Below, piece by piece: positions 1-64,000 of a stretch of 64,000 nucleotides of DNA. This DNA comes from an uncultured Dysgonomonas sp. (lineage in GTDB: Bacteria > Bacteroidota > Bacteroidia > Bacteroidales > Dysgonomonadaceae). Positions within the stretch are counted from its first letter, which is position 1; every line of letters begins with the position of its first letter. Location: positions 4,336,054 to 4,400,053 of the forward strand of contig NZ_LT599032.1 in the NCBI RefSeq assembly GCF_900079725.1. The letters run 5' to 3'. The notes under the pieces were generated by a model. The model was not told the DNA's origin, did not search any database, and saw only the letters and a program-made list of their open reading frames with translations. The position numbers and the translations under genes were made by a program.

Positions 1-1330
1 CACCTGCCACTTCCACACCATAGCTAACGCCTAAAGATTTCTTCTTTTCGGCAGTAAGGTCTTTGAATGCAGCTCCTACACTGGCAATACCGTCTTCTTT
101 TTTCACAACCGAAGTGCTGCCTGCGCTGTTTTTGAGAGTTACATCGAATGTCTTGGTTGAAGTTCCACGTACTACATCTACTTTAACTTTGTCACCCGGA
201 CGGAATCTGTTTACTTGTTCCTGTAGTTCGCTAACTGTTTTTACCTTCACTCCATTCACCGCTGTGATGACATCCCCTTCTTCTATTCCGGCTTGTTTAG
301 CAGGACTCATATCTGCAAATCCACCAACATAAGCACCCTCATTTATTTTCAGGTTCTTTGTTTTTTCGGGGTCAGCTTCTTTTGCCGCAGCCACTTCGCC
401 TATCTGTACGCCGAGAACAGCGCGTTGTACAGTGCCATACTCCTTAATGTCAGCTACTACTTTTCCGGCAATTGAAATAGGTACGGCAAATCCATATCCG
501 GAAAAGTCACCGGTCTGAGAGTAGATGGCAGTATTGATTCCTATGAGTTCACCATTGGTGTTAACTAATGCACCTCCACTGTTTCCCCGGTTGATGGCAG
601 CGTCGGTTTGTATATATGATTGAATACTCATATCTACTCCACCTCGGTTACCTCCGCTTATGTTTCCACGACCTTTGGCGCTGACGATTCCGGCTGTAAC
701 TGTAGATGTCAGGTTGAATGGGTTTCCTACTGCCAATACCCACTCACCAACTTTCAGATTGTCGGAGTTTCCAAATGGAATATATGGAAACTCTTTGCCT
801 TCTATCTTCAGTAAAGCTATATCGGTAACAGGGTCTGTTCCTACCAGTTTTGCAGTGTATTTACTGTTGTCGTTCAATGTAACTTCTATTTCATCGGCTT
901 TGTCGATGACATGATTGTTTGTGATTATAAATCCATCGGCAGAGATTATTACACCCGAACCAAAACCGACGCTCGGCTGAGGTTGTCCGTAACCCTGTCC
1001 GCCACGGTCACCGAATCCGAAGAAATATTCGAAGGGATCGATCATTCGCTGGCGTCCCTGACCTTGCGAGGTCTGTGCCTTCACAGTAGACTTGATGTGT
1101 ACTACCGCATGAATAGAATTTTCTGCAGCTTTTGTAAAATCAGGATAACCGTCAGCAGTCAGGCTTGCCAGATGTACTCCTTTCTGGTCAAATTCGGTTC
1201 CGTAATTATAGGTGTCAGCGGTGCTGTATCCTCTTTTGTAATCCATGAAGCTATACATTCCATATGTAGCTCCTATACTCACTAATGCAACCACAATGTA
1301 GGTTGAAATATTTTTCCAAACTTTATTCAT
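1..1330 (-). CDS. htrA: HtrA/DegP-type periplasmic serine protease (3' end cut by window)
   Basis: Envelope quality-control protease of the Do/HtrA family (S1C), which degrades or refolds misfolded periplasmic proteins. The reading frame starts at the ATG at 1330 and runs off the left edge, so 443 residues are visible and the C-terminus is missing. Residues 10-25 form one N-terminal membrane segment or signal anchor. A trypsin-like domain follows with a complete catalytic triad: H140 in TNNHVID, D170 in VTDIALL and S251 in RGNSGGAL. A PDZ domain begins near residue 295 with GVQIGE and AGIEEGDVI, and a second PDZ probably lies mostly outside the window. The gene diverges from the glycosyltransferase gene and has a possible -7 box and a 12-bp palindrome upstream. 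The family call is firm; htrA versus degP/degQ naming is arbitrary. Confidence 0.95.
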   Translation of the reverse strand, partial: MNKVWKNISTYIVVALVSIGATYGMYSFMDYKRGYSTADTYNYGTEFDQKGVHLASLTADGYPDFTKAAENSIHAVVHIKSTVKAQTSQGQGRQRMIDPFEYFFGFGDRGGQGYGQPQPSVGFGSGVIISADGFIITNNHVIDKADEIEVTLNDNSKYTAKLVGTDPVTDIALLKIEGKEFPYIPFGNSDNLKVGEWVLAVGNPFNLTSTVTAGIVSAKGRGNISGGNRGGVDMSIQSYIQTDAAINRGNSGGALVNTNGELIGINTAIYSQTGDFSGYGFAVPISIAGKVVADIKEYGTVQRAVLGVQIGEVAAAKEADPEKTKNLKINEGAYVGGFADMSPAKQAGIEEGDVITAVNGVKVKTVSELQEQVNRFRPGDKVKVDVVRGTSTKTFDVTLKNSAGSTSVVKKEDGIASVGAAFKDLTAEKKKSLGVSYGVEVAG

Positions 1331-1376
1331 ATGCAAGTATTATTTAAATTGTTTGTTAATCCATTTATTTTTATTT

Positions 1377-1404
1377 CAAATGTAAACACAAAAAGTGTAC
1401 ACTT
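1377..1404 (-). promoter_or_regulatory. Candidate promoter and palindromic operator of the HtrA gene
   Basis: On the minus strand, 1384-1377 reads TACATTTG, matching the Bacteroidota -7 consensus TAnnTTTG, about 46 bp before the ATG. No TTTG is found at the usual upstream distance. Just upstream lies the perfect 12-bp palindrome AAGTGTACACTT (1393-1404), which could hold a dimeric regulator. No specific regulator is implied. Confidence 0.4.
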
Positions 1405-1541
1405 AGTGCGGTATAACTCCATTTTTTAACACTTTTAACCGAGATGAAAATCTTTATTGCAATTTTAACAATTCGGTCGGACTTTTTGTCAGTTTAACGT
1501 AAATGTTCTAAAGTTAGAGATGACAATCTTTTGAAAAATCG

Positions 1542-1549
1542 TACCTTTG
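1542..1549 (+). promoter_or_regulatory. Possible -7 promoter element of the GT39-like gene
   Basis: TACCTTTG matches TAnnTTTG and is 69 bp before the start of the membrane glycosyltransferase gene. No TTTG is seen at 19-21 bp upstream, so this is a half-supported promoter. Confidence 0.4.
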
Positions 1550-1618
1550 CGCGCAAAATATGAATGCGGATTTTTATCTGTCTTTAAAAGCTAATTCATT
1601 CAGCTAATAAAATTTTAA

Positions 1619-3262
1619 ATGAAAAAGACTTTACAAGCCTTTCTAATATTGATAGCAGTATTACTTGTATTATTCCTGTTATCAATAATTTTTATAAAAA
1701 TCGGCATCTTTTACGAAGAAAATCAATCTTTCAAAGAACTTTTTCAGATAGCAAATGATCTGTCAGGCTTAAATTATATCATTTTTCTAAGTATATTGAC
1801 TTCTTTCATCATTCTTGCTGTTTATTGTATACTAAAGATAAATATTTTGTATCCTCATACAGCATCTTTCTGTTCGTACATCGGCAGGGCAATAAAGAGT
1901 ATATGGAACGATTTGAATGGCAGATATGTATTGTTAATATTGCTCACGCCTCTTATTACATCTATCTATTTCGCTATTGTATTACCTATATCATATGACG
2001 AGGCACTCACTTATGTTGATTTTACAAATAATCCGATCTTATATTGTATCTCGTCTTATCCCGCTCCGAATAATCATGTTTTTCATTCTATAATAACGCA
2101 TATAACCAAGCATATTCCGGTTTTTGATATCTTATTCCGTTTGCGGATATCGTCGATTGTGATCTCTATACTGACATGGGCTATTGCTTATTCTTTTGTC
2201 AAAAGATACTATTCGCGGAAAGTGGCGTTGTTTTCAGTTGCCATTTCGTCTATGTTATTTATGTCTATCTACTATAGTTATATGTCGAGGGGATATGCTT
2301 TGGTAACTTTCTTCTTTGTCATATCCCTGTATGCTACATTTAATATAATAAAGCATGGCAGTAGAAATAAAGATTGGGCTATATTCTCTATATGCAGTGT
2401 TCTTGGTTTTTATGCTGTGCCTTCTTACCTCTATCCTTTTGTTACTCTGAATTTCATAATCTTATTGTATAACTATAAGAATATAAAACAACAATTCGTA
2501 TTCAACCTATTCATAACGCTTGCAACATTGCTCTGTTATACACCGATTATATTACATCAGGGTTTTGGAGTGTTGTCTATAACACCGGGTGACCGCATGG
2601 GAGTATTGGCTTTGTTCCCTCTTTTCTTCAGGAATACTTTCAGTGAAATTTATGGCCTGCATCTTATATACACATTTATTGCTATCGGCATACCGTTTAT
2701 AATAGCCCTATTGAAAAAGAAAAAGGAGATACTTAAACTCTGGATCATATTTGGTTTGGCTCCGGTCATACTTTTAGCAATACACTCTGTCATTCCCTTT
2801 CCTCGTACATTCATATATTATGGTTTTGTAGTCTTATTCCTGATGGGTATATCTGTTTCGGAATACATAGAAAAGATACCTGTGAAATGTCTGATAATAT
2901 TGCTTCTCGTGTTACAGGCCGGGCTGTTTTATAACTTCAAAAATAATATTGAGGAATATGAGAGTTTCAATATAGGCTTCCACGATGTAAGCGAGAAATT
3001 TATTGAAGATGGTAAAACTTTCTATGTCCTCAGTGGACTGAATATCGAGAGTCACAAATTTGAGATGATGCTGAGAGGATACGATTATAGTAAATCAAAG
3101 TATGACAGGGTATTCATAGACTTTGAAGATTTCAGATTGGTAAATACAGATACTCTCAAAGGCAATTTCGATTACATTGTCATTGATAAGGAATGGGATA
3201 GAACAGAGGCAAGAAAACCTGTATATTCCAATAAAACATTGAATGTGTATATAATGAATTGA
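1619..3262 (+). CDS. Multi-pass membrane glycosyltransferase, GT39/ArnT-like (GT-C fold)
   Basis: A 547-residue integral membrane protein with about 12 hydrophobic segments and a soluble tail from about residue 440. The segment SYDEALTY (near residue 124) sits in the first large outer loop, where GT-C enzymes (dolichyl-phosphate-mannose protein mannosyltransferases, ArnT and relatives) place an essential acidic pair. It is followed by PNNHVFHSIITH and a run of further helices, as in Bacteroidota GT39-like proteins. Such enzymes transfer sugar from a polyprenyl-phosphate donor to a periplasmic acceptor; donor and acceptor cannot be read here. The next gene, a symporter, starts 7 bp downstream, so the two are probably co-transcribed. 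Assignment rests on topology and the acidic motif, so the exact family is moderate confidence. Confidence 0.7.
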   Translation: MKKTLQAFLILIAVLLVLFLLSIIFIKIGIFYEENQSFKELFQIANDLSGLNYIIFLSILTSFIILAVYCILKINILYPHTASFCSYIGRAIKSIWNDLNGRYVLLILLTPLITSIYFAIVLPISYDEALTYVDFTNNPILYCISSYPAPNNHVFHSIITHITKHIPVFDILFRLRISSIVISILTWAIAYSFVKRYYSRKVALFSVAISSMLFMSIYYSYMSRGYALVTFFFVISLYATFNIIKHGSRNKDWAIFSICSVLGFYAVPSYLYPFVTLNFIILLYNYKNIKQQFVFNLFITLATLLCYTPIILHQGFGVLSITPGDRMGVLALFPLFFRNTFSEIYGLHLIYTFIAIGIPFIIALLKKKKEILKLWIIFGLAPVILLAIHSVIPFPRTFIYYGFVVLFLMGISVSEYIEKIPVKCLIILLLVLQAGLFYNFKNNIEEYESFNIGFHDVSEKFIEDGKTFYVLSGLNIESHKFEMMLRGYDYSKSKYDRVFIDFEDFRLVNTDTLKGNFDYIVIDKEWDRTEARKPVYSNKTLNVYIMN

Positions 3263-3269
3263 ATGCGTT

Positions 3270-4712
3270 ATGGGTATTACTATTCTGATTATCATTGCAG
3301 TATATTTTGCTGTGTTATTACTTATCTCTCATGTTGTAAGTAAAAAAGACAGCAATAATGATGCTTTCTTCCTCGGAAACAAAAAATCCCCATGGTATAT
3401 TGTTGCTATAGGCATGCTCGGAGATTCTATTTCGGGAGTCACATTCGTTTCTGTTCCCGGAATGGTGGGACAATTCGATATGGCTTATATGCAGATGGTC
3501 CTGGGCTTTTTTCCCGGTTATCTCATTGTTGCCTTTGTGCTATTGCCCTTATACTATAAGCTCAACCTGACTTCTATTTATGGTTACCTGCAACAGCGTT
3601 TTGGCTTGTTCTCATATAAAACAGGTGCGTCATTCTTTATATTATCGCGAATTGTAGGAGCGGCCTCTAAATTATATCTAATCGTATTGATCTTGCAGAC
3701 ATTGGTTTTCGATCAGTGGCATGTACCATTTTATGTGACGGTTATTGTTATTGTAGCCCTGATATGGACTTACACGCATCGAAGCGGGATGAAGACAATC
3801 GTCTGGACCGATGCTCTGCAAACTATATGCCTTTTAGCGGCGCTAGGACTTATTATCTGGCAGGTGGCTTCGAAGATGGGTTTCGATATCTCGCAGGTTG
3901 CTGATACTATCCGGAGTAGCAGGCATAGCCGCATCTTTGTTTTTGATGACTGGGTGTCTAAGCAAAACTTTTTTAAGCAGTTCTTCAGCGGGATACTTAT
4001 TGTGATAGTTATGACAGGTCTGGATCAGAATATGATGCAGAAAAACCTTACATGCAAGACACTGAAAGATGCCCAAAAGAATATGGTAAGTTATGGATTT
4101 GGCTTTATTCCTATGAACTATCTGTTTTTGTCGCTGGGTATATTGTTGCTCGCATTTGCGACCCAATATGGAATTACGCTTCCGGATAATCCCGATCAGA
4201 TATTACCAATGTTAGCTACCGAATATTTAGGAATGCCAGTCCTGATTTGTTTTACCATAGGTATTATAGCTGCATCCTTTTCCAATGCAGATTCCGCACT
4301 GACATCACTTACGACCTCTGTATGTGTGGATCTGCTGAATGTGGAGAAGAAGGATGCTAAAGAAGCCAGGAAAATAAGAGGTAGAGTACATCTGCTTGTC
4401 TGTATAGTATTTTTACTGGTTATCTTCTTTATTGACCATATAAATCAGACGAGTATATTAGATACTATTTATAAAGCGGCGTCATATACTTACGGACCTT
4501 TGCTGGGACTATTCTTTTTCGGTCTATTTACAAGGATAAATATAAAGGACAGGTTTGTCCCTATTGTCTGTATTCTTGCTCCTCTGTTAAGTTACGCCTT
4601 TGAATATACCTTACTGCATACTCTGGACTATAGGGTAGGATATGAGATTCTTCTTCTGAATGGTTTACTTACTATAGCCGGATTATTACTTTTATCAAAG
4701 AAAGGGGAATGA
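3270..4712 (+). CDS. Sodium:solute symporter (SSS family) permease
   Basis: Inner-membrane secondary transporter of the solute:sodium symporter family (SSF), which couples Na+ entry to uptake of a small solute. The 480 residues form about 13 transmembrane helices. The N-terminal part shows the family pattern DAFFLGNKKSPW followed by GMLGDSISGVTF, the unwound TM1 region used for Na+ and substrate binding. Later segments LDQNMMQKNL and SFSNADSALTSL are typical of the family helices that follow. Length is normal. The gene begins 7 bp after the GT39-like gene. Substrate is not determinable: members carry sugars, sialic acid, proline, pantothenate and others. Confidence 0.9.
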   Translation: MGITILIIIAVYFAVLLLISHVVSKKDSNNDAFFLGNKKSPWYIVAIGMLGDSISGVTFVSVPGMVGQFDMAYMQMVLGFFPGYLIVAFVLLPLYYKLNLTSIYGYLQQRFGLFSYKTGASFFILSRIVGAASKLYLIVLILQTLVFDQWHVPFYVTVIVIVALIWTYTHRSGMKTIVWTDALQTICLLAALGLIIWQVASKMGFDISQVADTIRSSRHSRIFVFDDWVSKQNFFKQFFSGILIVIVMTGLDQNMMQKNLTCKTLKDAQKNMVSYGFGFIPMNYLFLSLGILLLAFATQYGITLPDNPDQILPMLATEYLGMPVLICFTIGIIAASFSNADSALTSLTTSVCVDLLNVEKKDAKEARKIRGRVHLLVCIVFLLVIFFIDHINQTSILDTIYKAASYTYGPLLGLFFFGLFTRINIKDRFVPIVCILAPLLSYAFEYTLLHTLDYRVGYEILLLNGLLTIAGLLLLSKKGE

Positions 4713-5093
4713 GATTAAAGTAGAGTTGAATTGAAAAAGTAACAAAGGTAACACGAAAAGCAATGAATAATTAATAATTAGCTTGTCATGCTGAGCGGAA
4801 CGAAGCATCTCGTCAGTGAACCTCGTACCTTGTCTATTTTACCTATTCACTCACTACTTATTACTTAAAACTTACTACTTGTTAAAAAGTAACAAAGGTA
4901 ACACCTTTTACATATTTTTTCGGTGTTACTTTTCTGCAATCTTATAATTGATAAATGATTTCAAAGAACGACAAGATTATCGCTGTCTTTAATCTTATTA
5001 TATAGATAAACTTTTATGCTTTTCTCAATGCAAATATAAAATAAGTAGGGACGGTAATTTACCGTCCCTAATAACCTATTAATAGAATAAATC
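4713..5093. other. Gene-free spacer with dispersed repeat motifs
   Basis: This 381-bp stretch between two converging units has no convincing reading frame. It contains two copies of AAAGTAACAAAGGTAACAC (from about 4737 and 4886), a TTGTTA-AAAAG-TAACAA inverted repeat at 4879-4895, a GTCATGCTGAGCGGAACGAA phrase (from 4784) that I recognise as a common dispersed motif in Bacteroidota and related phyla, and the alaS terminator hairpin at 5046-5070. Confidence 0.7.
5046..5070 (-). terminator. Hairpin terminator downstream of alaS
   Basis: A perfect inverted repeat with an 11-bp stem (TAGGGACGGTA / TACCGTCCCTA) and a 3-nt loop lies 24 bp beyond the alaS stop codon. There is no strong T-run, so it may act as a transcript-end stabiliser rather than a classical intrinsic terminator. 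It is symmetric and could serve both converging units. Confidence 0.6.
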
Positions 5094-7712
5094 TCACTTT
5101 ATCTTTTCCATAATCTCATGCAATGCATTCGACAAACCTTCCAAATTTTTTCCTCCTGCAGTAGCAAAATGAGGTTGCCCGCCGCCACCGCCTTGGATAT
5201 GCTTAGCTGCGTCACGGATTATTTGAGAAGCATTTAGTTCGTGATCCTTCACCAGGTCGTCACTGATCATCAATGTAAGCATTGGCTTATTTTCATATTG
5301 AGTAGCCCCAACGAAAATAGAATTGACAGGGAACTGGCCTCTGATCTGGAATGCTATATCTTTTGCAATATCGGCAGGGAATGGCCCGGCTAAAGAATAT
5401 ACATTTATACCGTTGATAACCTGTTTTTTCTTTATTAAAACGTCCTTAACCTGAACGATTTTTTCCTTGACGTATTCATCCACCTGTTTTTTTAGTTCTG
5501 AATTTTCTTCGAGGAATTTCTGGAGAGCCTGAGTCAGATTAGGCGTATTGTTGAAGAACGATCTCACTTCCGTCAATACGTCCTGTTGCGTATAGAAGTA
5601 GTTTTCACACGCTTCAGCTGTAATCGCCTCTATACGGCGTATACCGGCAGCAATAGAGCTTTCATTCACAATGCGGAACGAACCGATACGGCCGGTAGAT
5701 GATATATGTGTACCTCCGCAAAGCTCAACGGAATCACCGAAACGTATAACACGTACGTCATCACCGTATTTTTCGCCAAACAGTGCCATTGCTCCCATTG
5801 CCTTAGCTTCGGAGATAGGAACATGGCGTTTTTCATCGCGGGAGATATCTTCGCGTATTTTTGCTGTTACAAACCGTTCCACTTTACGTATCTCCTTGTC
5901 TGTCAGTTTCTGGAAATGTGAGAAGTCGAAACGCAGGACACCGGGAGATACATATGAACCTTTCTGTTCTACATGGCTTCCCAGTATTTCGCGAAGGCCT
6001 TCGTGCAATAAGTGTGTCGCGGTATGGTTACACTCGGTAGCCGTACGGTTCTTCGTATTGATGCGTGCGATAAATGTAGCAGTCACATCTTCCGGTAGCC
6101 TAGAAGAGAGGTGGACAGCCAGATTGTTCTCACGCTTTGTATCAGTGATTTCTATTTTTTCATCGTCATGTATCAGCCAGCCACTATCGCCGACCTGTCC
6201 ACCCATTTCGGCATAGAAAGGTGTACGGTTGAATACTATCTGATAAAATTCCTGATTCTTTTGTTTTACTTTCCGGTAGCGGAGTATTTCCGTTTCACAT
6301 TCCGTGAAATCGTATCCAAAGAATTCCGGGTCGCCTTCTTTCAGTACTACCCAGTCCCCTGTTTCCACAGCGGCTGCGTTACGGGCACGGTCTTTCTGTT
6401 TCTGCATCTCTGCCTTAAATCCATCGTTGTCTACGGTCATGCCGTTTTCGCGGAGGATGAGCTCTGTAAGGTCGAGCGGGAAGCCGAATGTATCGTATAG
6501 CGTGAAAGCGTCCGTACCATTAAGTTCTGTTCCGTTCTTCGCTTTTGTTTCGGATATTTGCTTATCCAGTAATTTAATACCTGTATCCAGTGTGCGCAGG
6601 AATGATTCTTCTTCTTCCTTTATTACTTTTTCAATCAGTGTTTGTTGTTGGATAAGCTCCGGATATGCATCACCCATTGTCTCAATCAAAGCAGGAATAA
6701 GCCTGTACATAAATGCTTTGTGTTGGTCAAGAAATGTATATCCGTAGCGAACGGCACGGCGGAGAATACGCCGGATTACATAACCTGCTTTAGCATTCGA
6801 TGGCAACTGACCGTCGGTAATAGAGAACGCGATGGTGCGGATATGGTCGGCGATGACACGCATGGCGATGTCTTGTTTTTCATCCTGTCCATATACGCTT
6901 CCGGTTAATTCGCCGATAGCTTTTATAATAGTCTGGAATACATCTGTATCATAATTGGATGTTTTCCCCTGTACTGCCATACATAGCCGTTCGAATCCCA
7001 TACCGGTGTCAATTACTTTTGCTGGTAACGGTTCCAGTGATTTGTCTGCTTTACGGTTGAACTGCATAAATACAAGGTTCCATATTTCAATCACTTGCGG
7101 ATGGCTTTCATTAACAAGGGTCAGCGCGTCCACCTTTGCACGCTCTTCGTTGGGACGTAAATCGATATGTATTTCCGAACATGGGCCACATGGGCCTGTA
7201 TCGCCCATTTCCCAGAAGTTGTCTTTCTTATTCCCGTTTATGATGCGGTCTTTGGACAGGTATTGCTCCCAGTATCCGGCAGCTTCGTCGTCACGCGACA
7301 AGCCTTCTTCGGGGCTACCTTCGAATACTGTTACATATAAACGGTCTTTATCCAGTTTGATTACTTCTGTCAGATATTCCCAAGCCCATTCTATAGCCTC
7401 TTTCTTGAAATAGTCGCCAAAAGACCAGTTACCCAGCATTTCGAACATCGTATGGTGATATGTATCATGCCCTACTTCTTCAAGGTCGTTATGCTTACCG
7501 CTAACACGAAGGCATTTCTGTGAATCCGCCACACGTGGATATTTGATAGGTGCATTTCCCAGTATAATGTCTTTGAACTGGTTCATACCCGCATTTGTAA
7601 ACATCAGAGTAGGGTCGTCCTTGATAACCATCGGGGCTGACGGTACTATCTGGTGTCCTTTGGAAGCAAAGAAAGATTTGAAAGAGTCACGAATTTCTTT
7701 AGAAGTCATCAT
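5094..7712 (-). CDS. alaS: Alanyl-tRNA synthetase
   Basis: Cytoplasmic class II aminoacyl-tRNA synthetase that charges tRNA-Ala. At 872 residues it has the standard bacterial length and all parts: the catalytic core (residues 1-240, with [22 protein letters not shown] and GMGFERL), the tRNA-recognition helices, the editing domain with its zinc-type ligands H563 and H567 (HTATH) and C665 and H669 (CGGTH), and the C-terminal DHHA1 domain ending in a glycine-rich [14 protein letters not shown] segment. The start has two adjacent ATGs (7712 and 7709); either is possible. It diverges from the M23 peptidase gene, an order also seen in other Bacteroidales. Confidence 0.99.
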
Positions 7713-7816
7713 TTTAGTTACTAGTTACGAGTAAACGTGTTACAAGTTATAATTTTAGTTTCAACATTGGCATATTGGTACATTAACCTATTGCCACATT
7801 AATTAAATATAAACGA

Positions 7817-7848
7817 TTTGCAAAAATAGTTCAAAAACTTTACTTTTG
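7817..7848 (+). promoter_or_regulatory. Bacteroidota-type promoter of the M23 peptidase gene
   Basis: TTTG at 7817-7820 and TACTTTTG at 7841-7848 are separated by 20 bp, matching the major-sigma consensus TTTG-N19-21-TAnnTTTG. The start codon is 38 bp downstream. Confidence 0.75.
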
Positions 7849-7886
7849 TCGAACTCTCTAAACAAAATATCAGAGAAGTACTAAAA

Positions 7887-8858
7887 ATGAAGCGAAAAGT
7901 ATACTATCGTTACAATCCGCAAACTCTCACATATGAACGGATTTATCCTAGCATGAAGGATAAAGTTATCACCGTTTTCCGTCATTTGATATCGGGTATA
8001 GTGGTTGGGATAGGAGCATTGGTCGCTTTTGTTTATTTTTTTGGTACACCTTGGGGAGAAGCACAAAAGAAAGAAAATCAGCTCATACTTACTCAGTACG
8101 AAGTATTATCGAAGAGGGCAGATGAGATGTCTAAAGTTCTGAGGGATATACAGCAGCGTGACGATAATCTGTACAGGGCTATTTTTCATGCCGATCCTAT
8201 ACCTACATCTATCAGGACTTCCGGAGTAGGTGCTCCGGGCAGGTATGATTATCTGACGGAGTTGTCAAGTCCGGAACTGATTATTCAGACCACAAAGAAG
8301 ATAGACTATATCTCGAAGCAGATCTATATTCAGTCGAATTCTTTCGATGAAGTGCTAAGTATGGCAAAAAATCAAAAAGACCGTCTTAAGCATATACCAA
8401 GTATTCAGCCGGTTCCCGATAAATATCTGAAACAGGTAGCATCAGGTTACGGTACACGTATAGATCCTATATATGGAACAGCCCGTTTTCATGCAGGAAT
8501 GGACTTTGCATCCAATATCGGTACTCCCGTATATGTTACGGGTGACGGGGTGGTTACTCTTGCCGACTGGAAGCAAGGCTACGGGAAATGTATAATTGTT
8601 GACCACGGGTTTGGCTATCAGACCCTATATGCTCATCTGAATGACTATAAGGTACGATATGGACAGAAGGTCACACGTGGAGAGCAAATCGGCGAAGTAG
8701 GTAATACAGGAAAATCAACTGGCCCGCATCTTCATTACGAGGTGCATGTAAGGGGAGTTCCCGACAATCCGGCGAAGTATTACTTTATGGACTTATCTCC
8801 GGAAGAGTATGACAAGATGTTGCAGATAGCAGCCAACCACGGGCAGGTAATGGATTGA
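7887..8858 (+). CDS. M23 (LytM-type) peptidoglycan endopeptidase, membrane anchored
   Basis: Predicted zinc endopeptidase cutting peptide cross-links of peptidoglycan, facing the periplasm. Residues 1-30 are cytoplasmic and basic, 31-52 form one transmembrane helix (ISGIVVGIGALVAFVYFF), 58-170 form a helical coiled-coil-like stalk, and 185-300 form the LytM domain. Metal ligands are visible: H202 and D206 in FHAGMD and H283 in GPHLHYEV, with H250 in YAHLND as a likely catalytic residue. All required residues are present, so it should be an active enzyme and not a degenerate EnvC/NlpD-type activator. It has its own promoter and is followed 74 bp later by a MerR regulator. Confidence 0.95.
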   Translation: MKRKVYYRYNPQTLTYERIYPSMKDKVITVFRHLISGIVVGIGALVAFVYFFGTPWGEAQKKENQLILTQYEVLSKRADEMSKVLRDIQQRDDNLYRAIFHADPIPTSIRTSGVGAPGRYDYLTELSSPELIIQTTKKIDYISKQIYIQSNSFDEVLSMAKNQKDRLKHIPSIQPVPDKYLKQVASGYGTRIDPIYGTARFHAGMDFASNIGTPVYVTGDGVVTLADWKQGYGKCIIVDHGFGYQTLYAHLNDYKVRYGQKVTRGEQIGEVGNTGKSTGPHLHYEVHVRGVPDNPAKYYFMDLSPEEYDKMLQIAANHGQVMD

Positions 8859-8932
8859 TGTCAGTTAACAGTTAGCAGTAAACAGTAAAAAAAGAAACTA
8901 ATAGCTATCGGCTACAGGCTAAAAGCTAAAGA

Positions 8933-9283
8933 ATGAAAATTGATTTAGAAAATAGTAATCGTTTGTACTATTCCATCAAAGAGGTTGCCGCCCACTTTGG
9001 TGTAAATGAATCATTGCTTCGTTTTTGGGAGACCGAATTTGATATAATCAATCCACGTAAGACAGATGGCGGTGCCCGCCAATATACAAAAAAGAATATT
9101 GAAGATATTGCAGTTGTATATCATCTTGTAAAAGAAAAAGGGCTGACCCTCGAGGGCGCCCGTCAGACTTTAAAACAAAGAAAGGATGAGGAAACACGCA
9201 AAGTACAGGTAATACAGAAACTGGAACAGATAAAGAAGGAACTGGAAGACTTGGAGCGTGAGTTCGATTCATCCTTTGACTAA
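8933..9283 (+). CDS. MerR-family transcriptional regulator
   Basis: A 116-residue DNA-binding protein. Residues 11-80 form a MerR-type winged helix (YYSIKEVAAHFGVNESLLRF, then the wing with GGARQYTKKN), and residues 85-116 form a short charged coiled coil for dimerisation. It lacks a large effector-binding domain or metal-binding cysteines, so it belongs to the small orphan MerR group that follows the M23 gene in Bacteroidales. The spacer before it contains short degenerate repeats and no obvious promoter, so co-transcription with the peptidase is likely. Target genes are unknown. Confidence 0.92.
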   Translation: MKIDLENSNRLYYSIKEVAAHFGVNESLLRFWETEFDIINPRKTDGGARQYTKKNIEDIAVVYHLVKEKGLTLEGARQTLKQRKDEETRKVQVIQKLEQIKKELEDLEREFDSSFD

Positions 9284-9288
9284 AAGTT

Positions 9289-9672
9289 TTATACAGGTTT
9301 AATCAAAGACCAGTGATTATGGATAATCTTCCATTCATTTGCTACTAGCTTATAAACCTCGGTACAGTTCCACTTATACACCGTTTCCCCTGTGTATGAT
9401 ATCAGATTATAAGTTAAGACTGCCATTTCGTCGGTAGCCTGTACCACAGGTTCAATCATTTCATACTTATCTACCAGCACCTTACCTCTCATTTCCTCGT
9501 AAAGAGCTTCTATTTTATCGAAGCCATCCGATCTTTTTTCCAGAAAAGGGTCGAAATAAGTGAAGTCCGGGGTGTATAGCTCCAGATAGCCCGACGGATT
9601 ACCGTTGTTCCATTTCTCTAATGCGGCTGTTTCCAGTGCGATAATCTTTGTTGCGATGTTTTTGTAATTCAT
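9289..9672 (-). CDS. NTF2-like / SnoaL-like small protein
   Basis: A 127-residue soluble protein with the cone-shaped alpha+beta NTF2-like fold: an N-terminal helix (ALETAALEKWNNG), a turn YLELYTPDFTYFDPF, and C-terminal strands ending in EWKIIHNHWSLI. The pattern matches the DUF4440/SnoaL-like group found in many small enzymes and binding proteins. No signal peptide is present, so it is cytoplasmic. The gene converges on the MerR gene with only 5 bp between their ends. A -7 box (TACCTTTG, minus strand 9708-9701) lies 28 bp upstream of the ATG, indicating its own promoter. Ligand or reaction cannot be inferred. Confidence 0.85.
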   Translation of the reverse strand: MNYKNIATKIIALETAALEKWNNGNPSGYLELYTPDFTYFDPFLEKRSDGFDKIEALYEEMRGKVLVDKYEMIEPVVQATDEMAVLTYNLISYTGETVYKWNCTEVYKLVANEWKIIHNHWSLIKPV

Positions 9673-9700
9673 GTTTGTAATGATTTAAATTATTTCATTA

Positions 9701-9708
9701 CAAAGGTA
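9701..9708 (-). promoter_or_regulatory. -7 promoter element of the NTF2-like gene
   Basis: Minus-strand TACCTTTG fits TAnnTTTG and lies 28 bp before the ATG at 9672. No matching upstream TTTG was found. Confidence 0.45.
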
Positions 9709-9760
9709 TTATCTCGCTGTAGAATGCTGGTAATGCATATGATGGGGAAAATAGCACTTT

Positions 9761-10630
9761 TTATGGTTTATTGGTATTTCGGTATTGTAAAGGTGTATGG
9801 CCTGTTTGTTTCCTGAAAAAACGGATAAAGTATGATGTATTTTCGTAATTGAGAGACGCAGCTATGTCTGATATGGAATCGGATGTGTATAAGAGCATTT
9901 TTTTTGCTTCTTGTATAAGCTTATTCTGAATAACTTGTTTGGCGCTAATCCCCATTGCGGATTTTATCAGTTCGTTCAGATAATTTGGAGTAATACAGAG
10001 TTTGTCTGCATAATGACGGATAGAATGGTTTTGCTTATATCCGATGTCTACAAGTTTTATAAAAGTGTCGGCATGTCTGTTTTTTACATTTTCGGTATTA
10101 CCGGAAGATGAATTTCTAAGGATATAAATTCTGTCCAGAGATTTCAGTGTCTGATATAGCAACGCTCTTAGTATATGCTTATCTTTTTCCTTATAAGAGT
10201 TTATTTCCTGTTTAATTTCATTTATCAGCCGGAGAGTCTGCCCGGATTCTTCACCCAGACTTAATTTACTAAAAGTATGTGAGTCTCTGAAATATGATAA
10301 GTGTTGCAGAAAATCAGGATCATTGAAGAACGTGAGTAGAAATTCTTTTTCAAATATCAGGGCGTAGCCGTCGGTAATATTGTCGATATCCCACCAGCGT
10401 ATCTGATTAGGCGAGGAGAATATTATATCCCCTTCCTTTACATGATATTCCTTATCATCGATTCTAAACTTTCCATGGCCATCAGTAATCAGCGTAATAT
10501 CGTGATAGCCTAACCTATGGACAGCGTTCTCTTTCAGGTATATCTTTATATCTTTTAACCGGACAACATCAATCAGTAGTTCTTCGCCGTATTTGGTCTT
10601 GTAGAAAGCGTATTGTTCGATCCGGTGCAT
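9761..10630 (-). CDS. AraC-family transcriptional regulator
   Basis: A 289-residue regulator. Residues 20-110 form a cupin-like sensing domain (HDITLITDGHGKFRI, DIIFSSPNQIRWWDI) and the last 100 residues form a double helix-turn-helix with LCITPNYLNELIKSAMG and the second helix pair ISDIAASLNYENTSYFIRFF, ending in the AraC hallmark GHTPLQYR. I chose the ATG at 10630 because longer versions run into the end of the MBOAT gene. No ligand can be assigned. It lies directly downstream of the O-acetylation cassette on the same strand, but a link is only positional. Confidence 0.92.
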   Translation of the reverse strand: MHRIEQYAFYKTKYGEELLIDVVRLKDIKIYLKENAVHRLGYHDITLITDGHGKFRIDDKEYHVKEGDIIFSSPNQIRWWDIDNITDGYALIFEKEFLLTFFNDPDFLQHLSYFRDSHTFSKLSLGEESGQTLRLINEIKQEINSYKEKDKHILRALLYQTLKSLDRIYILRNSSSGNTENVKNRHADTFIKLVDIGYKQNHSIRHYADKLCITPNYLNELIKSAMGISAKQVIQNKLIQEAKKMLLYTSDSISDIAASLNYENTSYFIRFFRKQTGHTPLQYRNTNKP

Positions 10631-10664
10631 AGGATACACATTTTTTAGACTTTCGTGATACCGT

Positions 10665-12191
10665 TTAAAACTGGAAATAGATAAACGGCTGAGGGCCGCT
10701 CGACATAGTAGCATACACCAACCAGAATACTAACCCGGCCAATCCGGCTTTGAACACCAAGGGTGTACTGTTGAATCCGGATTTTACCATGTTCACAAAC
10801 TTTTCAGGTAAGAAATGCATAACATATCCTATAGCAACAAGGATAAATACATTCTTGTATCCTTCGAGTACAATCAGCCAGTCGTGTGGCGCGAATGTCA
10901 GGTTGCCGATACTCATAATCACATCACCGGCCAGTTCGAAACTACCCGCACGGAAGAATATCCAGCAGAAGGCCACGAAGTGGAATGTGAGCAGTATGCA
11001 GATGATACGGGTAAAACGGTTGTCCGGTACTTTTATAAATTGTCTGAAGAAACGCTCTACCACCAATATTCCCCCATGTAATCCGCCCCACATGACGAAT
11101 TTCCATGATGCCCCATGCCAAAGGCCACCGATGAGCATTGTGAGGAAAAGATTTACATAGGTTCTTATTTTCCCCTTACGGTTTCCTCCTAATGAAATGT
11201 ATAGATAGTCACGTAGCCATGATGACAATGAAATATGCCAGCGACGCCAGAATTCGGTGATGGATTGTGATTTATACGGAGTCAGGAAGTTGGGCGGAAT
11301 GGTGAATCCCATAAGTAAAGCCAGCCCGATTGCCATATCTGAATATCCCGAAAAGTCGCAATATATCTGTAATGTGTAACCATATACAGCCATCAGGTTT
11401 TCGAATGCCGTATAACTCAATGGGGAATCGAATACCCGGTCGACAAAGTTGGTCGATATATAATCCGATATGACGGCCTTTTTTATCAGACCTATGAGTA
11501 TGAGGAATATGGCAGTGCTGGTTTCCTCCTTGGTCAAATGCAGTTTTTTGTACATCTGCGGAAGAAAATCCTTTGCCCTGATGATAGGTCCAGCTACCAG
11601 TTTAGGGAAAAAGCTGATGTAGAAGCAGAAGTCGAGGGTAGACCTTGCCGGTTCCATCTGCCTGCGGTAAAGATCCACGGCATAACTAATGGCCTCGAAT
11701 ACGAAGAATGAAATACCGATAGGCAATATTATATTCTGGAACGATAAATCTCCATGGAATATAGCGTTAATATTATCAATCAGGAAGTTTGTGTATTTGT
11801 AATACGATAGCATTCCCAGATTGGCGATGATGATGAGTGCAAGTAACAGTTTCCGGGAAGAAGGTTTCTCTATCTCATACATTTTTTTTGATAAGAGGTG
11901 GGTAACGACTGCGCAAACAACCAGTAGTATATAGTAATTTCCTCCTGCTTTATAATAGAAGAATAGCGAGAAAACGATAATATATATCTTGCGGAAAAGC
12001 TCAAGCTTCTGAGACTTTGTGAGTACATATATAATATAGAATACAAGGAAAAGCCCCAAGAACAACGGGCTATTGAATAGTAACGGGTGTTCGGGATTAT
12101 ATACAAACCACGAATGAATATCCAGTTCTCCAAATAGTCTGGAGATGTAATCGGGAAGATATATATCAGTTATGTTTAACAGTGCTTTCAA
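10665..12191 (-). CDS. MBOAT-family O-acyltransferase (AlgI/DltB-like)
   Basis: Polytopic inner-membrane acyltransferase that passes acyl (usually acetyl) groups from the cytoplasm to an extracytoplasmic glycan. The protein begins near FVYNPEHPLLFNSPLF and has about 11-12 transmembrane helices. The MBOAT core shows CDFSGYSDMAIGLALLMG, TEFWRRWHISLSSWLRDYLY and the catalytic histidine motif GGLWHGASW. No ATG exists in the right place: the nearest ATG upstream (12299) would overlap the preceding gene by 134 bp, whereas a TTG at 12191, after an A/G-rich tract, gives a 26-bp overlap and a normal N-terminus. I use that start with moderate confidence. It is the last gene of a cassette with two SGNH proteins, the usual partners in acetyl transfer. 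Confidence 0.9.
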   Translation of the reverse strand: MKALLNITDIYLPDYISRLFGELDIHSWFVYNPEHPLLFNSPLFLGLFLVFYIIYVLTKSQKLELFRKIYIIVFSLFFYYKAGGNYYILLVVCAVVTHLLSKKMYEIEKPSSRKLLLALIIIANLGMLSYYKYTNFLIDNINAIFHGDLSFQNIILPIGISFFVFEAISYAVDLYRRQMEPARSTLDFCFYISFFPKLVAGPIIRAKDFLPQMYKKLHLTKEETSTAIFLILIGLIKKAVISDYISTNFVDRVFDSPLSYTAFENLMAVYGYTLQIYCDFSGYSDMAIGLALLMGFTIPPNFLTPYKSQSITEFWRRWHISLSSWLRDYLYISLGGNRKGKIRTYVNLFLTMLIGGLWHGASWKFVMWGGLHGGILVVERFFRQFIKVPDNRFTRIICILLTFHFVAFCWIFFRAGSFELAGDVIMSIGNLTFAPHDWLIVLEGYKNVFILVAIGYVMHFLPEKFVNMVKSGFNSTPLVFKAGLAGLVFWLVYATMSSGPQPFIYFQF

Positions 12192-13635
12192 TTTTTCTTT
12201 TTTTCTTAAAGTTATTATATGCGTCAATGAAGTCGGAAGCAAATAACTGTCCTTGAGCCTGATATCCACTGGTAGTGTAGTGGACTTTGTCGCGGGCAAT
12301 CAAACGTGCATACTCTCCTTTGGGCGCGATACCGGATGCTCCACCCATACGTGTATATAAATCCCATACAGGCAGATTACTCAGTCCCATGAGGGCATTA
12401 CTATAGTCGGTAATATAAGTATTTACCCGGCGCCGGCGAAACATGGATGGCGGTGGGGTCATAACTAATACCATTGCGAAAGGGTTGAGCCTTTTTATAT
12501 TTTCTACGAATTCCTGTATCTGATAAATATATTCTGTATCCGATAGCTTCCCGAACGACTCGTTTGTGCCAAAAGACAAGATTACCAGATCGGGTTGGAG
12601 AATAGGCAACTGTTCGAAAAATAACGGATATTTATTATAATCCGATAGTTTTGCTCCATTAACACCTATCGAGTGGTATATGACACCGGGTTTGTCGTTC
12701 TCTATAACGAACCCGTTGAGATTATACATTGGTTGTTTTTCGGCCGGTAAGATAGTAATACGGCTCATCAACGTATCGCTGGTATAGGATGAGTAATAGG
12801 GTTTAGTAACCATACTCACATAGTCTATACTGTCTTTCGCTATATTGGATATCTGGGCTTTAGCTTGTACAGGCTTGGTGCTTCTAGCCCCTGCTTTTAC
12901 CGGGATCTTAAGCCTCTGCTTTGGTCTTATCATATTCGACTTCATACCATTGGCTTTTTTTATCTGTGCTACGGTAACCCCATATTTACGCCCTATTACC
13001 GATAAGCTTTCCCCGCTTTTTACAGTGTGGTATCTCATCCCTATGGTGGATGCGGTGACAGTGCCCGATGACGAAACCTGTAATGGTTCGGCTGTTACGG
13101 ACATTCTGTATTGAGGCTCTTTCGTAGGGTAGATGATTTTTATTTTATTAAATTCATATCCTTCCTGTGTAGATAGTTGCAGGACAAAGTCTTCGGCCGA
13201 GGTATAAAGTGCTATCCCGCTCAGACCCACACCCACATCGGCAACAGGATATACATTCAACAGGCTCTGCCATGTCGCATTACATGTATATTTTACATAG
13301 CGGGGGCCATTCGTTCTTACCAGACTGTAAGGGAATGTAAATCCGAATCCTCCATTTCCGAACTTAAACTGTAAAGCCTCCCGGATTGCATTGGTGAAAA
13401 AATCGGCCTGAATATGTGAATCGCCTATATGCACTATATTTACTTTGCCTTGCTTGTTTTTCTCTAAATTGTATAATTTTTCAAAAACGGCTGATAGTAA
13501 AGCCTGATTAGCAAAAATATTATCACCGCTATCCGTTGTTTCCTTGCTGTCGTATCTACCTTTGGCAGATAGCATGGTTGAAGGCAATAATAAAAACAGG
13601 AAGAATAGGGGTAGTATTTTCTTTGCAAACTTCAT
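12166..13635 (-). CDS. SGNH/GDSL-type esterase or acetyltransferase with an internal LysM domain
   Basis: Secreted 489-residue protein with signal peptide (residues 1-24). The SGNH hydrolase fold is split: block I with the nucleophile S73 (VHIGDSHIQ) is near the N-terminus, the GTN oxyanion block is at 356-358 (LSFGTNES), and the D449/H452 dyad is near the C-terminus (ARDKVHY). A LysM module (about 201-245, YHTVKSGESLSVIGRKYGV to LKIPV) is inserted between them, suggesting binding to peptidoglycan. With the MBOAT and the second SGNH gene it would form a PatA/PatB-like or AlgI/AlgJ/AlgX-like O-acetylation system. The acetyl acceptor is inferred, not shown. Confidence 0.88.
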   Translation of the reverse strand: MKFAKKILPLFFLFLLLPSTMLSAKGRYDSKETTDSGDNIFANQALLSAVFEKLYNLEKNKQGKVNIVHIGDSHIQADFFTNAIREALQFKFGNGGFGFTFPYSLVRTNGPRYVKYTCNATWQSLLNVYPVADVGVGLSGIALYTSAEDFVLQLSTQEGYEFNKIKIIYPTKEPQYRMSVTAEPLQVSSSGTVTASTIGMRYHTVKSGESLSVIGRKYGVTVAQIKKANGMKSNMIRPKQRLKIPVKAGARSTKPVQAKAQISNIAKDSIDYVSMVTKPYYSSYTSDTLMSRITILPAEKQPMYNLNGFVIENDKPGVIYHSIGVNGAKLSDYNKYPLFFEQLPILQPDLVILSFGTNESFGKLSDTEYIYQIQEFVENIKRLNPFAMVLVMTPPPSMFRRRRVNTYITDYSNALMGLSNLPVWDLYTRMGGASGIAPKGEYARLIARDKVHYTTSGYQAQGQLFASDFIDAYNNFKKKRKIESTVKHN

Positions 13636-13651
13636 CAGCAGGTTATTTTCT

Positions 13652-15043
13652 TTATTGTTTCGCTTTAAATTTCGTGTATCCTTTATCTATTTCAGTATAT
13701 ATCAGTTTAGCCACCTTCTTTGAGCCTGAGCCATTGAAGTGGGTATAATCCTTATTGGCCAGTTTGTTATCTACCCAGGTTACCATCGAACCTTTGCCTC
13801 CCATCACTTCATACAAGGATATAAAGCCGGAGTTGGTCTTGCGGGCATAATTCCGTTGCGCATTGGCGAGAGGTACTACAGCTGGGTCGGTTTGCATAGT
13901 TCCGTCTATCTTCAGTGCCCTGTCGGCTGTGGAAATAACTAATATATCGGCATTGGGGAAACATTCATGCAGATTATTCACTACTGTTGTCATATTTCGT
14001 TCGTACCAACTGTAATTAAGTGAACCATAACCTAGTACGTTTGCTCCATAGTGAAGGATTATTAAATCATAATTTAATACCTTGTCGAAAGCATTCATCA
14101 AAGCAGGGTTCAGGATAGATAGTGGCAGGCCAGAATTTCCACGGATCGAAAAATTATCGACATGCACCCCTTCCCCGTTATCGAAATTGAATCCGTAGAT
14201 AGGTATTGAATCTGCGTTATGGAAATTGACCTGTATCGATTTGGCATTGTGGGACGAAAGGGGTAATGTATTTAACAGATTTACCGGATTCAGACTCTTG
14301 CTGGAAACGGAATCTTTATCTGCCGCGACCGTTACATAGGCCTTGTTATTATTACCTCTGCCGTATAGTAGTACAGGATTATTCAGTTGTGTCGAATGCT
14401 TCTGAGATTGAGCTTTATATCTGACCCAATATGCTTGCGCAGGGTCTTTTGCAAAGAAAACCTGCCCGTCTATACCGAATGGCTTCATTGGTTTCTTCAC
14501 TTTTACAAATGATTGGGAGAACCAGTTTTTAGAATACTGGTGCGATATAGATCCTCGGGCTCCTGCCGAAAGCGAAGAGACTGCTACATAACCAACTCCT
14601 TCTCCCCCATAATTTTCCTGAAACTCGCTGCGGACATCTTGTACTATGTAATCTCCGTCATTCATGGAGTCTCCAAAATAGGCGATTCTTACTTTGCCTG
14701 TTTTCGTTTCTTGCAACTCATGCAGTTTAGTATAGAAACGAGTGAGGTTTTGATATCCGTCAGCTGCTAATGCGGGATTGAAATTGGCATCTACTTCCTC
14801 GTAGGTCTGGGCTTTTGTGCTGTCCGATTCTACTATAACCGGGATGTCATGTATTTCTGTCGTATCGCTCTGAGCCATAAGCGCCATGCTATCCATCAGG
14901 ATATTTTCGTTTGCTTCCACGTGTTCCGAAAACAAGCGTTCCGGCAAAACTTCCTTGAAAACTAAAAAGGCTGCTATAGATAAGGCTACGAATAAGATCG
15001 CCTTACCAAAATACGAATTATTAGATGTACTCACAATCAACAA
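13652..15043 (-). CDS. Membrane-anchored SGNH/GDSL-type hydrolase or acetyltransferase
   Basis: A 463-residue protein with one N-terminal membrane anchor (residues 13-30) and a periplasmic SGNH domain. The nucleophile is S126 in AYFGDSMNDGD, the conserved asparagine block is LHYGANVLGYGS, and the catalytic dyad is D432 and H435 in NKDYTHFNGSG. All catalytic positions are present. It is first in the cassette, 16 bp before the LysM-SGNH gene. No ATG fits: the frame opens with TTG TTG ATT GTG near 15043, and the first ATG falls after the anchor, so a TTG or GTG start is likely. A -7 element lies at 15100-15093. Role in acetyl transfer is inferred from the neighbours. Confidence 0.85.
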   Translation of the reverse strand: MLIVSTSNNSYFGKAILFVALSIAAFLVFKEVLPERLFSEHVEANENILMDSMALMAQSDTTEIHDIPVIVESDSTKAQTYEEVDANFNPALAADGYQNLTRFYTKLHELQETKTGKVRIAYFGDSMNDGDYIVQDVRSEFQENYGGEGVGYVAVSSLSAGARGSISHQYSKNWFSQSFVKVKKPMKPFGIDGQVFFAKDPAQAYWVRYKAQSQKHSTQLNNPVLLYGRGNNNKAYVTVAADKDSVSSKSLNPVNLLNTLPLSSHNAKSIQVNFHNADSIPIYGFNFDNGEGVHVDNFSIRGNSGLPLSILNPALMNAFDKVLNYDLIILHYGANVLGYGSLNYSWYERNMTTVVNNLHECFPNADILVISTADRALKIDGTMQTDPAVVPLANAQRNYARKTNSGFISLYEVMGGKGSMVTWVDNKLANKDYTHFNGSGSKKVAKLIYTEIDKGYTKFKAKQ

Positions 15044-15317
15044 TTTAATCTAATGTTTTATTTGATTCTGAAACTATTTTTCTAAAGTTGTGCAAAGCTA
15101 CTTACTTTTCGCTAAAATATATTATGAGAGAATATATTTTAGTGATATTTTACTTTTATGCCAACATATTCAGTTACAACAATCCAATAAAACAATGGTT
15201 CTTTACTGACACAAAAGTATACTCTATCTTTTATATTTTATTATTGTTTTGGTATGCTTGTATCAAATGCAATGTTTGCTGTATGAAATTTATATTTCTA
15301 GTGGTGAAATAGTCCCG
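15044..15317. other. AT-rich spacer holding the O-acetylation cassette promoter
   Basis: This gap separates the first SGNH gene from the Nim-type gene (both minus strand). The minus-strand box TAGCTTTG (15100-15093) fits TAnnTTTG and is about 50 bp before the SGNH start. A 74-codon plus-strand frame here has no recognisable features and is not supported. Confidence 0.5.
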
Positions 15318-15797
15318 TTAATATTTTGCTTTAGCTGTTATGTGTTCTATATTTATCTTGAATGTGGCTGTTCGGCTCCACGATTTATCCATGTACTTTT
15401 CACCAATTTCTTCATATTCCGGTGAATATTTTCTTACCAGCAGGCGCAAGGCTTTTCGTTTTTCGTCATCAGACAAATCCATATCGGCTTTACCAAATAC
15501 GATAACACTTTCGAAGAGTGTTGTGAATTGTTCGGCAATAGGTTTGGTAACGCCTACAACGCAAAATGAAACTTTATTGTTTTCTTTTAAGATATCCAAT
15601 TTCTGTCCTTTGGGTGCGCAATGGAAATAGATGCTGTTGCCCTCTTTGTCAAATGCATAGCTGATAGGTATGCCATAAGCATATCCGTTTTCTGTAGTTC
15701 CTAGGCTCAGGAATCCGTATTCGGAAGTTTGCAGTAGCTCGGTAATGCGAACCTCATCTTCCAGTATTCTGTTTTGTCGTCTTACTTCTCTAAACAT
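15318..15797 (-). CDS. Pyridoxamine 5'-phosphate oxidase-like flavoprotein (Nim-related)
   Basis: A 159-residue protein of the FMN-binding split-barrel fold. It begins MFREVRRQNRILED and shows the family block EYGFLSLGTTENGYAYGIPI, then IYFHCAPKGQKLD and VSFCVVG, characteristic of the NimA-like and PPOX-like group. Some members reduce 5-nitroimidazoles and confer metronidazole resistance; most chromosomal relatives have no proven function, so no resistance is claimed. It is cytoplasmic, has no signal peptide and is not obviously in an operon. Confidence 0.88.
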   Translation of the reverse strand: MFREVRRQNRILEDEVRITELLQTSEYGFLSLGTTENGYAYGIPISYAFDKEGNSIYFHCAPKGQKLDILKENNKVSFCVVGVTKPIAEQFTTLFESVIVFGKADMDLSDDEKRKALRLLVRKYSPEYEEIGEKYMDKSWSRTATFKINIEHITAKAKY

Positions 15798-15798
15798 T

Positions 15799-15892
15799 TG
15801 ATTTCTCCAACCCCTCCAAAGGAGGAGCCTTTGGTTTATATTTATAAAGTTAGCCTCTCTGCTCTCCTCCCTTCGGGGAGGTTAGGAGGGGC
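15799..15892. repeat. Nested hairpin repeats between Nim-like and DUF3316-like genes
   Basis: Two alternative hairpins share bases at 15813-15834: CCTCC-AAA-GGAGG and CCAAAGG-AGGAG-CCTTTGG. A second set, CTCCTCCCTTCGGGGAGG, begins near 15863. Similar CCCCTAAGGGG phrases occur near 35273, so these look like members of a dispersed family. They may also end the DUF3316-like transcript. Confidence 0.6.
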
Positions 15893-16813
15893 TTAGTATC
15901 CGTTCCAATAATTATTTAGGGCTTTCTCTTTTGGGCGTTTTACACCTTCGATAGGAAATCCGATAACAAAATTATTGGTATAATGATGAGTCTGTATATC
16001 GTGAACTTTTGTCTGGTACCATGAACCTAAATACCCCACACGTATAGTGTATTTATTGATTGGAATATCTACGGTAAGATAATTGCGTAATGCTCTTTGG
16101 TTGTGTAACGATGCAAAATTGACTATCTCTACGGTATTGCCTAGCGATATTTCGTAATAGGACTGCCCATATCTCGGTGAAAACAGCATGCCGATAAAAG
16201 GTGTATCCATTTGCCAGCGCACGGCAAACCATTTAAATTTGTAAGATGCTATTACCGAAGCATTCAGGTTGGTATATCCCCGTGCAGTGGCAGGATTATT
16301 CCCGTTTCGTTCGTTGTATAATACTCCGGCGTTGATATCCCATAGTCCGCCCACACCAACTCGTAGTTTATCTGTCTGGTAGACACTGTAATGTCCTCCG
16401 ATCTTATAGCTGAGCAGCCCCCAGTATTCCGTGACATTTTTAGCAGGATTATCACCTTTGGCAAAGTCGAGTTCAAAGATCTGTTGTTTGTAGAATTTAT
16501 AATCGAACCATGTGGTACGGCGCATTTGCTCATACATCAGGTGTATGGAAAATCCTTTGTATTCTAATGGAGACAAATATGTATCATACATATTGGCGGA
16601 GCCAATGGATGCAGTGATGGTGTTGTTGGTGATAAGAGGTTTTGGTATACTTAGACTAGAGTCATCGATAATTGTCGTTTTCTTCTGTGAAGCATAACCT
16701 TCAATCACGACGGCTTTTAGAGAGTCTTCCTTTATTTGGGCAGATATACTGCTGCAAAAAAGTAAATAAGATAATATCCATATAGTTTTACTCTTCACCC
16801 TCCTTATCTCCAT
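15893..16813 (-). CDS. Secreted outer-membrane-like protein, DUF3316-like
   Basis: A 306-residue protein with a hydrophobic signal peptide ending near SSISAQ. The rest alternates polar and aromatic residues in the style of an outer-membrane beta barrel (ASIGSANMYDTYLSPLEYKG, RGYTNLNASVIASYKFKWFA, TIRVGYLGSWYQ) and ends in an aromatic residue. It resembles the DUF3316 family of Bacteroidales. The start ATG overlaps the end of the topoisomerase gene by 26 bp, so it is translated from the same message. Function is unknown; the downstream position may only reflect shared transcription. Confidence 0.7.
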   Translation of the reverse strand: MEIRRVKSKTIWILSYLLFCSSISAQIKEDSLKAVVIEGYASQKKTTIIDDSSLSIPKPLITNNTITASIGSANMYDTYLSPLEYKGFSIHLMYEQMRRTTWFDYKFYKQQIFELDFAKGDNPAKNVTEYWGLLSYKIGGHYSVYQTDKLRVGVGGLWDINAGVLYNERNGNNPATARGYTNLNASVIASYKFKWFAVRWQMDTPFIGMLFSPRYGQSYYEISLGNTVEIVNFASLHNQRALRNYLTVDIPINKYTIRVGYLGSWYQTKVHDIQTHHYTNNFVIGFPIEGVKRPKEKALNNYWNGY

Positions 16814-19514
16814 CTTTAAACAATGATTGTTGTCCTGTTATTTCATCGATGATATCCGATATAGGTCGATTGTCGATTTCGTCATCGTCGTCATCTATTT
16901 GTACTTCAAATTTCTTTTCTTCTTCCTCTACTACTTCGGGGAAGCGGATAGGTTCGAGTTCCTTGATTTCTCCGATTTCGAATGTAGACAGGCGTTTTCC
17001 TTTTGCTTTGAAGCCCTTGACTGCAATGAATTCATCGGCATCTATATCCAATGCTTCACGATAACTATCACGACCGCCGAATGTAACCTGTATCCGCGGA
17101 TAAACAATGTCGGTCAGTATATGTAATTTCGATTCATGATTTTCTCCAAGGAAATTCTGTTTCTTGGCTGAAGGCTCAAACAAGAACCGTTTCAGGTACA
17201 TAAACTGCTGATCTGCATCAAACAGTACCGCTGTCCAGATCTTATTCGCGTCGAATTTCTCTATCCGGATAATGCCTGCTTCGTAGTGATTGGTCACATC
17301 GAAATTTGAAGTGTAAAATTCACCATTTTGGTTTACAACGAGTATCTGGTCGTCGCTTTGGAACTCTCCGAGGAATTTGCCCCGTCCGTCATAATTAAGG
17401 CGCAGCACGTCCTGGTCAAACCATACTTTACGTCCTCCGAGGGTAGAGCCGCCTTTTTGTTTTAATGATATTTTATGTACTTCGGCTTTTGTCAGAATAT
17501 TACCCATCGACTGGCGTCCTTTGATGGCTATATCGCTGAAGTCTTTTTCGAAAACAAGTATCTTCTGGCGTGGTTTCGGTTTCAGTATTACACGTATTGT
17601 TTCCGCCTCTCCATTAGGATTTGCGCTGAAATATACAATCCGTGAGCCTTCCTTTCCTTGTGTTACATCGTATTCCTTATCGCGGGTGATACCAGTTACT
17701 GCAAAGCGTTTGATATAATCGGGCCCATGTTTTCCATGACGGTATACCACATTGTAAATTGTACGGTTGTCGTTGCGACGGAACACATAGAGATACAGTA
17801 CATTTTTGCCGACGAACATTTTGTCACTGACTTTTACAATCTTATACTTTCCGTCCTTATAGAAAATAATGATATCGTCGATGTCGGAGCAATTACATAC
17901 ATATTCGTCTTTTTTCAGCGCCGTACCGATAAATCCTTCCTCGCGGTTGATGTAGAGTTTTTCGTTCGCTTCCACAACCTTTGTGGCCTCAATGGTATCG
18001 AAACTCCGTATTTCGGTTTTACGGGGATAATTCTTACCGTATTTTTCCTTCAACATCACATACCATGAAATAGTGTAATCTGTGATATTTTCGATATTGT
18101 GCTTTATTTCTTCTATCTCTTCTTTGTACCGGGCTATCAGTTCATCCGCCTTGTCGGAGTTGAACTTGAGGATGCGTCCCATCCTGATTTCCATCAGTTT
18201 CATGATGTCTTCACGGGTTACCTCACGGATAAACAGTTTGGCAAATTTGGCCAGACGTTTGTCTATATGCTCAACGGCGGCATCCATATTCGCCGCATTC
18301 TCAAATTCTTTATCTTTATAGATACGCTCTTCGATGAATATTTTTTCGAGAGAGGAGAAATGGAGTGTTTCTTCCAGTTCGCTCTTTTGTATCTCCAGTT
18401 CAAGTTTGAGGAGCCTTTGTGTATTCTCGGTTGTATCTCGGAGTATTCTGCTTACAGTAAGGAAATACGGCTTGTTATCTTCAATCACACAGCAGTTAGG
18501 AGAGATACTTATCTCACAATCGGTGAATGCATAGAGCGCGTCTATTGTTTTATCAGACGAAACACCCGGAGCTAAATGCACATGAATTTCTACATTCTGG
18601 GCTGTGATATCGTCCACTTTACGGATTTTTATCTTGCCTTTGTCATTTGCCTTCAGGATAGATTCTACCACCGAAGACGATGTTCTCCCATAAGGAATAT
18701 CACTTATGACTAGTGTTTTATTGTCCAGTTTGGATATTTTGGCACGTACTTTTACCGAACCGCCCCGTTCACCGTCATTGTACTTGCTTACATCTATATA
18801 ACCTCTTGTCTGAAAATCAGGGTATAATGTAAATTCCTCTCCTTGCAGATGCGCTACGGCAGCATCGCATAATTCGTTGAAGTTATGAGGGAGTATTTTA
18901 GATGAAAGACCTACGGCAATACCCTCAGCACCCTGTGCCAGCAATAAAGGAAATTTTACGGGCAGGGTAATCGGTTCTTTATTACGCCCGTCATATGATG
19001 GTTTCCATTCGGTTGTTTTAGGATTGAAGAGCACCTCCAACGCAAATTTGGAAAGGCGGGCTTCTATATAACGGGGTGCGGCAGCACCGTCTCCTGTGAA
19101 GACATTTCCCCAGTTTCCCTGACAGTCGACGAGTAGATCCTTTTGTCCCAGCTGTACCAGGGCGTCACCTATAGATGCATCTCCATGCGGGTGGAACTGC
19201 ATGGTGTGTCCTATGATATTTGCCACCTTGTTGTAACGTCCGTCATCCATGCGTTTCATTGAATGCATAATGCGGCGTTGAACAGGTTTAAGACCGTCGG
19301 TAATATGCGGTACGGCACGTTCGAGTATAACATAAGAAGCATAATCCAAAAACCAATTCTGGAACATGCCTGACAGATGCAGTTGATTGTCTCCCGAGTC
19401 TTTTACGGGTACTTTATAATCGGAATGGCTGCTGTCATTTTCCGATTCTTCATCCATAACGGGCTCTTCGTTCTCTAAATTCTCTGGTTCGTCGATAATA
19501 TCTTCGGGGAACAT
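16788..19514 (-). CDS. parC: Topoisomerase IV subunit A (ParC / GyrA-like)
   Basis: Type IIA topoisomerase DNA-cleavage subunit, cytoplasmic, working with ParE to decatenate chromosomes. The 908 residues include an acidic N-terminal extension (1-40), the breakage-reunion core (about 45-500) with the active-site tyrosine Y149 in AAPRYIEARLS, and a C-terminal beta-pinwheel ending in an acidic tail. I see no GyrA box in the C-terminal part, which favours the ParC assignment. In the quinolone region, HPHGDASIGDALVQ has alanine (A113) at the position of E. coli GyrA S83, with D117 at the position of D87. A good promoter lies upstream. ParE is not in this window. Confidence 0.93.
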   Translation of the reverse strand: MFPEDIIDEPENLENEEPVMDEESENDSSHSDYKVPVKDSGDNQLHLSGMFQNWFLDYASYVILERAVPHITDGLKPVQRRIMHSMKRMDDGRYNKVANIIGHTMQFHPHGDASIGDALVQLGQKDLLVDCQGNWGNVFTGDGAAAPRYIEARLSKFALEVLFNPKTTEWKPSYDGRNKEPITLPVKFPLLLAQGAEGIAVGLSSKILPHNFNELCDAAVAHLQGEEFTLYPDFQTRGYIDVSKYNDGERGGSVKVRAKISKLDNKTLVISDIPYGRTSSSVVESILKANDKGKIKIRKVDDITAQNVEIHVHLAPGVSSDKTIDALYAFTDCEISISPNCCVIEDNKPYFLTVSRILRDTTENTQRLLKLELEIQKSELEETLHFSSLEKIFIEERIYKDKEFENAANMDAAVEHIDKRLAKFAKLFIREVTREDIMKLMEIRMGRILKFNSDKADELIARYKEEIEEIKHNIENITDYTISWYVMLKEKYGKNYPRKTEIRSFDTIEATKVVEANEKLYINREEGFIGTALKKDEYVCNCSDIDDIIIFYKDGKYKIVKVSDKMFVGKNVLYLYVFRRNDNRTIYNVVYRHGKHGPDYIKRFAVTGITRDKEYDVTQGKEGSRIVYFSANPNGEAETIRVILKPKPRQKILVFEKDFSDIAIKGRQSMGNILTKAEVHKISLKQKGGSTLGGRKVWFDQDVLRLNYDGRGKFLGEFQSDDQILVVNQNGEFYTSNFDVTNHYEAGIIRIEKFDANKIWTAVLFDADQQFMYLKRFLFEPSAKKQNFLGENHESKLHILTDIVYPRIQVTFGGRDSYREALDIDADEFIAVKGFKAKGKRLSTFEIGEIKELEPIRFPEVVEEEEKKFEVQIDDDDDEIDNRPISDIIDEITGQQSLFKDGDKEGEE

Positions 19515-19640
19515 GTGTAATATCTGATTTTAAGTAAAAGATAGAATTTAATGATACATTTCGGATTGCACCCTGTTTCTTGTTTCTTTGCTTCACAAAG
19601 CATCAATAGGTTTGCGATCTTAGCTATTTCAAAACTCGTT

Positions 19641-19671
19641 CAAAGATAGTTTTTTTTGGTCTGAAATCAAA
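19641..19671 (-). promoter_or_regulatory. Bacteroidota-type promoter of parC
   Basis: On the minus strand, TTTG (19671-19668) and TATCTTTG (19648-19641) are spaced by 19 bp, a close match to the consensus. The ATG of the topoisomerase gene lies about 127 bp downstream, giving a long leader. Confidence 0.7.
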
Positions 19672-19986
19672 ATTGGGATTTGAAATAATCTGAGAGCCTT
19701 TTTTATAATTAGGGCAAACCTGAAATTTATTTTTTTTGAATAAATTTATCTATGTATGTAGCCGATAGCTGATGGCTGTTCGCCGATGGTTCTTTGAAGT
19801 ATTGGGATAAGTGGTAAGTTTTAAGTAATGGGTAATAAGTTGAAAGTTATATGAGATACGAGTAGACAAGATACGAGATACAAGTTACAAGTTACTGCGC
19901 CCTGCGGGCAGTTACGAGTTACAAGCCTAAAAGCTATCAGCTAATAGCTGAAATAAGTGTAATCTTTGTTACCTTTTGGGAAAACT

Positions 19987-20046
19987 GTAGGGGCGGAATA
20001 TTTTCCGCCCGAAATGACCTACGGGCGGAAAATATTCCGCCCCTAC
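19987..20046. repeat. Perfect 25-bp inverted repeat (GGGGCGGAATATTTTCCGCCC type)
   Basis: The left arm (19987-20011) begins GTAGGGGCGGAATATT and the right arm (20022-20046) is its exact reverse complement, separated by a 10-nt loop. Each arm itself contains GGCGGAA...TTCCGCC. The transcript would form a very stable hairpin. It is GC-rich against AT-rich surroundings, suggesting a dispersed repetitive element. Confidence 0.85.
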
Positions 20047-20061
20047 AAAAGACTGAAAGGG

Positions 20062-20140
20062 TTGTTACCTTTTAACAAAAGCCTCAGTAAAACTCAGTGT
20101 CTTCTCAGTGCAACATAAAAAGATTGTTACCTTTTAACAA
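20062..20140. repeat. Two copies of TTGTTACCTTTTAACAA
   Basis: Identical 17-bp inverted repeats (TTGTTA-CCTTT-TAACAA) occupy 20062-20078 and 20124-20140. A third identical copy is at 35384-35400, a near copy at 4879-4895, and partial copies lie near 19966 and 35491. All are in spacers. Confidence 0.8.
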
Positions 20141-20343
20141 AATATAGTTAATGAATATGAAATACACAAGATAAAAACAATGAAAAACTGTCAGATCTGT
20201 CAGGTTTTAACTAAATATGGTTAATGAATGTAAAATAATCAAATAGCTATAACTTACAATTTTTCGAGCGTTTACCATATTTTATAACAAATACAGATGT
20301 TGCATGCTTTTTTTCTTACTTTTGTTATAGAAAAAACGTATTT

Positions 20344-21495
20344 ATGATAATAGATAATAACTATTTGGTTCAGCGCATTGAAACGCTGATAAAAGAGAAG
20401 CAGCAAAGCAGCCGTATCGAACAAAAAGAGAATAATCGGTTGTATCAGATAAAGCTTCGTTTTCCGCAATGGCTTAGAAATATAATTTTTCACCCTTTCA
20501 ATCCTGTATATTCAGTTTATCTTCAAAACAAAATATATAAAAAAAACGATAAGCGTAAATATATTGGATTGAGTCCGGTACATCCTCAGGCTGTTGATTT
20601 TATAAGATATTGTTTTACTCACGATTTCAGATTAGATACGAGTGTTTATTACCCTGAAAGTGATGGGGCGACTCTGATGCGAGTAGTCGATAACCGGATA
20701 AAATCAGTGTTGGGCGGATATGAGAAAATAGCTCTAGATAAGGATCAGCAGAATTATTATAAACAGAGTTTGGATTTAAAAGCTAAAGTGCGTAAAGAAG
20801 GTAATAAATACAGGCTTAACGTTGAAGGCGTTGACTACTGTTTGCCCGAGAATAATTTTCCGGGACAGACATACATACATGATTATGGATTGAGATACCT
20901 TCCCGAATATGTGAAAGAATATATTGAAGGTAAAGATTTCCTTGATTTTGGCGCATATATAGGGGATGCGTCCATTTTTTTTGCAAAAAAGTACAACCCA
21001 AAACATTTATATGCTTACGAGCCAATAGAGGATACTGCTAAGCGTTTGGCTGAAGCTGTGAAAATAAATAATATTGAATGTATTACAGTCGTTCAAAAAG
21101 GAATTGGTAATACAATTGAAGATATTAATATATTTATAGATACTTTAGCTTCTTCGAGCTGTTCGATAAATAATTCGATGGTAAGCAGTGAGGGTAATAC
21201 ACAGAAAATTAGTGTATCTACCATTGATAATGATTGTAAAAATATGAAGGTCGGCCTAATAAAGATGGATATTGAAGGAGCAGAATATGCCGCTATTGAA
21301 GGAGGTCTGGAAATAATAAAACGGGATAAGCCCGTGTTGCTTATCTCTATGTATCATACGGGCAAGGATTTTTTTGAAATACCTCCAATGTTAAAAAATG
21401 CGGTAGCAGATTATAATTTCAGATTCCTTGATCTTGAAGTTCATTTTCCTCTTTGTGAAAAAATACTTGTAGCATATCCTGCCAGACACACATAA
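20344..21495 (+). CDS. FkbM-family SAM-dependent methyltransferase
   Basis: A 383-residue cytoplasmic protein. Residues 1-190 form an N-terminal region without a clear family, and residues 195-370 form a Rossmann-like methyltransferase domain: SAM-binding motif I is DFGAYIGD (201-208), followed by acidic LYAYEPIEDTAK and then KMDIEGAEYAAIEGG, the hallmark of the FkbM group. These enzymes O-methylate sugars or polyketides, and in Bacteroidota they usually sit near glycan biosynthesis genes. Here the gene stands alone between repeat-rich DNA and PUL 1, so the substrate is unknown. Confidence 0.88.
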   Translation: MIIDNNYLVQRIETLIKEKQQSSRIEQKENNRLYQIKLRFPQWLRNIIFHPFNPVYSVYLQNKIYKKNDKRKYIGLSPVHPQAVDFIRYCFTHDFRLDTSVYYPESDGATLMRVVDNRIKSVLGGYEKIALDKDQQNYYKQSLDLKAKVRKEGNKYRLNVEGVDYCLPENNFPGQTYIHDYGLRYLPEYVKEYIEGKDFLDFGAYIGDASIFFAKKYNPKHLYAYEPIEDTAKRLAEAVKINNIECITVVQKGIGNTIEDINIFIDTLASSSCSINNSMVSSEGNTQKISVSTIDNDCKNMKVGLIKMDIEGAEYAAIEGGLEIIKRDKPVLLISMYHTGKDFFEIPPMLKNAVADYNFRFLDLEVHFPLCEKILVAYPARHT

Positions 21496-21532
21496 GAAAT
21501 TTGTAAACTTACTGCAGAAGCTATTAAAATCT

Positions 21533-21540
21533 TATATTTG
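21533..21540 (+). promoter_or_regulatory. -7 element of the PUL 1 sensor gene
   Basis: TATATTTG fits TAnnTTTG and lies 24 bp before the ATG at 21565. It overlaps an in-frame TTG, which argues that the TTG is promoter DNA and that the ATG is the real start. Confidence 0.5.
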
Positions 21541-21564
21541 TATCTGAATAGTTTGAATATTATA

Positions 21565-24500
21565 ATGATACATATTAGATTTCTATATACTTTTCTATTC
21601 CTTCTGTCCACTCTTTTTGTGACGGGGCAAAAGGTGAACTATCAGACTTTCAGTAATATCAATCTTAATTCGGAAGCCTCGGGTATCAATTGTTTTGCAC
21701 AGGATGCTCAAGGCCTGATATGGATAGGTTCTAATAAAGGGCTTTTCAGTTATGACGGATACACAGCCCAGCAACACTTTTCATTCGACAACAAGACTAA
21801 TACGCAGATATATTGCATTCTGGTACTCGATGATACATACTTATGTCTGGGTACCGACAACGGAGTGTTATTCTATAATTACAAAACAGATAGTTATAAA
21901 AATACTAACTTCGATTTTCCATCGGATGTAAGAACCATGGTCTTGAGAGATGGAGCTTTATGGATTGGCTCTCTGAATGGGCTTTACAGGTATAACATCA
22001 ATTCAAAGCAGATTGACAAACTGAGTGAAAAAGAGGGCAACGGTCTTCCGCACAGAACTATCTATTCTATTATAAATACAGAAAATAATAGTTTGTATGT
22101 GGGCACTTATAATGGTTTATGCAGATATATTCCTGCAACGGATAAATTTGAACTCATAAACCTACCCGCCAATATAAAACGAAATAATCAGTTTGTAAAT
22201 TCATTATTGGAAGATACTGTCCGTAGATGTATATGGATTGGTACTGAGGGAGCATTGCTTAAATATACACCGGGATATAATACAGTGGAAGAGATCAACT
22301 TTTTCCATGATAATTCTATCAAATCCCTGGAAATAGATCCCAACAATAATCTTCTTTTGGGGACTGACAACGGTCTTTATGTATATAATGATTCCACAAA
22401 AGATATACAACATATCGTCCATGACTCCCGCAATGAAAAATCGTTGTCGAATAATATCGTGTGGGGAATATTTGCAGATAGGGAGAAAAATATATGGTTA
22501 GGTACAGACTATGGAATATCCTTGTCGCGCTATAATAAAGTGTTTCAGATTGTTCCGATTTCACAGGTTACAGGAGTGGGAGATGGTAACAGGTTTCATG
22601 CGATATTTAAAGATTCGCGTAATAATTTCTGGCTGGGGGGAACAAACGGTCTTATCTTATCCCCGTCTTTTACGAATAACCCCGAGAACTCTGTTTGGTA
22701 CAGGATGGGGGACCGGCGTTATCCAATTTCGCACAATCGTATCCGGCATATTTATGAAGATAAGGAGCAAAACCTGTGGGTGGCTACAGATGGGAGCATC
22801 AACCGGTATGATTATAACAAAAAACAATTTATACATTACAGTATTGTCGACACTACACATACTCTCAATTCCAACTGGGCGTATCATATTTTCGAAGATG
22901 ATAAAGACCGCTTGTGGATTGCGACTTGTCTGGGGGGGATATTCGTTGTGGATAAACAAAAGCTGATTCAGTCTTCGCCATCCGGAAACTATGTAGCGGA
23001 CTATAATTATTCTACACGTAACGGATTGTCGGGTAATTTCATTAATCAGATTGTACCAGACCGCAAAGGCAATGTATGGGTATTGCTTTATAATAATGGA
23101 ATAAATAAGATAGATACAAAGCTGAATAGCGTGACAAAGATACCGATAGAATCGGGAACCAATAATGAAAATCCGAATTATATAATATGCGACAATGAAG
23201 GCTTTATCTGGGCCGGATTCCGGGGCGGGCTGGTACGTATAAATCCCGAAAACGATGAGTCCCGTTTCATTAAGTTCGATGCTTTCAGTAATAGTGAAAT
23301 ACTATCGTTAGTAGAAGAAGGGCAACATATATGGATATCTACCAGCGATGGTGCATGGGTACTGGATAAGCAAAACTATAACGTGCAGCGTTTGAATATA
23401 ACAAATAAAGCCTACACCAGCGGCTTCTTCGACAAATCTTCAGATAAGATCTATTTTGGCGGAAGCGATGAATTAGCTGTTTTTTCACCGGCTATGTTGC
23501 AGGAAGTGCGCCCCGATCTGCCTATTGTGCTTACGGCCTTGTATGTAAATGATAAGTTATATGAGCCCGGTATCGATTACAAAGGTTATAGTATCCGCTA
23601 TCTGGACAAAATTGAATTGAATTATAAGCAGAATAATCTGGGGTTTGAGTTTTCGGATCTGATGTATTCGGAAGAGGAAGGGAGTAAATTTGTATACAGG
23701 CTTGAAGGAATAGGCAAGGATTGGAATATACTGAAACAAAATTCGGGTCGTATAACTTATCCCAACTTGGAGTATGGAAAATACAGTCTTATTATAAGTA
23801 AACTCGACTCGTCAGGCAAACCATCAGATAAAATATATACATTTTTCATCCAGATCAATCCGCCGTGGTATTATACGGTCTGGGCGAAATGTATTTATGC
23901 TTTTTTATTGTTATGCCTGCTACTTTGGATAATGAATTTTTTCAGGGTACGTAACAATCTGAGGATAGAGCGTATAGAAAAGGAGAAAACGTTGGAATTA
24001 TCCAACCTCAAGATAGATTTTTTTACGAATGTCTCGCATGAATTCAAAACGCCGCTGAGCCTGATTATAGCTCCGGTAAGCCGTCTTTTGTTGGAAACAA
24101 AAGATCCGTATAAGAAAAAACAACTTGAGGCGGTACAGCGAAATGCTTTAAAATTGAACTCCCTTATCCGTCAGGTGCTTGATTTTAACAGGATAGATAG
24201 TAATACGAATGCAAACCTGATATTATCGAGAGTTGAGTTCGTGGAATTTGCCCGGAGCTTGTTCTCGGTTTATGAAGAAGGCTATAAAGAGAAGAACCTG
24301 AAGTTCTCATTTCATACCAACAAAGAGAAAATCCATATAAATATAGATGTATTGAAAATAGAATCGGTACTAAATAACCTTATAGTCAATGCCTGCAAAT
24401 ATACCAAAGAAAATGGAGAAGTAAACTTTAATCTTGTAGCAAACGATACGGACAAAATATTGGAAATAACTGTTTCGGATACAGGAATCGGTATACCTCA

Positions 24501-25497
24501 GCGGGATATTCCTTATGTATTCGAACGTTTTTACCAGTCCTCAAAAACATCGAAAGAGAAGGAGGGTACAGGCATCGGCCTTTACCTGGCAAAGACATAC
24601 AGCGAACAGCACGGAGGCCAGATTACTGTTTCGTCTGAAGAAGATAAGGGAACCCGGATTGTTATTACTCTGCCATTAGACGATATTGAAGCCGAATCTG
24701 ATATCGTTTCTCAAACAGGAAATACAAATAATAATGAGAGTAAGCCGCTTGTATTGGTTGTGGATGATAATCCCGAAATAGCGGATTTCATATGTCAGAC
24801 TCTCGCGTCCAAATACAGGTATGAAGTGGCTCATAATGGAAAAATGGGATTGGAGATGGCTTTAAATCTTAAGCCCGCCCTGATAGTAGCCGACATTATG
24901 ATGCCTGTGATGGACGGACTGGAAATGAGCCGTCGTATACGCCGGAATATACCGACTTCTACGATACCTATTATTCTGCTTACGGCTAAAGATGATAAGA
25001 CCACCGAACTGGAAAGTATAAACCTGAATGTAGATGCATTCATACCCAAGCCATTCGATCCTGAAATCCTTTTGTCCCGTATCGAACAATTGTTGAATAG
25101 TAAGCAGCAACTGGAAGACAAACTACGGATAGAAACTATAGCTGCCCCGAAAGCAATAGAAGCCACATCTCCCGATGAGAAGTTCCTGTCTGAGATAACA
25201 ACGATTATAGAAGATAAGATTGCAGACCCCGATCTGAATGTAAATGCGCTCAGTGATATTTCGGGTATCGGTTCCAAGCAGATTTATCGCAAAATAAAAC
25301 AATTGACCGGGCTCTCGCCTGTCGAATTTATTCGTTCGGTACGTTTAAAAAAAGCGGCGATGCTCCTTTCCCAAAATAAGTTTTCCATTGCCGAGGTGAT
25401 GTATATGGTCGGATTCTCGAACCGCTCATATTTCTCGAAAAGCTTTCAGGCTGAGTTTGGAAAGACTCCGCGCGAGTTTGTGGAGAATGACGGATAA
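21565..25497 (+). CDS. Hybrid two-component system sensor/regulator (HTCS) of PUL 1
   Basis: Single-chain sensor and activator, 1310 residues from the ATG at 21565. Order: signal peptide (1-21, ending TLFVTGQ), periplasmic two-bladed propeller domain built of Reg_prop repeats such as IWIGSNKGLFSY and IWLGTDYGISL (about 30-650), a Y_Y_Y domain (about 685-755), one transmembrane helix (about 770-790), HisKA with H825 in NVSHEFKTPLSL, HATPase with VSDTGIGIP and GTGIGLYLAKTY, a receiver domain with phospho-acceptor D1110 in VADIMMPVMDG, and an AraC helix-turn-helix (about 1205-1305). All catalytic residues are intact. It would sense an oligosaccharide in the periplasm and switch on the genes that follow. 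Confidence 0.96.
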   Translation: MIHIRFLYTFLFLLSTLFVTGQKVNYQTFSNINLNSEASGINCFAQDAQGLIWIGSNKGLFSYDGYTAQQHFSFDNKTNTQIYCILVLDDTYLCLGTDNGVLFYNYKTDSYKNTNFDFPSDVRTMVLRDGALWIGSLNGLYRYNINSKQIDKLSEKEGNGLPHRTIYSIINTENNSLYVGTYNGLCRYIPATDKFELINLPANIKRNNQFVNSLLEDTVRRCIWIGTEGALLKYTPGYNTVEEINFFHDNSIKSLEIDPNNNLLLGTDNGLYVYNDSTKDIQHIVHDSRNEKSLSNNIVWGIFADREKNIWLGTDYGISLSRYNKVFQIVPISQVTGVGDGNRFHAIFKDSRNNFWLGGTNGLILSPSFTNNPENSVWYRMGDRRYPISHNRIRHIYEDKEQNLWVATDGSINRYDYNKKQFIHYSIVDTTHTLNSNWAYHIFEDDKDRLWIATCLGGIFVVDKQKLIQSSPSGNYVADYNYSTRNGLSGNFINQIVPDRKGNVWVLLYNNGINKIDTKLNSVTKIPIESGTNNENPNYIICDNEGFIWAGFRGGLVRINPENDESRFIKFDAFSNSEILSLVEEGQHIWISTSDGAWVLDKQNYNVQRLNITNKAYTSGFFDKSSDKIYFGGSDELAVFSPAMLQEVRPDLPIVLTALYVNDKLYEPGIDYKGYSIRYLDKIELNYKQNNLGFEFSDLMYSEEEGSKFVYRLEGIGKDWNILKQNSGRITYPNLEYGKYSLIISKLDSSGKPSDKIYTFFIQINPPWYYTVWAKCIYAFLLLCLLLWIMNFFRVRNNLRIERIEKEKTLELSNLKIDFFTNVSHEFKTPLSLIIAPVSRLLLETKDPYKKKQLEAVQRNALKLNSLIRQVLDFNRIDSNTNANLILSRVEFVEFARSLFSVYEEGYKEKNLKFSFHTNKEKIHINIDVLKIESVLNNLIVNACKYTKENGEVNFNLVANDTDKILEITVSDTGIGIPQRDIPYVFERFYQSSKTSKEKEGTGIGLYLAKTYSEQHGGQITVSSEEDKGTRIVITLPLDDIEAESDIVSQTGNTNNNESKPLVLVVDDNPEIADFICQTLASKYRYEVAHNGKMGLEMALNLKPALIVADIMMPVMDGLEMSRRIRRNIPTSTIPIILLTAKDDKTTELESINLNVDAFIPKPFDPEILLSRIEQLLNSKQQLEDKLRIETIAAPKAIEATSPDEKFLSEITTIIEDKIADPDLNVNALSDISGIGSKQIYRKIKQLTGLSPVEFIRSVRLKKAAMLLSQNKFSIAEVMYMVGFSNRSYFSKSFQAEFGKTPREFVENDG

Positions 25498-25659
25498 TGT
25501 GCATATTTATAGTTGTTTAAATGTTTGTCCGGGATAAGTTAAACTCTCCTGTTGTCCTATTTGTGTTCTCATCTGTCCAATTTGTGCATAGTGTAAATCA
25601 TTCATTAGGCCTAAATTTGCTGTTGTCCTTAAAGGGGAAAACAGTTAAATATAAATACC

Positions 25660-28218
25660 ATGAAATTATTCTTCACAACACTATGCAGCTTGCTGTTCTC
25701 TTTATCTTTTTTCGCTCAGAAGAAAACAGATATTCCAACAATTTATATAGACAAAAGCGGTGTGATGCGCTGGTCGGATACCCGTCAGGAGGCTTCTTTC
25801 TACGGAGTAAACTATACAATGCCTTTTGCGCATGCCTATCGTGCAGTCAATTATATAGGAAAGAATCATAAAGAAGCTATAGACAGGGATGTATATCATT
25901 TCGCGCGATTAGGCTTCAATGCCTACCGTATCCATGTGTGGGATGTGGAAATATCCGATGCAAAGGGTAATCTGATAGAGAACGATCATCTCGACCTGCT
26001 CGATTATCTGATTGCAAAGCTGAGGGAACGCAATATACGAGTATTGATTACAACAATGACAAACTTCGGGAATGGTTATCCTGAAAAGAATCAGAATACA
26101 GGGGCATTCTCTTATTTGTATGACAAATGTATGATACATAGTACCGAAGAAGCTATTGCTGCGCAGGAAAATTATATCCATCAGTTTGTAAAACATGTAA
26201 ATCCTTATACAAGCCTATCTTATAAAGACGACCCGTATATTGTAGGCTTTGAAATAAATAACGAACCTTGCCATGCAGATACTCCGCAGCAGACCGAAAG
26301 CTACATTAACAGGATGCTATCCGCTATTAAAAAGGCCGGTAACAATAAACCTGTATTTTATAATGTGAGTCACAATATGGGGCATGTACAGGCTTATTTC
26401 AATACGGCCATACAGGGCACTACCTACCAGTGGTATCCTATCGGGCTGGTTGCGGGACATACACGCAAAGGTAATTTTCTGCCGTATGTGGATAATTATG
26501 GTATACCGTTCTCTAATGCGAAAGGCTTCGATAAAAAAGCTAAAGCCGTCTATGAATACGATCCTGCCGATATCACTTATTCTTATATGTATCCGGCTAT
26601 GACCCGCGCATTCCGCATGCAGGGATTTCAGTGGATTACCCAGTTTGCATATGACCCCATTGATATAGCATGGGCAAATACCGAATATCAGACTCATTTC
26701 CTTAATCTGGCATATACCCCGAATAAGGCAATCAGTATGAAGATTGCGGCGGAAGTGGCGTATAGGGTGCCGATGTATCAGAAATATGCAAAATATCCGA
26801 ATGATACGGTATTCGCTGATTTTCATGTTAGCTATGCGCAGGATCTAAGTGAGTTGAACAGTACGGACAAGTTCTTTTATTCGAATAATACGGCATCTTC
26901 ACCTGTTATGCCAGAACAGTTACAGTCGGTAGCAGGTTGCGGAAGTTCACCAATAGTAAAATATGAAGGTACAGGCGCTTATTTTCTGGACAAGCTGGAA
27001 AATGGGTTATGGAGATTGGAGGTTATGCCCGATGCCGTGCAGATAGACGATCCGTTTAGTAAGCCGTCTTTGAAAAAAGAGGTGGTCACTATCGCATGGA
27101 ATACATGGGCTATGGAAGTTAGGTTGCCCGGTTTAGGTGAGAATTTCACTGTCACAGCTATCAATGATGGGAATGCTTATAATGGTTTATCAAAGGGTGC
27201 GAGCATTTCCGTAAAACCGGGCGTCTATCTTCTGAAAAATACAAACTATACCCCGAGTACCGAATGGGGCAAAAAATCCAGATGGAACGATATCCTGCTA
27301 GGGGAGTTTGTTGCACCCGAGGCACATGCAAAAACATTTTCAGTTGTTCATCAGCCTGCAAAGGTAATTGAACGCGGTAAGTCCTTACAGATAGAAGCGC
27401 AGATAGTAGGACCATCGTTTCCCGATTCGGTGATTATTTATACAGATAAGGTTTCTTTCTGGTCGGATAAGAACCCGTCTGTGAAAATGAAACGTATACA
27501 TGGTTATACTTATGGTGCGGAAATACCTGTCAATATGATAAATGAGGGGCTTTTCAGATATAATATAATAGTGTGCAAGGATAACAAGAATTATACTTAC
27601 CCTGCTAAAACGGAAGGCAATCCGTTGGATTGGGATTATACTAGCTCTGAGTATTGGGAGAGTGTTGTTGTAAGTGCAGAGAGTGCTGTTGAGTTATTAA
27701 AGATAACAGATGAATATAGTGACATCGAAGCATATGGTATTCCGGAGACGTCTTATGTATTACGAAACTTCGTAACAGATCTGACAAGCGCGAATTCTTT
27801 GAAATTCAGATTTAGGGTAACGGATACAGATGCTCGTTTCTTTTGGCGGAAATATATAAAGAATTATATCAGTGAAAGGAAGGATAGATTGGAAAAATCA
27901 AAATACCTATGTTTCAATTTGAAAAATATAAAAGGAATCGGTAAATTGAATGTGGGTTTTGTTACCTCCGACGGATTTACTTATACTGCGGTAGTGAATC
28001 TGGATAAAGACGGACTTTACAAAGTTTCCTTATCAGACTTGCGACAGGTGAAAACGGCTCTTTTGCCATCTCCATATCCGACTTTTCTCGAAAGATATTT
28101 CGAGCCTGATACACAGATACCATTCGCTATAGAAAAAATAGAGATGTTAGAAATGTCAACGGCGGATGATATAACAAATGATGCGACTTTAGATTTAGGC
28201 AGTGTATGGCTGGAATGA
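25660..28218 (+). CDS. Secreted GH5-like glycoside hydrolase with C-terminal accessory domains
   Basis: An 852-residue exported enzyme (signal peptide 1-20, ending LSFFAQK). Residues 35-400 form a TIM barrel of clan GH-A type: RIHVWDVE, then the general-acid motif FEINNEPCH with E202, and a candidate nucleophile in VYEYDPADI (about residue 302). The architecture is closest to GH5 mannanase/cellulase-like proteins, but I cannot place it in a subfamily. The C-terminal 400 residues look like beta-sandwich modules, none firmly identified. It lies between the HTCS and SusC of PUL 1. An endo-acting role on a pectin-associated glycan is an inference from context. Confidence 0.75.
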   Translation: MKLFFTTLCSLLFSLSFFAQKKTDIPTIYIDKSGVMRWSDTRQEASFYGVNYTMPFAHAYRAVNYIGKNHKEAIDRDVYHFARLGFNAYRIHVWDVEISDAKGNLIENDHLDLLDYLIAKLRERNIRVLITTMTNFGNGYPEKNQNTGAFSYLYDKCMIHSTEEAIAAQENYIHQFVKHVNPYTSLSYKDDPYIVGFEINNEPCHADTPQQTESYINRMLSAIKKAGNNKPVFYNVSHNMGHVQAYFNTAIQGTTYQWYPIGLVAGHTRKGNFLPYVDNYGIPFSNAKGFDKKAKAVYEYDPADITYSYMYPAMTRAFRMQGFQWITQFAYDPIDIAWANTEYQTHFLNLAYTPNKAISMKIAAEVAYRVPMYQKYAKYPNDTVFADFHVSYAQDLSELNSTDKFFYSNNTASSPVMPEQLQSVAGCGSSPIVKYEGTGAYFLDKLENGLWRLEVMPDAVQIDDPFSKPSLKKEVVTIAWNTWAMEVRLPGLGENFTVTAINDGNAYNGLSKGASISVKPGVYLLKNTNYTPSTEWGKKSRWNDILLGEFVAPEAHAKTFSVVHQPAKVIERGKSLQIEAQIVGPSFPDSVIIYTDKVSFWSDKNPSVKMKRIHGYTYGAEIPVNMINEGLFRYNIIVCKDNKNYTYPAKTEGNPLDWDYTSSEYWESVVVSAESAVELLKITDEYSDIEAYGIPETSYVLRNFVTDLTSANSLKFRFRVTDTDARFFWRKYIKNYISERKDRLEKSKYLCFNLKNIKGIGKLNVGFVTSDGFTYTAVVNLDKDGLYKVSLSDLRQVKTALLPSPYPTFLERYFEPDTQIPFAIEKIEMLEMSTADDITNDATLDLGSVWLE

Positions 28219-28274
28219 AAAATAAATTAGAATATGAACAAACGAAATAATCACCTTATTAAATATTTAAAACC

Positions 28275-31238
28275 ATGAAAAAATACGATAGTTGTAAGAA
28301 ATTTGCTTATTTCCGCTTCGTAATAGCTTTGGCTTTATTGTTGCTCGCGCCCCTGATGGCTCTGGCACAGTCGAAGACGATTGCGGGAACAGTAGTAGAC
28401 GAAACAAACGAGCCGGTTATCGGAGCCGTTGTGAAAGTTTCGGAAACCACATTAGGTACTACCACCGATATAGATGGTAAATACTCGATTGATCTGCCGG
28501 AAGGCCGCAATCAATTGGAATTTTCTTTTCTCGGATATGAAACACAGATAGTTGTGATTACTGACAACCGGGTTGTAAACATAAAACTGGAACCGAAGGT
28601 GCAGCTAATGACCGAAGTCGTTGTAATAGGCTATGGTACCCAACTGAAAAAAGACCTGACAGGGACAGTATCCAGTGTGAGCAGTAAAGACTTTAATCAG
28701 GGACTTATCGGTTCTCCCGAGCAGTTGATAAACGGAAAGGTAGCCGGAGTGCAGATTATGTCCAATAATGGCTCACCTACATCGGGAAGCACTATCCGTA
28801 TCCGTGGGGGAGCTTCACTAAATGCTAGTAACGATCCGTTAATCGTTCTTGACGGTGTGCCTTTGGAAAGCGGAGGTATCAGCGGTAATAGCAGTAACTT
28901 CCTTAGTCTTATCAATCCGAATGATATAGAGAGCATGACGGTACTGAAGGATGCTTCTTCCACAGCCATCTATGGCTCAAGGGCTTCGAACGGGGTAATC
29001 ATCATCACTACTAAAAAAGGAAGTTCCGATAAACTGAATATCAGTTTCAACACCACATTCTCTCTGCAGAATAAGACGAAAGTAGCGGAAACCCTTTCTG
29101 CACAAGAATTCCGTGATCTAATAACCAGCAAAGGTAATGACCAGCAAAAAGCATTATTAGGTGAATCCAATACAAATTGGAATGATGAGATATATCAAAC
29201 GGCAGTTGGTACCGATAATAACCTGAGTGTTGCGGGAAACTTCGCCAAAACGGTTCCGTTCAGGGTATCGGCAGGTTACTATAACCAGGAAGGTATTTTG
29301 AAAACTGATAATGCAAAACGTTATACCGGAAGTATCGTTGTAAGCCCAACATTTTTTGACAACCATTTAAAATTTGACTTCAATCTGAAAGGCTCGATAA
29401 ATAAAAATAGTTTTGCGAATACCGATGCTATCTGGAATGCGACAGTTTTTAACCCTACGCAGCCTGTTTATTCCGGTAATTCAAATTTCGGAGGATATTA
29501 CGAAAGCCTCGACAATGCGGGTGTTCCCGCAACAGGAGCATTGCTCAATCCTGTCGGTTTATTGAAACAGGAACAACATGAGAGTACGGTGAAACGCAGT
29601 ATCGGGAATATGGATGTGGATTATAAATTTCATTTTCTGCCTGAACTGAAAGCGCATCTGACATTAGGTTATGATTATGCCAAAGGTGAGGGAACAAACT
29701 ATATTCCTGCTGAGGCAGCCAATGTATATCAGATTGGTGGTACGGATAATGAATATTCGCAGGAAAAAACAAATAAACTCTTTACAAGTTATCTGAATTA
29801 CTCGAAATTCTTTAAGAATATAAAAAGTAATCTGGATGCTACAGCGGGTTATGATTACCAACACTGGAGAGCTAAAACTCCTGTATTTATAGATAAGAAC
29901 ATTGCCGGCGAAACGGTAAGTACTTCTCCAGCACAGGATCAGACTCACGTTTTATTATCATTCTACGGGCGTGTGAATTATTCTTACGATTCCAGATATA
30001 TGCTGACGGCGACTGTTCGCCGCGACGGATCGTCCCGTTTCAATCCGGATAACCGTTGGGGAACTTTCCCGTCGGTAGCATTGGCATGGAGGATATCGCA
30101 GGAATCATTCCTGAGGGATAATAATGTAATCAGTGATTTAAAACTTCGCTTAAGCTATGGGGTGACAGGGCAACAGGATGGTATCGGGAACTACTCATTC
30201 CTACCTGTTTATACATTGAGTAACGAATATGCACAATACCGTTTCGGTGATAAGTACTACTACCTCTATCGTCCGTCGACTTATGTCGCCGATTTGAAAT
30301 GGGAAACAACAGATTCGTATAATGCAGGTTTCGACTTCGGATTCCTCAATAACCGTATCAATGGTACATTCGATTACTATAACCGTAAAACGAAGGACTT
30401 GCTCGCTACAGTATCAGTTCCGGCGGGTACAAATTTCGCAGAGAAAGCAACCACTAATGTGGGTAATATAGAAAGCAACGGTCTTGAGTTTGCTATTAAC
30501 GCAACTCCTATAGATACAAAAGATATAACCTGGACACTCGGCTTTAATGCGACATACCAGAAAGTAAAAATTACAAATCTGTCATTGGTTAAGAACGAAA
30601 ATTCTCCGGGATCTTATACTGGCCCCGAAGTCGGCGGGCAAGGCATACAGATACTTACCGAAGGATATACTCCTTATATGTTCTATGTCTACAAACAGGT
30701 ATATGATGATGCGGGCAAACCAATTGAAGGGATGTATGCCGACCTCAACGATGATGGAGTTATCAATGAAAAGGACCTGTACCGTTACCATTCACCGATG
30801 CCAGATTATCTGTTAGGATTCAATTCACAGTTCAGATATAAGAACTGGTCGCTGGGTTTTGCCTTGAGAGCGAGTTTCGGTAACTATGTTTATAACAATA
30901 TGGCAGCCAATGCAGGAGCATGGGAAACGATGCAATACATTCCGTACGCAATCAATAATATGTCAAGAGACTTCCTGAATACAGGATTCCAGTCACGCCA
31001 GTTCCGTTCCGATTATTACGTGCAAAACGCATCATTCCTCAAAATGGACAATATTTCGGTAGGGTACAATGTAGGGAAAGTATTCAACGGCCCTAACCTC
31101 AGAATAGGTGCTTTGGTCCAGAATGTATTTACTATTACCAAATACGATGGAGTAGATCCTGAAATAACAAATGGTTTCGATAGTTCCTTCTATCCTCGTC
31201 CGAGAATATTCTCTTTAAGTCTGAATCTTGATTTCTAA
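28275..31238 (+). CDS. SusC/RagA-family TonB-dependent outer-membrane transporter, PUL 1
   Basis: A 987-residue outer-membrane importer. It has a signal peptide (ending MALAQSK), a carboxypeptidase-regulatory-like domain (about 35-115, GTVVDETNEPVIGAVVKV, TDIDGKYSI), a plug domain (about 120-235, including VVVIGYGTQ, ASSTAIYGSRASNGVI and TTKKGS) and a 22-strand barrel ending in the aromatic LNLDF. It forms a lidded pair with the SusD protein encoded next and imports oligosaccharides by TonB energy. Given the GH53 and GH2 neighbours, galacto-oligosaccharides are the likely cargo. An AGGTC-hairpin repeat lies between this gene and susD. Confidence 0.97.
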   Translation: MKKYDSCKKFAYFRFVIALALLLLAPLMALAQSKTIAGTVVDETNEPVIGAVVKVSETTLGTTTDIDGKYSIDLPEGRNQLEFSFLGYETQIVVITDNRVVNIKLEPKVQLMTEVVVIGYGTQLKKDLTGTVSSVSSKDFNQGLIGSPEQLINGKVAGVQIMSNNGSPTSGSTIRIRGGASLNASNDPLIVLDGVPLESGGISGNSSNFLSLINPNDIESMTVLKDASSTAIYGSRASNGVIIITTKKGSSDKLNISFNTTFSLQNKTKVAETLSAQEFRDLITSKGNDQQKALLGESNTNWNDEIYQTAVGTDNNLSVAGNFAKTVPFRVSAGYYNQEGILKTDNAKRYTGSIVVSPTFFDNHLKFDFNLKGSINKNSFANTDAIWNATVFNPTQPVYSGNSNFGGYYESLDNAGVPATGALLNPVGLLKQEQHESTVKRSIGNMDVDYKFHFLPELKAHLTLGYDYAKGEGTNYIPAEAANVYQIGGTDNEYSQEKTNKLFTSYLNYSKFFKNIKSNLDATAGYDYQHWRAKTPVFIDKNIAGETVSTSPAQDQTHVLLSFYGRVNYSYDSRYMLTATVRRDGSSRFNPDNRWGTFPSVALAWRISQESFLRDNNVISDLKLRLSYGVTGQQDGIGNYSFLPVYTLSNEYAQYRFGDKYYYLYRPSTYVADLKWETTDSYNAGFDFGFLNNRINGTFDYYNRKTKDLLATVSVPAGTNFAEKATTNVGNIESNGLEFAINATPIDTKDITWTLGFNATYQKVKITNLSLVKNENSPGSYTGPEVGGQGIQILTEGYTPYMFYVYKQVYDDAGKPIEGMYADLNDDGVINEKDLYRYHSPMPDYLLGFNSQFRYKNWSLGFALRASFGNYVYNNMAANAGAWETMQYIPYAINNMSRDFLNTGFQSRQFRSDYYVQNASFLKMDNISVGYNVGKVFNGPNLRIGALVQNVFTITKYDGVDPEITNGFDSSFYPRPRIFSLSLNLDF

Positions 31239-31282
31239 TAAATTATAAGTAACCGAAAAAAATAATGAAATATTTTTCAGTC

Positions 31283-31338
31283 TTAATTAACTGTTGTTAC
31301 TATACATACAAAAATAATAAATAGGTCTGCGACCTTAA
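31283..31338 (+). repeat. AGGTC-hairpin repeat, copy A (before susD of PUL 1)
   Basis: The copy starts TTAATTAACTGTTGTT and ends in AGGTC-TGC-GACCT (31323-31335). The hairpin ends 14 nt before the susD start codon. It shares most of its length with copies B (34007-34061, reverse) and D (49004-49051). Confidence 0.75.
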
Positions 31339-31349
31339 AAATTACGAAA

Positions 31350-32936
31350 ATGAAAAAGATAAAATATATATACATTCTTTTGGTGTCGATGACCTTAGGT
31401 CTGTTCACATCATGTCTGAACGACCTTGACCAGATACCCAAAATAGAAGCTACACCCGAAACGGTTTACAATACACCCGAAGGCTATAAATCCGTTCTGG
31501 CAAAACTATATGCATCCCTTGCTATTGCCGGACAGGAAAAAGGGGACGGGAACACCGACCTCGGAGGTAAAACATATTGGGGCTACCTGCGTATTTTCTA
31601 CAATTTGCAGGAACTACCTACCGATGAGGCTATTTACACATGGGGTGGGGGTGATGCTTTGAACGGTATCCAGTTTATGACATGGAATTCTTCGGACGAA
31701 TGGACTTCGGCGATGTATTACCGTATCTATTATACTGTGGCCATCTGTAATGAATTTTTACGCAATGCGACCGATGATAAACTATCAGGTTTCAACGACA
31801 GCGACAGGGAACAGATAAAGATTTACCGCAGCGAAGCCCGTTTCCTTAGAGCTTTGGTTTATTATCATGCGCTGGATTTTTACGGGAATGTACCTTTTGT
31901 AACCGAGGCGGACCCTGTGGGAGCATTCTTCCCTCCGCGTATTACACGATCAGAATTGTTTAATTATGTAGAATCAGAGTTGAAAGGTATAGAAGAGGAA
32001 TTACCTCTGCCATTGCAGAACGAATACGGGCGGGTAAGCCGTGCGGCAGCCTGGTCGTTATTAGCAAAACTATATCTGAATGCTAAAGTATACACAGGCA
32101 CCGAAAAGAATACGGAATGTATTACTTACAGCAAGAAAGTAATAGACGGAGGTTATGCGTTGGAAAATACATATGCCAATCTGTTCAATGCCGATAATGA
32201 TTTGCGTACAAATGAGATCATCTTCCCTATAGAAGCCGACGGACAGCATACCACTACATGGGGCGGCAGTACATACCTGGTTTGCGGGCCTATCGTAGGC
32301 TCTATGATAGCTACCGATTACGGAGTGCAATCCGGTTGGGGCAGTATCCGTACCAGAAAGGAATTCGTGAAACTTTTCAAAGATATTACAGGGGCGACAG
32401 ATAAGCGTGCAGCATTCTATACCGATGGGCAGACTCTTGATATTGAAGACCCTACTATCGGTACTCAAGGCTATTCTATTGTGAAATATATTAATAAGAC
32501 ATCGACAGGACAGAACGGCTCAAACTTTTCAGAAGGATTGGTCGATACTGATTTTCCGATGATACGTCTTGCCGATGTATATCTAATGTATGCGGAAGCT
32601 GTAGTAAGAGGTGGTACGAGTGGAAGTAAGAGCCTTGCAGCTGAATATATAAATCTGATACGCAAAAGAGCTTACGGCAATGAGACAGGAAAGGTTAGTG
32701 AAGATGAACTGACTCTTGATTTTATTCTGGCCGAAAGAGGGCGTGAATTATATTGGGAAGGCACCCGCCGTACCGACCTTATCCGTTTCGGAAAATTCAC
32801 AGGCTCGTCTTATGTATGGCAATGGAAAGGTGGAACAATGGATGGTACGGGAACTGACAGCAAATTCAATTTGTATCCGCTTCCGCCGGCCGATCTCGCA
32901 GCTAATCCTAATCTGAAACAAAACGAAGGGTATTAA
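31350..32936 (+). CDS. SusD/RagB-family surface glycan-binding lipoprotein, PUL 1
   Basis: A 528-residue lipoprotein with lipobox LFTSC (Cys about 22), partner of SusC. The helical TPR-like scaffold is shown by SEARFLRALVYYHALDFYGN, the SusD family hallmark, and by the C-terminal YPLPPADLAANPNLKQNEGY, typical of family ends. It binds the target oligosaccharide at the cell surface and closes over the SusC pore. It is separated from susC by 111 bp holding a hairpin repeat, which may set relative expression. Confidence 0.97.
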   Translation: MKKIKYIYILLVSMTLGLFTSCLNDLDQIPKIEATPETVYNTPEGYKSVLAKLYASLAIAGQEKGDGNTDLGGKTYWGYLRIFYNLQELPTDEAIYTWGGGDALNGIQFMTWNSSDEWTSAMYYRIYYTVAICNEFLRNATDDKLSGFNDSDREQIKIYRSEARFLRALVYYHALDFYGNVPFVTEADPVGAFFPPRITRSELFNYVESELKGIEEELPLPLQNEYGRVSRAAAWSLLAKLYLNAKVYTGTEKNTECITYSKKVIDGGYALENTYANLFNADNDLRTNEIIFPIEADGQHTTTWGGSTYLVCGPIVGSMIATDYGVQSGWGSIRTRKEFVKLFKDITGATDKRAAFYTDGQTLDIEDPTIGTQGYSIVKYINKTSTGQNGSNFSEGLVDTDFPMIRLADVYLMYAEAVVRGGTSGSKSLAAEYINLIRKRAYGNETGKVSEDELTLDFILAERGRELYWEGTRRTDLIRFGKFTGSSYVWQWKGGTMDGTGTDSKFNLYPLPPADLAANPNLKQNEGY

Positions 32937-32956
32937 TCTTTAAGATATAGAATAGT

Positions 32957-34006
32957 ATGAAAACAATAAATAAATATATATTCCTGTTCCTTCTGGCTAT
33001 ACTGGCCGTGTCATGTAACAGTGACGGGGATGAGGTGGTGCTTTCGGGTTTTCAGGAAGGAGAATTGAAAGTGACGGCATCGGAGGTCGTATTGACGAAT
33101 GATAACAGTGGAAAACTGGTTCTGTCCTTTATGTGGAATGCCGGAGAGTTGGCGAATACATATTCGCAAAAGTACGGGCTTCCTGCCGATGCATTGAAGA
33201 CAACACTCCAGTTCGATACACAGAGTTCATTTGCCAGTGCAAAAGATGTGGTGGAAACTGCCAGTGCTAAATCATACACAGGCAAGGCATTGAATTCGCT
33301 GGCCCTGAGTATGGGGCTGGAAACATCGCAGGCTGCAAAACTTTATGTACGCCTGAAATCTACCATTGCCGCTAATGTAGATCCTCTTTACAGTAATGTA
33401 GTGGAAGTGACCGTTACCCCTTACGAAGAAATCGCATTTTTATATATGCCGGGCATGCTGAGCGGTGGATGGGATAAATACACAACACGCTTATGTTCTC
33501 GCAGTGGAAATGGAGAATATGAAGGATTTGTGAATGCTGAAGCATGGGATAATTTTAAATTTACGACCGAAATGAGCAGCACTTCGGGCATAACTTATGG
33601 TTCTAATCCGAATGATTTATATACATTGGATGATAGTGGCGACCAGTGGAATATCTGGTTTGAAGAAGGTGGGTATTTCCTACTGAAAGCGAATACCAAT
33701 ACGATGAAATGGAGTAAGACGAGAATTACTGCCTTTGCCGTTACCGGAGAGTTCAATGCATGGAGCCTTGCTACTGATGTGATGACTTACGATACTGTAA
33801 ATCAGGTCTGGAAAGTAACATGTAATATCTCGAACACATTGTATGGTATTCAGATAATTGCCAATAACGACTGGAATTCGAAATACGGAGGTAGTAACGG
33901 AGAGATTACTCTGGGCGGAGCGAATATAGAAATAGCCACACCGGGTACTTATACTATTACTATGAATCTGAGCAATCCTGAGAAGTACACATATACAATC
34001 GAATGA
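32957..34006 (+). CDS. SusE-like surface glycan-binding lipoprotein, PUL 1
   Basis: A 349-residue lipoprotein (lipobox LAVSC) with an acidic stretch after the cysteine (CNSDGDE), consistent with export to the cell surface. Residues about 25-155 resemble the SusE N-terminal domain, starting with KVTASEVVLTNDNSGKLVLS. The rest consists of beta-sandwich carbohydrate-binding-like repeats, the last with FAVTGEFNAWSLATDVM and PGTYTITMNLSNPEKYTYTI. Such proteins add affinity to SusCD systems without cutting the glycan. The gene starts 20 bp after susD. Specificity is inferred from the locus. Confidence 0.85.
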   Translation: MKTINKYIFLFLLAILAVSCNSDGDEVVLSGFQEGELKVTASEVVLTNDNSGKLVLSFMWNAGELANTYSQKYGLPADALKTTLQFDTQSSFASAKDVVETASAKSYTGKALNSLALSMGLETSQAAKLYVRLKSTIAANVDPLYSNVVEVTVTPYEEIAFLYMPGMLSGGWDKYTTRLCSRSGNGEYEGFVNAEAWDNFKFTTEMSSTSGITYGSNPNDLYTLDDSGDQWNIWFEEGGYFLLKANTNTMKWSKTRITAFAVTGEFNAWSLATDVMTYDTVNQVWKVTCNISNTLYGIQIIANNDWNSKYGGSNGEITLGGANIEIATPGTYTITMNLSNPEKYTYTIE

Positions 34007-34061
34007 TTAAGGTCACAGACCTATTTATTGCTTTCGTATCTGAAACAGCAACAGTTAATTA
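34007..34061 (-). repeat. AGGTC-hairpin repeat, copy B (reverse orientation)
   Basis: This copy begins right after the stop codon of the SusE-like gene. Its hairpin is AGGTC-ACA-GACCT on the plus strand (34010-34022). Read on the minus strand it aligns with copy A from TAATTAACTGTTG to GACCTTAA. With copy C it forms an inverted pair bounding the SusE/GH53 spacer. Confidence 0.7.
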
Positions 34062-34110
34062 TGACTAGATAATGTAACATTAAATATTTTCTTTTACTTA
34101 TAATTTTTAT

Positions 34111-34143
34111 TTGTCAGAATAATAAACAGGTCTGCGACCTTTA
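34111..34143 (+). repeat. AGGTC-hairpin repeat, copy C (before GH53 gene)
   Basis: AATAATAAACAGGTC-TGC-GACCT ends at 34140, 17 nt before the GH53 start codon. Only the 3' half of the repeat is well conserved. Confidence 0.65.
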
Positions 34144-34157
34144 AAATAAGAATATCT

Positions 34158-35198
34158 ATGAAATTATATATAAAGCATTTGATTATAGCACTTTCATTTA
34201 TTGTTTCCCTCGGATTTATTTCCTGTGGTGACGATGATGATAACGGTGCAACCAATCCTGACTTATCGGCCGAAACTTTTGCCAAAGGGGCTGATGTGAG
34301 CTGGATAACCCAGATGGAAGCGTCGGGGAAGAAATTCTACAATACAGCAGGGGCTGAAATGGAAGGTATAAGGCTGTTGAGAAGTCTTGGTATGAACTCT
34401 GTCCGCCTGCGTGTATGGGTCGACCCTGTAGATGGGTGGTGCAATACTGAAGATTTGTTGGTAAAAGCATACCGGGCTAAAAATCTGGGAATGCGTATTA
34501 TGGTGGATTTCCATTACAGCGATAGCTGGGCAGATCCGTCGAAACAAGAAAAGCCGGCTGCATGGACTAACCTGAGTTTTACAGAACTGAAAAGCGTCGT
34601 TACAAGCTATACGACAGAAGTGCTGAACGTATTGAAAACAAATGGTATCACTCCGGAGTGGGTACAGGTGGGTAATGAAACAGGCAACGGAATGTTATGG
34701 AATGATGGAAAAGCTGAAGACTATATGGAAAACTATGCCGAGCTTAATAATGCAGGCTATGATGCGGTCAAGGCAGTTTTTCCTGATGCCAAAGTGATTG
34801 TTCACTTACAAAACGGACAGGATAATGGATTGTTCCGTTGGTTGTTCGACGGGCTGAAAAGTAACAATGGAAAGTGGGATGTAATAGGTATGTCTTTGTA
34901 TCCGTCTGCCGATGATTGGAAGACCATGAACAACGATTGCCTTGCCAATATGAAAGATATGATAGAGCGTTATGGCTCGGATGTAATGGTTTGTGAGGTA
35001 GGGATGAGCTGGGATAAAGCGGAAGCGTCAAAGGCCTTTCTGACCGATTTGATAGAAAAAACAAAATCATTACCGGATGGCAAAGGCTTAGGTGTATTCT
35101 ATTGGGAACCGCAGGCGTATGGTAGTTGGAACGCGTATACACTTGGTGCTTTTGACGATTCGGGAAAACCTACAGTTGCTTTGGATGCGTTTAAATAA
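34158..35198 (+). CDS. GH53 endo-beta-1,4-galactanase, surface lipoprotein
   Basis: A 346-residue endo-acting enzyme on beta-1,4-galactan or type I arabinogalactan. It is a lipoprotein (lipobox GFISC followed by GDDDD, consistent with surface export). The TIM barrel begins FAKGADVSWITQMEASGK, a GH53 hallmark. The general acid is E174 in VQVGNETGNGMLW and the nucleophile is E280 in MVCEVGMSW; the intermediate SVRLRVWVDP and DFHYSDSWADP blocks are also family-typical. Length is normal. It would cut polymer outside the cell to make oligosaccharides for SusCD. It is the strongest evidence for the substrate of PUL 1. Confidence 0.95.
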   Translation: MKLYIKHLIIALSFIVSLGFISCGDDDDNGATNPDLSAETFAKGADVSWITQMEASGKKFYNTAGAEMEGIRLLRSLGMNSVRLRVWVDPVDGWCNTEDLLVKAYRAKNLGMRIMVDFHYSDSWADPSKQEKPAAWTNLSFTELKSVVTSYTTEVLNVLKTNGITPEWVQVGNETGNGMLWNDGKAEDYMENYAELNNAGYDAVKAVFPDAKVIVHLQNGQDNGLFRWLFDGLKSNNGKWDVIGMSLYPSADDWKTMNNDCLANMKDMIERYGSDVMVCEVGMSWDKAEASKAFLTDLIEKTKSLPDGKGLGVFYWEPQAYGSWNAYTLGAFDDSGKPTVALDAFK

Positions 35199-35210
35199 TA
35201 TTTATCTATA

Positions 35211-35245
35211 CAATAAGCTGACAGCTAAAGGGTGTCAGCTTATTG
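35211..35245 (+). terminator. Hairpin ending the PUL 1 core transcript
   Basis: A perfect 13-bp stem (CAATAAGCTGACA / TGTCAGCTTATTG) with a 9-nt loop starts 12 bp after the GH53 stop codon. No T-run follows, so it is a probable terminator or 3' stabiliser. Confidence 0.6.
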
Positions 35246-35462
35246 CTGTTTGAAATATTAATAGCCCCCTAAATCCCCCTAAGGGGACTTACAAAGAGAA
35301 TAAAAGCAAAAAAATGAAAGCGAGAATAGGGAAGGGGGAGGACAGATAAGTAACAGGAGAGAAGTATGCAAAAAGTGTTACATTTGTTACCTTTTAACAA
35401 GTAGTGAGTTTTAAGTGGTAAGTCGTAAATGGAAATAACGTCTTGTTGTTAACTGCTAACTG

Positions 35463-35494
35463 TTGACTGTTAACTCCAAAAACTGTTACTTTTG
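35463..35494 (+). promoter_or_regulatory. Candidate promoter of the GH2 gene
   Basis: TTG at 35463-35465 and TACTTTTG at 35487-35494 are spaced by 21 bp. The -7 box overlaps a partial TTGTTACCTTTT element, so this repeat type may carry promoter function. The start codon is 42 bp downstream. Confidence 0.5.
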
Positions 35495-35536
35495 TTACCT
35501 TTTGAAAATTAAAAATGAAACTGATTAAATTTTATA

Positions 35537-37996
35537 ATGAAAAGAAAATTTATAACTTTTATTTTAGCCATACTGTTTTGTTGCAATGCCACCATTCAGT
35601 CGCAAACAAAAAGAGCAGAGTTTTTACTGGAAAAAAACTGGAAATTCAGCAAAGGCGATTATCCTGATGCAGTCAGAGCAGGCTTTGATGATAAAAACTG
35701 GGAGTCGGTAACTGTTCCCCATGATTGGGCTATATACGGGCCTTTCGACCGCAAGCACGATTTGCAGGAAGTGGCTGTTACCCAGAATGGGGAAAAAGTA
35801 GCGACTGTAAAAACCGGACGTACGGGAGGATTGCCATATGTCGGTATTGGCTGGTACAGGAATACGTTTAATGTAGATAATTTCGAGAAAGGGAAAAAAC
35901 GTGTCACACTGCTTTTTGATGGAGCAATGAGCGAAGCGCGTGTGTATGTAAACGGGAAAGAAGCCTGTTTCTGGCCTTTCGGTTACAATTCTTTTCATTG
36001 CGATGTAACGGATCTGCTGAATACTGACGGTAAGCATAATACTCTCGCAGTCAGGCTCGAAAATAAACCGCAGTCGTCGCGTTGGTATCCGGGTGCGGGT
36101 CTTTACCGGAATGTACATGTAGTAGTGACCGAAGAAATACATGTACCTGTATGGGGTACTTATATTACTACGCCTTTTGTCTCGGAAGAATATGCTTCGG
36201 TGAAGCTGAAAACTGAAATCAGCAATTCGGATAACGCGGATGTACGGATAGTTACCGAAATAAAAGATGCATTAGGAAATGTCGTTGCTAAAAAAGATAA
36301 TACACTAAGGATAAACCACGGCCAGCCTTTCGAGCAGAATCTTATTGTAGATAAACCCCAACTGTGGTCACCTGAGACTCCGTATCTATATAGCGCCATA
36401 TCAAAAGTATATGTAAAAGATGCACAGGTTGACGAATATACCACACGTTTCGGTATAAGGGATATAAAACTGATTGCCGACAAGGGATTCTTTCTGAATG
36501 GTAAAAGACGTAAATTCCAAGGAGTTTGTAATCATCACGACCTTGGTCCTCTGGGAGCAGCCATTAATGTAGCGGCATTGCGCCGTCAGCTGACCATGCT
36601 GAAAGATATGGGCTGCGATGCCATACGCACGGCACATAATATGCCTGCGCCGGAATTGGTTGCCCTGTGTGATGAGATGGGCTTTATGATGATGATAGAA
36701 CCATTCGACGAATGGGATATTGCTAAGTGCGAGAATGGTTATCACCGTTTCTTTAACGAATGGGCAGAAAAAGACATGGTAAATATGTTGCGCAACTATC
36801 GCAACAATGCCAGTGTGGTGATGTGGAGTATTGGCAATGAAGTACCTACTCAGTGCAGCGACCAGGGATACAAGGTGGCTTCTTTCTTGCAGGATATCTG
36901 CCACCGTGAAGATCCTACACGCCCTGTTACTTGTGGAATGGACCAGATTAGTTGTGTGTTGAATAACGGATTTGCAGCTATGCTGGATGTTCCCGGCTTC
37001 AATTACCGTGCTCATCGTTATCTGGAAGGTTATGAAAAGCTACCTCAAAATCTGGTGCTTGGAACTGAAACGTCATCGACTGTAAGCTCGCGGGGAGTAT
37101 ATAAATTCCCTGTAGAGAAAAAAGCCGATGCCATATATGACGACCATCAATCTTCATCCTACGATTTCGAATATTGTGCATGGTCGAATCTGCCGGATGA
37201 TGATTTTGCATTGGCAGACGATTATGAATGGACTATGGGACAATTCGTATGGACGGGATTCGATTATCTGGGAGAACCTTCTCCTTATGATACGGATGCA
37301 TGGCCGAATCATAGTTCTATGTTTGGTATTATAGATCTGGCAAGTATTCCTAAAGACAGGTATTATCTGTATCGTAGTCTGTGGAATAAGAATGAGAGTA
37401 CGTTGCATATTCTGCCTCACTGGAACTGGAAAGGGCGTGAAGGAGAGAAAACACCTGTATTCGTTTATACCAATTATCCGTCAGCCGAACTTTTTATCAA
37501 TGGTAAAAGCTACGGAAAACAAAGTAAAAATAATGCTACATTACAGAACCGCTACCGTCTGATGTGGATGGATGCCATATACGAACCGGGCGAAGTGAAA
37601 GTCGTTGCATACGATGCACAGGGTAAAGTAGCGGAAGAAAAGATTGTGCGTACAGCAGGTAAGCCGCATCATATAGAACTTGTAGCGGACAGGACACAGT
37701 TAGCTGCCGACGGCAAAGACTTGGCTTATATAAATGTAAGGGTAGTGGATAAAGACGGAAATCTATGCCCTGATGACCAACGTCAGATAACCTTCTCCGT
37801 AACAGGAGACGGCAGCTATAAAGCATCGGCAAACGGTGACCCTACTTCGCTCGAACTCTTTCATCTGCCTCGAATGCAGGTCTTTAACGGACAGTTGACT
37901 TCGATAGTACAGTCGGATGAAAAAGCCGGGAAGCTGGTCTTTGAAGCAAAAGCGAAAGGTTTGCAGACGGGAAGGATAGAAGTGATAGTAAAGTGA
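35537..37996 (+). CDS. GH2 beta-galactosidase, periplasmic
   Basis: An 819-residue exported glycosidase (signal peptide ending TIQSQ). Order: sugar-binding jelly roll (about 30-210, with VTVPHDWAIYG, GIGWYRNTF and WYPGAGLYRNVHV), Ig-like domain (about 215-315), TIM barrel (about 320-620) and C-terminal Ig-like domains. The acid/base is E435 in WSIGNEVPTQ and the nucleophile is E511 in LGTETSSTVS. HNMPAPELVALCDEMGF is the usual family signature between them. It would release galactose from the non-reducing end of imported galacto-oligosaccharides and so completes the galactan pathway with GH53. It likely has its own promoter. Confidence 0.94.
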   Translation: MKRKFITFILAILFCCNATIQSQTKRAEFLLEKNWKFSKGDYPDAVRAGFDDKNWESVTVPHDWAIYGPFDRKHDLQEVAVTQNGEKVATVKTGRTGGLPYVGIGWYRNTFNVDNFEKGKKRVTLLFDGAMSEARVYVNGKEACFWPFGYNSFHCDVTDLLNTDGKHNTLAVRLENKPQSSRWYPGAGLYRNVHVVVTEEIHVPVWGTYITTPFVSEEYASVKLKTEISNSDNADVRIVTEIKDALGNVVAKKDNTLRINHGQPFEQNLIVDKPQLWSPETPYLYSAISKVYVKDAQVDEYTTRFGIRDIKLIADKGFFLNGKRRKFQGVCNHHDLGPLGAAINVAALRRQLTMLKDMGCDAIRTAHNMPAPELVALCDEMGFMMMIEPFDEWDIAKCENGYHRFFNEWAEKDMVNMLRNYRNNASVVMWSIGNEVPTQCSDQGYKVASFLQDICHREDPTRPVTCGMDQISCVLNNGFAAMLDVPGFNYRAHRYLEGYEKLPQNLVLGTETSSTVSSRGVYKFPVEKKADAIYDDHQSSSYDFEYCAWSNLPDDDFALADDYEWTMGQFVWTGFDYLGEPSPYDTDAWPNHSSMFGIIDLASIPKDRYYLYRSLWNKNESTLHILPHWNWKGREGEKTPVFVYTNYPSAELFINGKSYGKQSKNNATLQNRYRLMWMDAIYEPGEVKVVAYDAQGKVAEEKIVRTAGKPHHIELVADRTQLAADGKDLAYINVRVVDKDGNLCPDDQRQITFSVTGDGSYKASANGDPTSLELFHLPRMQVFNGQLTSIVQSDEKAGKLVFEAKAKGLQTGRIEVIVK

Positions 37997-38377
37997 ATTA
38001 GTTGACAGTTGAAAATTGAGAGTTGAAAATTTTTAAGGGCTTTGCACTACTAGTGCGTCAGCATCTGCGCATTAGTTCCGCAGGCGGGGTCCCCAATCCG
38101 GTAAAGATGGCGTAGAATCAAATGGGGCGATAGCCCATTTATTTGATTCAGCCATCGAGGCGGTTTTGGGTCGCCGAGGAATGAAGCGCTAGCCTTTTGG
38201 TTCGTATTGGGCAGTACCAAAATGAACATAAATAAATCTTTATTAAAGATGATCGGTTCTATTTCGTTCTTTGACATACATATTTCATACAATAGATAGC
38301 CTGTTTAATACATAAAATACCTTTGGATAGCGGATTATATCTGGAATAACCTATTTTTGTATTAAATTAATGAGGTA
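37997..38377. repeat. Gene-free region dominated by a folded repetitive element
   Basis: This 381-bp gap starts with degenerate TTGACAGTTGAAAATTGAGA phrases. From about 38050 to 38240 is a more GC-rich segment that folds strongly: GATGGC(38106)...GCCATC(38156), then GAATCAAAT...ATTTGATTC and GGG...CCC inside. An open frame on the minus strand exists but looks like an accident of the repeat. Two -7 candidates for the LytTR gene follow, TACCTTTG (38318-38325) and TATTTTTG (38352-38359). Confidence 0.65.
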
Positions 38378-38761
38378 ATGCAGACGTATCTTGTATTGGC
38401 AAACAGTAACGACTTGGTGAGGGTCTCTCCCGAGAGGATAGCTTATATATCCTCCGACGGGAATTACTCCACTATGGTACTGGTCAATAAGGAAGAGCAT
38501 CTGTTTACATTCAATCTGGGTACCTTCGAAAAGGTTATTGAGCAACAGCTGGATGATGATGCAGGCACTTTTATCCGTCTGGGTAAAAGCCTGATTATAA
38601 ATGCGCAATATATCTATTACGTGAATGTTTCCAAGCAGCAGATTATTCTTTCAGATATCAGCTTTCCTCATAAATTTGCACTTTCTGCTTCGAAAGAAGC
38701 ATTGAAGGCATTGAAAACAGTATTAGAAAACAGTATAAAGAACGGGAGAACCGAAGAATGA
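38378..38761 (+). CDS. Stand-alone LytTR DNA-binding regulator
   Basis: A 127-residue protein that consists almost entirely of a LytTR domain: DLVRVSPERIAYISSDGNY at the N-terminus, then LFTFNLGTFEKVIEQQL, FIRLGKSLIINAQYIYYV and SDISFPHKFALSASKEALK. It has no receiver domain, so it is not an ordinary response regulator. Its stop codon overlaps the next ATG (ATGA), and that gene encodes a membrane protein. A LytTR protein coupled to a membrane partner is the layout of the LytTR regulatory systems known in streptococci, so the partner may control it. Targets are unknown. Confidence 0.9.
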   Translation: MQTYLVLANSNDLVRVSPERIAYISSDGNYSTMVLVNKEEHLFTFNLGTFEKVIEQQLDDDAGTFIRLGKSLIINAQYIYYVNVSKQQIILSDISFPHKFALSASKEALKALKTVLENSIKNGRTEE

Positions 38762-39639
38762 GCAAGAAAGATATACAAACAGAAAACGAAGTCTACTTTC
38801 TTGGCTCAAAAGAAAGTAGGGACAAAAAGCCAAATCCACAAAAAAAGTGGTGGCTGATAGCTGCGGCTTGTATAGCGGTAGTAATAATAGTAGCATTATT
38901 GACATTACTATTGCGAAAACCGACTACTGACTATTATTTCGAACCTGAGACAGAAGAGGCTGTATATACAGCTGGTATAACTCCCGATACTATACAGCCT
39001 ATACCAGGTGATACCGTAAAGGGTTATGTGGAAATATTGGAAGAGACAGTTAACGATGTGCCTATGTTTGTTTACGTACCTCATCATGCTACACTGTCAT
39101 TATCTGTAGGTATTCCGGATACGTCTGATTCTACGATTGTATTCATCACGCAGGCTGCCGATATCAGGGGCGATAATTACGAGATAGTAGGCGATTTTGT
39201 CCTTGCCGGCGAAAAATTATCGAGAGGAGTTGCCAAAACCGGATTTTGCGCGGTCATTGACGGTGAAGTTATTATCGGTGTTTCGGATAATACGCCATTG
39301 TTGCAAAAAGCGATTGAGTGGAAAGGTTATTTCTTCCGGCAATATCCGCTGGTAGACAATGGTATACTCATTGAAAATAACCCGAAGAATAAATCGATCC
39401 GCAGGGCGCTGGCTACTCGTTCCGGTAAAGTGATAATGGTAGAAAGCCGTAGCGCCGAGTCGTTTCACGATTTTGCGCAGGCGCTGGTCGATATAGGAGT
39501 AACCGATGCAATATACCTGGTTGGCAGTAATACCGCATTTGGCTGGTACTACGATGAAGAACATAAGAAGACGGAATACGGAACAGTTCAATCGGAAGAG
39601 CTCCGAAATATATCTTATATTGTTTGGCGATCAGAGTAA
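38758..39639 (+). CDS. Membrane-anchored phosphodiester-glycosidase-like (NAGPA/DUF2233) protein
   Basis: A 293-residue protein: a short cytoplasmic tail (1-30), one transmembrane helix (31-52, WWLIAAACIAVVIIVALLTL), a linker, and a periplasmic domain (about 85-293). That domain follows the phosphodiester glycosidase pattern: EIVGDFVLAGEKLSRGVAKT, then RRALATRSGKVIMVESR and AQALVDIGVTDAIYLVGSNT. The usual LDGGGS near the end is replaced by LVGSNT, so catalysis is doubtful and a sensing role is possible. The cytoplasmic tail is encoded by a palindromic repeat (38793-38819). It is translationally coupled to the LytTR gene. Confidence 0.75.
   Translation: MSKKDIQTENEVYFLGSKESRDKKPNPQKKWWLIAAACIAVVIIVALLTLLLRKPTTDYYFEPETEEAVYTAGITPDTIQPIPGDTVKGYVEILEETVNDVPMFVYVPHHATLSLSVGIPDTSDSTIVFITQAADIRGDNYEIVGDFVLAGEKLSRGVAKTGFCAVIDGEVIIGVSDNTPLLQKAIEWKGYFFRQYPLVDNGILIENNPKNKSIRRALATRSGKVIMVESRSAESFHDFAQALVDIGVTDAIYLVGSNTAFGWYYDEEHKKTEYGTVQSEELRNISYIVWRSE
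38793..38819. repeat. Palindromic element inside a coding sequence
   Basis: CTACTTTCTT-GGCTCAA-AAGAAAGTAG is a perfect 10-bp stem with a 7-nt loop. It encodes residues 12-21 (VYFLGSKESR) of the membrane protein. I recognise this phrase as a common dispersed spacer repeat in bacteria, so its presence in frame inside a gene is unusual. Confidence 0.7.
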
Positions 39640-39652
39640 GATAGTATGGGGA

Positions 39653-39943
39653 TTACACCCATCCTTCATACCCGCCGTCTACGCTGTATACATCTTCGAA
39701 TCCTTGTTCTGTAAGAAACCTTGCTACCATCTGGCTGCTGTTTCCATGATAGCACATGACTAATATCGGGGTGGTTTTACTGGATGAGGTTAGGAAGAGA
39801 GGTAGATTTTCCTGGGTAAGATGTGTTGCGCCTTCTATATGTCCGCTGCGGAAGCTTTCTTCATCTCTTATATCTACCAGTATTGCATTGGAATTGGATA
39901 ACTTTTCTTTGGCCTGATGCGATGTTATTCTCTTTAATGACAT
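39653..39943 (-). CDS. glpE: Single-domain rhodanese (GlpE-like thiosulfate sulfurtransferase)
   Basis: A 96-residue cytoplasmic sulfur-transfer enzyme, the normal length of GlpE. The fold elements AILVDIRDEESFRSGHIEGA and the active-site loop MCYHGNSS with C64 are intact. It ends in the usual GGYEGW. The gene converges on the phosphodiester-glycosidase-like gene and is monocistronic. The in vivo sulfur donor and acceptor are not known for this group. Confidence 0.92.
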   Translation of the reverse strand: MSLKRITSHQAKEKLSNSNAILVDIRDEESFRSGHIEGATHLTQENLPLFLTSSSKTTPILVMCYHGNSSQMVARFLTEQGFEDVYSVDGGYEGWV

Positions 39944-40052
39944 TATTTTATATTGTTATTAATTTATTCTATATATTATTTGAGGTTATAGATTGAACAA
40001 ATATGGATTGTTTTTGTTCTTAGTGTTTAAAATCACGAATAAGAACACTGAC

Positions 40053-40856
40053 ATGCAAAAGAAACTATTGCTAGCCCTATTGGCTATTATCCAATCATCA
40101 CTGATATTCGCTCAATCCGAACCAGCTTATAAAAAAGGAACATTCTTTGCCCTGTGGGGTTGGAACAGGGATGCATATACAAACTCGGATATTCATTTCA
40201 AAGGTAATGATTATAACTTTACACTCCATAAAGTGAAGGCTTCTGATAAGCAGAATAGGATCAGTTACTTCAATTACCTCCGTCTCGATCGCATAACTAT
40301 ACCGCAGACTAATTTACGTGTGGGCTATTTTATAAAGGATAATCTGGCTATAACTTTAGGTGTAGATCATATGAAATATGTGATGGACCAGAATCAGACA
40401 GTAGATATAGATGGACATGTAAAACCTGAGTATCAGTCTCATGTGAAAGACGACGGTTCTATAAAACTGACTGATGATTTCCTTACGTTTGAACATACTG
40501 ACGGCCTTAATTATATAAATGCCGAAGTGGAATATTACAAGAACTTTTACCATAAAGGGATTCTTAAAGTGAATGGTCTGATTGGTGGTGGTGCCGGGTT
40601 TCTTATGCCCCGTAGTAATGTTATGATGATGGGAAATGAACGGCACGATGCTTTTCATCTCGCGGGATTCGGACTGAATGCAAAAGGCGGATTGGATGTA
40701 AACTTGTGGAATTTGTTTTTCGTCCGTTCCGAAGTGAAAGAAGGATATATCAATATGCCAAGTATAAGGACGACCGAGTCGTCAGATGATAAAGCGCATC
40801 AGGCATTCTGGTTTGCTGAACTGACTTATACATTCGGTTTTAACTGGCATTTTTGA
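40053..40856 (+). CDS. Outer-membrane beta-barrel-like secreted protein, unknown function
   Basis: A 267-residue protein with a signal peptide (MQKKLLLALLAIIQ to SLIFAQ). The frame extends upstream to a TTG at 39993, but the ATG at 40053 starts exactly at the signal peptide and is preferred. The body alternates short aromatic-rich strands (FALWGWNRDAYTNSDIHF, LRVGYFIKDNLAITLGVDHM, LNAKGGLDVNLWNLFFVRSE) and ends YTFGFNWHF, a C-terminal phenylalanine typical of outer-membrane barrels. I do not recognise a named family. It has no operon partner. Confidence 0.75.
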   Translation: MQKKLLLALLAIIQSSLIFAQSEPAYKKGTFFALWGWNRDAYTNSDIHFKGNDYNFTLHKVKASDKQNRISYFNYLRLDRITIPQTNLRVGYFIKDNLAITLGVDHMKYVMDQNQTVDIDGHVKPEYQSHVKDDGSIKLTDDFLTFEHTDGLNYINAEVEYYKNFYHKGILKVNGLIGGGAGFLMPRSNVMMMGNERHDAFHLAGFGLNAKGGLDVNLWNLFFVRSEVKEGYINMPSIRTTESSDDKAHQAFWFAELTYTFGFNWHF

Positions 40857-40962
40857 AAGCATAAAAGTTAATCTATATAATATATACTCAGTGCAGTATT
40901 TAAAAAGTGTTTGTTGATTTTAGGGTAATCGCTAGTAAGTATCTAATGACCGATTACTATTG

Positions 40963-40995
40963 ACAGTATCCCCCTTACGGGCCCTGGGGGACTGT
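40963..40995 (+). terminator. Hairpin downstream of the outer-membrane protein gene
   Basis: ACAGT-AT-CCCCC ... GGGGG-ACTGT forms an imperfect stem with a 2-nt bulge and an 11-nt loop about 106 bp after the stop. A-rich sequence, not T-rich, follows. It may end the upstream transcript. Confidence 0.4.
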
Positions 40996-41043
40996 TAACC
41001 TAAAAAAAACATAACTCATAACCTATAACTCATAACTAAATCA

Positions 41044-41051
41044 TAACTTTG
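41044..41051 (+). promoter_or_regulatory. -7 element of metA
   Basis: TAACTTTG fits TAnnTTTG and lies 28 bp before the metA ATG. It follows a tract of ATAACTCATAAC phrases, and no TTTG is present at the usual upstream distance. I see no SAM-type riboswitch in the leader. Confidence 0.45.
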
Positions 41052-41079
41052 CATACTTGATTTGTAAAAGCTATAGACC

Positions 41080-42045
41080 ATGCCAGTTAATATACCTAAC
41101 AATCTTCCGGCGATTGAGATTCTGAAGAAAGAGAACATCTTTGTAATGAACCAACTCAGGGCTAACGAACAGGATATACGTCCTCTTCGTGTGCTCATCC
41201 TCAATCTGATGCCGATTAAGATAATGACGGAGACCGATTTGATAAGGTTATTATCGAACAATCCGTTGCAGGTAGAAGTTGAGTTTCTGAAACTGGAAAC
41301 GCATACATCTAAGAACACCTCGGAAGAACATCTTGAAATGTTTTATAAGAACTTCAGTCAAGTAAAAGACGATTTCTATGATGGTATGATAATAACAGGT
41401 GCGCCTGTAGAGCTATATGAATTTGAAGAGGTGACCTACTGGCCCGAAATATCTTCGATATTCGACTGGGCGCGTACTCATGTGACTTCCACATTGTATA
41501 TATGCTGGGCAGCTCAGGCTGCCATGTACCATTTCTACGGGGTGAAAAAATATCCGCTACCGGAGAAAATGTTCGGTGTATTCAAGCATATTGCCCACGA
41601 TAAGAAGTTTCCGTTGTTCAGGGGCTTCGACGACGAGTTTTATATTCCTCATAGCCGTCACACAACCGTGAGGAGGGAAGATGTGCTTCGACATCATGAG
41701 TTGAAAATACTGTCGGAGTCTGATGATTCCGGTGTTGGAATAGTCGCATCCCGTGGAGGACGTGAATTTTACCTGACAGGGCACTCCGAATATGCACCAT
41801 ATACACTTCATAACGAATATATACGGGATGCGGAGAAAGGCTTGCCCATAAAGACTCCGCTCAATTATTATAAAAATGACAATCCTGAGAACGGGCCGGT
41901 AGTACGCTGGTCGGGTCATGGTAATCTCTTATTTAATAATTGGCTCAACTACTTTGTATATCAGGAAACTCCGTATGATAAAACGAAGATCAAAGATCTG
42001 GGTAATATAGATCCTGTGAAAGAGGGCTATATGTATTATATCTAA
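41080..42045 (+). CDS. metA: Homoserine O-acyltransferase MetA, predicted acetyl-CoA-dependent
   Basis: First dedicated enzyme of methionine synthesis, activating homoserine by O-acylation in the cytoplasm. The 321 residues have normal MetA length. The catalytic C142 (YICWAAQAA), H235 and E237 (TGHSEYAP) are all present. Residue 111, which sets acyl-donor choice in the family, is glutamate (TGAPVELYEFEE); glycine there gives succinyl-CoA use in E. coli, while glutamate gives acetyl-CoA use in Bacillus cereus MetA. This protein is therefore predicted to make O-acetylhomoserine. It is followed 24 bp later by the U32 gene. Confidence 0.96.
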   Translation: MPVNIPNNLPAIEILKKENIFVMNQLRANEQDIRPLRVLILNLMPIKIMTETDLIRLLSNNPLQVEVEFLKLETHTSKNTSEEHLEMFYKNFSQVKDDFYDGMIITGAPVELYEFEEVTYWPEISSIFDWARTHVTSTLYICWAAQAAMYHFYGVKKYPLPEKMFGVFKHIAHDKKFPLFRGFDDEFYIPHSRHTTVRREDVLRHHELKILSESDDSGVGIVASRGGREFYLTGHSEYAPYTLHNEYIRDAEKGLPIKTPLNYYKNDNPENGPVVRWSGHGNLLFNNWLNYFVYQETPYDKTKIKDLGNIDPVKEGYMYYI

Positions 42046-42069
42046 GAAACATTAATAATAAGATAAACT

Positions 42070-43905
42070 TTGCTGAAAGCACGCAAAATAGAACTACTAG
42101 CCCCTGCTAAAAACCTGGAATGTGGTATTGAGGCCATTAATCATGGAGCAGATGCGGTGTACATCGGTGCGCCCAAATTCAGTGCGCGTGCGGCTGCCGG
42201 AAACACACTTGATGATATTAAGTCGCTGGCGGAGTACGCACATCAGTTCGGAGCGAAAGTATATGTTGCTCTGAATACCATATTGACAGATAGTGAACTA
42301 CAGGATGCAGAGGAACTCATTTGGCAGTTATATACCGATGCCAAAATAGACGCGCTCATAATTCAGGATATGGGCATTACGATGCTCAATCTTCCTCCGG
42401 TTGCACTGCATGCAAGTACACAAATGGATAACCGGAGTGCAGAGAAGGTGAAGTTTCTCGAAAATGCAGGATTTAAGCAAATTGTATTACCCCGCGAATT
42501 GACAATAGATGAAATAGGCGAAATTGCCGCTCAAGTAAAAACTCCTCTCGAGGTCTTTGTGCATGGCGCATTATGCGTATGTTACAGCGGGCAGTGTTAT
42601 CTCAGTCAGGCTTTGTCGGGGCGCAGTGCTAACAAAGGAGCATGCGCACAGTATTGCCGTTTGCCATATACGCTGGTTGACGCTGATGGAGAGGAGATAA
42701 TGCAAAAGAAGCATTTTCTGTCGATGAAAGATCTTAATCTGTTGGATAATCTGGAAGAATTACTGGAGGCTGGCGTCAGTTCTCTCAAGATAGAAGGGCG
42801 GTTGAAAGATGTCTCCTATGTGAAGAATGTGGTGGCTTATTATCGTCAGAAACTGGATGCAGTTCTGGCAAAACATTCTCAGTATATAAGGGCTTCGTCG
42901 GGTAAATCAGTATATACATTCGAACCCAATCCGGAAAAAAGTTTCAACCGAGGTTTTACCAAATACTTTTTGCACGACCGTAGCAGTAATATGTGGTCGG
43001 TAGATTCGCCCAAATCGGTAGGTGAGCCCATCGGAAAAATTACAGAGATTACAACAAAGTACATCAAAATCAATAGCACGATAAGAATACACAACGGCGA
43101 TGGCCTGTGCTACTTTAATAATAAAAAAGAGTTGGAGGGTATTCATGTCAATCGTGTCGAAGGTGAACTTATCTTTCCGGCAGCGATTCCTGAAGTTAAG
43201 CGAGGCACTTTTGTGTACCGCAATTATGACCATGAGTTTGAAAAGTTGCTGTCGAAAAAATCGGCAGAGCGCCGTATCGGTGCTACTATAGAACTGAATG
43301 AAATTCCATTCGGCTTTTCTTTAGAGATTACTGATGAGGATGATAATTATGCGGTACTTAATTTTGAAACGGAGAAACAATCTGCCCTGAAAGACCAGAC
43401 TGAAAATATCCGGAATAATCTGAGCAAGACGGGTAATACGATATTTAAAGTGGAGGAGGTCAATATAAATTGGAGCGATAGTTGGTTTGTTCCGGTTTCC
43501 CTGTTGTCGGAATGGAGACGACAACTGACAGATAAACTGTTATCCGTACGAAAAATCAGATATCAACAGGAGATAGTACCTCATAAACAGACCTCGCATG
43601 CTTTTCCTGTTAAAGATATTACATATCTGGGGAATGTGATGAACGAAAAGGGTAGGCGATTTTATACGCAACATCAATCGTCGGTGATACAGCCTGCGTT
43701 TGAAAAACAGGGACAAAAAGGTGTATCTCTCATGTTTACCCGCCATTGTATCAAACAGTCATTAGGTTGGTGTCTGAAAGAAGGAACCGAAAAACATCCT
43801 TACAAAGAGCCTTTCTTTTTGATATATAACAATACAAAATTGCGTCTTTCGTTCGATTGTCGAAATTGTGAGATGAAAGTATTTAACGATTCGTACGCAG
43901 AATAA
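42070..43905 (+). CDS. U32-family peptidase-like protein (RlhA-type)
   Basis: A 611-residue protein of the U32 family. Despite the name, characterised members act in hydroxylation of rRNA (RlhA) or tRNA (TrhP). Residues 5-250 form the TIM-like U32 domain, with the cysteine cluster C169, C171, C176, C192 and C196 (LCVCYSGQC and GACAQYC) suited to an iron-sulfur centre. Residues 300-520 resemble the DUF3656 domain of RlhA. The start is TTG at 42070; no ATG fits upstream of KIELLAPAKN. It follows metA by 24 bp and is likely in the same transcript. The rRNA role is inferred from family and domain layout. Confidence 0.85.
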   Translation: MLKARKIELLAPAKNLECGIEAINHGADAVYIGAPKFSARAAAGNTLDDIKSLAEYAHQFGAKVYVALNTILTDSELQDAEELIWQLYTDAKIDALIIQDMGITMLNLPPVALHASTQMDNRSAEKVKFLENAGFKQIVLPRELTIDEIGEIAAQVKTPLEVFVHGALCVCYSGQCYLSQALSGRSANKGACAQYCRLPYTLVDADGEEIMQKKHFLSMKDLNLLDNLEELLEAGVSSLKIEGRLKDVSYVKNVVAYYRQKLDAVLAKHSQYIRASSGKSVYTFEPNPEKSFNRGFTKYFLHDRSSNMWSVDSPKSVGEPIGKITEITTKYIKINSTIRIHNGDGLCYFNNKKELEGIHVNRVEGELIFPAAIPEVKRGTFVYRNYDHEFEKLLSKKSAERRIGATIELNEIPFGFSLEITDEDDNYAVLNFETEKQSALKDQTENIRNNLSKTGNTIFKVEEVNINWSDSWFVPVSLLSEWRRQLTDKLLSVRKIRYQQEIVPHKQTSHAFPVKDITYLGNVMNEKGRRFYTQHQSSVIQPAFEKQGQKGVSLMFTRHCIKQSLGWCLKEGTEKHPYKEPFFLIYNNTKLRLSFDCRNCEMKVFNDSYAE

Positions 43906-43926
43906 TATACATATTGATATTTTCTG

Positions 43927-43934
43927 TATCTTTG
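43927..43934 (+). promoter_or_regulatory. -7 element before the VanZ-his run
   Basis: TATCTTTG matches TAnnTTTG and lies 34 bp before the VanZ ATG. No TTTG is seen 19-21 bp upstream. Confidence 0.45.
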
Positions 43935-43968
43935 AACTTATATTGAAAATTTTCAATATTTTCATTCT

Positions 43969-44388
43969 ATGCTGAAAAGAATTGTAAGATATACTTGGCC
44001 TCCCGCGGTCATTGCTATTATCATTTTTTATTTATGCTGCCTTATCCCTACAGATGATATACCTGATGTCGGGTTTCAGTTTTTTATCCCAGCTGATAAA
44101 ATTGTGCATTTTCTGATGTATTTCGGTCTGTCCGGAGTGGCATCTTTCAATTATATCTTTTACAAAAAAGGGCATATTATTATATTGAAGCTTGTCGTTT
44201 TCGCTATACTGGTCCCTATAATTTACGGAGGAATGATAGAGATAATACAAGCGGAATATTTTCCGGGAAGGAGTGGGGATTGGTCCGATTTTTTGGCAGA
44301 CGTGTTGGGTGTACTGGCATCCTTACCCATTTCCTTTTGGTTTAGGCGTTTTATGTTAAATAGACAATTACAGGAAGAAGACATATGA
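43969..44388 (+). CDS. VanZ-family membrane protein
   Basis: A 139-residue inner-membrane protein with four hydrophobic segments. The VanZ features are visible: DKIVHFLMYFGLSG in the second segment and EIIQAEYFPGRSGDWSDFLADVLG before the last. VanZ-like proteins are widespread; only some affect glycopeptide tolerance, and no resistance is inferred. It is the first gene of a tight run into the his genes, its stop overlapping the next ATG (ATGA). Confidence 0.88.
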   Translation: MLKRIVRYTWPPAVIAIIIFYLCCLIPTDDIPDVGFQFFIPADKIVHFLMYFGLSGVASFNYIFYKKGHIIILKLVVFAILVPIIYGGMIEIIQAEYFPGRSGDWSDFLADVLGVLASLPISFWFRRFMLNRQLQEEDI

Positions 44389-44912
44389 AAAAGTCAATCG
44401 TTATTTTGTTCGTGTTGTTTTTCTCAATGAGTATATTTTCTCAGGAGGAGAATTATCAATATAAAGTAAAAGTGGGAGATGTTGCTCCCGATTTTGAAAT
44501 GAGTCTGCCTTCGGGACAAAAAGTGAAATTATCCTCTCTGAGAGGTAAGGTTATCATGCTGCAATTTACTGCCAGCTGGTGTGGCGTATGCCGCAAAGAG
44601 ATGCCCCATATAGAGAAAGAGATATGGCAGAAGCATAAGGATAATCCTAATTTTGCGTTATATGGTATAGACCGCGAAGAACCGGCCGAAACAGTCTTGA
44701 AATTTGCCAAAGCCACAGGAGTGACTTATCCTATAGGTTTAGACCCGAAAGCAGATATATTTGGTACATACGCGGAAAAAGAAGCGGGGATCACAAGGAA
44801 TATCATTATTGATAAAAATGGAAAGATAGTAATGCTTACCAGGCTTTTCAAGATGGAAGAGTTTAACGAAATGGTTGCCTTGATAGATTCTTTAGTAGTA
44901 GAGAAAAAATAA
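44385..44912 (+). CDS. TlpA-like thiol:disulfide oxidoreductase
   Basis: A 175-residue exported thioredoxin-fold protein (signal peptide MKKSIVILFVLFFSMSIFSQ). The AhpC/TSA-Redoxin start VGDVAPDFEMSLPSGQ and the active site TASWCGVCR (C66, C69) are intact. A cis-proline region is near GVTYPIGLDP. It acts in the periplasm as a reductant or in redox signalling. It is translationally coupled to the VanZ gene and 5 bp before hisH, an odd neighbour for histidine synthesis. Confidence 0.92.
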   Translation: MKKSIVILFVLFFSMSIFSQEENYQYKVKVGDVAPDFEMSLPSGQKVKLSSLRGKVIMLQFTASWCGVCRKEMPHIEKEIWQKHKDNPNFALYGIDREEPAETVLKFAKATGVTYPIGLDPKADIFGTYAEKEAGITRNIIIDKNGKIVMLTRLFKMEEFNEMVALIDSLVVEKK

Positions 44913-44917
44913 TACAG

Positions 44918-45514
44918 ATGAGTATTGTTATTATAAAATACAATGCAGGTAATATCTTTTCGGTAGAGCATGCTTTTAAACGTCTGGGTATAGAAGCTAT
45001 TGTGACTGCTGACAAAGAGTTGATCAGTACCGCAGACAAAGTGATTTTTCCGGGGGTAGGAGAGGCTAGTTCCACAATGCATCATTTGCGTCAGACAGGA
45101 TTGGATAAGCTTATACCCGATCTGAAGCAACCCGTCTTGGGAATTTGCCTCGGTATGCAGTTGATGTGCGCCCATTCCGAAGAAGGCGATGTGGATTGTT
45201 TAAATATATTTGATGCGGAAGTAAAACGTTTTGTCTCGGAAAGACATGAAGATAAAGTGCCTCATATGGGATGGAATACAATTACTAATCTAACGAGTGA
45301 GATTTTTGATGATTCACTGGAGGGGGAATTTGTATATTTTGTACATAGTTATTATGTAGCGAGTTGCAAGCATACGGCAGCAACGACAGATTATATCCTT
45401 CCATTTAGTGCGGCCATCCATAAAGATAATTTTTATGCAACCCAGTTCCACCCGGAAAAGAGTGGGGGAGTGGGTGAAAAGATATTAAAGAACTTTTTGT
45501 CGAATACTAAATAA
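44918..45514 (+). CDS. hisH: Imidazole glycerol phosphate synthase, glutaminase subunit
   Basis: Class I glutamine amidotransferase that releases ammonia for HisF. At 198 residues it is full length. The catalytic triad is C77 (LGICLGMQ), H178 and E180 (QFHPEKSG); the oxyanion strand GVGEAS is normal. It forms a complex with HisF in the cytoplasm. It starts the his block, and the DUF4870 gene separates it from hisA. Confidence 0.97.
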   Translation: MSIVIIKYNAGNIFSVEHAFKRLGIEAIVTADKELISTADKVIFPGVGEASSTMHHLRQTGLDKLIPDLKQPVLGICLGMQLMCAHSEEGDVDCLNIFDAEVKRFVSERHEDKVPHMGWNTITNLTSEIFDDSLEGEFVYFVHSYYVASCKHTAATTDYILPFSAAIHKDNFYATQFHPEKSGGVGEKILKNFLSNTK

Positions 45515-45524
45515 ATAATTTATC

Positions 45525-46007
45525 ATGGATAAGTACGATGAATTAAGAAAGCTGGAGGAGCTTAGAGCTCAGGGAGCAATTTCGGAAGAAGAGTTTCAGC
45601 AAGAAAAACACAGGATATTGAATCCCGGTAGCTATGGTAACGAGAAGAAAGGGTTAGGAGGCATACAGAAAGATTCATATATCATACTGATGCATCTGTC
45701 GCAGTTTGCAGGTTTCCTTATTCCCGGATTAGGCTTTATTCTACCCATTGTATTGTGGTTGGTAAATGCAAAAGAATATCCGGAAGTAGACCGGCATGGA
45801 AAGAATATCGCGAATTTTATGATAAGTATGCTTATTTATGCGACAATAGCAGGGATCTTCTGCATCACGATAATCGGAATTGTAATAGGCCTTCCAATGC
45901 TTATCATAATTGCGATACTCGAAATCGTATTCATAATCATTGCAGCAATAAAGGCCAGCAACGGAGAATATTGGAAGTATCCATTGTCAATCACTTTTTT
46001 TTCTTAA
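45525..46007 (+). CDS. DUF4870 membrane protein with N-terminal SHOCT-like segment
   Basis: A 160-residue protein. Residues 5-32 form a short helical SHOCT-like segment (LEELRAQGAISEEEFQQ), residues 50-155 form three or four transmembrane segments of the DUF4870 type (MHLSQFAGFLIPGLGFILPI, then GKNIANFMISMLIY). It lies between hisH and hisA with 10-bp gaps on each side, so it is co-expressed with histidine genes. No function is known for the family. Confidence 0.88.
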   Translation: MDKYDELRKLEELRAQGAISEEEFQQEKHRILNPGSYGNEKKGLGGIQKDSYIILMHLSQFAGFLIPGLGFILPIVLWLVNAKEYPEVDRHGKNIANFMISMLIYATIAGIFCITIIGIVIGLPMLIIIAILEIVFIIIAAIKASNGEYWKYPLSITFFS

Positions 46008-46017
46008 ATAACAGAGC

Positions 46018-46743
46018 ATGATAGAGATTATCCCTGCTATAGATATTATTGATGGTAAGTGCGTTCGTCTGTCACAAGGCGATTATAATGCAAAGAAAGT
46101 ATATAACGAAGATCCGCTGGAGGTAGCGAAAATGTTTGAAGGCGCGGGTATCCGCCGTCTTCATCTCGTCGACCTCGATGGGGCGAAGGCAAAAAGAGTC
46201 GTCAATCAGGCTGTTCTGGAAAAGATTGCGTCAAATACTTCCCTCGTCATTGATTTTGGCGGAGGGGTGCAAAGTGATTCCGATCTGGATATTGTTTTCG
46301 AATCAGGAGCTTCTATGGTTACCGGAGGGAGTATTGCGGTGAGGGATAGGGATTTATTTATTTCCTGGATAGAGAAATATGGCAGCGAAAAGATAATTTT
46401 GGGGGCTGATTGTAAGGACGGTAAGATCGCTGTTTCCGGTTGGCAGGAATCTACATCGGTTGATATTATTCCTTTTATAGGAGATTATAAAGCGAAGGGT
46501 ATAAATAAAGTTGTCTGTACGGATATCAGCAAGGATGGCATGCTCCAAGGTCCGTCTATTGACTTGTATAAGGAAATCTTGAAATCTTTTCCGGATCTTT
46601 ATTTAATTGCAAGTGGCGGAGTCAGTAGCTTTCAGGATATACTCGATTTGGAGCTCGCGGGTGTGCCTGCTGTTATTTTAGGAAAAGCGATCTATGAAAA
46701 TAGAGTGACATTAGTCGAATTGGCTAATCATAATAAAGAATAA
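46018..46743 (+). CDS. hisA: Phosphoribosylformimino-5-aminoimidazole carboxamide ribotide isomerase
   Basis: TIM-barrel isomerase of histidine synthesis, 241 residues, normal length. The N-terminal [19 protein letters not shown] carries the catalytic aspartate D9, and the second half repeats it with [18 protein letters not shown]. Phosphate-binding loops are DFGGGVQ and ASGGVSS. It hands its product to HisF/HisH encoded next to it, hisF starting 2 bp later. Confidence 0.98.
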
Positions 46744-46745
46744 GA

Positions 46746-47498
46746 ATGTTAGCGAAAAGAATAATACCTTGTCTTGATGTAAAAGACGGGATGACCGTGA
46801 AAGGAACCAATTTTGTGAATCTCCGGGAAGCCGGAGATCCGGTGGAACTTGGTGTGCGTTATAGCGAACAAGGAGCCGACGAACTGGTATTTCTTGATAT
46901 TACGGCATCGCACGAGGAGCGTAAGACATTTACGGACTTGGTAAAGCGAATCGCCGCTAATATAAATATACCTTTTACTATCGGTGGAGGTATCAATGAA
47001 TTATCGGATGTAGATCGCTTGTTGAATGCAGGTGCGGATAAGGTCTCTGTAAATTCCACAGCGATAAGAAATCCAAAAATAATTGAGGAAATAGCTAAAA
47101 ACTTCGGTTCACAGGTTTGTGTTTGTGCAATAGATGCTAACTTAGAAGACGGGATATGGTCATGTTACACCAGTGGTGGACGTAACAAAACAGATAAAGA
47201 ACTTTTCTCATGGGCTAAGGAAGCTGAAAATCTTGGTGCAGGTGAGATCCTTTTTACCAGTATGAACCATGACGGAGTGAAAAGCGGATATGCAAATGAG
47301 GCATTACGCCGGTTATCCGAAACATTGAATATCCCCATTATTGCCTCCGGCGGAGCCGGGAATATGGAACATTTTCGCGATGTGTTTGTTAATGGTAAAG
47401 CAGATGCAGCCTTGGCAGCCAGCGTTTTTCATTTTGGTGAGATAGCGATAAAGGATTTGAAGGATTATTTGAAAAAAGAAAATATAAATGTGAGATAA
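46746..47498 (+). CDS. hisF: Imidazole glycerol phosphate synthase, cyclase subunit
   Basis: TIM-barrel cyclase and partner of HisH, 250 residues. The two catalytic aspartates are D11 ([11 protein letters not shown]) and D130 (VCAIDAN). Phosphate loops GGGINE and ASGGAGN are intact. It is 2 bp after hisA, with hisIE 60 bp downstream beyond a run of degenerate repeats. Confidence 0.98.
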
Positions 47499-47558
47499 TT
47501 ATAAATTATGCGTTATGGATCATAGCTCGTAATTTATAACTCGTAACTTGTAACTATA

Positions 47559-48158
47559 ATGAAACTCGATTTCGACAAAGTAGGTGGATTGATACCTGCA
47601 ATTATACAGGATAATGAGACAAACAAAGTGTTGATGCTTGGCTATATGAATACTGAGGCTTTGCAGAAAACACAGGAAACGGGAAAGGTGACATTCTTTA
47701 GTCGTACAAAACAGCGGCTTTGGACAAAAGGCGAAGAAAGTGGGAACTTCCTTAACGTAATCAGTATAAAGGAAGATTGCGATAAGGATACACTCCTGAT
47801 TAAAGTGAATCCTGTTGGTCCTGTTTGCCATACAGGAGCAGATACTTGCTTCGAAGAAGAAAATAAAGAAGATATCCTGTTTTTGAAATATCTTCAGCAT
47901 TTTATAGAAAAACGTTACAAAGAGATGCCCGAAGGCTCTTATACAACATCACTTTTTGAGTCTGGAATAAATCGCATGGCCCAGAAAGTGGGCGAAGAGG
48001 CTCTGGAATCGGTGATAGAGGCATGTAATGGTACCGACGACCGTTTGATATATGAATCAGCAGATATGCTTTATCATCTGATTGTATTGTTAACATCGAA
48101 AGGGTTAAGTATCGAATACCTTGCAAGGGAGCTTCAAAAGCGTCATAAGAAAAATTAA
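47559..48158 (+). CDS. hisIE: Bifunctional phosphoribosyl-AMP cyclohydrolase / phosphoribosyl-ATP pyrophosphatase
   Basis: Fusion enzyme for steps two and three of histidine synthesis, 199 residues. The HisI half (1-105) shows VLMLGYMNTEAL, SRTKQRLWTKGEESGN and the metal-site cysteine block GPVCHTGADTCF. The HisE half (about 108-199) shows GINRMAQKVGEEALESVIEA and YESADMLYHLIVLL. This fusion is usual in Bacteroidota. It is the last his gene here; hisG, hisD, hisC and hisB are not in the window. Confidence 0.97.
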   Translation: MKLDFDKVGGLIPAIIQDNETNKVLMLGYMNTEALQKTQETGKVTFFSRTKQRLWTKGEESGNFLNVISIKEDCDKDTLLIKVNPVGPVCHTGADTCFEEENKEDILFLKYLQHFIEKRYKEMPEGSYTTSLFESGINRMAQKVGEEALESVIEACNGTDDRLIYESADMLYHLIVLLTSKGLSIEYLARELQKRHKKN

Positions 48159-48166
48159 AAACTAAA

Positions 48167-48221
48167 AACTAAAAGTGAAAAATGTTTATCAATCTCCATT
48201 TTTAATTTTTCACTTTTAGTT
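48167..48221 (+). terminator. Long AT-rich hairpin after hisIE
   Basis: The arms AACTAAAAGTGAAAAA (48167-48182) and its exact complement (48206-48221) form a 16-17 bp stem with a loop of about 22 nt. Starting 9 bp after the hisIE stop, it is the likely end of the VanZ-his transcript. Further copies of the same phrase continue to about 48238. Confidence 0.65.
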
Positions 48222-48251
48222 CTTCACTTTTCACTTTGTACTGACATAGTT

Positions 48252-48953
48252 ATGGATAAAGATGTAATTATAAGATATGAGGGGGTTGATTTGGACAGGG
48301 ATGGCAATAATATCCTTAGTGATATCAACATTTCGATAAATGAAGGTGAATTTATATACCTCATAGGGAAGGTAGGTTCGGGGAAAAGTACATTCCTGAA
48401 AAGTCTCTACTATGAAATACCTATAGAAAAAGGTCATGGACGTATCTTCGATTATGAACTGGAGAGTATAAAGAAGAAACAAATTCCTTTTTTGAGACGA
48501 AAGGTGGGAATCGTATTTCAGGACTTCCAATTGCTTATCGACCGTACTGCGGCTAAGAATCTGGAATTTGTCCTTCGTGCTACCGGATGGAAGAATAAGG
48601 GCCTGATAGATATTAGAATAGAGGAAGTTCTTACACAGGTAGGTATGCAAAATAAGGGCTATAAAATGCCTCATGAGTTATCGGGTGGCGAACAGCAACG
48701 TATTGTTATTGCACGTGCACTCCTAAATTCACCGGAGATCATACTTGCCGATGAGCCGACAGGGAATCTCGATCCAGAAACAGGTAATCAGATTGTACAG
48801 CTCTTACATACGATATCCGAGAGTAATACAGCCGTTATAATGTCGACACATAATTATGCAGTCGTTCAGAAATATCCGGGCAGAATCATCAAATGCGAGG
48901 ATGGCCATCTGAAAGATGTGAAAATGGGAGGCCAAACTCAGGCACATAATTAA
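48252..48953 (+). CDS. ftsE: FtsE-like ABC transporter ATP-binding protein
   Basis: A 233-residue ABC ATPase of the FtsE/LolD/MacB group. Walker A is GKVGSGKS (39-46), the Q-loop is VFQDFQLL, the signature is LSGGEQQR, Walker B is [11 protein letters not shown] and the H-loop ends MSTHN. The [12 protein letters not shown] layout resembles FtsE, which with FtsX links division to peptidoglycan hydrolysis. No FtsX or other permease gene is adjacent, so the identification as FtsE is by similarity only and the name is tentative. Confidence 0.8.
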
Positions 48954-49003
48954 TTATATAACTAAAAGAAGTATTTAATGCACCATTATTTAATCATAAC
49001 AGA

Positions 49004-49051
49004 TTATTGTTGTTGCAGATACAAAAGTAATAAAAAGGTCTGAGACCTTAA
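49004..49051 (+). repeat. AGGTC-hairpin repeat, copy D (before GNAT gene)
   Basis: The copy reads TTATTGTTGTTGCAGATACA and ends with AGGTC-TGA-GACCT (49036-49048). The hairpin ends 14 nt before the GNAT start codon, the same distance as copy A to susD. Confidence 0.75.
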
Positions 49052-49062
49052 TAGAGGGAATT

Positions 49063-49593
49063 ATGGAAATAAGAAAATTAGATTTAGCAAAGAGTAATGA
49101 AGTTTCATTTATTGAAAACCTTTATATAGAATCCTTTCCGTTGAGCGAACGCCGCCCGGTGGAAACAATGCTGGATTTATATAAAGGAGATTCGCCTTTT
49201 GTTATTGCCGTAACCCTTGAAGATGATAATATAGTCGGATTCCTTACTTACTGGGATCTGGATGAATTTATATTTGCCGAGCATTTTGCTATTTCACCCG
49301 AGTTTCGTAATGGAGGATATGGACGTAAAGTGATGGATTTATTTATAAAAGATATAACCAAACCTATTATACTCGAGGTAGAATTACCCACCACCATCTT
49401 GTCGGAGCGTCGTATTGGATTCTATCAGCGTATCGGATTCAGATTGTGGGAAAATGTACAGTATCAGCAGCCTGCTTATCATAAAGATGGTATTGCTATC
49501 CCTATGAAATTAATGACATACGGAGATTTGGATGTAGAGAAAAACTTGATTGATATCAGAAGTAAGCTATATAGTGTGGTCTATAATTGCTAA
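49063..49593 (+). CDS. GNAT-family N-acetyltransferase
   Basis: A 176-residue cytoplasmic acetyltransferase. The acetyl-CoA motif A is visible in FAISPEFRNGGYGRKVM (Q/RxxGxG/A as RNGGYG), followed by motif B-like RIGFYQRIGFRLWENVQ. The substrate cannot be inferred. The gene has the AGGTC-hairpin repeat in its leader, and the tRNA-Gly gene follows on the same strand with its own promoter. Confidence 0.9.
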   Translation: MEIRKLDLAKSNEVSFIENLYIESFPLSERRPVETMLDLYKGDSPFVIAVTLEDDNIVGFLTYWDLDEFIFAEHFAISPEFRNGGYGRKVMDLFIKDITKPIILEVELPTTILSERRIGFYQRIGFRLWENVQYQQPAYHKDGIAIPMKLMTYGDLDVEKNLIDIRSKLYSVVYNC

Positions 49594-49658
49594 ATAAGAG
49601 CAGATGCCAGATTAATTACGCAAAAAACTTCTTTTGATTGAAAATAATAAGCAAAAAT

Positions 49659-49689
49659 TTTGAAAAATTAAAAATAGCCTTTATATTTG
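49659..49689 (+). promoter_or_regulatory. Bacteroidota-type promoter of tRNA-Gly
   Basis: TTTG at 49659-49662 and TATATTTG at 49682-49689 have a 19-bp spacer, an exact match to the consensus arrangement. The tRNA 5' end is 11 bp downstream. Confidence 0.8.
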
Positions 49690-49700
49690 CACTCGCAATT

Positions 49701-49773
<73 letters not shown>

Positions 49774-49805
49774 CAGGTTCCGAAAGGATCGGATAGAAAA
49801 TAAGG

Positions 49806-49842
49806 ATACCTTCCAAATCGAAAGATTGGAAGGTATTTTTTT
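49806..49842 (+). terminator. Rho-independent terminator of tRNA-Gly
   Basis: ATACCTTCCAA and TTGGAAGGTAT form an 11-bp stem around a 9-nt loop, followed directly by seven T residues (49836-49842). It is 33 bp beyond the tRNA and is the clearest intrinsic terminator in the window. Confidence 0.9.
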
Positions 49843-50013
49843 ATCTATTGGGGTTAAAAGAGAAATCATTGACTAGTACAATGAAAAAACGATCTGTTAG
49901 TGTACGTTAATATCAGAAATAATTAATATCAAGATTCAGTAGCAATCCTTTAATATCAGAAATATGAGCAAAAGAACATTTATCACGCCTGAATAAAATA
50001 CTCCATTCCCGAA

Positions 50014-52539
50014 TTAAATTAAATTCTTATAAGGATGCGGATAATCATTGCCCATCGTTTTTTTATATTCTGTAATAAAAGCCTGATACCTGATCCGGGC
50101 TTCCTCATTCATCTTTAGTTTCTGTAAGGCCTTAGTCTGGTAGATCAGCGCTTCGTCATTCAATGGATCTATAGAGAATAAGATATCTGTAAGGTCAATC
50201 GTTACCTGATAGCTTTCTGTTATGAAACTTTTTTCTACCTCCCTTAATAATACAGGTTCTAACTTTTGTTCCATCTCTACTTTGAATGGATCAAACAGTG
50301 CTTCATCCGAAGACTTCAAGAACTTTCCCCGTGTCAATATCGTGATCAGCTCTTCTCTGTTCTCTTCTATTTTATTTGTTGAAATGATATCCATACATCT
50401 TACAAAATCACAATAGCATCCCTGCTCTAATATGATTTTGAAAAAACCTTTATCATGGACAAATTCAATGCCGTCAAGTTCTCCCAGAGCTTTGCGTAAA
50501 TGGTTTATTGTCACATTTCTGGAATTCTTAACCTTATCTTTGGGCCTGTCGGGCCATAATATATCGCTGAGTCGCTGCGACGTGATGCCGCCTTCCGTAC
50601 TATATTGGAGAATCAGACAAAACATTTGCTTGAGTCGTACCGAAAACATGTAGGTTATATCCTTACCCGATCTGTCCCGTACAGTAAAATCACCGAACAG
50701 GTAAATCGAATTAGGCCGAAGGGCTGTTTGTTCTGCTTTCTTATTATCGGGTTGCTGTTTTATATTGTGTACTTTTTTATAGGATTTTCGTTTAAAAAAC
50801 AGAATTGTAATAGTTGTAATTACCACACAGGAAATAACTATTATAAGTATTGCACTTTCTTCAGTAGAATGTTTATAACTGACCAGATCTTCGGCTGTTA
50901 TAGGCGGAAATGCAAGAGAATAAACCTTCAGATCGGAAACAATATCATCATCAAATTCCTGAACAATAGCAAACAGGCAATTAAGTTGCTTGTCATAATA
51001 CAGATTGGCATTTGTGGTAATACGGTCCGAATGTATTGGGATTGAATTACCGAGAATCTTATAACTCCCGTCTTTCAGTGAGAACTGATAAAGCCTGAGG
51101 TATGAGTCGGAAAAATGTTCCGGATAACATAATGTATAAAAACAGGAATCATTGAGTATTACCATTCCCCTCACAGGGACTACGTTATCTTCAGTCCATG
51201 GTATTTCCCAGCGCTTTATAACCCGGTTTGTGGTCAGGTTAATCTCATGCAGATCATAAAAATATTTCCGCCCTACGACTTGTTCCCCGGATTCATTTCC
51301 CATACCTCCGAATATATATATGGAATTTGTTTTCTCCAGATATCCAAGTGATGAGAAATACCGTGGAAAGATAGTATCTCCTTTAAAATCTTCAAGTATT
51401 TCCCATTTTCTGGAATTTAAATCGAAAGAATAAAAATTCTTACTATAATGCATATTACCGAATCCCCCGAATATTGTATACCGGGAAGTGGAAGGATCTA
51501 AATAAGAATCATGATGATGTAGCTGAGACAGAAGTTCGTCTGTAGATTCAGTTTCCCAGTTTTCAAGATTGGTTAAATCTACGCTCGCCATGGTCACCTC
51601 CTCCGGCACTCTCTCGTTGTATACTTCGTATGCGTATAGTCTGTTATTATCCGTATTAATAAAATTTGTCCCTAAAGCCAGCCGTACCGGGCATTTGTTA
51701 CTGAAAGCCCTCATACTTGTCTTTCTAGATCTCACATTATATATATAAATAGAATCCCGGTTAAAATAATATATTTCTTTCTTTTCTCTATTATAATTAG
51801 CCCCGGCTACGGTTTTAGATTTAAATGATGCTAAAAATGACCAATGGTACGAGTCATTGATCAACCATCTTGGATTTGAAACTTCACCTAAAGCCTTACC
51901 ATTCGAATCATGGACAATATTACCTTCGTTCTCCTTTAATGGAAAAGAATACATTTCCTGATTTCCCGCCGCCAGGTCTTTAATAGCAAAAGAGGGTACA
52001 TCAATAATGTGATCACTCTTACCGAAGACAATGACAGGATAATACTTATCAGGGAGATTCGCATTTCCTATACCAAATGTATGATTATGGATGGTGAGCT
52101 TTATCGAATCATTTTTCAGGTCAAAGAATATTTTCATTTTAAACCAGTGAACATTGAGGAGTTCATCCATGTCTATCTCGGCAGTTATGAGACTACTCTT
52201 TCCTTCTTCATTAAATCGGAAAATATGGTTTTGACCCTGACCGTCATAAAACAGATTATAGATTTTATTGCTATTCTCATTCTTGATCCGTATAATATAT
52301 CCTATTTGTGTATCAGGATAAAGAGATAAATTACACTCAATATTAAAATATTGTGAAAATTCGACAACTTTATTACTAAAGACATTATACGATGTGCGTT
52401 TATCTATTGGTACTTCTCCGCCACTAAATTTCAGCCCTTGAGAAAATGTTTCAGGCGAAATTAAATAACCTAAAATGAGGAATATATAACACAGATATTT
52501 GCAAAGAGAAGTTTTTGCGACTGCTATTATTTTTATCAT
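50014..52539 (-). CDS. Transmembrane one-component regulator: Kelch-like sensor with SARP-type DNA-binding and BTAD domains
   Basis: An 841-residue protein that spans the membrane once. Residues 1-33 are a signal peptide. Residues 35-190 look like a beta-jelly-roll domain; 225-545 carry kelch-like repeats (FGGFGNMHYSKNFYSFDL, IFGGMGN). A transmembrane helix is at about 563-582, followed by a basic tail FFKRKSYKK. Cytoplasmic 610-705 is an OmpR/SARP-type winged helix (YLFGDFTVRDRSGKDITY, KNSRNVTINHLRKAL), and 710-835 is a BTAD/TPR-like domain typical of SARPs. No kinase or receiver is present, so it should signal by itself, without phosphorelay. It diverges from PUL 2 and is its probable regulator. 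The exact family was not confirmed by a search. Confidence 0.82.
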   Translation of the reverse strand: MIKIIAVAKTSLCKYLCYIFLILGYLISPETFSQGLKFSGGEVPIDKRTSYNVFSNKVVEFSQYFNIECNLSLYPDTQIGYIIRIKNENSNKIYNLFYDGQGQNHIFRFNEEGKSSLITAEIDMDELLNVHWFKMKIFFDLKNDSIKLTIHNHTFGIGNANLPDKYYPVIVFGKSDHIIDVPSFAIKDLAAGNQEMYSFPLKENEGNIVHDSNGKALGEVSNPRWLINDSYHWSFLASFKSKTVAGANYNREKKEIYYFNRDSIYIYNVRSRKTSMRAFSNKCPVRLALGTNFINTDNNRLYAYEVYNERVPEEVTMASVDLTNLENWETESTDELLSQLHHHDSYLDPSTSRYTIFGGFGNMHYSKNFYSFDLNSRKWEILEDFKGDTIFPRYFSSLGYLEKTNSIYIFGGMGNESGEQVVGRKYFYDLHEINLTTNRVIKRWEIPWTEDNVVPVRGMVILNDSCFYTLCYPEHFSDSYLRLYQFSLKDGSYKILGNSIPIHSDRITTNANLYYDKQLNCLFAIVQEFDDDIVSDLKVYSLAFPPITAEDLVSYKHSTEESAILIIVISCVVITTITILFFKRKSYKKVHNIKQQPDNKKAEQTALRPNSIYLFGDFTVRDRSGKDITYMFSVRLKQMFCLILQYSTEGGITSQRLSDILWPDRPKDKVKNSRNVTINHLRKALGELDGIEFVHDKGFFKIILEQGCYCDFVRCMDIISTNKIEENREELITILTRGKFLKSSDEALFDPFKVEMEQKLEPVLLREVEKSFITESYQVTIDLTDILFSIDPLNDEALIYQTKALQKLKMNEEARIRYQAFITEYKKTMGNDYPHPYKNLI

Positions 52540-52830
52540 GGCTATGTAATAACTGAAATCAGAAATTGATTTTAGCGATAAAGATATTAAAAATCCTTTA
52601 AATCGAAAGAACTGAATATAGCCTTATACAAATGGAAAGTGTAAAATAGGCAGGTTAATGATTTTTTGTGGTTAATAACCCACTTTTAACCCAAAAATTA
52701 ACCATTGAGCTATAATATTTGACGCAAAAATACTATGTAGCTGACTTCGGCTAATTCTAAACTGAAAACTAAAACGCATTGTATCTAATACTTTATTTTT
52801 TTAATCAACTCCTTATATTAAGTGAATAAC
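52540..52830. promoter_or_regulatory. Divergent control region between the SARP-type regulator and PUL 2
   Basis: Three direct repeats of TAACCC/TAACCA occur at 52676, 52687 and 52699 (spaced 11 and 12 bp), with GGTTAAT at 52653 and GGTTAATAACC (palindrome) at 52670. The plus-strand box AATATTTG (52714-52721) is a near match to the -7 consensus, 9 bp after the last repeat. On the minus strand TATTTTTG (52732-52725) could serve the regulator gene. The 5' leader of the lipoprotein gene would be about 100 nt. Confidence 0.55.
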
Positions 52831-54645
52831 ATGAAACTAGTGAAAATTTTAAGAGTTTTTATGTTTATCGTCTTGCTTGGTACTATAACTAGTGCTTGTA
52901 GCAATGATGACGAACAGGTTAATATCGGTGCAGGTACTGTTACCGGTATTGTAACGGACGAGACAGGGTCTCCTATCGCCGGGGTCACGGTTGCCGTATC
53001 CGGTAAAGATGAGACTGTGAGCAGTGGTATCGATGGAAAATACACAATTCAGAATGTATCGATGGAATCCCATGCCGTAGTTTTTGTTAAAACCGGATGG
53101 CAAACAATCAGTGCAACAGTTACAGCGAAAAAATTTGTTGGTAGTGTAGCCACTGTAAACATTACAATGGTGAATGCTTCTGCAAAGATCAGTGGTATCA
53201 TTATCGATGCTAAAAATGGCGGAGTTCCTCTCTCTGGAGTTACAGTAAGCATTGGTCCGGCAGGTACGGTTACCACAGGAACCGACGGGAAATACCTCTT
53301 CGAAAATCTGGTCGCCGATGAGTATACCGTGACTTTTACCAAAGCAAATTATGTAACTATCACCAAAACGGTGACTAAGGCCAGTTTTGAAGATGGGGCA
53401 GTGATTCTGGATTTACAGATGGGTGGAACTGAACTTTTGCGCGGATTGACCAGGGACGATCTGTTAAATGCTGATAAGTGGTACTACAATGAGTACCGTG
53501 GTGGAGGTAATGCTGATGCATATCCTCATTGGGACTGGGCTTGTGACTATATGTGTTCTCTCAGTTTCTGGGGCAATTGGGAAGAGCAATGGGAAGGAAC
53601 CACATTGCGTATTCGTAATGATGAAGCAGACCGGAAGAATCCTGCCGACCTTGATGTATTCGATTCGTATACATGGGGTAGTAAAAAAATTACAGCGGAC
53701 AATAAGATTCTTTCGCTGAGAGTGCGTACACATGATGCCGATGCATCTGCTCCTGCATATTTCGGTGTACAGGTAGTCGATCTTTCTGCAGCTGAGCCTG
53801 TGACCGAAAAAATTGGAGATGTAAGGACTCATGGTTCCGGGAATTATGCAGATTATCATTTCGATCTGAGTCAGTATATTGGCAAAGAAGTGATCGTCGC
53901 TATTGGTATTTATCGTAATGCGACAGGAAACTACTGGAAGCAGCTGGTACTTCGCCGTGTTGCTTTTGCTCAGGAAAATGTAACCAATTGGGATTGGATT
54001 CCGGGAAATGAAGTGATAGACGGCTGGAAACTGACTCACGAAATGGTTCGTTCCACGATGATACATACCAAAAAGTCATTTACAGGAATCAGCCCTATCA
54101 GTGCAGGACGTGATGTGAATATGACAACCGGTTATCCGGCAGCATACAGGGCTTGGCGAAATGTAGCACATATAGGACATGAATGGGCATTTGTACCATT
54201 ACATAAAGACCCCGAAGTATTTCCATCCGAAGGTTACCTTATCAAGACCAGAGGCAGTGGTACTCAGGTGAACACTAAGGAGCCGGAAGCATATTTCTAC
54301 TCTAAATTTGCTATCGCACCGGGTAGTAACCAATTAACGCTGAAGACCCGAAATTTCGGAAGCAATTACACTTTCTTCAAATTGACAGCAATAAAAGAAG
54401 ACGGTACGATTGTGCATGTAGCTCCAAAATCGAATACAGCTCAGGACGCTGCCGCTGCTGCCGATGGTTGCTGGAAATTTAAGCACGGTTCGGGTGGAGC
54501 AGGAGACCCGGATGGATATGCTTCATTTGTATATGACCTGTCTCAATTTAACGGAAACGATGTGATGTTGATATTTGGTGTGTACAAAGGAGAAAGTAAT
54601 GGAGATGAGAGTAAACTTGTATTCTATAATATTAACCTGAATTAA
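52831..54645 (+). CDS. Surface lipoprotein with two carboxypeptidase-regulatory-like domains, PUL 2
   Basis: A 604-residue lipoprotein (lipobox TSAC, then SNDDEQ, consistent with surface export). The in-frame GTG at 52822 is less likely than the ATG at 52831. Residues about 37-115 and 120-195 are two CarboxypepD_reg-like Ig domains (GTVTGIVTDETGSPIAGVTV, ISGIIIDAKNGGVPLSGVTV). Residues 200-600 are two similar beta-rich units, each ending VYDLSQFNGNDVMLIFGVYK or similar, suggesting an internal duplication of lectin-like modules. It is probably a surface glycan-binding protein rather than an enzyme. The gene is first in the transcription direction of PUL 2. Confidence 0.72.
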   Translation: MKLVKILRVFMFIVLLGTITSACSNDDEQVNIGAGTVTGIVTDETGSPIAGVTVAVSGKDETVSSGIDGKYTIQNVSMESHAVVFVKTGWQTISATVTAKKFVGSVATVNITMVNASAKISGIIIDAKNGGVPLSGVTVSIGPAGTVTTGTDGKYLFENLVADEYTVTFTKANYVTITKTVTKASFEDGAVILDLQMGGTELLRGLTRDDLLNADKWYYNEYRGGGNADAYPHWDWACDYMCSLSFWGNWEEQWEGTTLRIRNDEADRKNPADLDVFDSYTWGSKKITADNKILSLRVRTHDADASAPAYFGVQVVDLSAAEPVTEKIGDVRTHGSGNYADYHFDLSQYIGKEVIVAIGIYRNATGNYWKQLVLRRVAFAQENVTNWDWIPGNEVIDGWKLTHEMVRSTMIHTKKSFTGISPISAGRDVNMTTGYPAAYRAWRNVAHIGHEWAFVPLHKDPEVFPSEGYLIKTRGSGTQVNTKEPEAYFYSKFAIAPGSNQLTLKTRNFGSNYTFFKLTAIKEDGTIVHVAPKSNTAQDAAAAADGCWKFKHGSGGAGDPDGYASFVYDLSQFNGNDVMLIFGVYKGESNGDESKLVFYNINLN

Positions 54646-54677
54646 AAAACGAAAAAACTGCGCCCTTAGTGAATCCT

Positions 54678-54716
54678 CTGCATATCTCGATACTTCAGTA
54701 TGTATTGTATATGCAG
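54678..54716 (+). promoter_or_regulatory. Hairpin in the spacer before the GH76 gene
   Basis: CTGCATAT (54678-54685) pairs with ATATGCAG (54709-54716), with an inner ATACT-TC-AGTAT. It lies between the first and second PUL 2 genes and may cause partial termination or protect the mRNA. Confidence 0.4.
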
Positions 54717-54748
54717 CGGATACACAGAGGGACAGGAATAAGAATGAA

Positions 54749-56218
54749 ATGAAAAAAATATTTACAACTATTTTCTGTACACTCTTAGTGGTGACTGTTG
54801 CATGTAGTGATAATAATGAAGTAGATGGCAACGGAGGCGGCAATAATTCCGGAATTATCAAAACTGATAACCTTGCGGAGCAAAATATCCTTCGGTCGAT
54901 GCAGTTGGTTGACAGTGCGGTGTCCTACCACTTTAAGGGAGAAGGTATGGCAATGTCAAGATATTACAATCCTTATACAAATTCGAATGTGAATAAGGAG
55001 GGAGCTGATGAGAAAGGCAGTGTATGGATGTACACAAGTTCTATCGAAGCTGTGAATGCAATCCTGCATGGGCTGAAAGCTCATAAGGAAAAAGGCAAAG
55101 CAGAGCTTTATGACAAGCACTTTAGCCGTTACACAGCCCTGTTAGCCAAATTGTATGATAATATTGCATATTATAGGGGCACGTTTCGTCTTACATCGTA
55201 TACTCAAACGAAAGATTGGTCCGTATATGGAGTAGATAGGGGAAATGCCAAAGGTACAGCATTGGTAGAAGGTATACATAATGTATATGACGACCAGCAA
55301 TGGCTGATCAGAGAACTTATCGAAGCCTATAAACTGACAGGTAGCAATACCTATCTGACCGAAGCGGAATATCTGGCGGATTATGTGTTGGATGGATGGG
55401 ATTGTGTACTCGATGCCAATGGAAAAGAATACGGAGGTATTCCATGGGGACCGGGCTATGTGACAAAGCATTCATGTAGCAACGGGCCTGTAGTAAGTCC
55501 ACTGGTATGGTTACACGAACTGTATAAAGGTAAGAATGACGAAATTTCTTATAAATATATAGCAACTGATGGTAGCCGCAAAACCGCTACGCTAAAGAAA
55601 AGCGACTATTACCTAAAATTTGCAAAGGCTGTTTATGCTTGGCAAAAGACGAATTTGTTACGCGAGGATGGAGTATATCACGACATGATGGGAGGCTGTG
55701 ATCCTGACTGCAATGTAGCGTATGAAACCGTTAACGGCGTAACATACCGCAAGCACACCAATCTGCGTGACCGTGTGGGTACTGCCTATTCTTACAATTG
55801 TGGCTCTATGCTTTCCGGTGCGGCTGACCTGTATCGTGCAACGGGAGAGAATACATATGTGGAAGATGCCAAAAAATTGTCGGATGCCAGTTTCAAATAT
55901 TTTGCTAAACTGGGAGTAAACAAGCCCGGGTATTATACATATGATATAATAGGCTTCAACAACTGGTTTAACGGAGTGCTGATGCGCGCATATGTCGATG
56001 TATATCCTTCATACAATAATGCGTCTGCATACGTCGATAGTTTCCAGAAGAATCTTGATTACGGGTATGAAAACTTTTTCTACAGAGGATTTCTTCCTCC
56101 CAATTTATTAGTAGGTTGGAGTCGTGAAAATGGCAATAACAGAGTGGAAGGTATGTTCACTTTTGCCTTTGCTGCCGAATACGCTACTCTGGCGCGATAC
56201 GAATTGGAAAAACAATAA
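54749..56218 (+). CDS. GH76-family glycosidase, lipoprotein, PUL 2
   Basis: A 489-residue lipoprotein (lipobox TVAC, followed by SDNNEVD and a glycine linker, consistent with surface export). The (alpha/alpha)6 barrel begins at about residue 40. The catalytic pair D181 and D182 appears in HNVYDDQQWLIRELIEAY, and the GGIPWGPGYVTKHSCSNGP block is typical of GH76 alpha-1,6-mannanases. The length and helical repeats fit. Known GH76 enzymes cut alpha-1,6-mannan backbones of fungal walls and other glycans, but the substrate here is inferred by family only. Confidence 0.87.
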   Translation: MKKIFTTIFCTLLVVTVACSDNNEVDGNGGGNNSGIIKTDNLAEQNILRSMQLVDSAVSYHFKGEGMAMSRYYNPYTNSNVNKEGADEKGSVWMYTSSIEAVNAILHGLKAHKEKGKAELYDKHFSRYTALLAKLYDNIAYYRGTFRLTSYTQTKDWSVYGVDRGNAKGTALVEGIHNVYDDQQWLIRELIEAYKLTGSNTYLTEAEYLADYVLDGWDCVLDANGKEYGGIPWGPGYVTKHSCSNGPVVSPLVWLHELYKGKNDEISYKYIATDGSRKTATLKKSDYYLKFAKAVYAWQKTNLLREDGVYHDMMGGCDPDCNVAYETVNGVTYRKHTNLRDRVGTAYSYNCGSMLSGAADLYRATGENTYVEDAKKLSDASFKYFAKLGVNKPGYYTYDIIGFNNWFNGVLMRAYVDVYPSYNNASAYVDSFQKNLDYGYENFFYRGFLPPNLLVGWSRENGNNRVEGMFTFAFAAEYATLARYELEKQ

Positions 56219-56239
56219 CTAACTTAAATTTATATCGTT

Positions 56240-59200
56240 ATGATAAAAACACATTATGCAAAAAAGATGCGATCCTTGCATTCTTGCATGTTAATGATGC
56301 TCTTTGTTGTTTTGATGCCTATGTCTTTATGGGCGCAAAACAAGACCATTACCGGAATAGTTGCGGACGAAACCAATGAACCGGTAGCCGGAGCAAGTGT
56401 CGTGATTAAAAATACCACTGTTGGTACTATTACAGATATCGACGGTAAATATACTATTCAGGCACCGGACAATGCTACCCTGGTATTTACATTTTTGGGA
56501 TATAGTCCTAAAGAAGAAAAAGTAAGCGGACGCAGCCAGATCAATGTTTCACTGACTTTAGATGAGACTACGCTCGATGATGTGGTAGTTGTCGGATATG
56601 GTGTACAGAAAAAAGTAACACTAACCGGGGCTGTAGCCGGAGTTAAGGGATCGGAAATGATAAAGACCAAGAATGAGAATCCGCAGAATATGCTTACCGG
56701 TAAAATTGCAGGTGTGCGTGTATGGCAAAAAAGTGCAGAACCAGGTACATTTAATAATAATTTCGATATTCGTGGTTTGGGCGCTCCGTTGGTAGTTATC
56801 GATGGTATTCCCCGTACTACAGCCGATTTTCAACGTTTGAACGCAAATGATATCGATGATATTTCTGTATTGAAGGATGCATCAGCTGCCATATACGGTG
56901 TACGGGCAGCTAACGGGGTTGTACTCGTAACTACTAAGAAAGGATCGAAAGACGGGAAAACCTCAGTTTCTTATAATGGTACATATACATTCCAGAAACC
57001 TTCGGGTATGCCTGTCCTTGCCGATCCGTATCAGACAATGACATTGTACAACGAACAGGCGATGAATAATATAAGTGGGGGAAGCATCATATATAAAGAA
57101 TCTGATTTTGAAGCTTTCCGCAACGGTACCCGTCGCACTACAGATTGGACAAATCTGGTATTTTCAGATTATGCTCCGCAAACCCAGCATGATTTAAGCA
57201 TTACGGGAGGAAACGATAAGACCCAGTATTACATAGGTATGGGATACTTCTATCAGGAAGGTTTTTTCAAATCGGGAGACCTTAATTATGATAAATATAA
57301 TCTGCGTGCCAATATAACTACTAAAATTGTAAACGGATTAACATTTGATATTAATCTGAGCGGCGTAGCTGACGAGCGCAACAATCCGTACACAAGTGCG
57401 GTTGACATTATACGCACATATTGGAGACAAGGTGTATTGTATCCCGCATATGCCGATCCGGATAATACAATGCTCAATTATCAGGGGCTTGAATTACAGG
57501 AAAATGCAGTGGCTCAGATGAGTTCTGATGTATCCGGATACAGGAAATATCAGCAAAAATATTTTCAGTCATCGGCATCTCTTAATTACGATCTGGGTGT
57601 AATAACGCCGGTATTAAAAGGTTTATCGGCAAAAGCTCTGGTTAGTTATGACTACCGCACCGATAATAATACAGCTTATCGTAAAGAATATTATCAATAT
57701 GCTTATAATGAACTGACCGATTCTTACGATCAGGCATTATTCAATACGAGTTCACCAAGCAGACTGCGCCGTGAAACATATAATAAACAGCAAATCCTGA
57801 GCCAGCTATTACTCAATTATAATCGTAGTTTCGGTGAGCATACTGTTAGTGGAGTTGTTGGTCTGGAAACTCAGAAGCGGACAGGAGATAACTTCTATGC
57901 ACAGCGTGAGCTTGCTTTTTCTACAGATTATCTCTTTGCTGGTGTTGATGAAAATCAACTGGGAAGCATGAATATAGGAAATAATGACCTTTATGAAGAA
58001 GCTAACTCTGCAATGATAGGCAGGGTAAATTATGCTTATGCAAATCGTTACCTGCTTGAAGCTCAATTCCGTTACGACGGATCATCAAAGTTTGCAAAAG
58101 GGCATCAGTGGGGTTTCTTCCCATCTGTGTCGGCAGGTTGGCGTGTCTCCGAAGAGCCTTTCTTTAAATCTGTTTCAGCCCTTTCTTTTGTCGACCAGCT
58201 AAAACTGCGTGCCAGCTATGGGGTATTGGGAGATGATTTGGCAAACGACTGGAATTATGAATGGGCAAACGGCTATAACTATCCAGCGACAAATTCAAAC
58301 GGGGGAAGCGGATATTATAATCAATATGCACCGGGATTTATCTTCGGAGATAAGTATGTTTCTGCTGCTGCTACCAAGCCACTGCCTAACATTGCAATTT
58401 CGTGGTACGAATCACGTACGCTTGACCTTGGGGTAGATTTTGAGGGATGGAATGGATTGTTCGGTTTTTCTTTAGACTATTTTGATCGCCGTCGTACAGG
58501 TATGTTTGCCCGCCGCAAAGGAGACCTTCCTACTGTAGTAGGTGCAGAGGCTCCTAACGAAAATCTGGATAGCGACCGTCACTTCGGTATGGACCTTGAA
58601 CTTACGCATCGTAATAAAATAAATGATTTTTCTTATAGGATAAAGGCAATCGGTACAATTACGCGTCAGAAACATATGGTTGCTTCGGAAAAAGGACCAT
58701 GGGGCAACTCTTACGACAGATGGCGTAATGATAATCTTACCGACCGTTATCAAGGAGTACAATTCGGATATACTGGTGCCGGACGTTATCAAAGCTGGAA
58801 AGATATATGGTCGTACCCGATTTATAAAGACCGTGGAATTTTGCCGGGGGATTATAAATATGAAGACTGGAACGGCGACGGTGAAATTAACGGACAGGAT
58901 ATGCATCCTTATGCTTTTGACCAGACTCCATGGTTGAATTATAGTATAAATTTTGACTTCGCATATAAGAATTTCGACCTGAACATACTATTGCAAGGAT
59001 CGGCTCTCGGCTCAATGAAATATGAAGAACCGTTATATGCAATTTGGGGAAGTAACGGTGGAGGTACGCTGGTACAATTCCTGGACCGCTGGCATCCGGT
59101 AGATCCTACAGCAGATCCTTACGATCCTGCTACAGAATGGGTGAGTGGTTATTATGGCTATACAGGACATTATCCTGATGCAAATTCATCTTTCAACCGT

Positions 59201-59422
59201 GTGAGTACGGCTTATCTCCGTCTCAAAAGTATAGAACTTGGCTATACACTGCCTCGGATAAAGGCCTTATCGTCTATGAACCTGCGTGTATTTGCCAATG
59301 CGTATAATATGTTTACTATAACAGGAGTGAAATTCGTGGATCCGGAACATCCGGATAGCGATAATGGAAGGTTATATCCACTTAATAAAACTTACACCAT
59401 AGGTATGTCTCTTACATTCTAA
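56240..59422 (+). CDS. SusC/RagA-family TonB-dependent outer-membrane transporter, PUL 2
   Basis: A 1060-residue importer with signal peptide (ending PMSLWAQNK), a CarboxypepD_reg-like domain (GIVADETNEPVAGASVVIKN, TDIDGKYTI), a plug with VVVVGYGVQKK, ASAAIYGVRAANGVV and TTKKGS, and a barrel ending in GMSLTF. The domain order matches the PUL 1 SusC, although the two are clearly diverged. It pairs with the SusD encoded 29 bp downstream. It should import oligosaccharides released by the GH76 and the partial glycosidase gene downstream. Confidence 0.97.
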   Translation: MIKTHYAKKMRSLHSCMLMMLFVVLMPMSLWAQNKTITGIVADETNEPVAGASVVIKNTTVGTITDIDGKYTIQAPDNATLVFTFLGYSPKEEKVSGRSQINVSLTLDETTLDDVVVVGYGVQKKVTLTGAVAGVKGSEMIKTKNENPQNMLTGKIAGVRVWQKSAEPGTFNNNFDIRGLGAPLVVIDGIPRTTADFQRLNANDIDDISVLKDASAAIYGVRAANGVVLVTTKKGSKDGKTSVSYNGTYTFQKPSGMPVLADPYQTMTLYNEQAMNNISGGSIIYKESDFEAFRNGTRRTTDWTNLVFSDYAPQTQHDLSITGGNDKTQYYIGMGYFYQEGFFKSGDLNYDKYNLRANITTKIVNGLTFDINLSGVADERNNPYTSAVDIIRTYWRQGVLYPAYADPDNTMLNYQGLELQENAVAQMSSDVSGYRKYQQKYFQSSASLNYDLGVITPVLKGLSAKALVSYDYRTDNNTAYRKEYYQYAYNELTDSYDQALFNTSSPSRLRRETYNKQQILSQLLLNYNRSFGEHTVSGVVGLETQKRTGDNFYAQRELAFSTDYLFAGVDENQLGSMNIGNNDLYEEANSAMIGRVNYAYANRYLLEAQFRYDGSSKFAKGHQWGFFPSVSAGWRVSEEPFFKSVSALSFVDQLKLRASYGVLGDDLANDWNYEWANGYNYPATNSNGGSGYYNQYAPGFIFGDKYVSAAATKPLPNIAISWYESRTLDLGVDFEGWNGLFGFSLDYFDRRRTGMFARRKGDLPTVVGAEAPNENLDSDRHFGMDLELTHRNKINDFSYRIKAIGTITRQKHMVASEKGPWGNSYDRWRNDNLTDRYQGVQFGYTGAGRYQSWKDIWSYPIYKDRGILPGDYKYEDWNGDGEINGQDMHPYAFDQTPWLNYSINFDFAYKNFDLNILLQGSALGSMKYEEPLYAIWGSNGGGTLVQFLDRWHPVDPTADPYDPATEWVSGYYGYTGHYPDANSSFNRVSTAYLRLKSIELGYTLPRIKALSSMNLRVFANAYNMFTITGVKFVDPEHPDSDNGRLYPLNKTYTIGMSLTF

Positions 59423-59451
59423 TAATTAGTGTCAGTTACGAAATAATAAAT

Positions 59452-61515
59452 ATGAAAAATATGAAAAAAATAATAATACTGTCTTTGCTAAGCATTTTTC
59501 TGTTATCTGCTTGCAACGATCTGGATATTGCACCTAAGAATCTGATTACCGACGAGGATATCCTGACCAACGAGTCCGGTATGGAAATTTACATGGCAAC
59601 AATGTACAGTAATATGCCATTTGAAGATTTCAAATATATGGGCGAATGGGGTGTCGAGTTTAACGCATGGTTAGGTTCGATGGGTATAGAAGGTACAGGG
59701 GAAGCTCTGAACCGTGATGGCATTTGTAAGACTTTTACAGGTGAGAGAACTGCATATTGGGGTAATGCCTTTTCTCTGTTGCGTAAAGCAAACTATTTGT
59801 TGGAAACATTGCCGCAGTATCAAGGTTCTTTCCAGGAACAAAGCTATAACCATTATTTGGGAGAAGCTTACTTTGTACGTGCTTTTGTATTTTATGCGAT
59901 GGCTCGTCGTTTTGGAGGAGTACCGTTAGTGACCAAAGTCATTCAATATCCTAACGATAAAGAAGCACTGGAAGTGCCGCGTGCAAGTGAAGAGGAAACA
60001 TGGAATCAGGTACTTGCCGATTTTGATAAGGCAGCCAGTCTGTTGAGCCCGACCAGTCCCAAATCGGGGTATTCTAATAAGTATGTAGCTTTGGCATTTA
60101 AAGCAGAAGCCATGTTATATGCCGGAAGTGTGGCTAAATATAATGAAACAGTAACAGGTCGTCTGACAGGATTGGGACAAAAGACAGGAATACGGGTAAT
60201 TGGCTTTGGCGCAGATTCTTGGCAGGCTGCATCCAAGAAGTATTTCACTGAAGCATATAAAGCTGCGCGGGAAGTGATGGAAAGCGGGAAGTATTCACTC
60301 TATAAGAAAAAGTGGTCAGCAACAGATCGTGATGCACAATACCAGAATATGGTAGATATGTTCAGTGATTTGAGCAGTCCCGAGAATATTTATGTGAGAC
60401 AATATGTATATCCTACACTGACACACGGCTATGATGCATATAGTGCACCATTTATATTCCGCGCGCCGTTATCTTCAGGTACATGTCCTACCCTTGATTT
60501 TCTGGAGCTTTTCGATGGTTTCGACCGCTATGCGGACGGAACAGTAAAAGTTACAAGCGGGACGTCGAATACCACCGGAGATTATTTGCTGTATGATAAA
60601 CCGATGGATTTCTTCAAGAACGCCGAACCACGTTTACGCGCTTATGTAATTTTCCCCGGAGATATGTTTAAAGGTAAAGAGATTGAGATACGTGCCGGTG
60701 TATATACCGGATCAACACCAGTCAAGCCATTCTTTAAGGACTATTCCTATGCTAATGCCGAAACATATTACCAGCATTTGGATGCTTATACCCAAAAACC
60801 AAAAACATTGTATCTGAGCCCGAAATCAGAAAATGTGGAAACTGTTGATTACAACGGACAAAAGATGAATGCGTCCGGAGCAAACGGTCCGTTCTATGAT
60901 CAGGGAGAATCTGCAATGGCAGGATTTTATGGACGGAAATGGCTTAACTCAAATCCGGCATTTGTTGCAGCAGAAGGAAAATCCGAGCAGCCATTCATCC
61001 TGATGCGTTATGCTGATGTATTGCTTAATGCAGCAGAGGCAGCTGTAGAATTATCTCTGGCCGGGGTGGCTTCTCCTGATGGAGCCGACCTGTTGCAGGT
61101 AGCTACGGATGCAGTGAATGAAATACGTGAACGTGCAGGGGCAACGCAGCTAACAAGTAAAATTGCATCGACAGAAACAGGGCGCAACATTGTACGTAAA
61201 GAACGTCGTAAAGAACTTGCTTTTGAACATAAGACAAAATGGGATTTGAGACGCTGGCGTGTTCAACATTATGACGGACGTGACGGATTCTGGGGCGAAG
61301 CACGTAATAAAGATGCATTTAGCAATAATTCGCGCTACCGTTTCCGCGGCTTATATCCGTTCTTTTCTACTACTACAGGAAAATATTTCTTCGATGCTCA
61401 TTTCCAAATGGTAGGCCTCAAGACTTTTGAATATAATCCGATTGATTATTATTTTGAAATTCCGGGTGGTGAAGTATCTAAGAGCCTGGTAATCGACCAA
61501 CAACCAAATAGATAA
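59452..61515 (+). CDS. SusD/RagB-family surface glycan-binding lipoprotein, PUL 2
   Basis: A 687-residue lipoprotein (lipobox LLSAC, CNDLDIAP), longer than the usual 500-600 residues. Family features are NHYLGEAYFVRAFVFYAMARR, RRKELAFEHKTKWDLRRWR and a C-terminal YFEIPGGEVSKS. Additional loops account for the length. It forms the lid of the SusC pore. The stop TAA overlaps the next ATG by one base, so translation is coupled to the DUF3823 gene. Confidence 0.96.
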   Translation: MKNMKKIIILSLLSIFLLSACNDLDIAPKNLITDEDILTNESGMEIYMATMYSNMPFEDFKYMGEWGVEFNAWLGSMGIEGTGEALNRDGICKTFTGERTAYWGNAFSLLRKANYLLETLPQYQGSFQEQSYNHYLGEAYFVRAFVFYAMARRFGGVPLVTKVIQYPNDKEALEVPRASEEETWNQVLADFDKAASLLSPTSPKSGYSNKYVALAFKAEAMLYAGSVAKYNETVTGRLTGLGQKTGIRVIGFGADSWQAASKKYFTEAYKAAREVMESGKYSLYKKKWSATDRDAQYQNMVDMFSDLSSPENIYVRQYVYPTLTHGYDAYSAPFIFRAPLSSGTCPTLDFLELFDGFDRYADGTVKVTSGTSNTTGDYLLYDKPMDFFKNAEPRLRAYVIFPGDMFKGKEIEIRAGVYTGSTPVKPFFKDYSYANAETYYQHLDAYTQKPKTLYLSPKSENVETVDYNGQKMNASGANGPFYDQGESAMAGFYGRKWLNSNPAFVAAEGKSEQPFILMRYADVLLNAAEAAVELSLAGVASPDGADLLQVATDAVNEIRERAGATQLTSKIASTETGRNIVRKERRKELAFEHKTKWDLRRWRVQHYDGRDGFWGEARNKDAFSNNSRYRFRGLYPFFSTTTGKYFFDAHFQMVGLKTFEYNPIDYYFEIPGGEVSKSLVIDQQPNR

Positions 61516-62351
61516 TGAATAATAATAAAACACAGAATATGAAAAAAATAGTATTTTATTCTTTAATGTGTGCGTTGCTTTCTTTCAGCTCCTGCGATTT
61601 GTTTAAAGTAGATAACTATGAAGAACCGGAAGAGACATTGGAAGGGGCAGTAGTGGATGTCGCTACAGGAGAACCTGTACTCACAGATCAGGGAAGTGAA
61701 GGTATTCGCGTACGTCTGACAGAACTTAGCTGGGGTGAAAATGTTACACATAACCCTGACTTTTATTGTATGCCTGACGGTACATTCAAAAATACCAAGT
61801 TATTTAAAGGTAATTATAATATCCGTATCGATGGGCCATTTATTCCGCTCGTTCGCGAAGCAGATGGTATGCTTCTTGCCGATGATACCCAAACAATGGA
61901 TATTAAAGGGACAACTAAGGTTAAGTTCGAAGTACAACCTTTCCTTAAAGTGGAATGGATCGGAGAACCGACCGTTTCTAACGGTAAAGTGAAGGCCCAG
62001 GTGCGGGTTACACGTGCTGTGTCTGAAGATGATTTCCGCAATAAAATAGAGCCAATGGGCGGTTATAATAGTAGTTTCCTGAATATGACTGATATACAGT
62101 TGTTTGTCAGCTATTCATCTACAGTAGGTTATCGTGCCCGTGACGAAAGATGGTCTAATGAGATTCAATATACAGGTTCGGCGTTCAACTCTTTGTTTGG
62201 ACAGACAATCACTATTGAGTCTAAAGGAACTATTCCTGCCGGACGTACGGTGTTTATCCGTGCTGCTGCGCGTATAAACTACGATACTCCAAAAGGTAGT
62301 GGTACCCGCAGATGGAATTATAACGAAGCTATGGAAGTAATGGTTCCATAA
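61515..62351 (+). CDS. DUF3823-family lipoprotein, PUL 2
   Basis: A 278-residue lipoprotein (lipobox SFSSC) preceded by nine extra residues that may be skipped by an internal ATG at codon 9. It matches the DUF3823 type: an N-terminal Ig-like domain (EEPEETLEGAVVDVATGEPV) and a C-terminal beta sandwich (KVEWIGEPTVSNGKVKAQVR). Genes of this family regularly follow susC/susD in PULs and are presumed extra surface glycan-binding subunits. It is coupled to SusD by TAATG overlap. Confidence 0.85.
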   Translation: MNNNKTQNMKKIVFYSLMCALLSFSSCDLFKVDNYEEPEETLEGAVVDVATGEPVLTDQGSEGIRVRLTELSWGENVTHNPDFYCMPDGTFKNTKLFKGNYNIRIDGPFIPLVREADGMLLADDTQTMDIKGTTKVKFEVQPFLKVEWIGEPTVSNGKVKAQVRVTRAVSEDDFRNKIEPMGGYNSSFLNMTDIQLFVSYSSTVGYRARDERWSNEIQYTGSAFNSLFGQTITIESKGTIPAGRTVFIRAAARINYDTPKGSGTRRWNYNEAMEVMVP

Positions 62352-62373
62352 TATTGATAATAAAATGGTTTTT

Positions 62374-62415
62374 AAGGTTTAGAGCTATTACCTTGCTGTT
62401 TTAGCTTTAAACCTT
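62374..62415 (+). terminator. Hairpin after the DUF3823 gene
   Basis: AAGGTTTAG-AGCTA and TAGCT-TTAAACCTT form a 14-bp stem (one G-T pair) around a 14-nt loop, 22 bp after the stop. No T-run follows. It may separate the SusCD transcript from the downstream enzyme gene. Confidence 0.5.
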
Positions 62416-62593
62416 TGTCATTAGTAAAAATGCAATTAAATTTAAGGAGAAAACCGGGTCGGCAGTACATGACGGACGAATTGCTCCTATCATACCATGA
62501 ATGGAGAAGAGCCTTTAATGAATAAAAGACATTCATCATCGGTGGGATTTTTGTATTGATCCGGAATGACTAAGAATAAAATCGGATATAGTT

Positions 62594-64000
62594 ATGAAAA
62601 AAAGTGTATTAATCTTATTCCTTTGTGGGCTTACTCTTCTACCAAAAGCCCAGGTCAAAGACAATGTTAAAACTACATTTCAGACTTCACGCGAGTGGAG
62701 GCCGACAATAGATAACAGGGCAGATGCTGTTATGGTATATGGAGTAGGTGGAAATCCCTCCGACAAATCGAAAAGAATACCCTTCGAAGAACGTGTGCAG
62801 TCTTGGCGCGACAGAGGCTACACAACCCATTTTATGACAGGTATAGCATGGGGTGAATATCAGGAATACTTTACCGGCCAGTGGGATGGAAAAATGCATC
62901 TCGACGAAGGGCAAGTACAACAAAACGGCGATACAATATGGCACGGACATATGGTGCCTTATATTGTTCCCACTGAAAATTACCTGAAATACATAAAAGA
63001 AAAACATGTGAAACGGGTGATTGATGCCGGTATCGATGCCATCTTTATGGAAGAACCCGAGTTCTGGGCTCGTGCAGGCTATAGTGAAGCCTTTAAGCGG
63101 GAATGGAAAAAATTCTATGGCTTTGACTGGAGGCCGCAACATGAGTCTCCCGAAAATACCTATTTGTCCAGTAAACTGAAATACCAACTATATTATAATG
63201 CTTTGAAAGAAGTATTTACTTATGCCAAAGAATACGGTAAGAGCAAAGGGATGGATGTGAAGTGTTATGTGCCTACACATTCTCTTGTTAACTATTCGCA
63301 ATGGATGATTGTTAGTCCCGAAGCCAGTTTAGCGTCTCTGTCGTGTGTCGATGGTTATATAGCGCAGGTGTGGACAGGTACGTCGCGCGAACCAAACTAC
63401 TATAATGGTAAGGCAAAAGAAAGGGTTTTCGAAACAGCTTTTCTCGAATACGGATCAATGGAATCCATGACAGCCCCCACAGGCCGTAAAATGTTTTTTC
63501 TGACCGATCCCATCGAAGACTGGCCAAGAGACTGGGCTGACTACAAAAAGAACTATCAGGCAACCTTTACTGCACAATTATTATATCCCAACATAGCAGA
63601 TTATGAAATAATGCCCTGGCCCGAACGCATTTATGAAGGACTTTACAGAACTAGCCCGGATAGTGACAAGAGGGAAAGGATACCGAGACATTATTCTACC
63701 CAGATGCAGGTAATGATAAACTCTCTGAATCATATGCCTTTGTCGGACAATAAGGTAACGGGTTCTGCCGGGATAAGTGTGTTGATGGCTAATTCGCTTA
63801 TGTTTCAACGGTTTCCTACACATGTAGGATATGAAGATCCTCAATTGTCGAACTTCTACGGGCAGGCTCTACCTTTCCTGAAACGGGGAGTACCTGTAAA
63901 AACAGTCCATATTGAAAATTTAGGCTATAAAGAGGCTTTGGCCGATACCAAGGTATTACTTATGACTTATTCCAATATGAAACCATTGTCGCCGGAAGCT
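62594..64000 (+). CDS. Exported glycosidase-like protein, TIM barrel with GH42-like C-terminal part (3' end cut by window)
   Basis: An open frame from the ATG at 62594 to the right edge gives 469 residues with no stop. A signal peptide (MKKSVLILFLCGLTLLPKAQ) is present. Residues about 40-330 suggest a TIM barrel: DAVMVYGVGG, GIDAIFMEEPEFW (E153, E154, E156) and MDVKCYVPTHS. Residues from about 400 (GSAGISVLMANSLMFQR, VPVKTVHIENLGYKEAL, VLLMTYSNMKPLSPEA) resemble the Rossmann-like trimerisation domain of GH42 beta-galactosidases. I cannot assign a known family. It is read from the sequence directly and lies downstream of the PUL 2 genes, so it is likely part of that locus. Confidence 0.65.
   Translation, partial: MKKSVLILFLCGLTLLPKAQVKDNVKTTFQTSREWRPTIDNRADAVMVYGVGGNPSDKSKRIPFEERVQSWRDRGYTTHFMTGIAWGEYQEYFTGQWDGKMHLDEGQVQQNGDTIWHGHMVPYIVPTENYLKYIKEKHVKRVIDAGIDAIFMEEPEFWARAGYSEAFKREWKKFYGFDWRPQHESPENTYLSSKLKYQLYYNALKEVFTYAKEYGKSKGMDVKCYVPTHSLVNYSQWMIVSPEASLASLSCVDGYIAQVWTGTSREPNYYNGKAKERVFETAFLEYGSMESMTAPTGRKMFFLTDPIEDWPRDWADYKKNYQATFTAQLLYPNIADYEIMPWPERIYEGLYRTSPDSDKRERIPRHYSTQMQVMINSLNHMPLSDNKVTGSAGISVLMANSLMFQRFPTHVGYEDPQLSNFYGQALPFLKRGVPVKTVHIENLGYKEALADTKVLLMTYSNMKPLSPEA

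Follow-up and report, generated by a model that had tools for sequence, protein, structure and literature searches.

A membrane-anchored regulator with a SARP-type output module and a candidate repeat operator beside a PUL of an uncultured Dysgonomonas sp.

The window analysed here is a 64,000-nucleotide stretch of DNA from an uncultured Dysgonomonas sp., in which the regulator gene REG occupies 50014-52539 on the reverse strand as an ORF of 841 aa. Its product begins with a predicted signal peptide or N-terminal hydrophobic helix (about residues 1-33, 52441-52539; helix 2-26 in the structure model), followed by an N-terminal beta-sandwich (about residues 36-215, 51895-52434; all-beta in the model), a Kelch propeller (about residues 225-543, 50911-51867), a single transmembrane helix (residues 559-584, 50788-50865; a helix in the model), a winged helix (residues 609-705, 50425-50715) and a BTAD domain of TPR-like helices (residues 706-841, 50017-50424), all encoded on the reverse strand. 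The N-terminal hydrophobic 11-mer is present in 50 of 63 homologous proteins, some of which have uncertain starts, and a hydrophobic 19-mer, recognised by a hydrophobicity measure only, lies ahead of the DNA-binding part in 61 of the 63. This protein set differs slightly from the 63 loci used below: it leaves out the window's protein and L060, and counts L130 and L136 twice. Judged from the model helix and hydrophobicity only, the single transmembrane helix separates the winged helix from the periplasmic sensor, and it is joined to the DNA-binding domain by a linker of about 20 residues (584-604) with pLDDT below 50 in the model. The beta-sandwich is perhaps LamG/ConA-like. A Laminin_G_3 match is weak in the paralogue L046 (E 0.0018) and strong in the relative L132 (E 2.7e-19), and in the domain scan none was reported for the remaining scanned paralogues.

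The winged helix and BTAD of the C-terminal part form one fold in the structure model and in structure comparison, where both match AfsR and EmbR. The original prediction of a winged-helix/BTAD fold at residues 610-835 is upheld by the model (pLDDT 94, AfsR/EmbR fold), and so is the chain as a whole that it envisaged, with Kelch domain, single membrane helix (559-584 in the model) and cytoplasmic SARP module. Pfam and NCBIfam scans likewise bear out the claim that REG has neither histidine kinase nor receiver domain. In Pfam, REG does not reach the gathering cutoff (Trans_reg_C E 0.057; no BTAD match), and at E of 1 or below Trans_reg_C is found in 16 and BTAD in 8 of 44 family members. A PDB sequence search with the C-terminal profile returned weak, mostly saposin-type matches (best E 0.01), which we judged to be chance, and the assignment to the SARP fold is based on structure comparison. 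The alignments (A1 and A2) hold 44 sequences, a part of the homologues. L060 and L016 are one genome with a stop within the regulator frame, which was excluded from the alignments and scanned in its flanks only, and L128 is a 387-aa ORF without most of the Kelch part.

Several relatives vary this architecture. L132 has a LamG-type sensor on a REG-type output module. L088, L089 and L090 are forms of about 500 aa with the same output module, with no Kelch match in L088 and L089. At L136:7828-12364 and L137:7866-12402 a full-length REG overlaps a shorter REG (685-aa frame) as a tandem pair, the shorter one being without a Kelch match in L136. At L130:9740-10570 a SARP-only protein of about 260-277 aa, with no transmembrane helix, lies directly after the operator behind a full-length REG.

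The adjoining PUL lies on the forward strand. Its first gene, ORF607 (52822-54645; GTG start, with an ATG at 52831 possible), encodes a protein with two CarboxypepD_reg domains in Pfam that is lipoprotein-like by eye. It is followed by a GH76 gene (54749-56218; PF03663, E 8.5e-15), a SusC-type TonB-dependent transporter (56240-59422; TIGR04056, E 4.1e-247), a SusD-type lipoprotein (59452-61515; PF07980, E 1.5e-38) and a DUF3823 protein (61515-62351; PF12866, E 3.3e-13). GH76 is a family of alpha-mannanases, and GH76, GH92 and GH125 are alpha-mannoside families. The gene after the PUL (724 aa; 62594-64000 in the window, whole at L186:648-2822) has no Pfam match at E 1e-4. Three successive PULs in this region (21538-31238 and 50014-62351 in the window, and L186:4434-12283 just beyond its end) seem to have three types of regulator: respectively a presumed HTCS-like protein, so labelled from its length, the membrane SARP and a FecR anti-sigma factor.

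A candidate operator lies at 52675-52703 on the forward strand, within 52540-52830, the region that had been proposed for binding tests. It consists of ATAACC (52675-52680), TTAACC (52686-52691) and TTAACC (52698-52703), at steps of 11 and 12. A -7-like box, AATATTTG (52714-52721, forward strand), begins 10 bp past the last repeat and matches the Bacteroidota TAnnTTTG at 5 of 6 positions, and TTTG is absent from the -33 place of this promoter. About two turns upstream is a possible further half-site, GGTTAATG (52653-52660, forward strand), noticed by eye in the upstream regions of relatives. The window has a single TAACC-11-TAACC-12-TAACC, and 100 shuffles have none; with a second step of 11 or 12 the triple occurs once in the 5.2-Mb genome (reversed control pattern 0). 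A strict three-unit TTAAYC search of this genome gave no match, as the window's first unit reads ATAACC.

The source genome contains five REG copies at E 0.001. All five lie within 6 kb of a SusC gene (3.8, 6.0, 4.2, 5.3 and 2.0 kb), four of them divergently. With 56 of 139 candidates scored, this genome has at least 56 SusC genes, and a random position falls within 6 kb of one of these at a frequency of 0.173; this gives five of five a chance of 1.5e-4, which is a lower bound, and of about 1.7e-3 with 90 SusC genes. Beyond this genome, REG matches at E 1e-5 are found in 24 of 61 genomes (the source genome included), and records of Ohtaekwangia, Parachryseolinea, Dawidia, Chryseosolibacter and Belliella also contain homologues with 53-64% identity. 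Among 392 sampled Bacteroidota genomes 13 gave a strong match (best E at or below 6e-44), while in another 11 the only matches are weak, SARP-like and more distant; the domain scan took in 6 of 13 weak matches of this search.

Removal of 10 near-duplicates (L034, L037, L038, L040, L052, L072, L073, L080, L085 and L137) from 73 loci left 63, and one neighbourhood tally was also made without L090 (62 loci). Many of these loci are paralogues or close relatives and are not independent. SusC is present in the fetched flank of 32 of the 63, GH76, GH92 or GH125 (the last known by its Pfam name) in 28, and either in 43, so that the association of homologues with PULs expected from the original prediction holds. 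The other 20 include truncated contigs and the more distant relatives L126-L136. Ten genes follow an operator without a nearby SusC, and six of them are GH125 (L059, L063) or GH92 (L061, L067, L075, L077); in L126, L129, L131 and L134 the gene after the operator has no GH125/GH92-type domain. Two of the five copies in the source genome lie within 2 kb of a GH92 gene (random placement 0.023). The GH125 and GH92 genes, together with GH76 here, suggest that alpha-mannosides are a common theme of REG loci. Two further copies in the source genome, L048 (GH3, GH95) and L049 (GH2, CBM6), have no GH92 within 8 kb, which makes a mannoside ligand unlikely for the whole family. At L050:9703-10700, the place corresponding to L034, in the genome whose REG is 93% identical, most of ORF607 is missing and it is the GH76 gene that the operator now precedes. 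The distance to the nearest SusC match there is about 7.5 kb, and short repeats are found in the enlarged gap.

The repeats recur across the family. In the larger fetched loci, with overlapping fetches counted, pairs of TAACC at spacings of 6-40 peak at 11 (18 pairs) and 12 (26 pairs), followed by 12 each at 23 and 24, which are sums of two steps, and by 0-9 at all others. We built a composite model of three TTAAYC-type units at steps of 11 or 12 and WAnnTTTG 9, 10 or 20-22 bp further on, and scored it in flanks of 800 bp, with 2106 chunks taken from other parts of these loci as the background. At p of 0.005 or below it is found in 39 of 63 loci reading away from REG and in 4 of 63 on the opposite strand, which is the fair comparison since the unit and gap values were chosen after sites had been seen; 24 of the 63 have no such site within 800 bp. 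Compared with the nearest gene of the SusC, GH76, GH92 or GH125 type, the operator has a matching side and direction in 30 of 32 cases (the exceptions being L049 and L087), and seven sites have no such gene. Boxes of 5/6 or better lie 9, 10 or 21 bp past the last repeat in 21 of 23 cases. At +6 to +14, 16 of 37 sites have a box, against a shuffled-tail mean of 3.5 and maximum of 11, with seven of the 37 (L049, L144-L149) offset by at least one base and yielding no useful box. We had considered the downstream TTTG as a -33 box, and dropped this reading because the distances of 9, 10 or 21 bp and the TAnn before TTTG in many loci indicate a -7 box. TTTG is found 15-25 bp ahead of the box in only 4 of 39 sites, as a raw count. 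The repeats vary by sub-clade (TTAACC, TTAATC, TTAATA, TTAACG/TTAATG), and residues around the recognition helix also differ among sub-clades; from the sequences we would suggest, and only suggest, that the one tracks the other.

The exact triple co-occurs with REG. It is present in 8 of 61 genomes (reversed control 1), and all 8 belong to the 10 genomes with a best REG match of at least 50% identity; none of the other 51 has it. These 51 include five with REG at 45-47% identity, of which four have related repeats (L059, L060, L061, L063). The hypergeometric probability, without kinship correction, is 1.5e-8 at the 50% line, which was drawn after the result was seen, and 2.2e-6 if the line is set at 45%. 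Restricted to the family's 37 genomes, the values, again uncorrected for kinship, are 1.2e-6 and 1.7e-4. In nine genomes reached from more distant homologues the triple was found in six (reversed control 0) and was absent in three. Six of the seven sites in this distant set (L144-L149) lie upstream of an ORF607 orthologue (53-65% identity) and away from REG. In four of these six the site's contig has the same length as the one carrying REG and is taken to be that contig, with REG 12 or 17 kb off, and in L144 and L149 the contig differs in length. The seventh, L150, has none of the searched genes nearby.

Two units plus box were also sought in the 392 Bacteroidota genomes, which gave 21 sites spread over 19 genomes, compared with 4 for the reversed control. 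Just 2 of these 19 genomes belong to the 24 with a REG-type domain, and we rejected the composite motif by itself as a phylum-wide marker of REG genomes. As this motif also occurs without REG, and the repeat type is common to other factors, we base our claim on the exact triple, on its presence together with REG and on where it lies. In L166-L171, from genomes without a REG-type domain at E 1e-8, TTAACC-like repeats and a TTTG box precede a putative outer-membrane protein gene, with an HflX-like gene alongside in five of six (names from reading the translations). In L173, L175, L177, L178 and L185 the sites adjoin genes whose translations, on reading, resemble the response-regulator portion of the HTCS-like protein in the window.

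SARP promoters, as described in PMC10936776, have direct repeats 11 or 22 bp apart, the last of them 8 bp from the -10 box, and AfsR covers the -35 region and docks sigma region 4; PimR binds three heptamers separated by 4-bp spacers, with one monomer on each heptamer (PMC5930380). The Bacteroidota primary sigma factor is described as reading TAnnTTTG at -7 and TTTG near -33 (PMC7366714). The window repeats, a predicted site, fit the SARP rule with their steps of 11 and 12 and the 10-bp gap to the -7-like box. We consider it likely that REG is a ligand-driven membrane SARP activator of the adjoining PUL that works through the repeat operator. As a single-pass inner-membrane transcription activator, REG would use the beta-sandwich and Kelch domains in the periplasm to bind a product of whichever glycan the neighbouring PUL handles; the GH76 gene of this PUL makes an alpha-mannoside the most likely candidate. 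Ligand binding would alter the state of the cytoplasmic SARP domain on the same chain, and several SARP domains might then line up next to one another along the three (T)TAACC repeats (52675-52703) while REG remains in the membrane. Since the -7-like box follows the last repeat at 10 bp and the -33 place lacks TTTG, these domains would replace the -35 contact, docking the primary sigma factor as AfsR does and starting PUL transcription.

Other readings of the same data can be weighed against this one. The PUL neighbourhood might be a by-product of PUL-dense genomes, with REG controlling something else. This seems very remote to us: a random position in the source genome, with its 56 or more SusC genes, does lie near one of those 17% of the time, but five of five copies would rarely do so by chance, and the operator precedes the same PUL gene even where REG is 12-17 kb away. 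It is also quite unlikely that the repeats are bound by another winged-helix factor, for example a cytosolic OmpR/PhoB-type response regulator, and that REG only senses or modulates. TTAAYC-like repeats with a -7 box do occur in genomes without a REG-type domain, and five such sites stand beside response-regulator-like genes, read as OmpR-type in L177 only. Against this, the exact triple is single-copy in the source genome and is found among the 61 genomes only where a close REG is present, the operator points to the PUL or mannan enzyme gene neighbouring REG in the 30 of 32 cases mentioned, and Pfam and NCBIfam scans found no response regulator among six proteins (REG and the five PUL proteins).

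Two further readings keep both regulator and operator. If a protease frees the SARP domain, DNA would not be bound at the membrane. The low-confidence linker between the membrane helix and the DNA-binding domain would suit such release, as would the SARP-only protein of L130, which is without a membrane helix and follows an operator; the helix kept in 61 of 63 proteins is required by tethered and protease-release models alike. We regard release as unlikely, if still worth keeping in mind. REG might instead be a repressor that blocks the promoter until the ligand arrives, given that the repeats sit where a -33 box would be and binding there could exclude polymerase. This we find improbable, for described SARPs activate (PMC10936776), the repeats hold the SARP distance from the -7 box, and the scarcity of TTTG at -33 (the 4 of 39 sites above, again as a raw count) is as expected of weak promoters needing help.

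As to REG as a membrane-bound activator, the occurrence of many of its relatives beside sugar-uptake loci, together with the matching repeat, points to a mode of glycan-use activation that is as yet undescribed. We lean slightly towards the broader view that Bacteroidota hold a separate PUL-regulator class, the membrane SARP, sparse across the phylum, which would sense periplasmic oligosaccharides via Kelch, LamG-like or other domains and, still membrane-anchored, would assemble on TTAAYN repeats, three to four in a row, and dock the primary sigma factor where a promoter has no -33 box, with sub-clades reading different last repeat bases (TTAACC, TTAATA, TTAACG/TTAATG). PUL control has so far been described via HTCS, ECF sigma/anti-sigma pairs and SusR. 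If our reading is true, there is a further route to PUL control with an activator module known from Streptomyces antibiotic control, and operators could be read straight from sequence, allowing PUL targets and inducers to be predicted outside Bacteroides. It would also provide a simple one-protein glycan-responsive switch with a defined operator, and how a membrane-bound factor reaches its promoter would become testable at a single-copy site.

Described SARPs are soluble, mostly actinobacterial and best known from antibiotic clusters. Like the SARP family (AfsR, EmbR, PimR), REG has a winged helix and then a BTAD in one fold, but its module stands at the C-terminus, preceded by a periplasmic sensor and a membrane helix, and is found at glycan loci. 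The SARP-like Bacteroidota proteins L138-L143 share this C-terminal module in profile comparison (E 2e-10 to 5e-17), and all six have a BTAD match above cutoff; unlike REG, several carry AAA and TPR domains, and among the matches listed there is no Kelch match at E 0.1 in any of the six. CadC and ToxR are one-component membrane regulators with an N-terminal DNA-binding domain, an OmpR-type winged helix, and are not known to have a BTAD. REG shares with them a single transmembrane helix between winged helix and periplasmic sensor, whereas its winged helix is C-terminal (609-705), after a predicted signal peptide, and comes with a BTAD. Three DUF6377 proteins of the source genome, which are presumably SusR-like, show no profile similarity to the REG DNA-binding domain (hhalign probability 0.3 of 100), and this comparison gives no support for equating REG with them. 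As in REG loci, SARP promoters have direct repeats 11 bp apart near a -10/-7 box, and three repeats are found as in PimR (PMC10936776 and PMC5930380).

Transmembrane transcription regulators are described as common in Bacteroidota (PMC10269533), and a review of how hemicellulases are controlled lists HTCS, ECF sigma/anti-sigma and catabolite repression (PMC10766802). Among the matches listed from the open-licence PMC literature we found no Kelch or SARP regulator at a PUL. An HTCS, like REG, has a periplasmic sensor and a DNA-binding output on one chain at PULs, but its output is AraC-like, and REG is without histidine kinase and receiver (for HTCS, PMC3878776). SusR is described as a one-piece membrane PUL activator with a periplasmic sensor and a cytoplasmic DNA-binding domain; in contrast to REG, that domain is said to resemble no known one, and SusR sites are predicted as repeats spaced by 67 or 77 bp (PMC3878776). 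The "third control principle" of the original prediction is therefore too strong, since SusR is already a one-piece membrane activator of this kind. A SARP-type output with a SARP-like operator in a one-component membrane PUL regulator appears to be undescribed, and what is new in REG is the SARP/BTAD output in that role, its operator, and the Kelch and beta-sandwich sensor.
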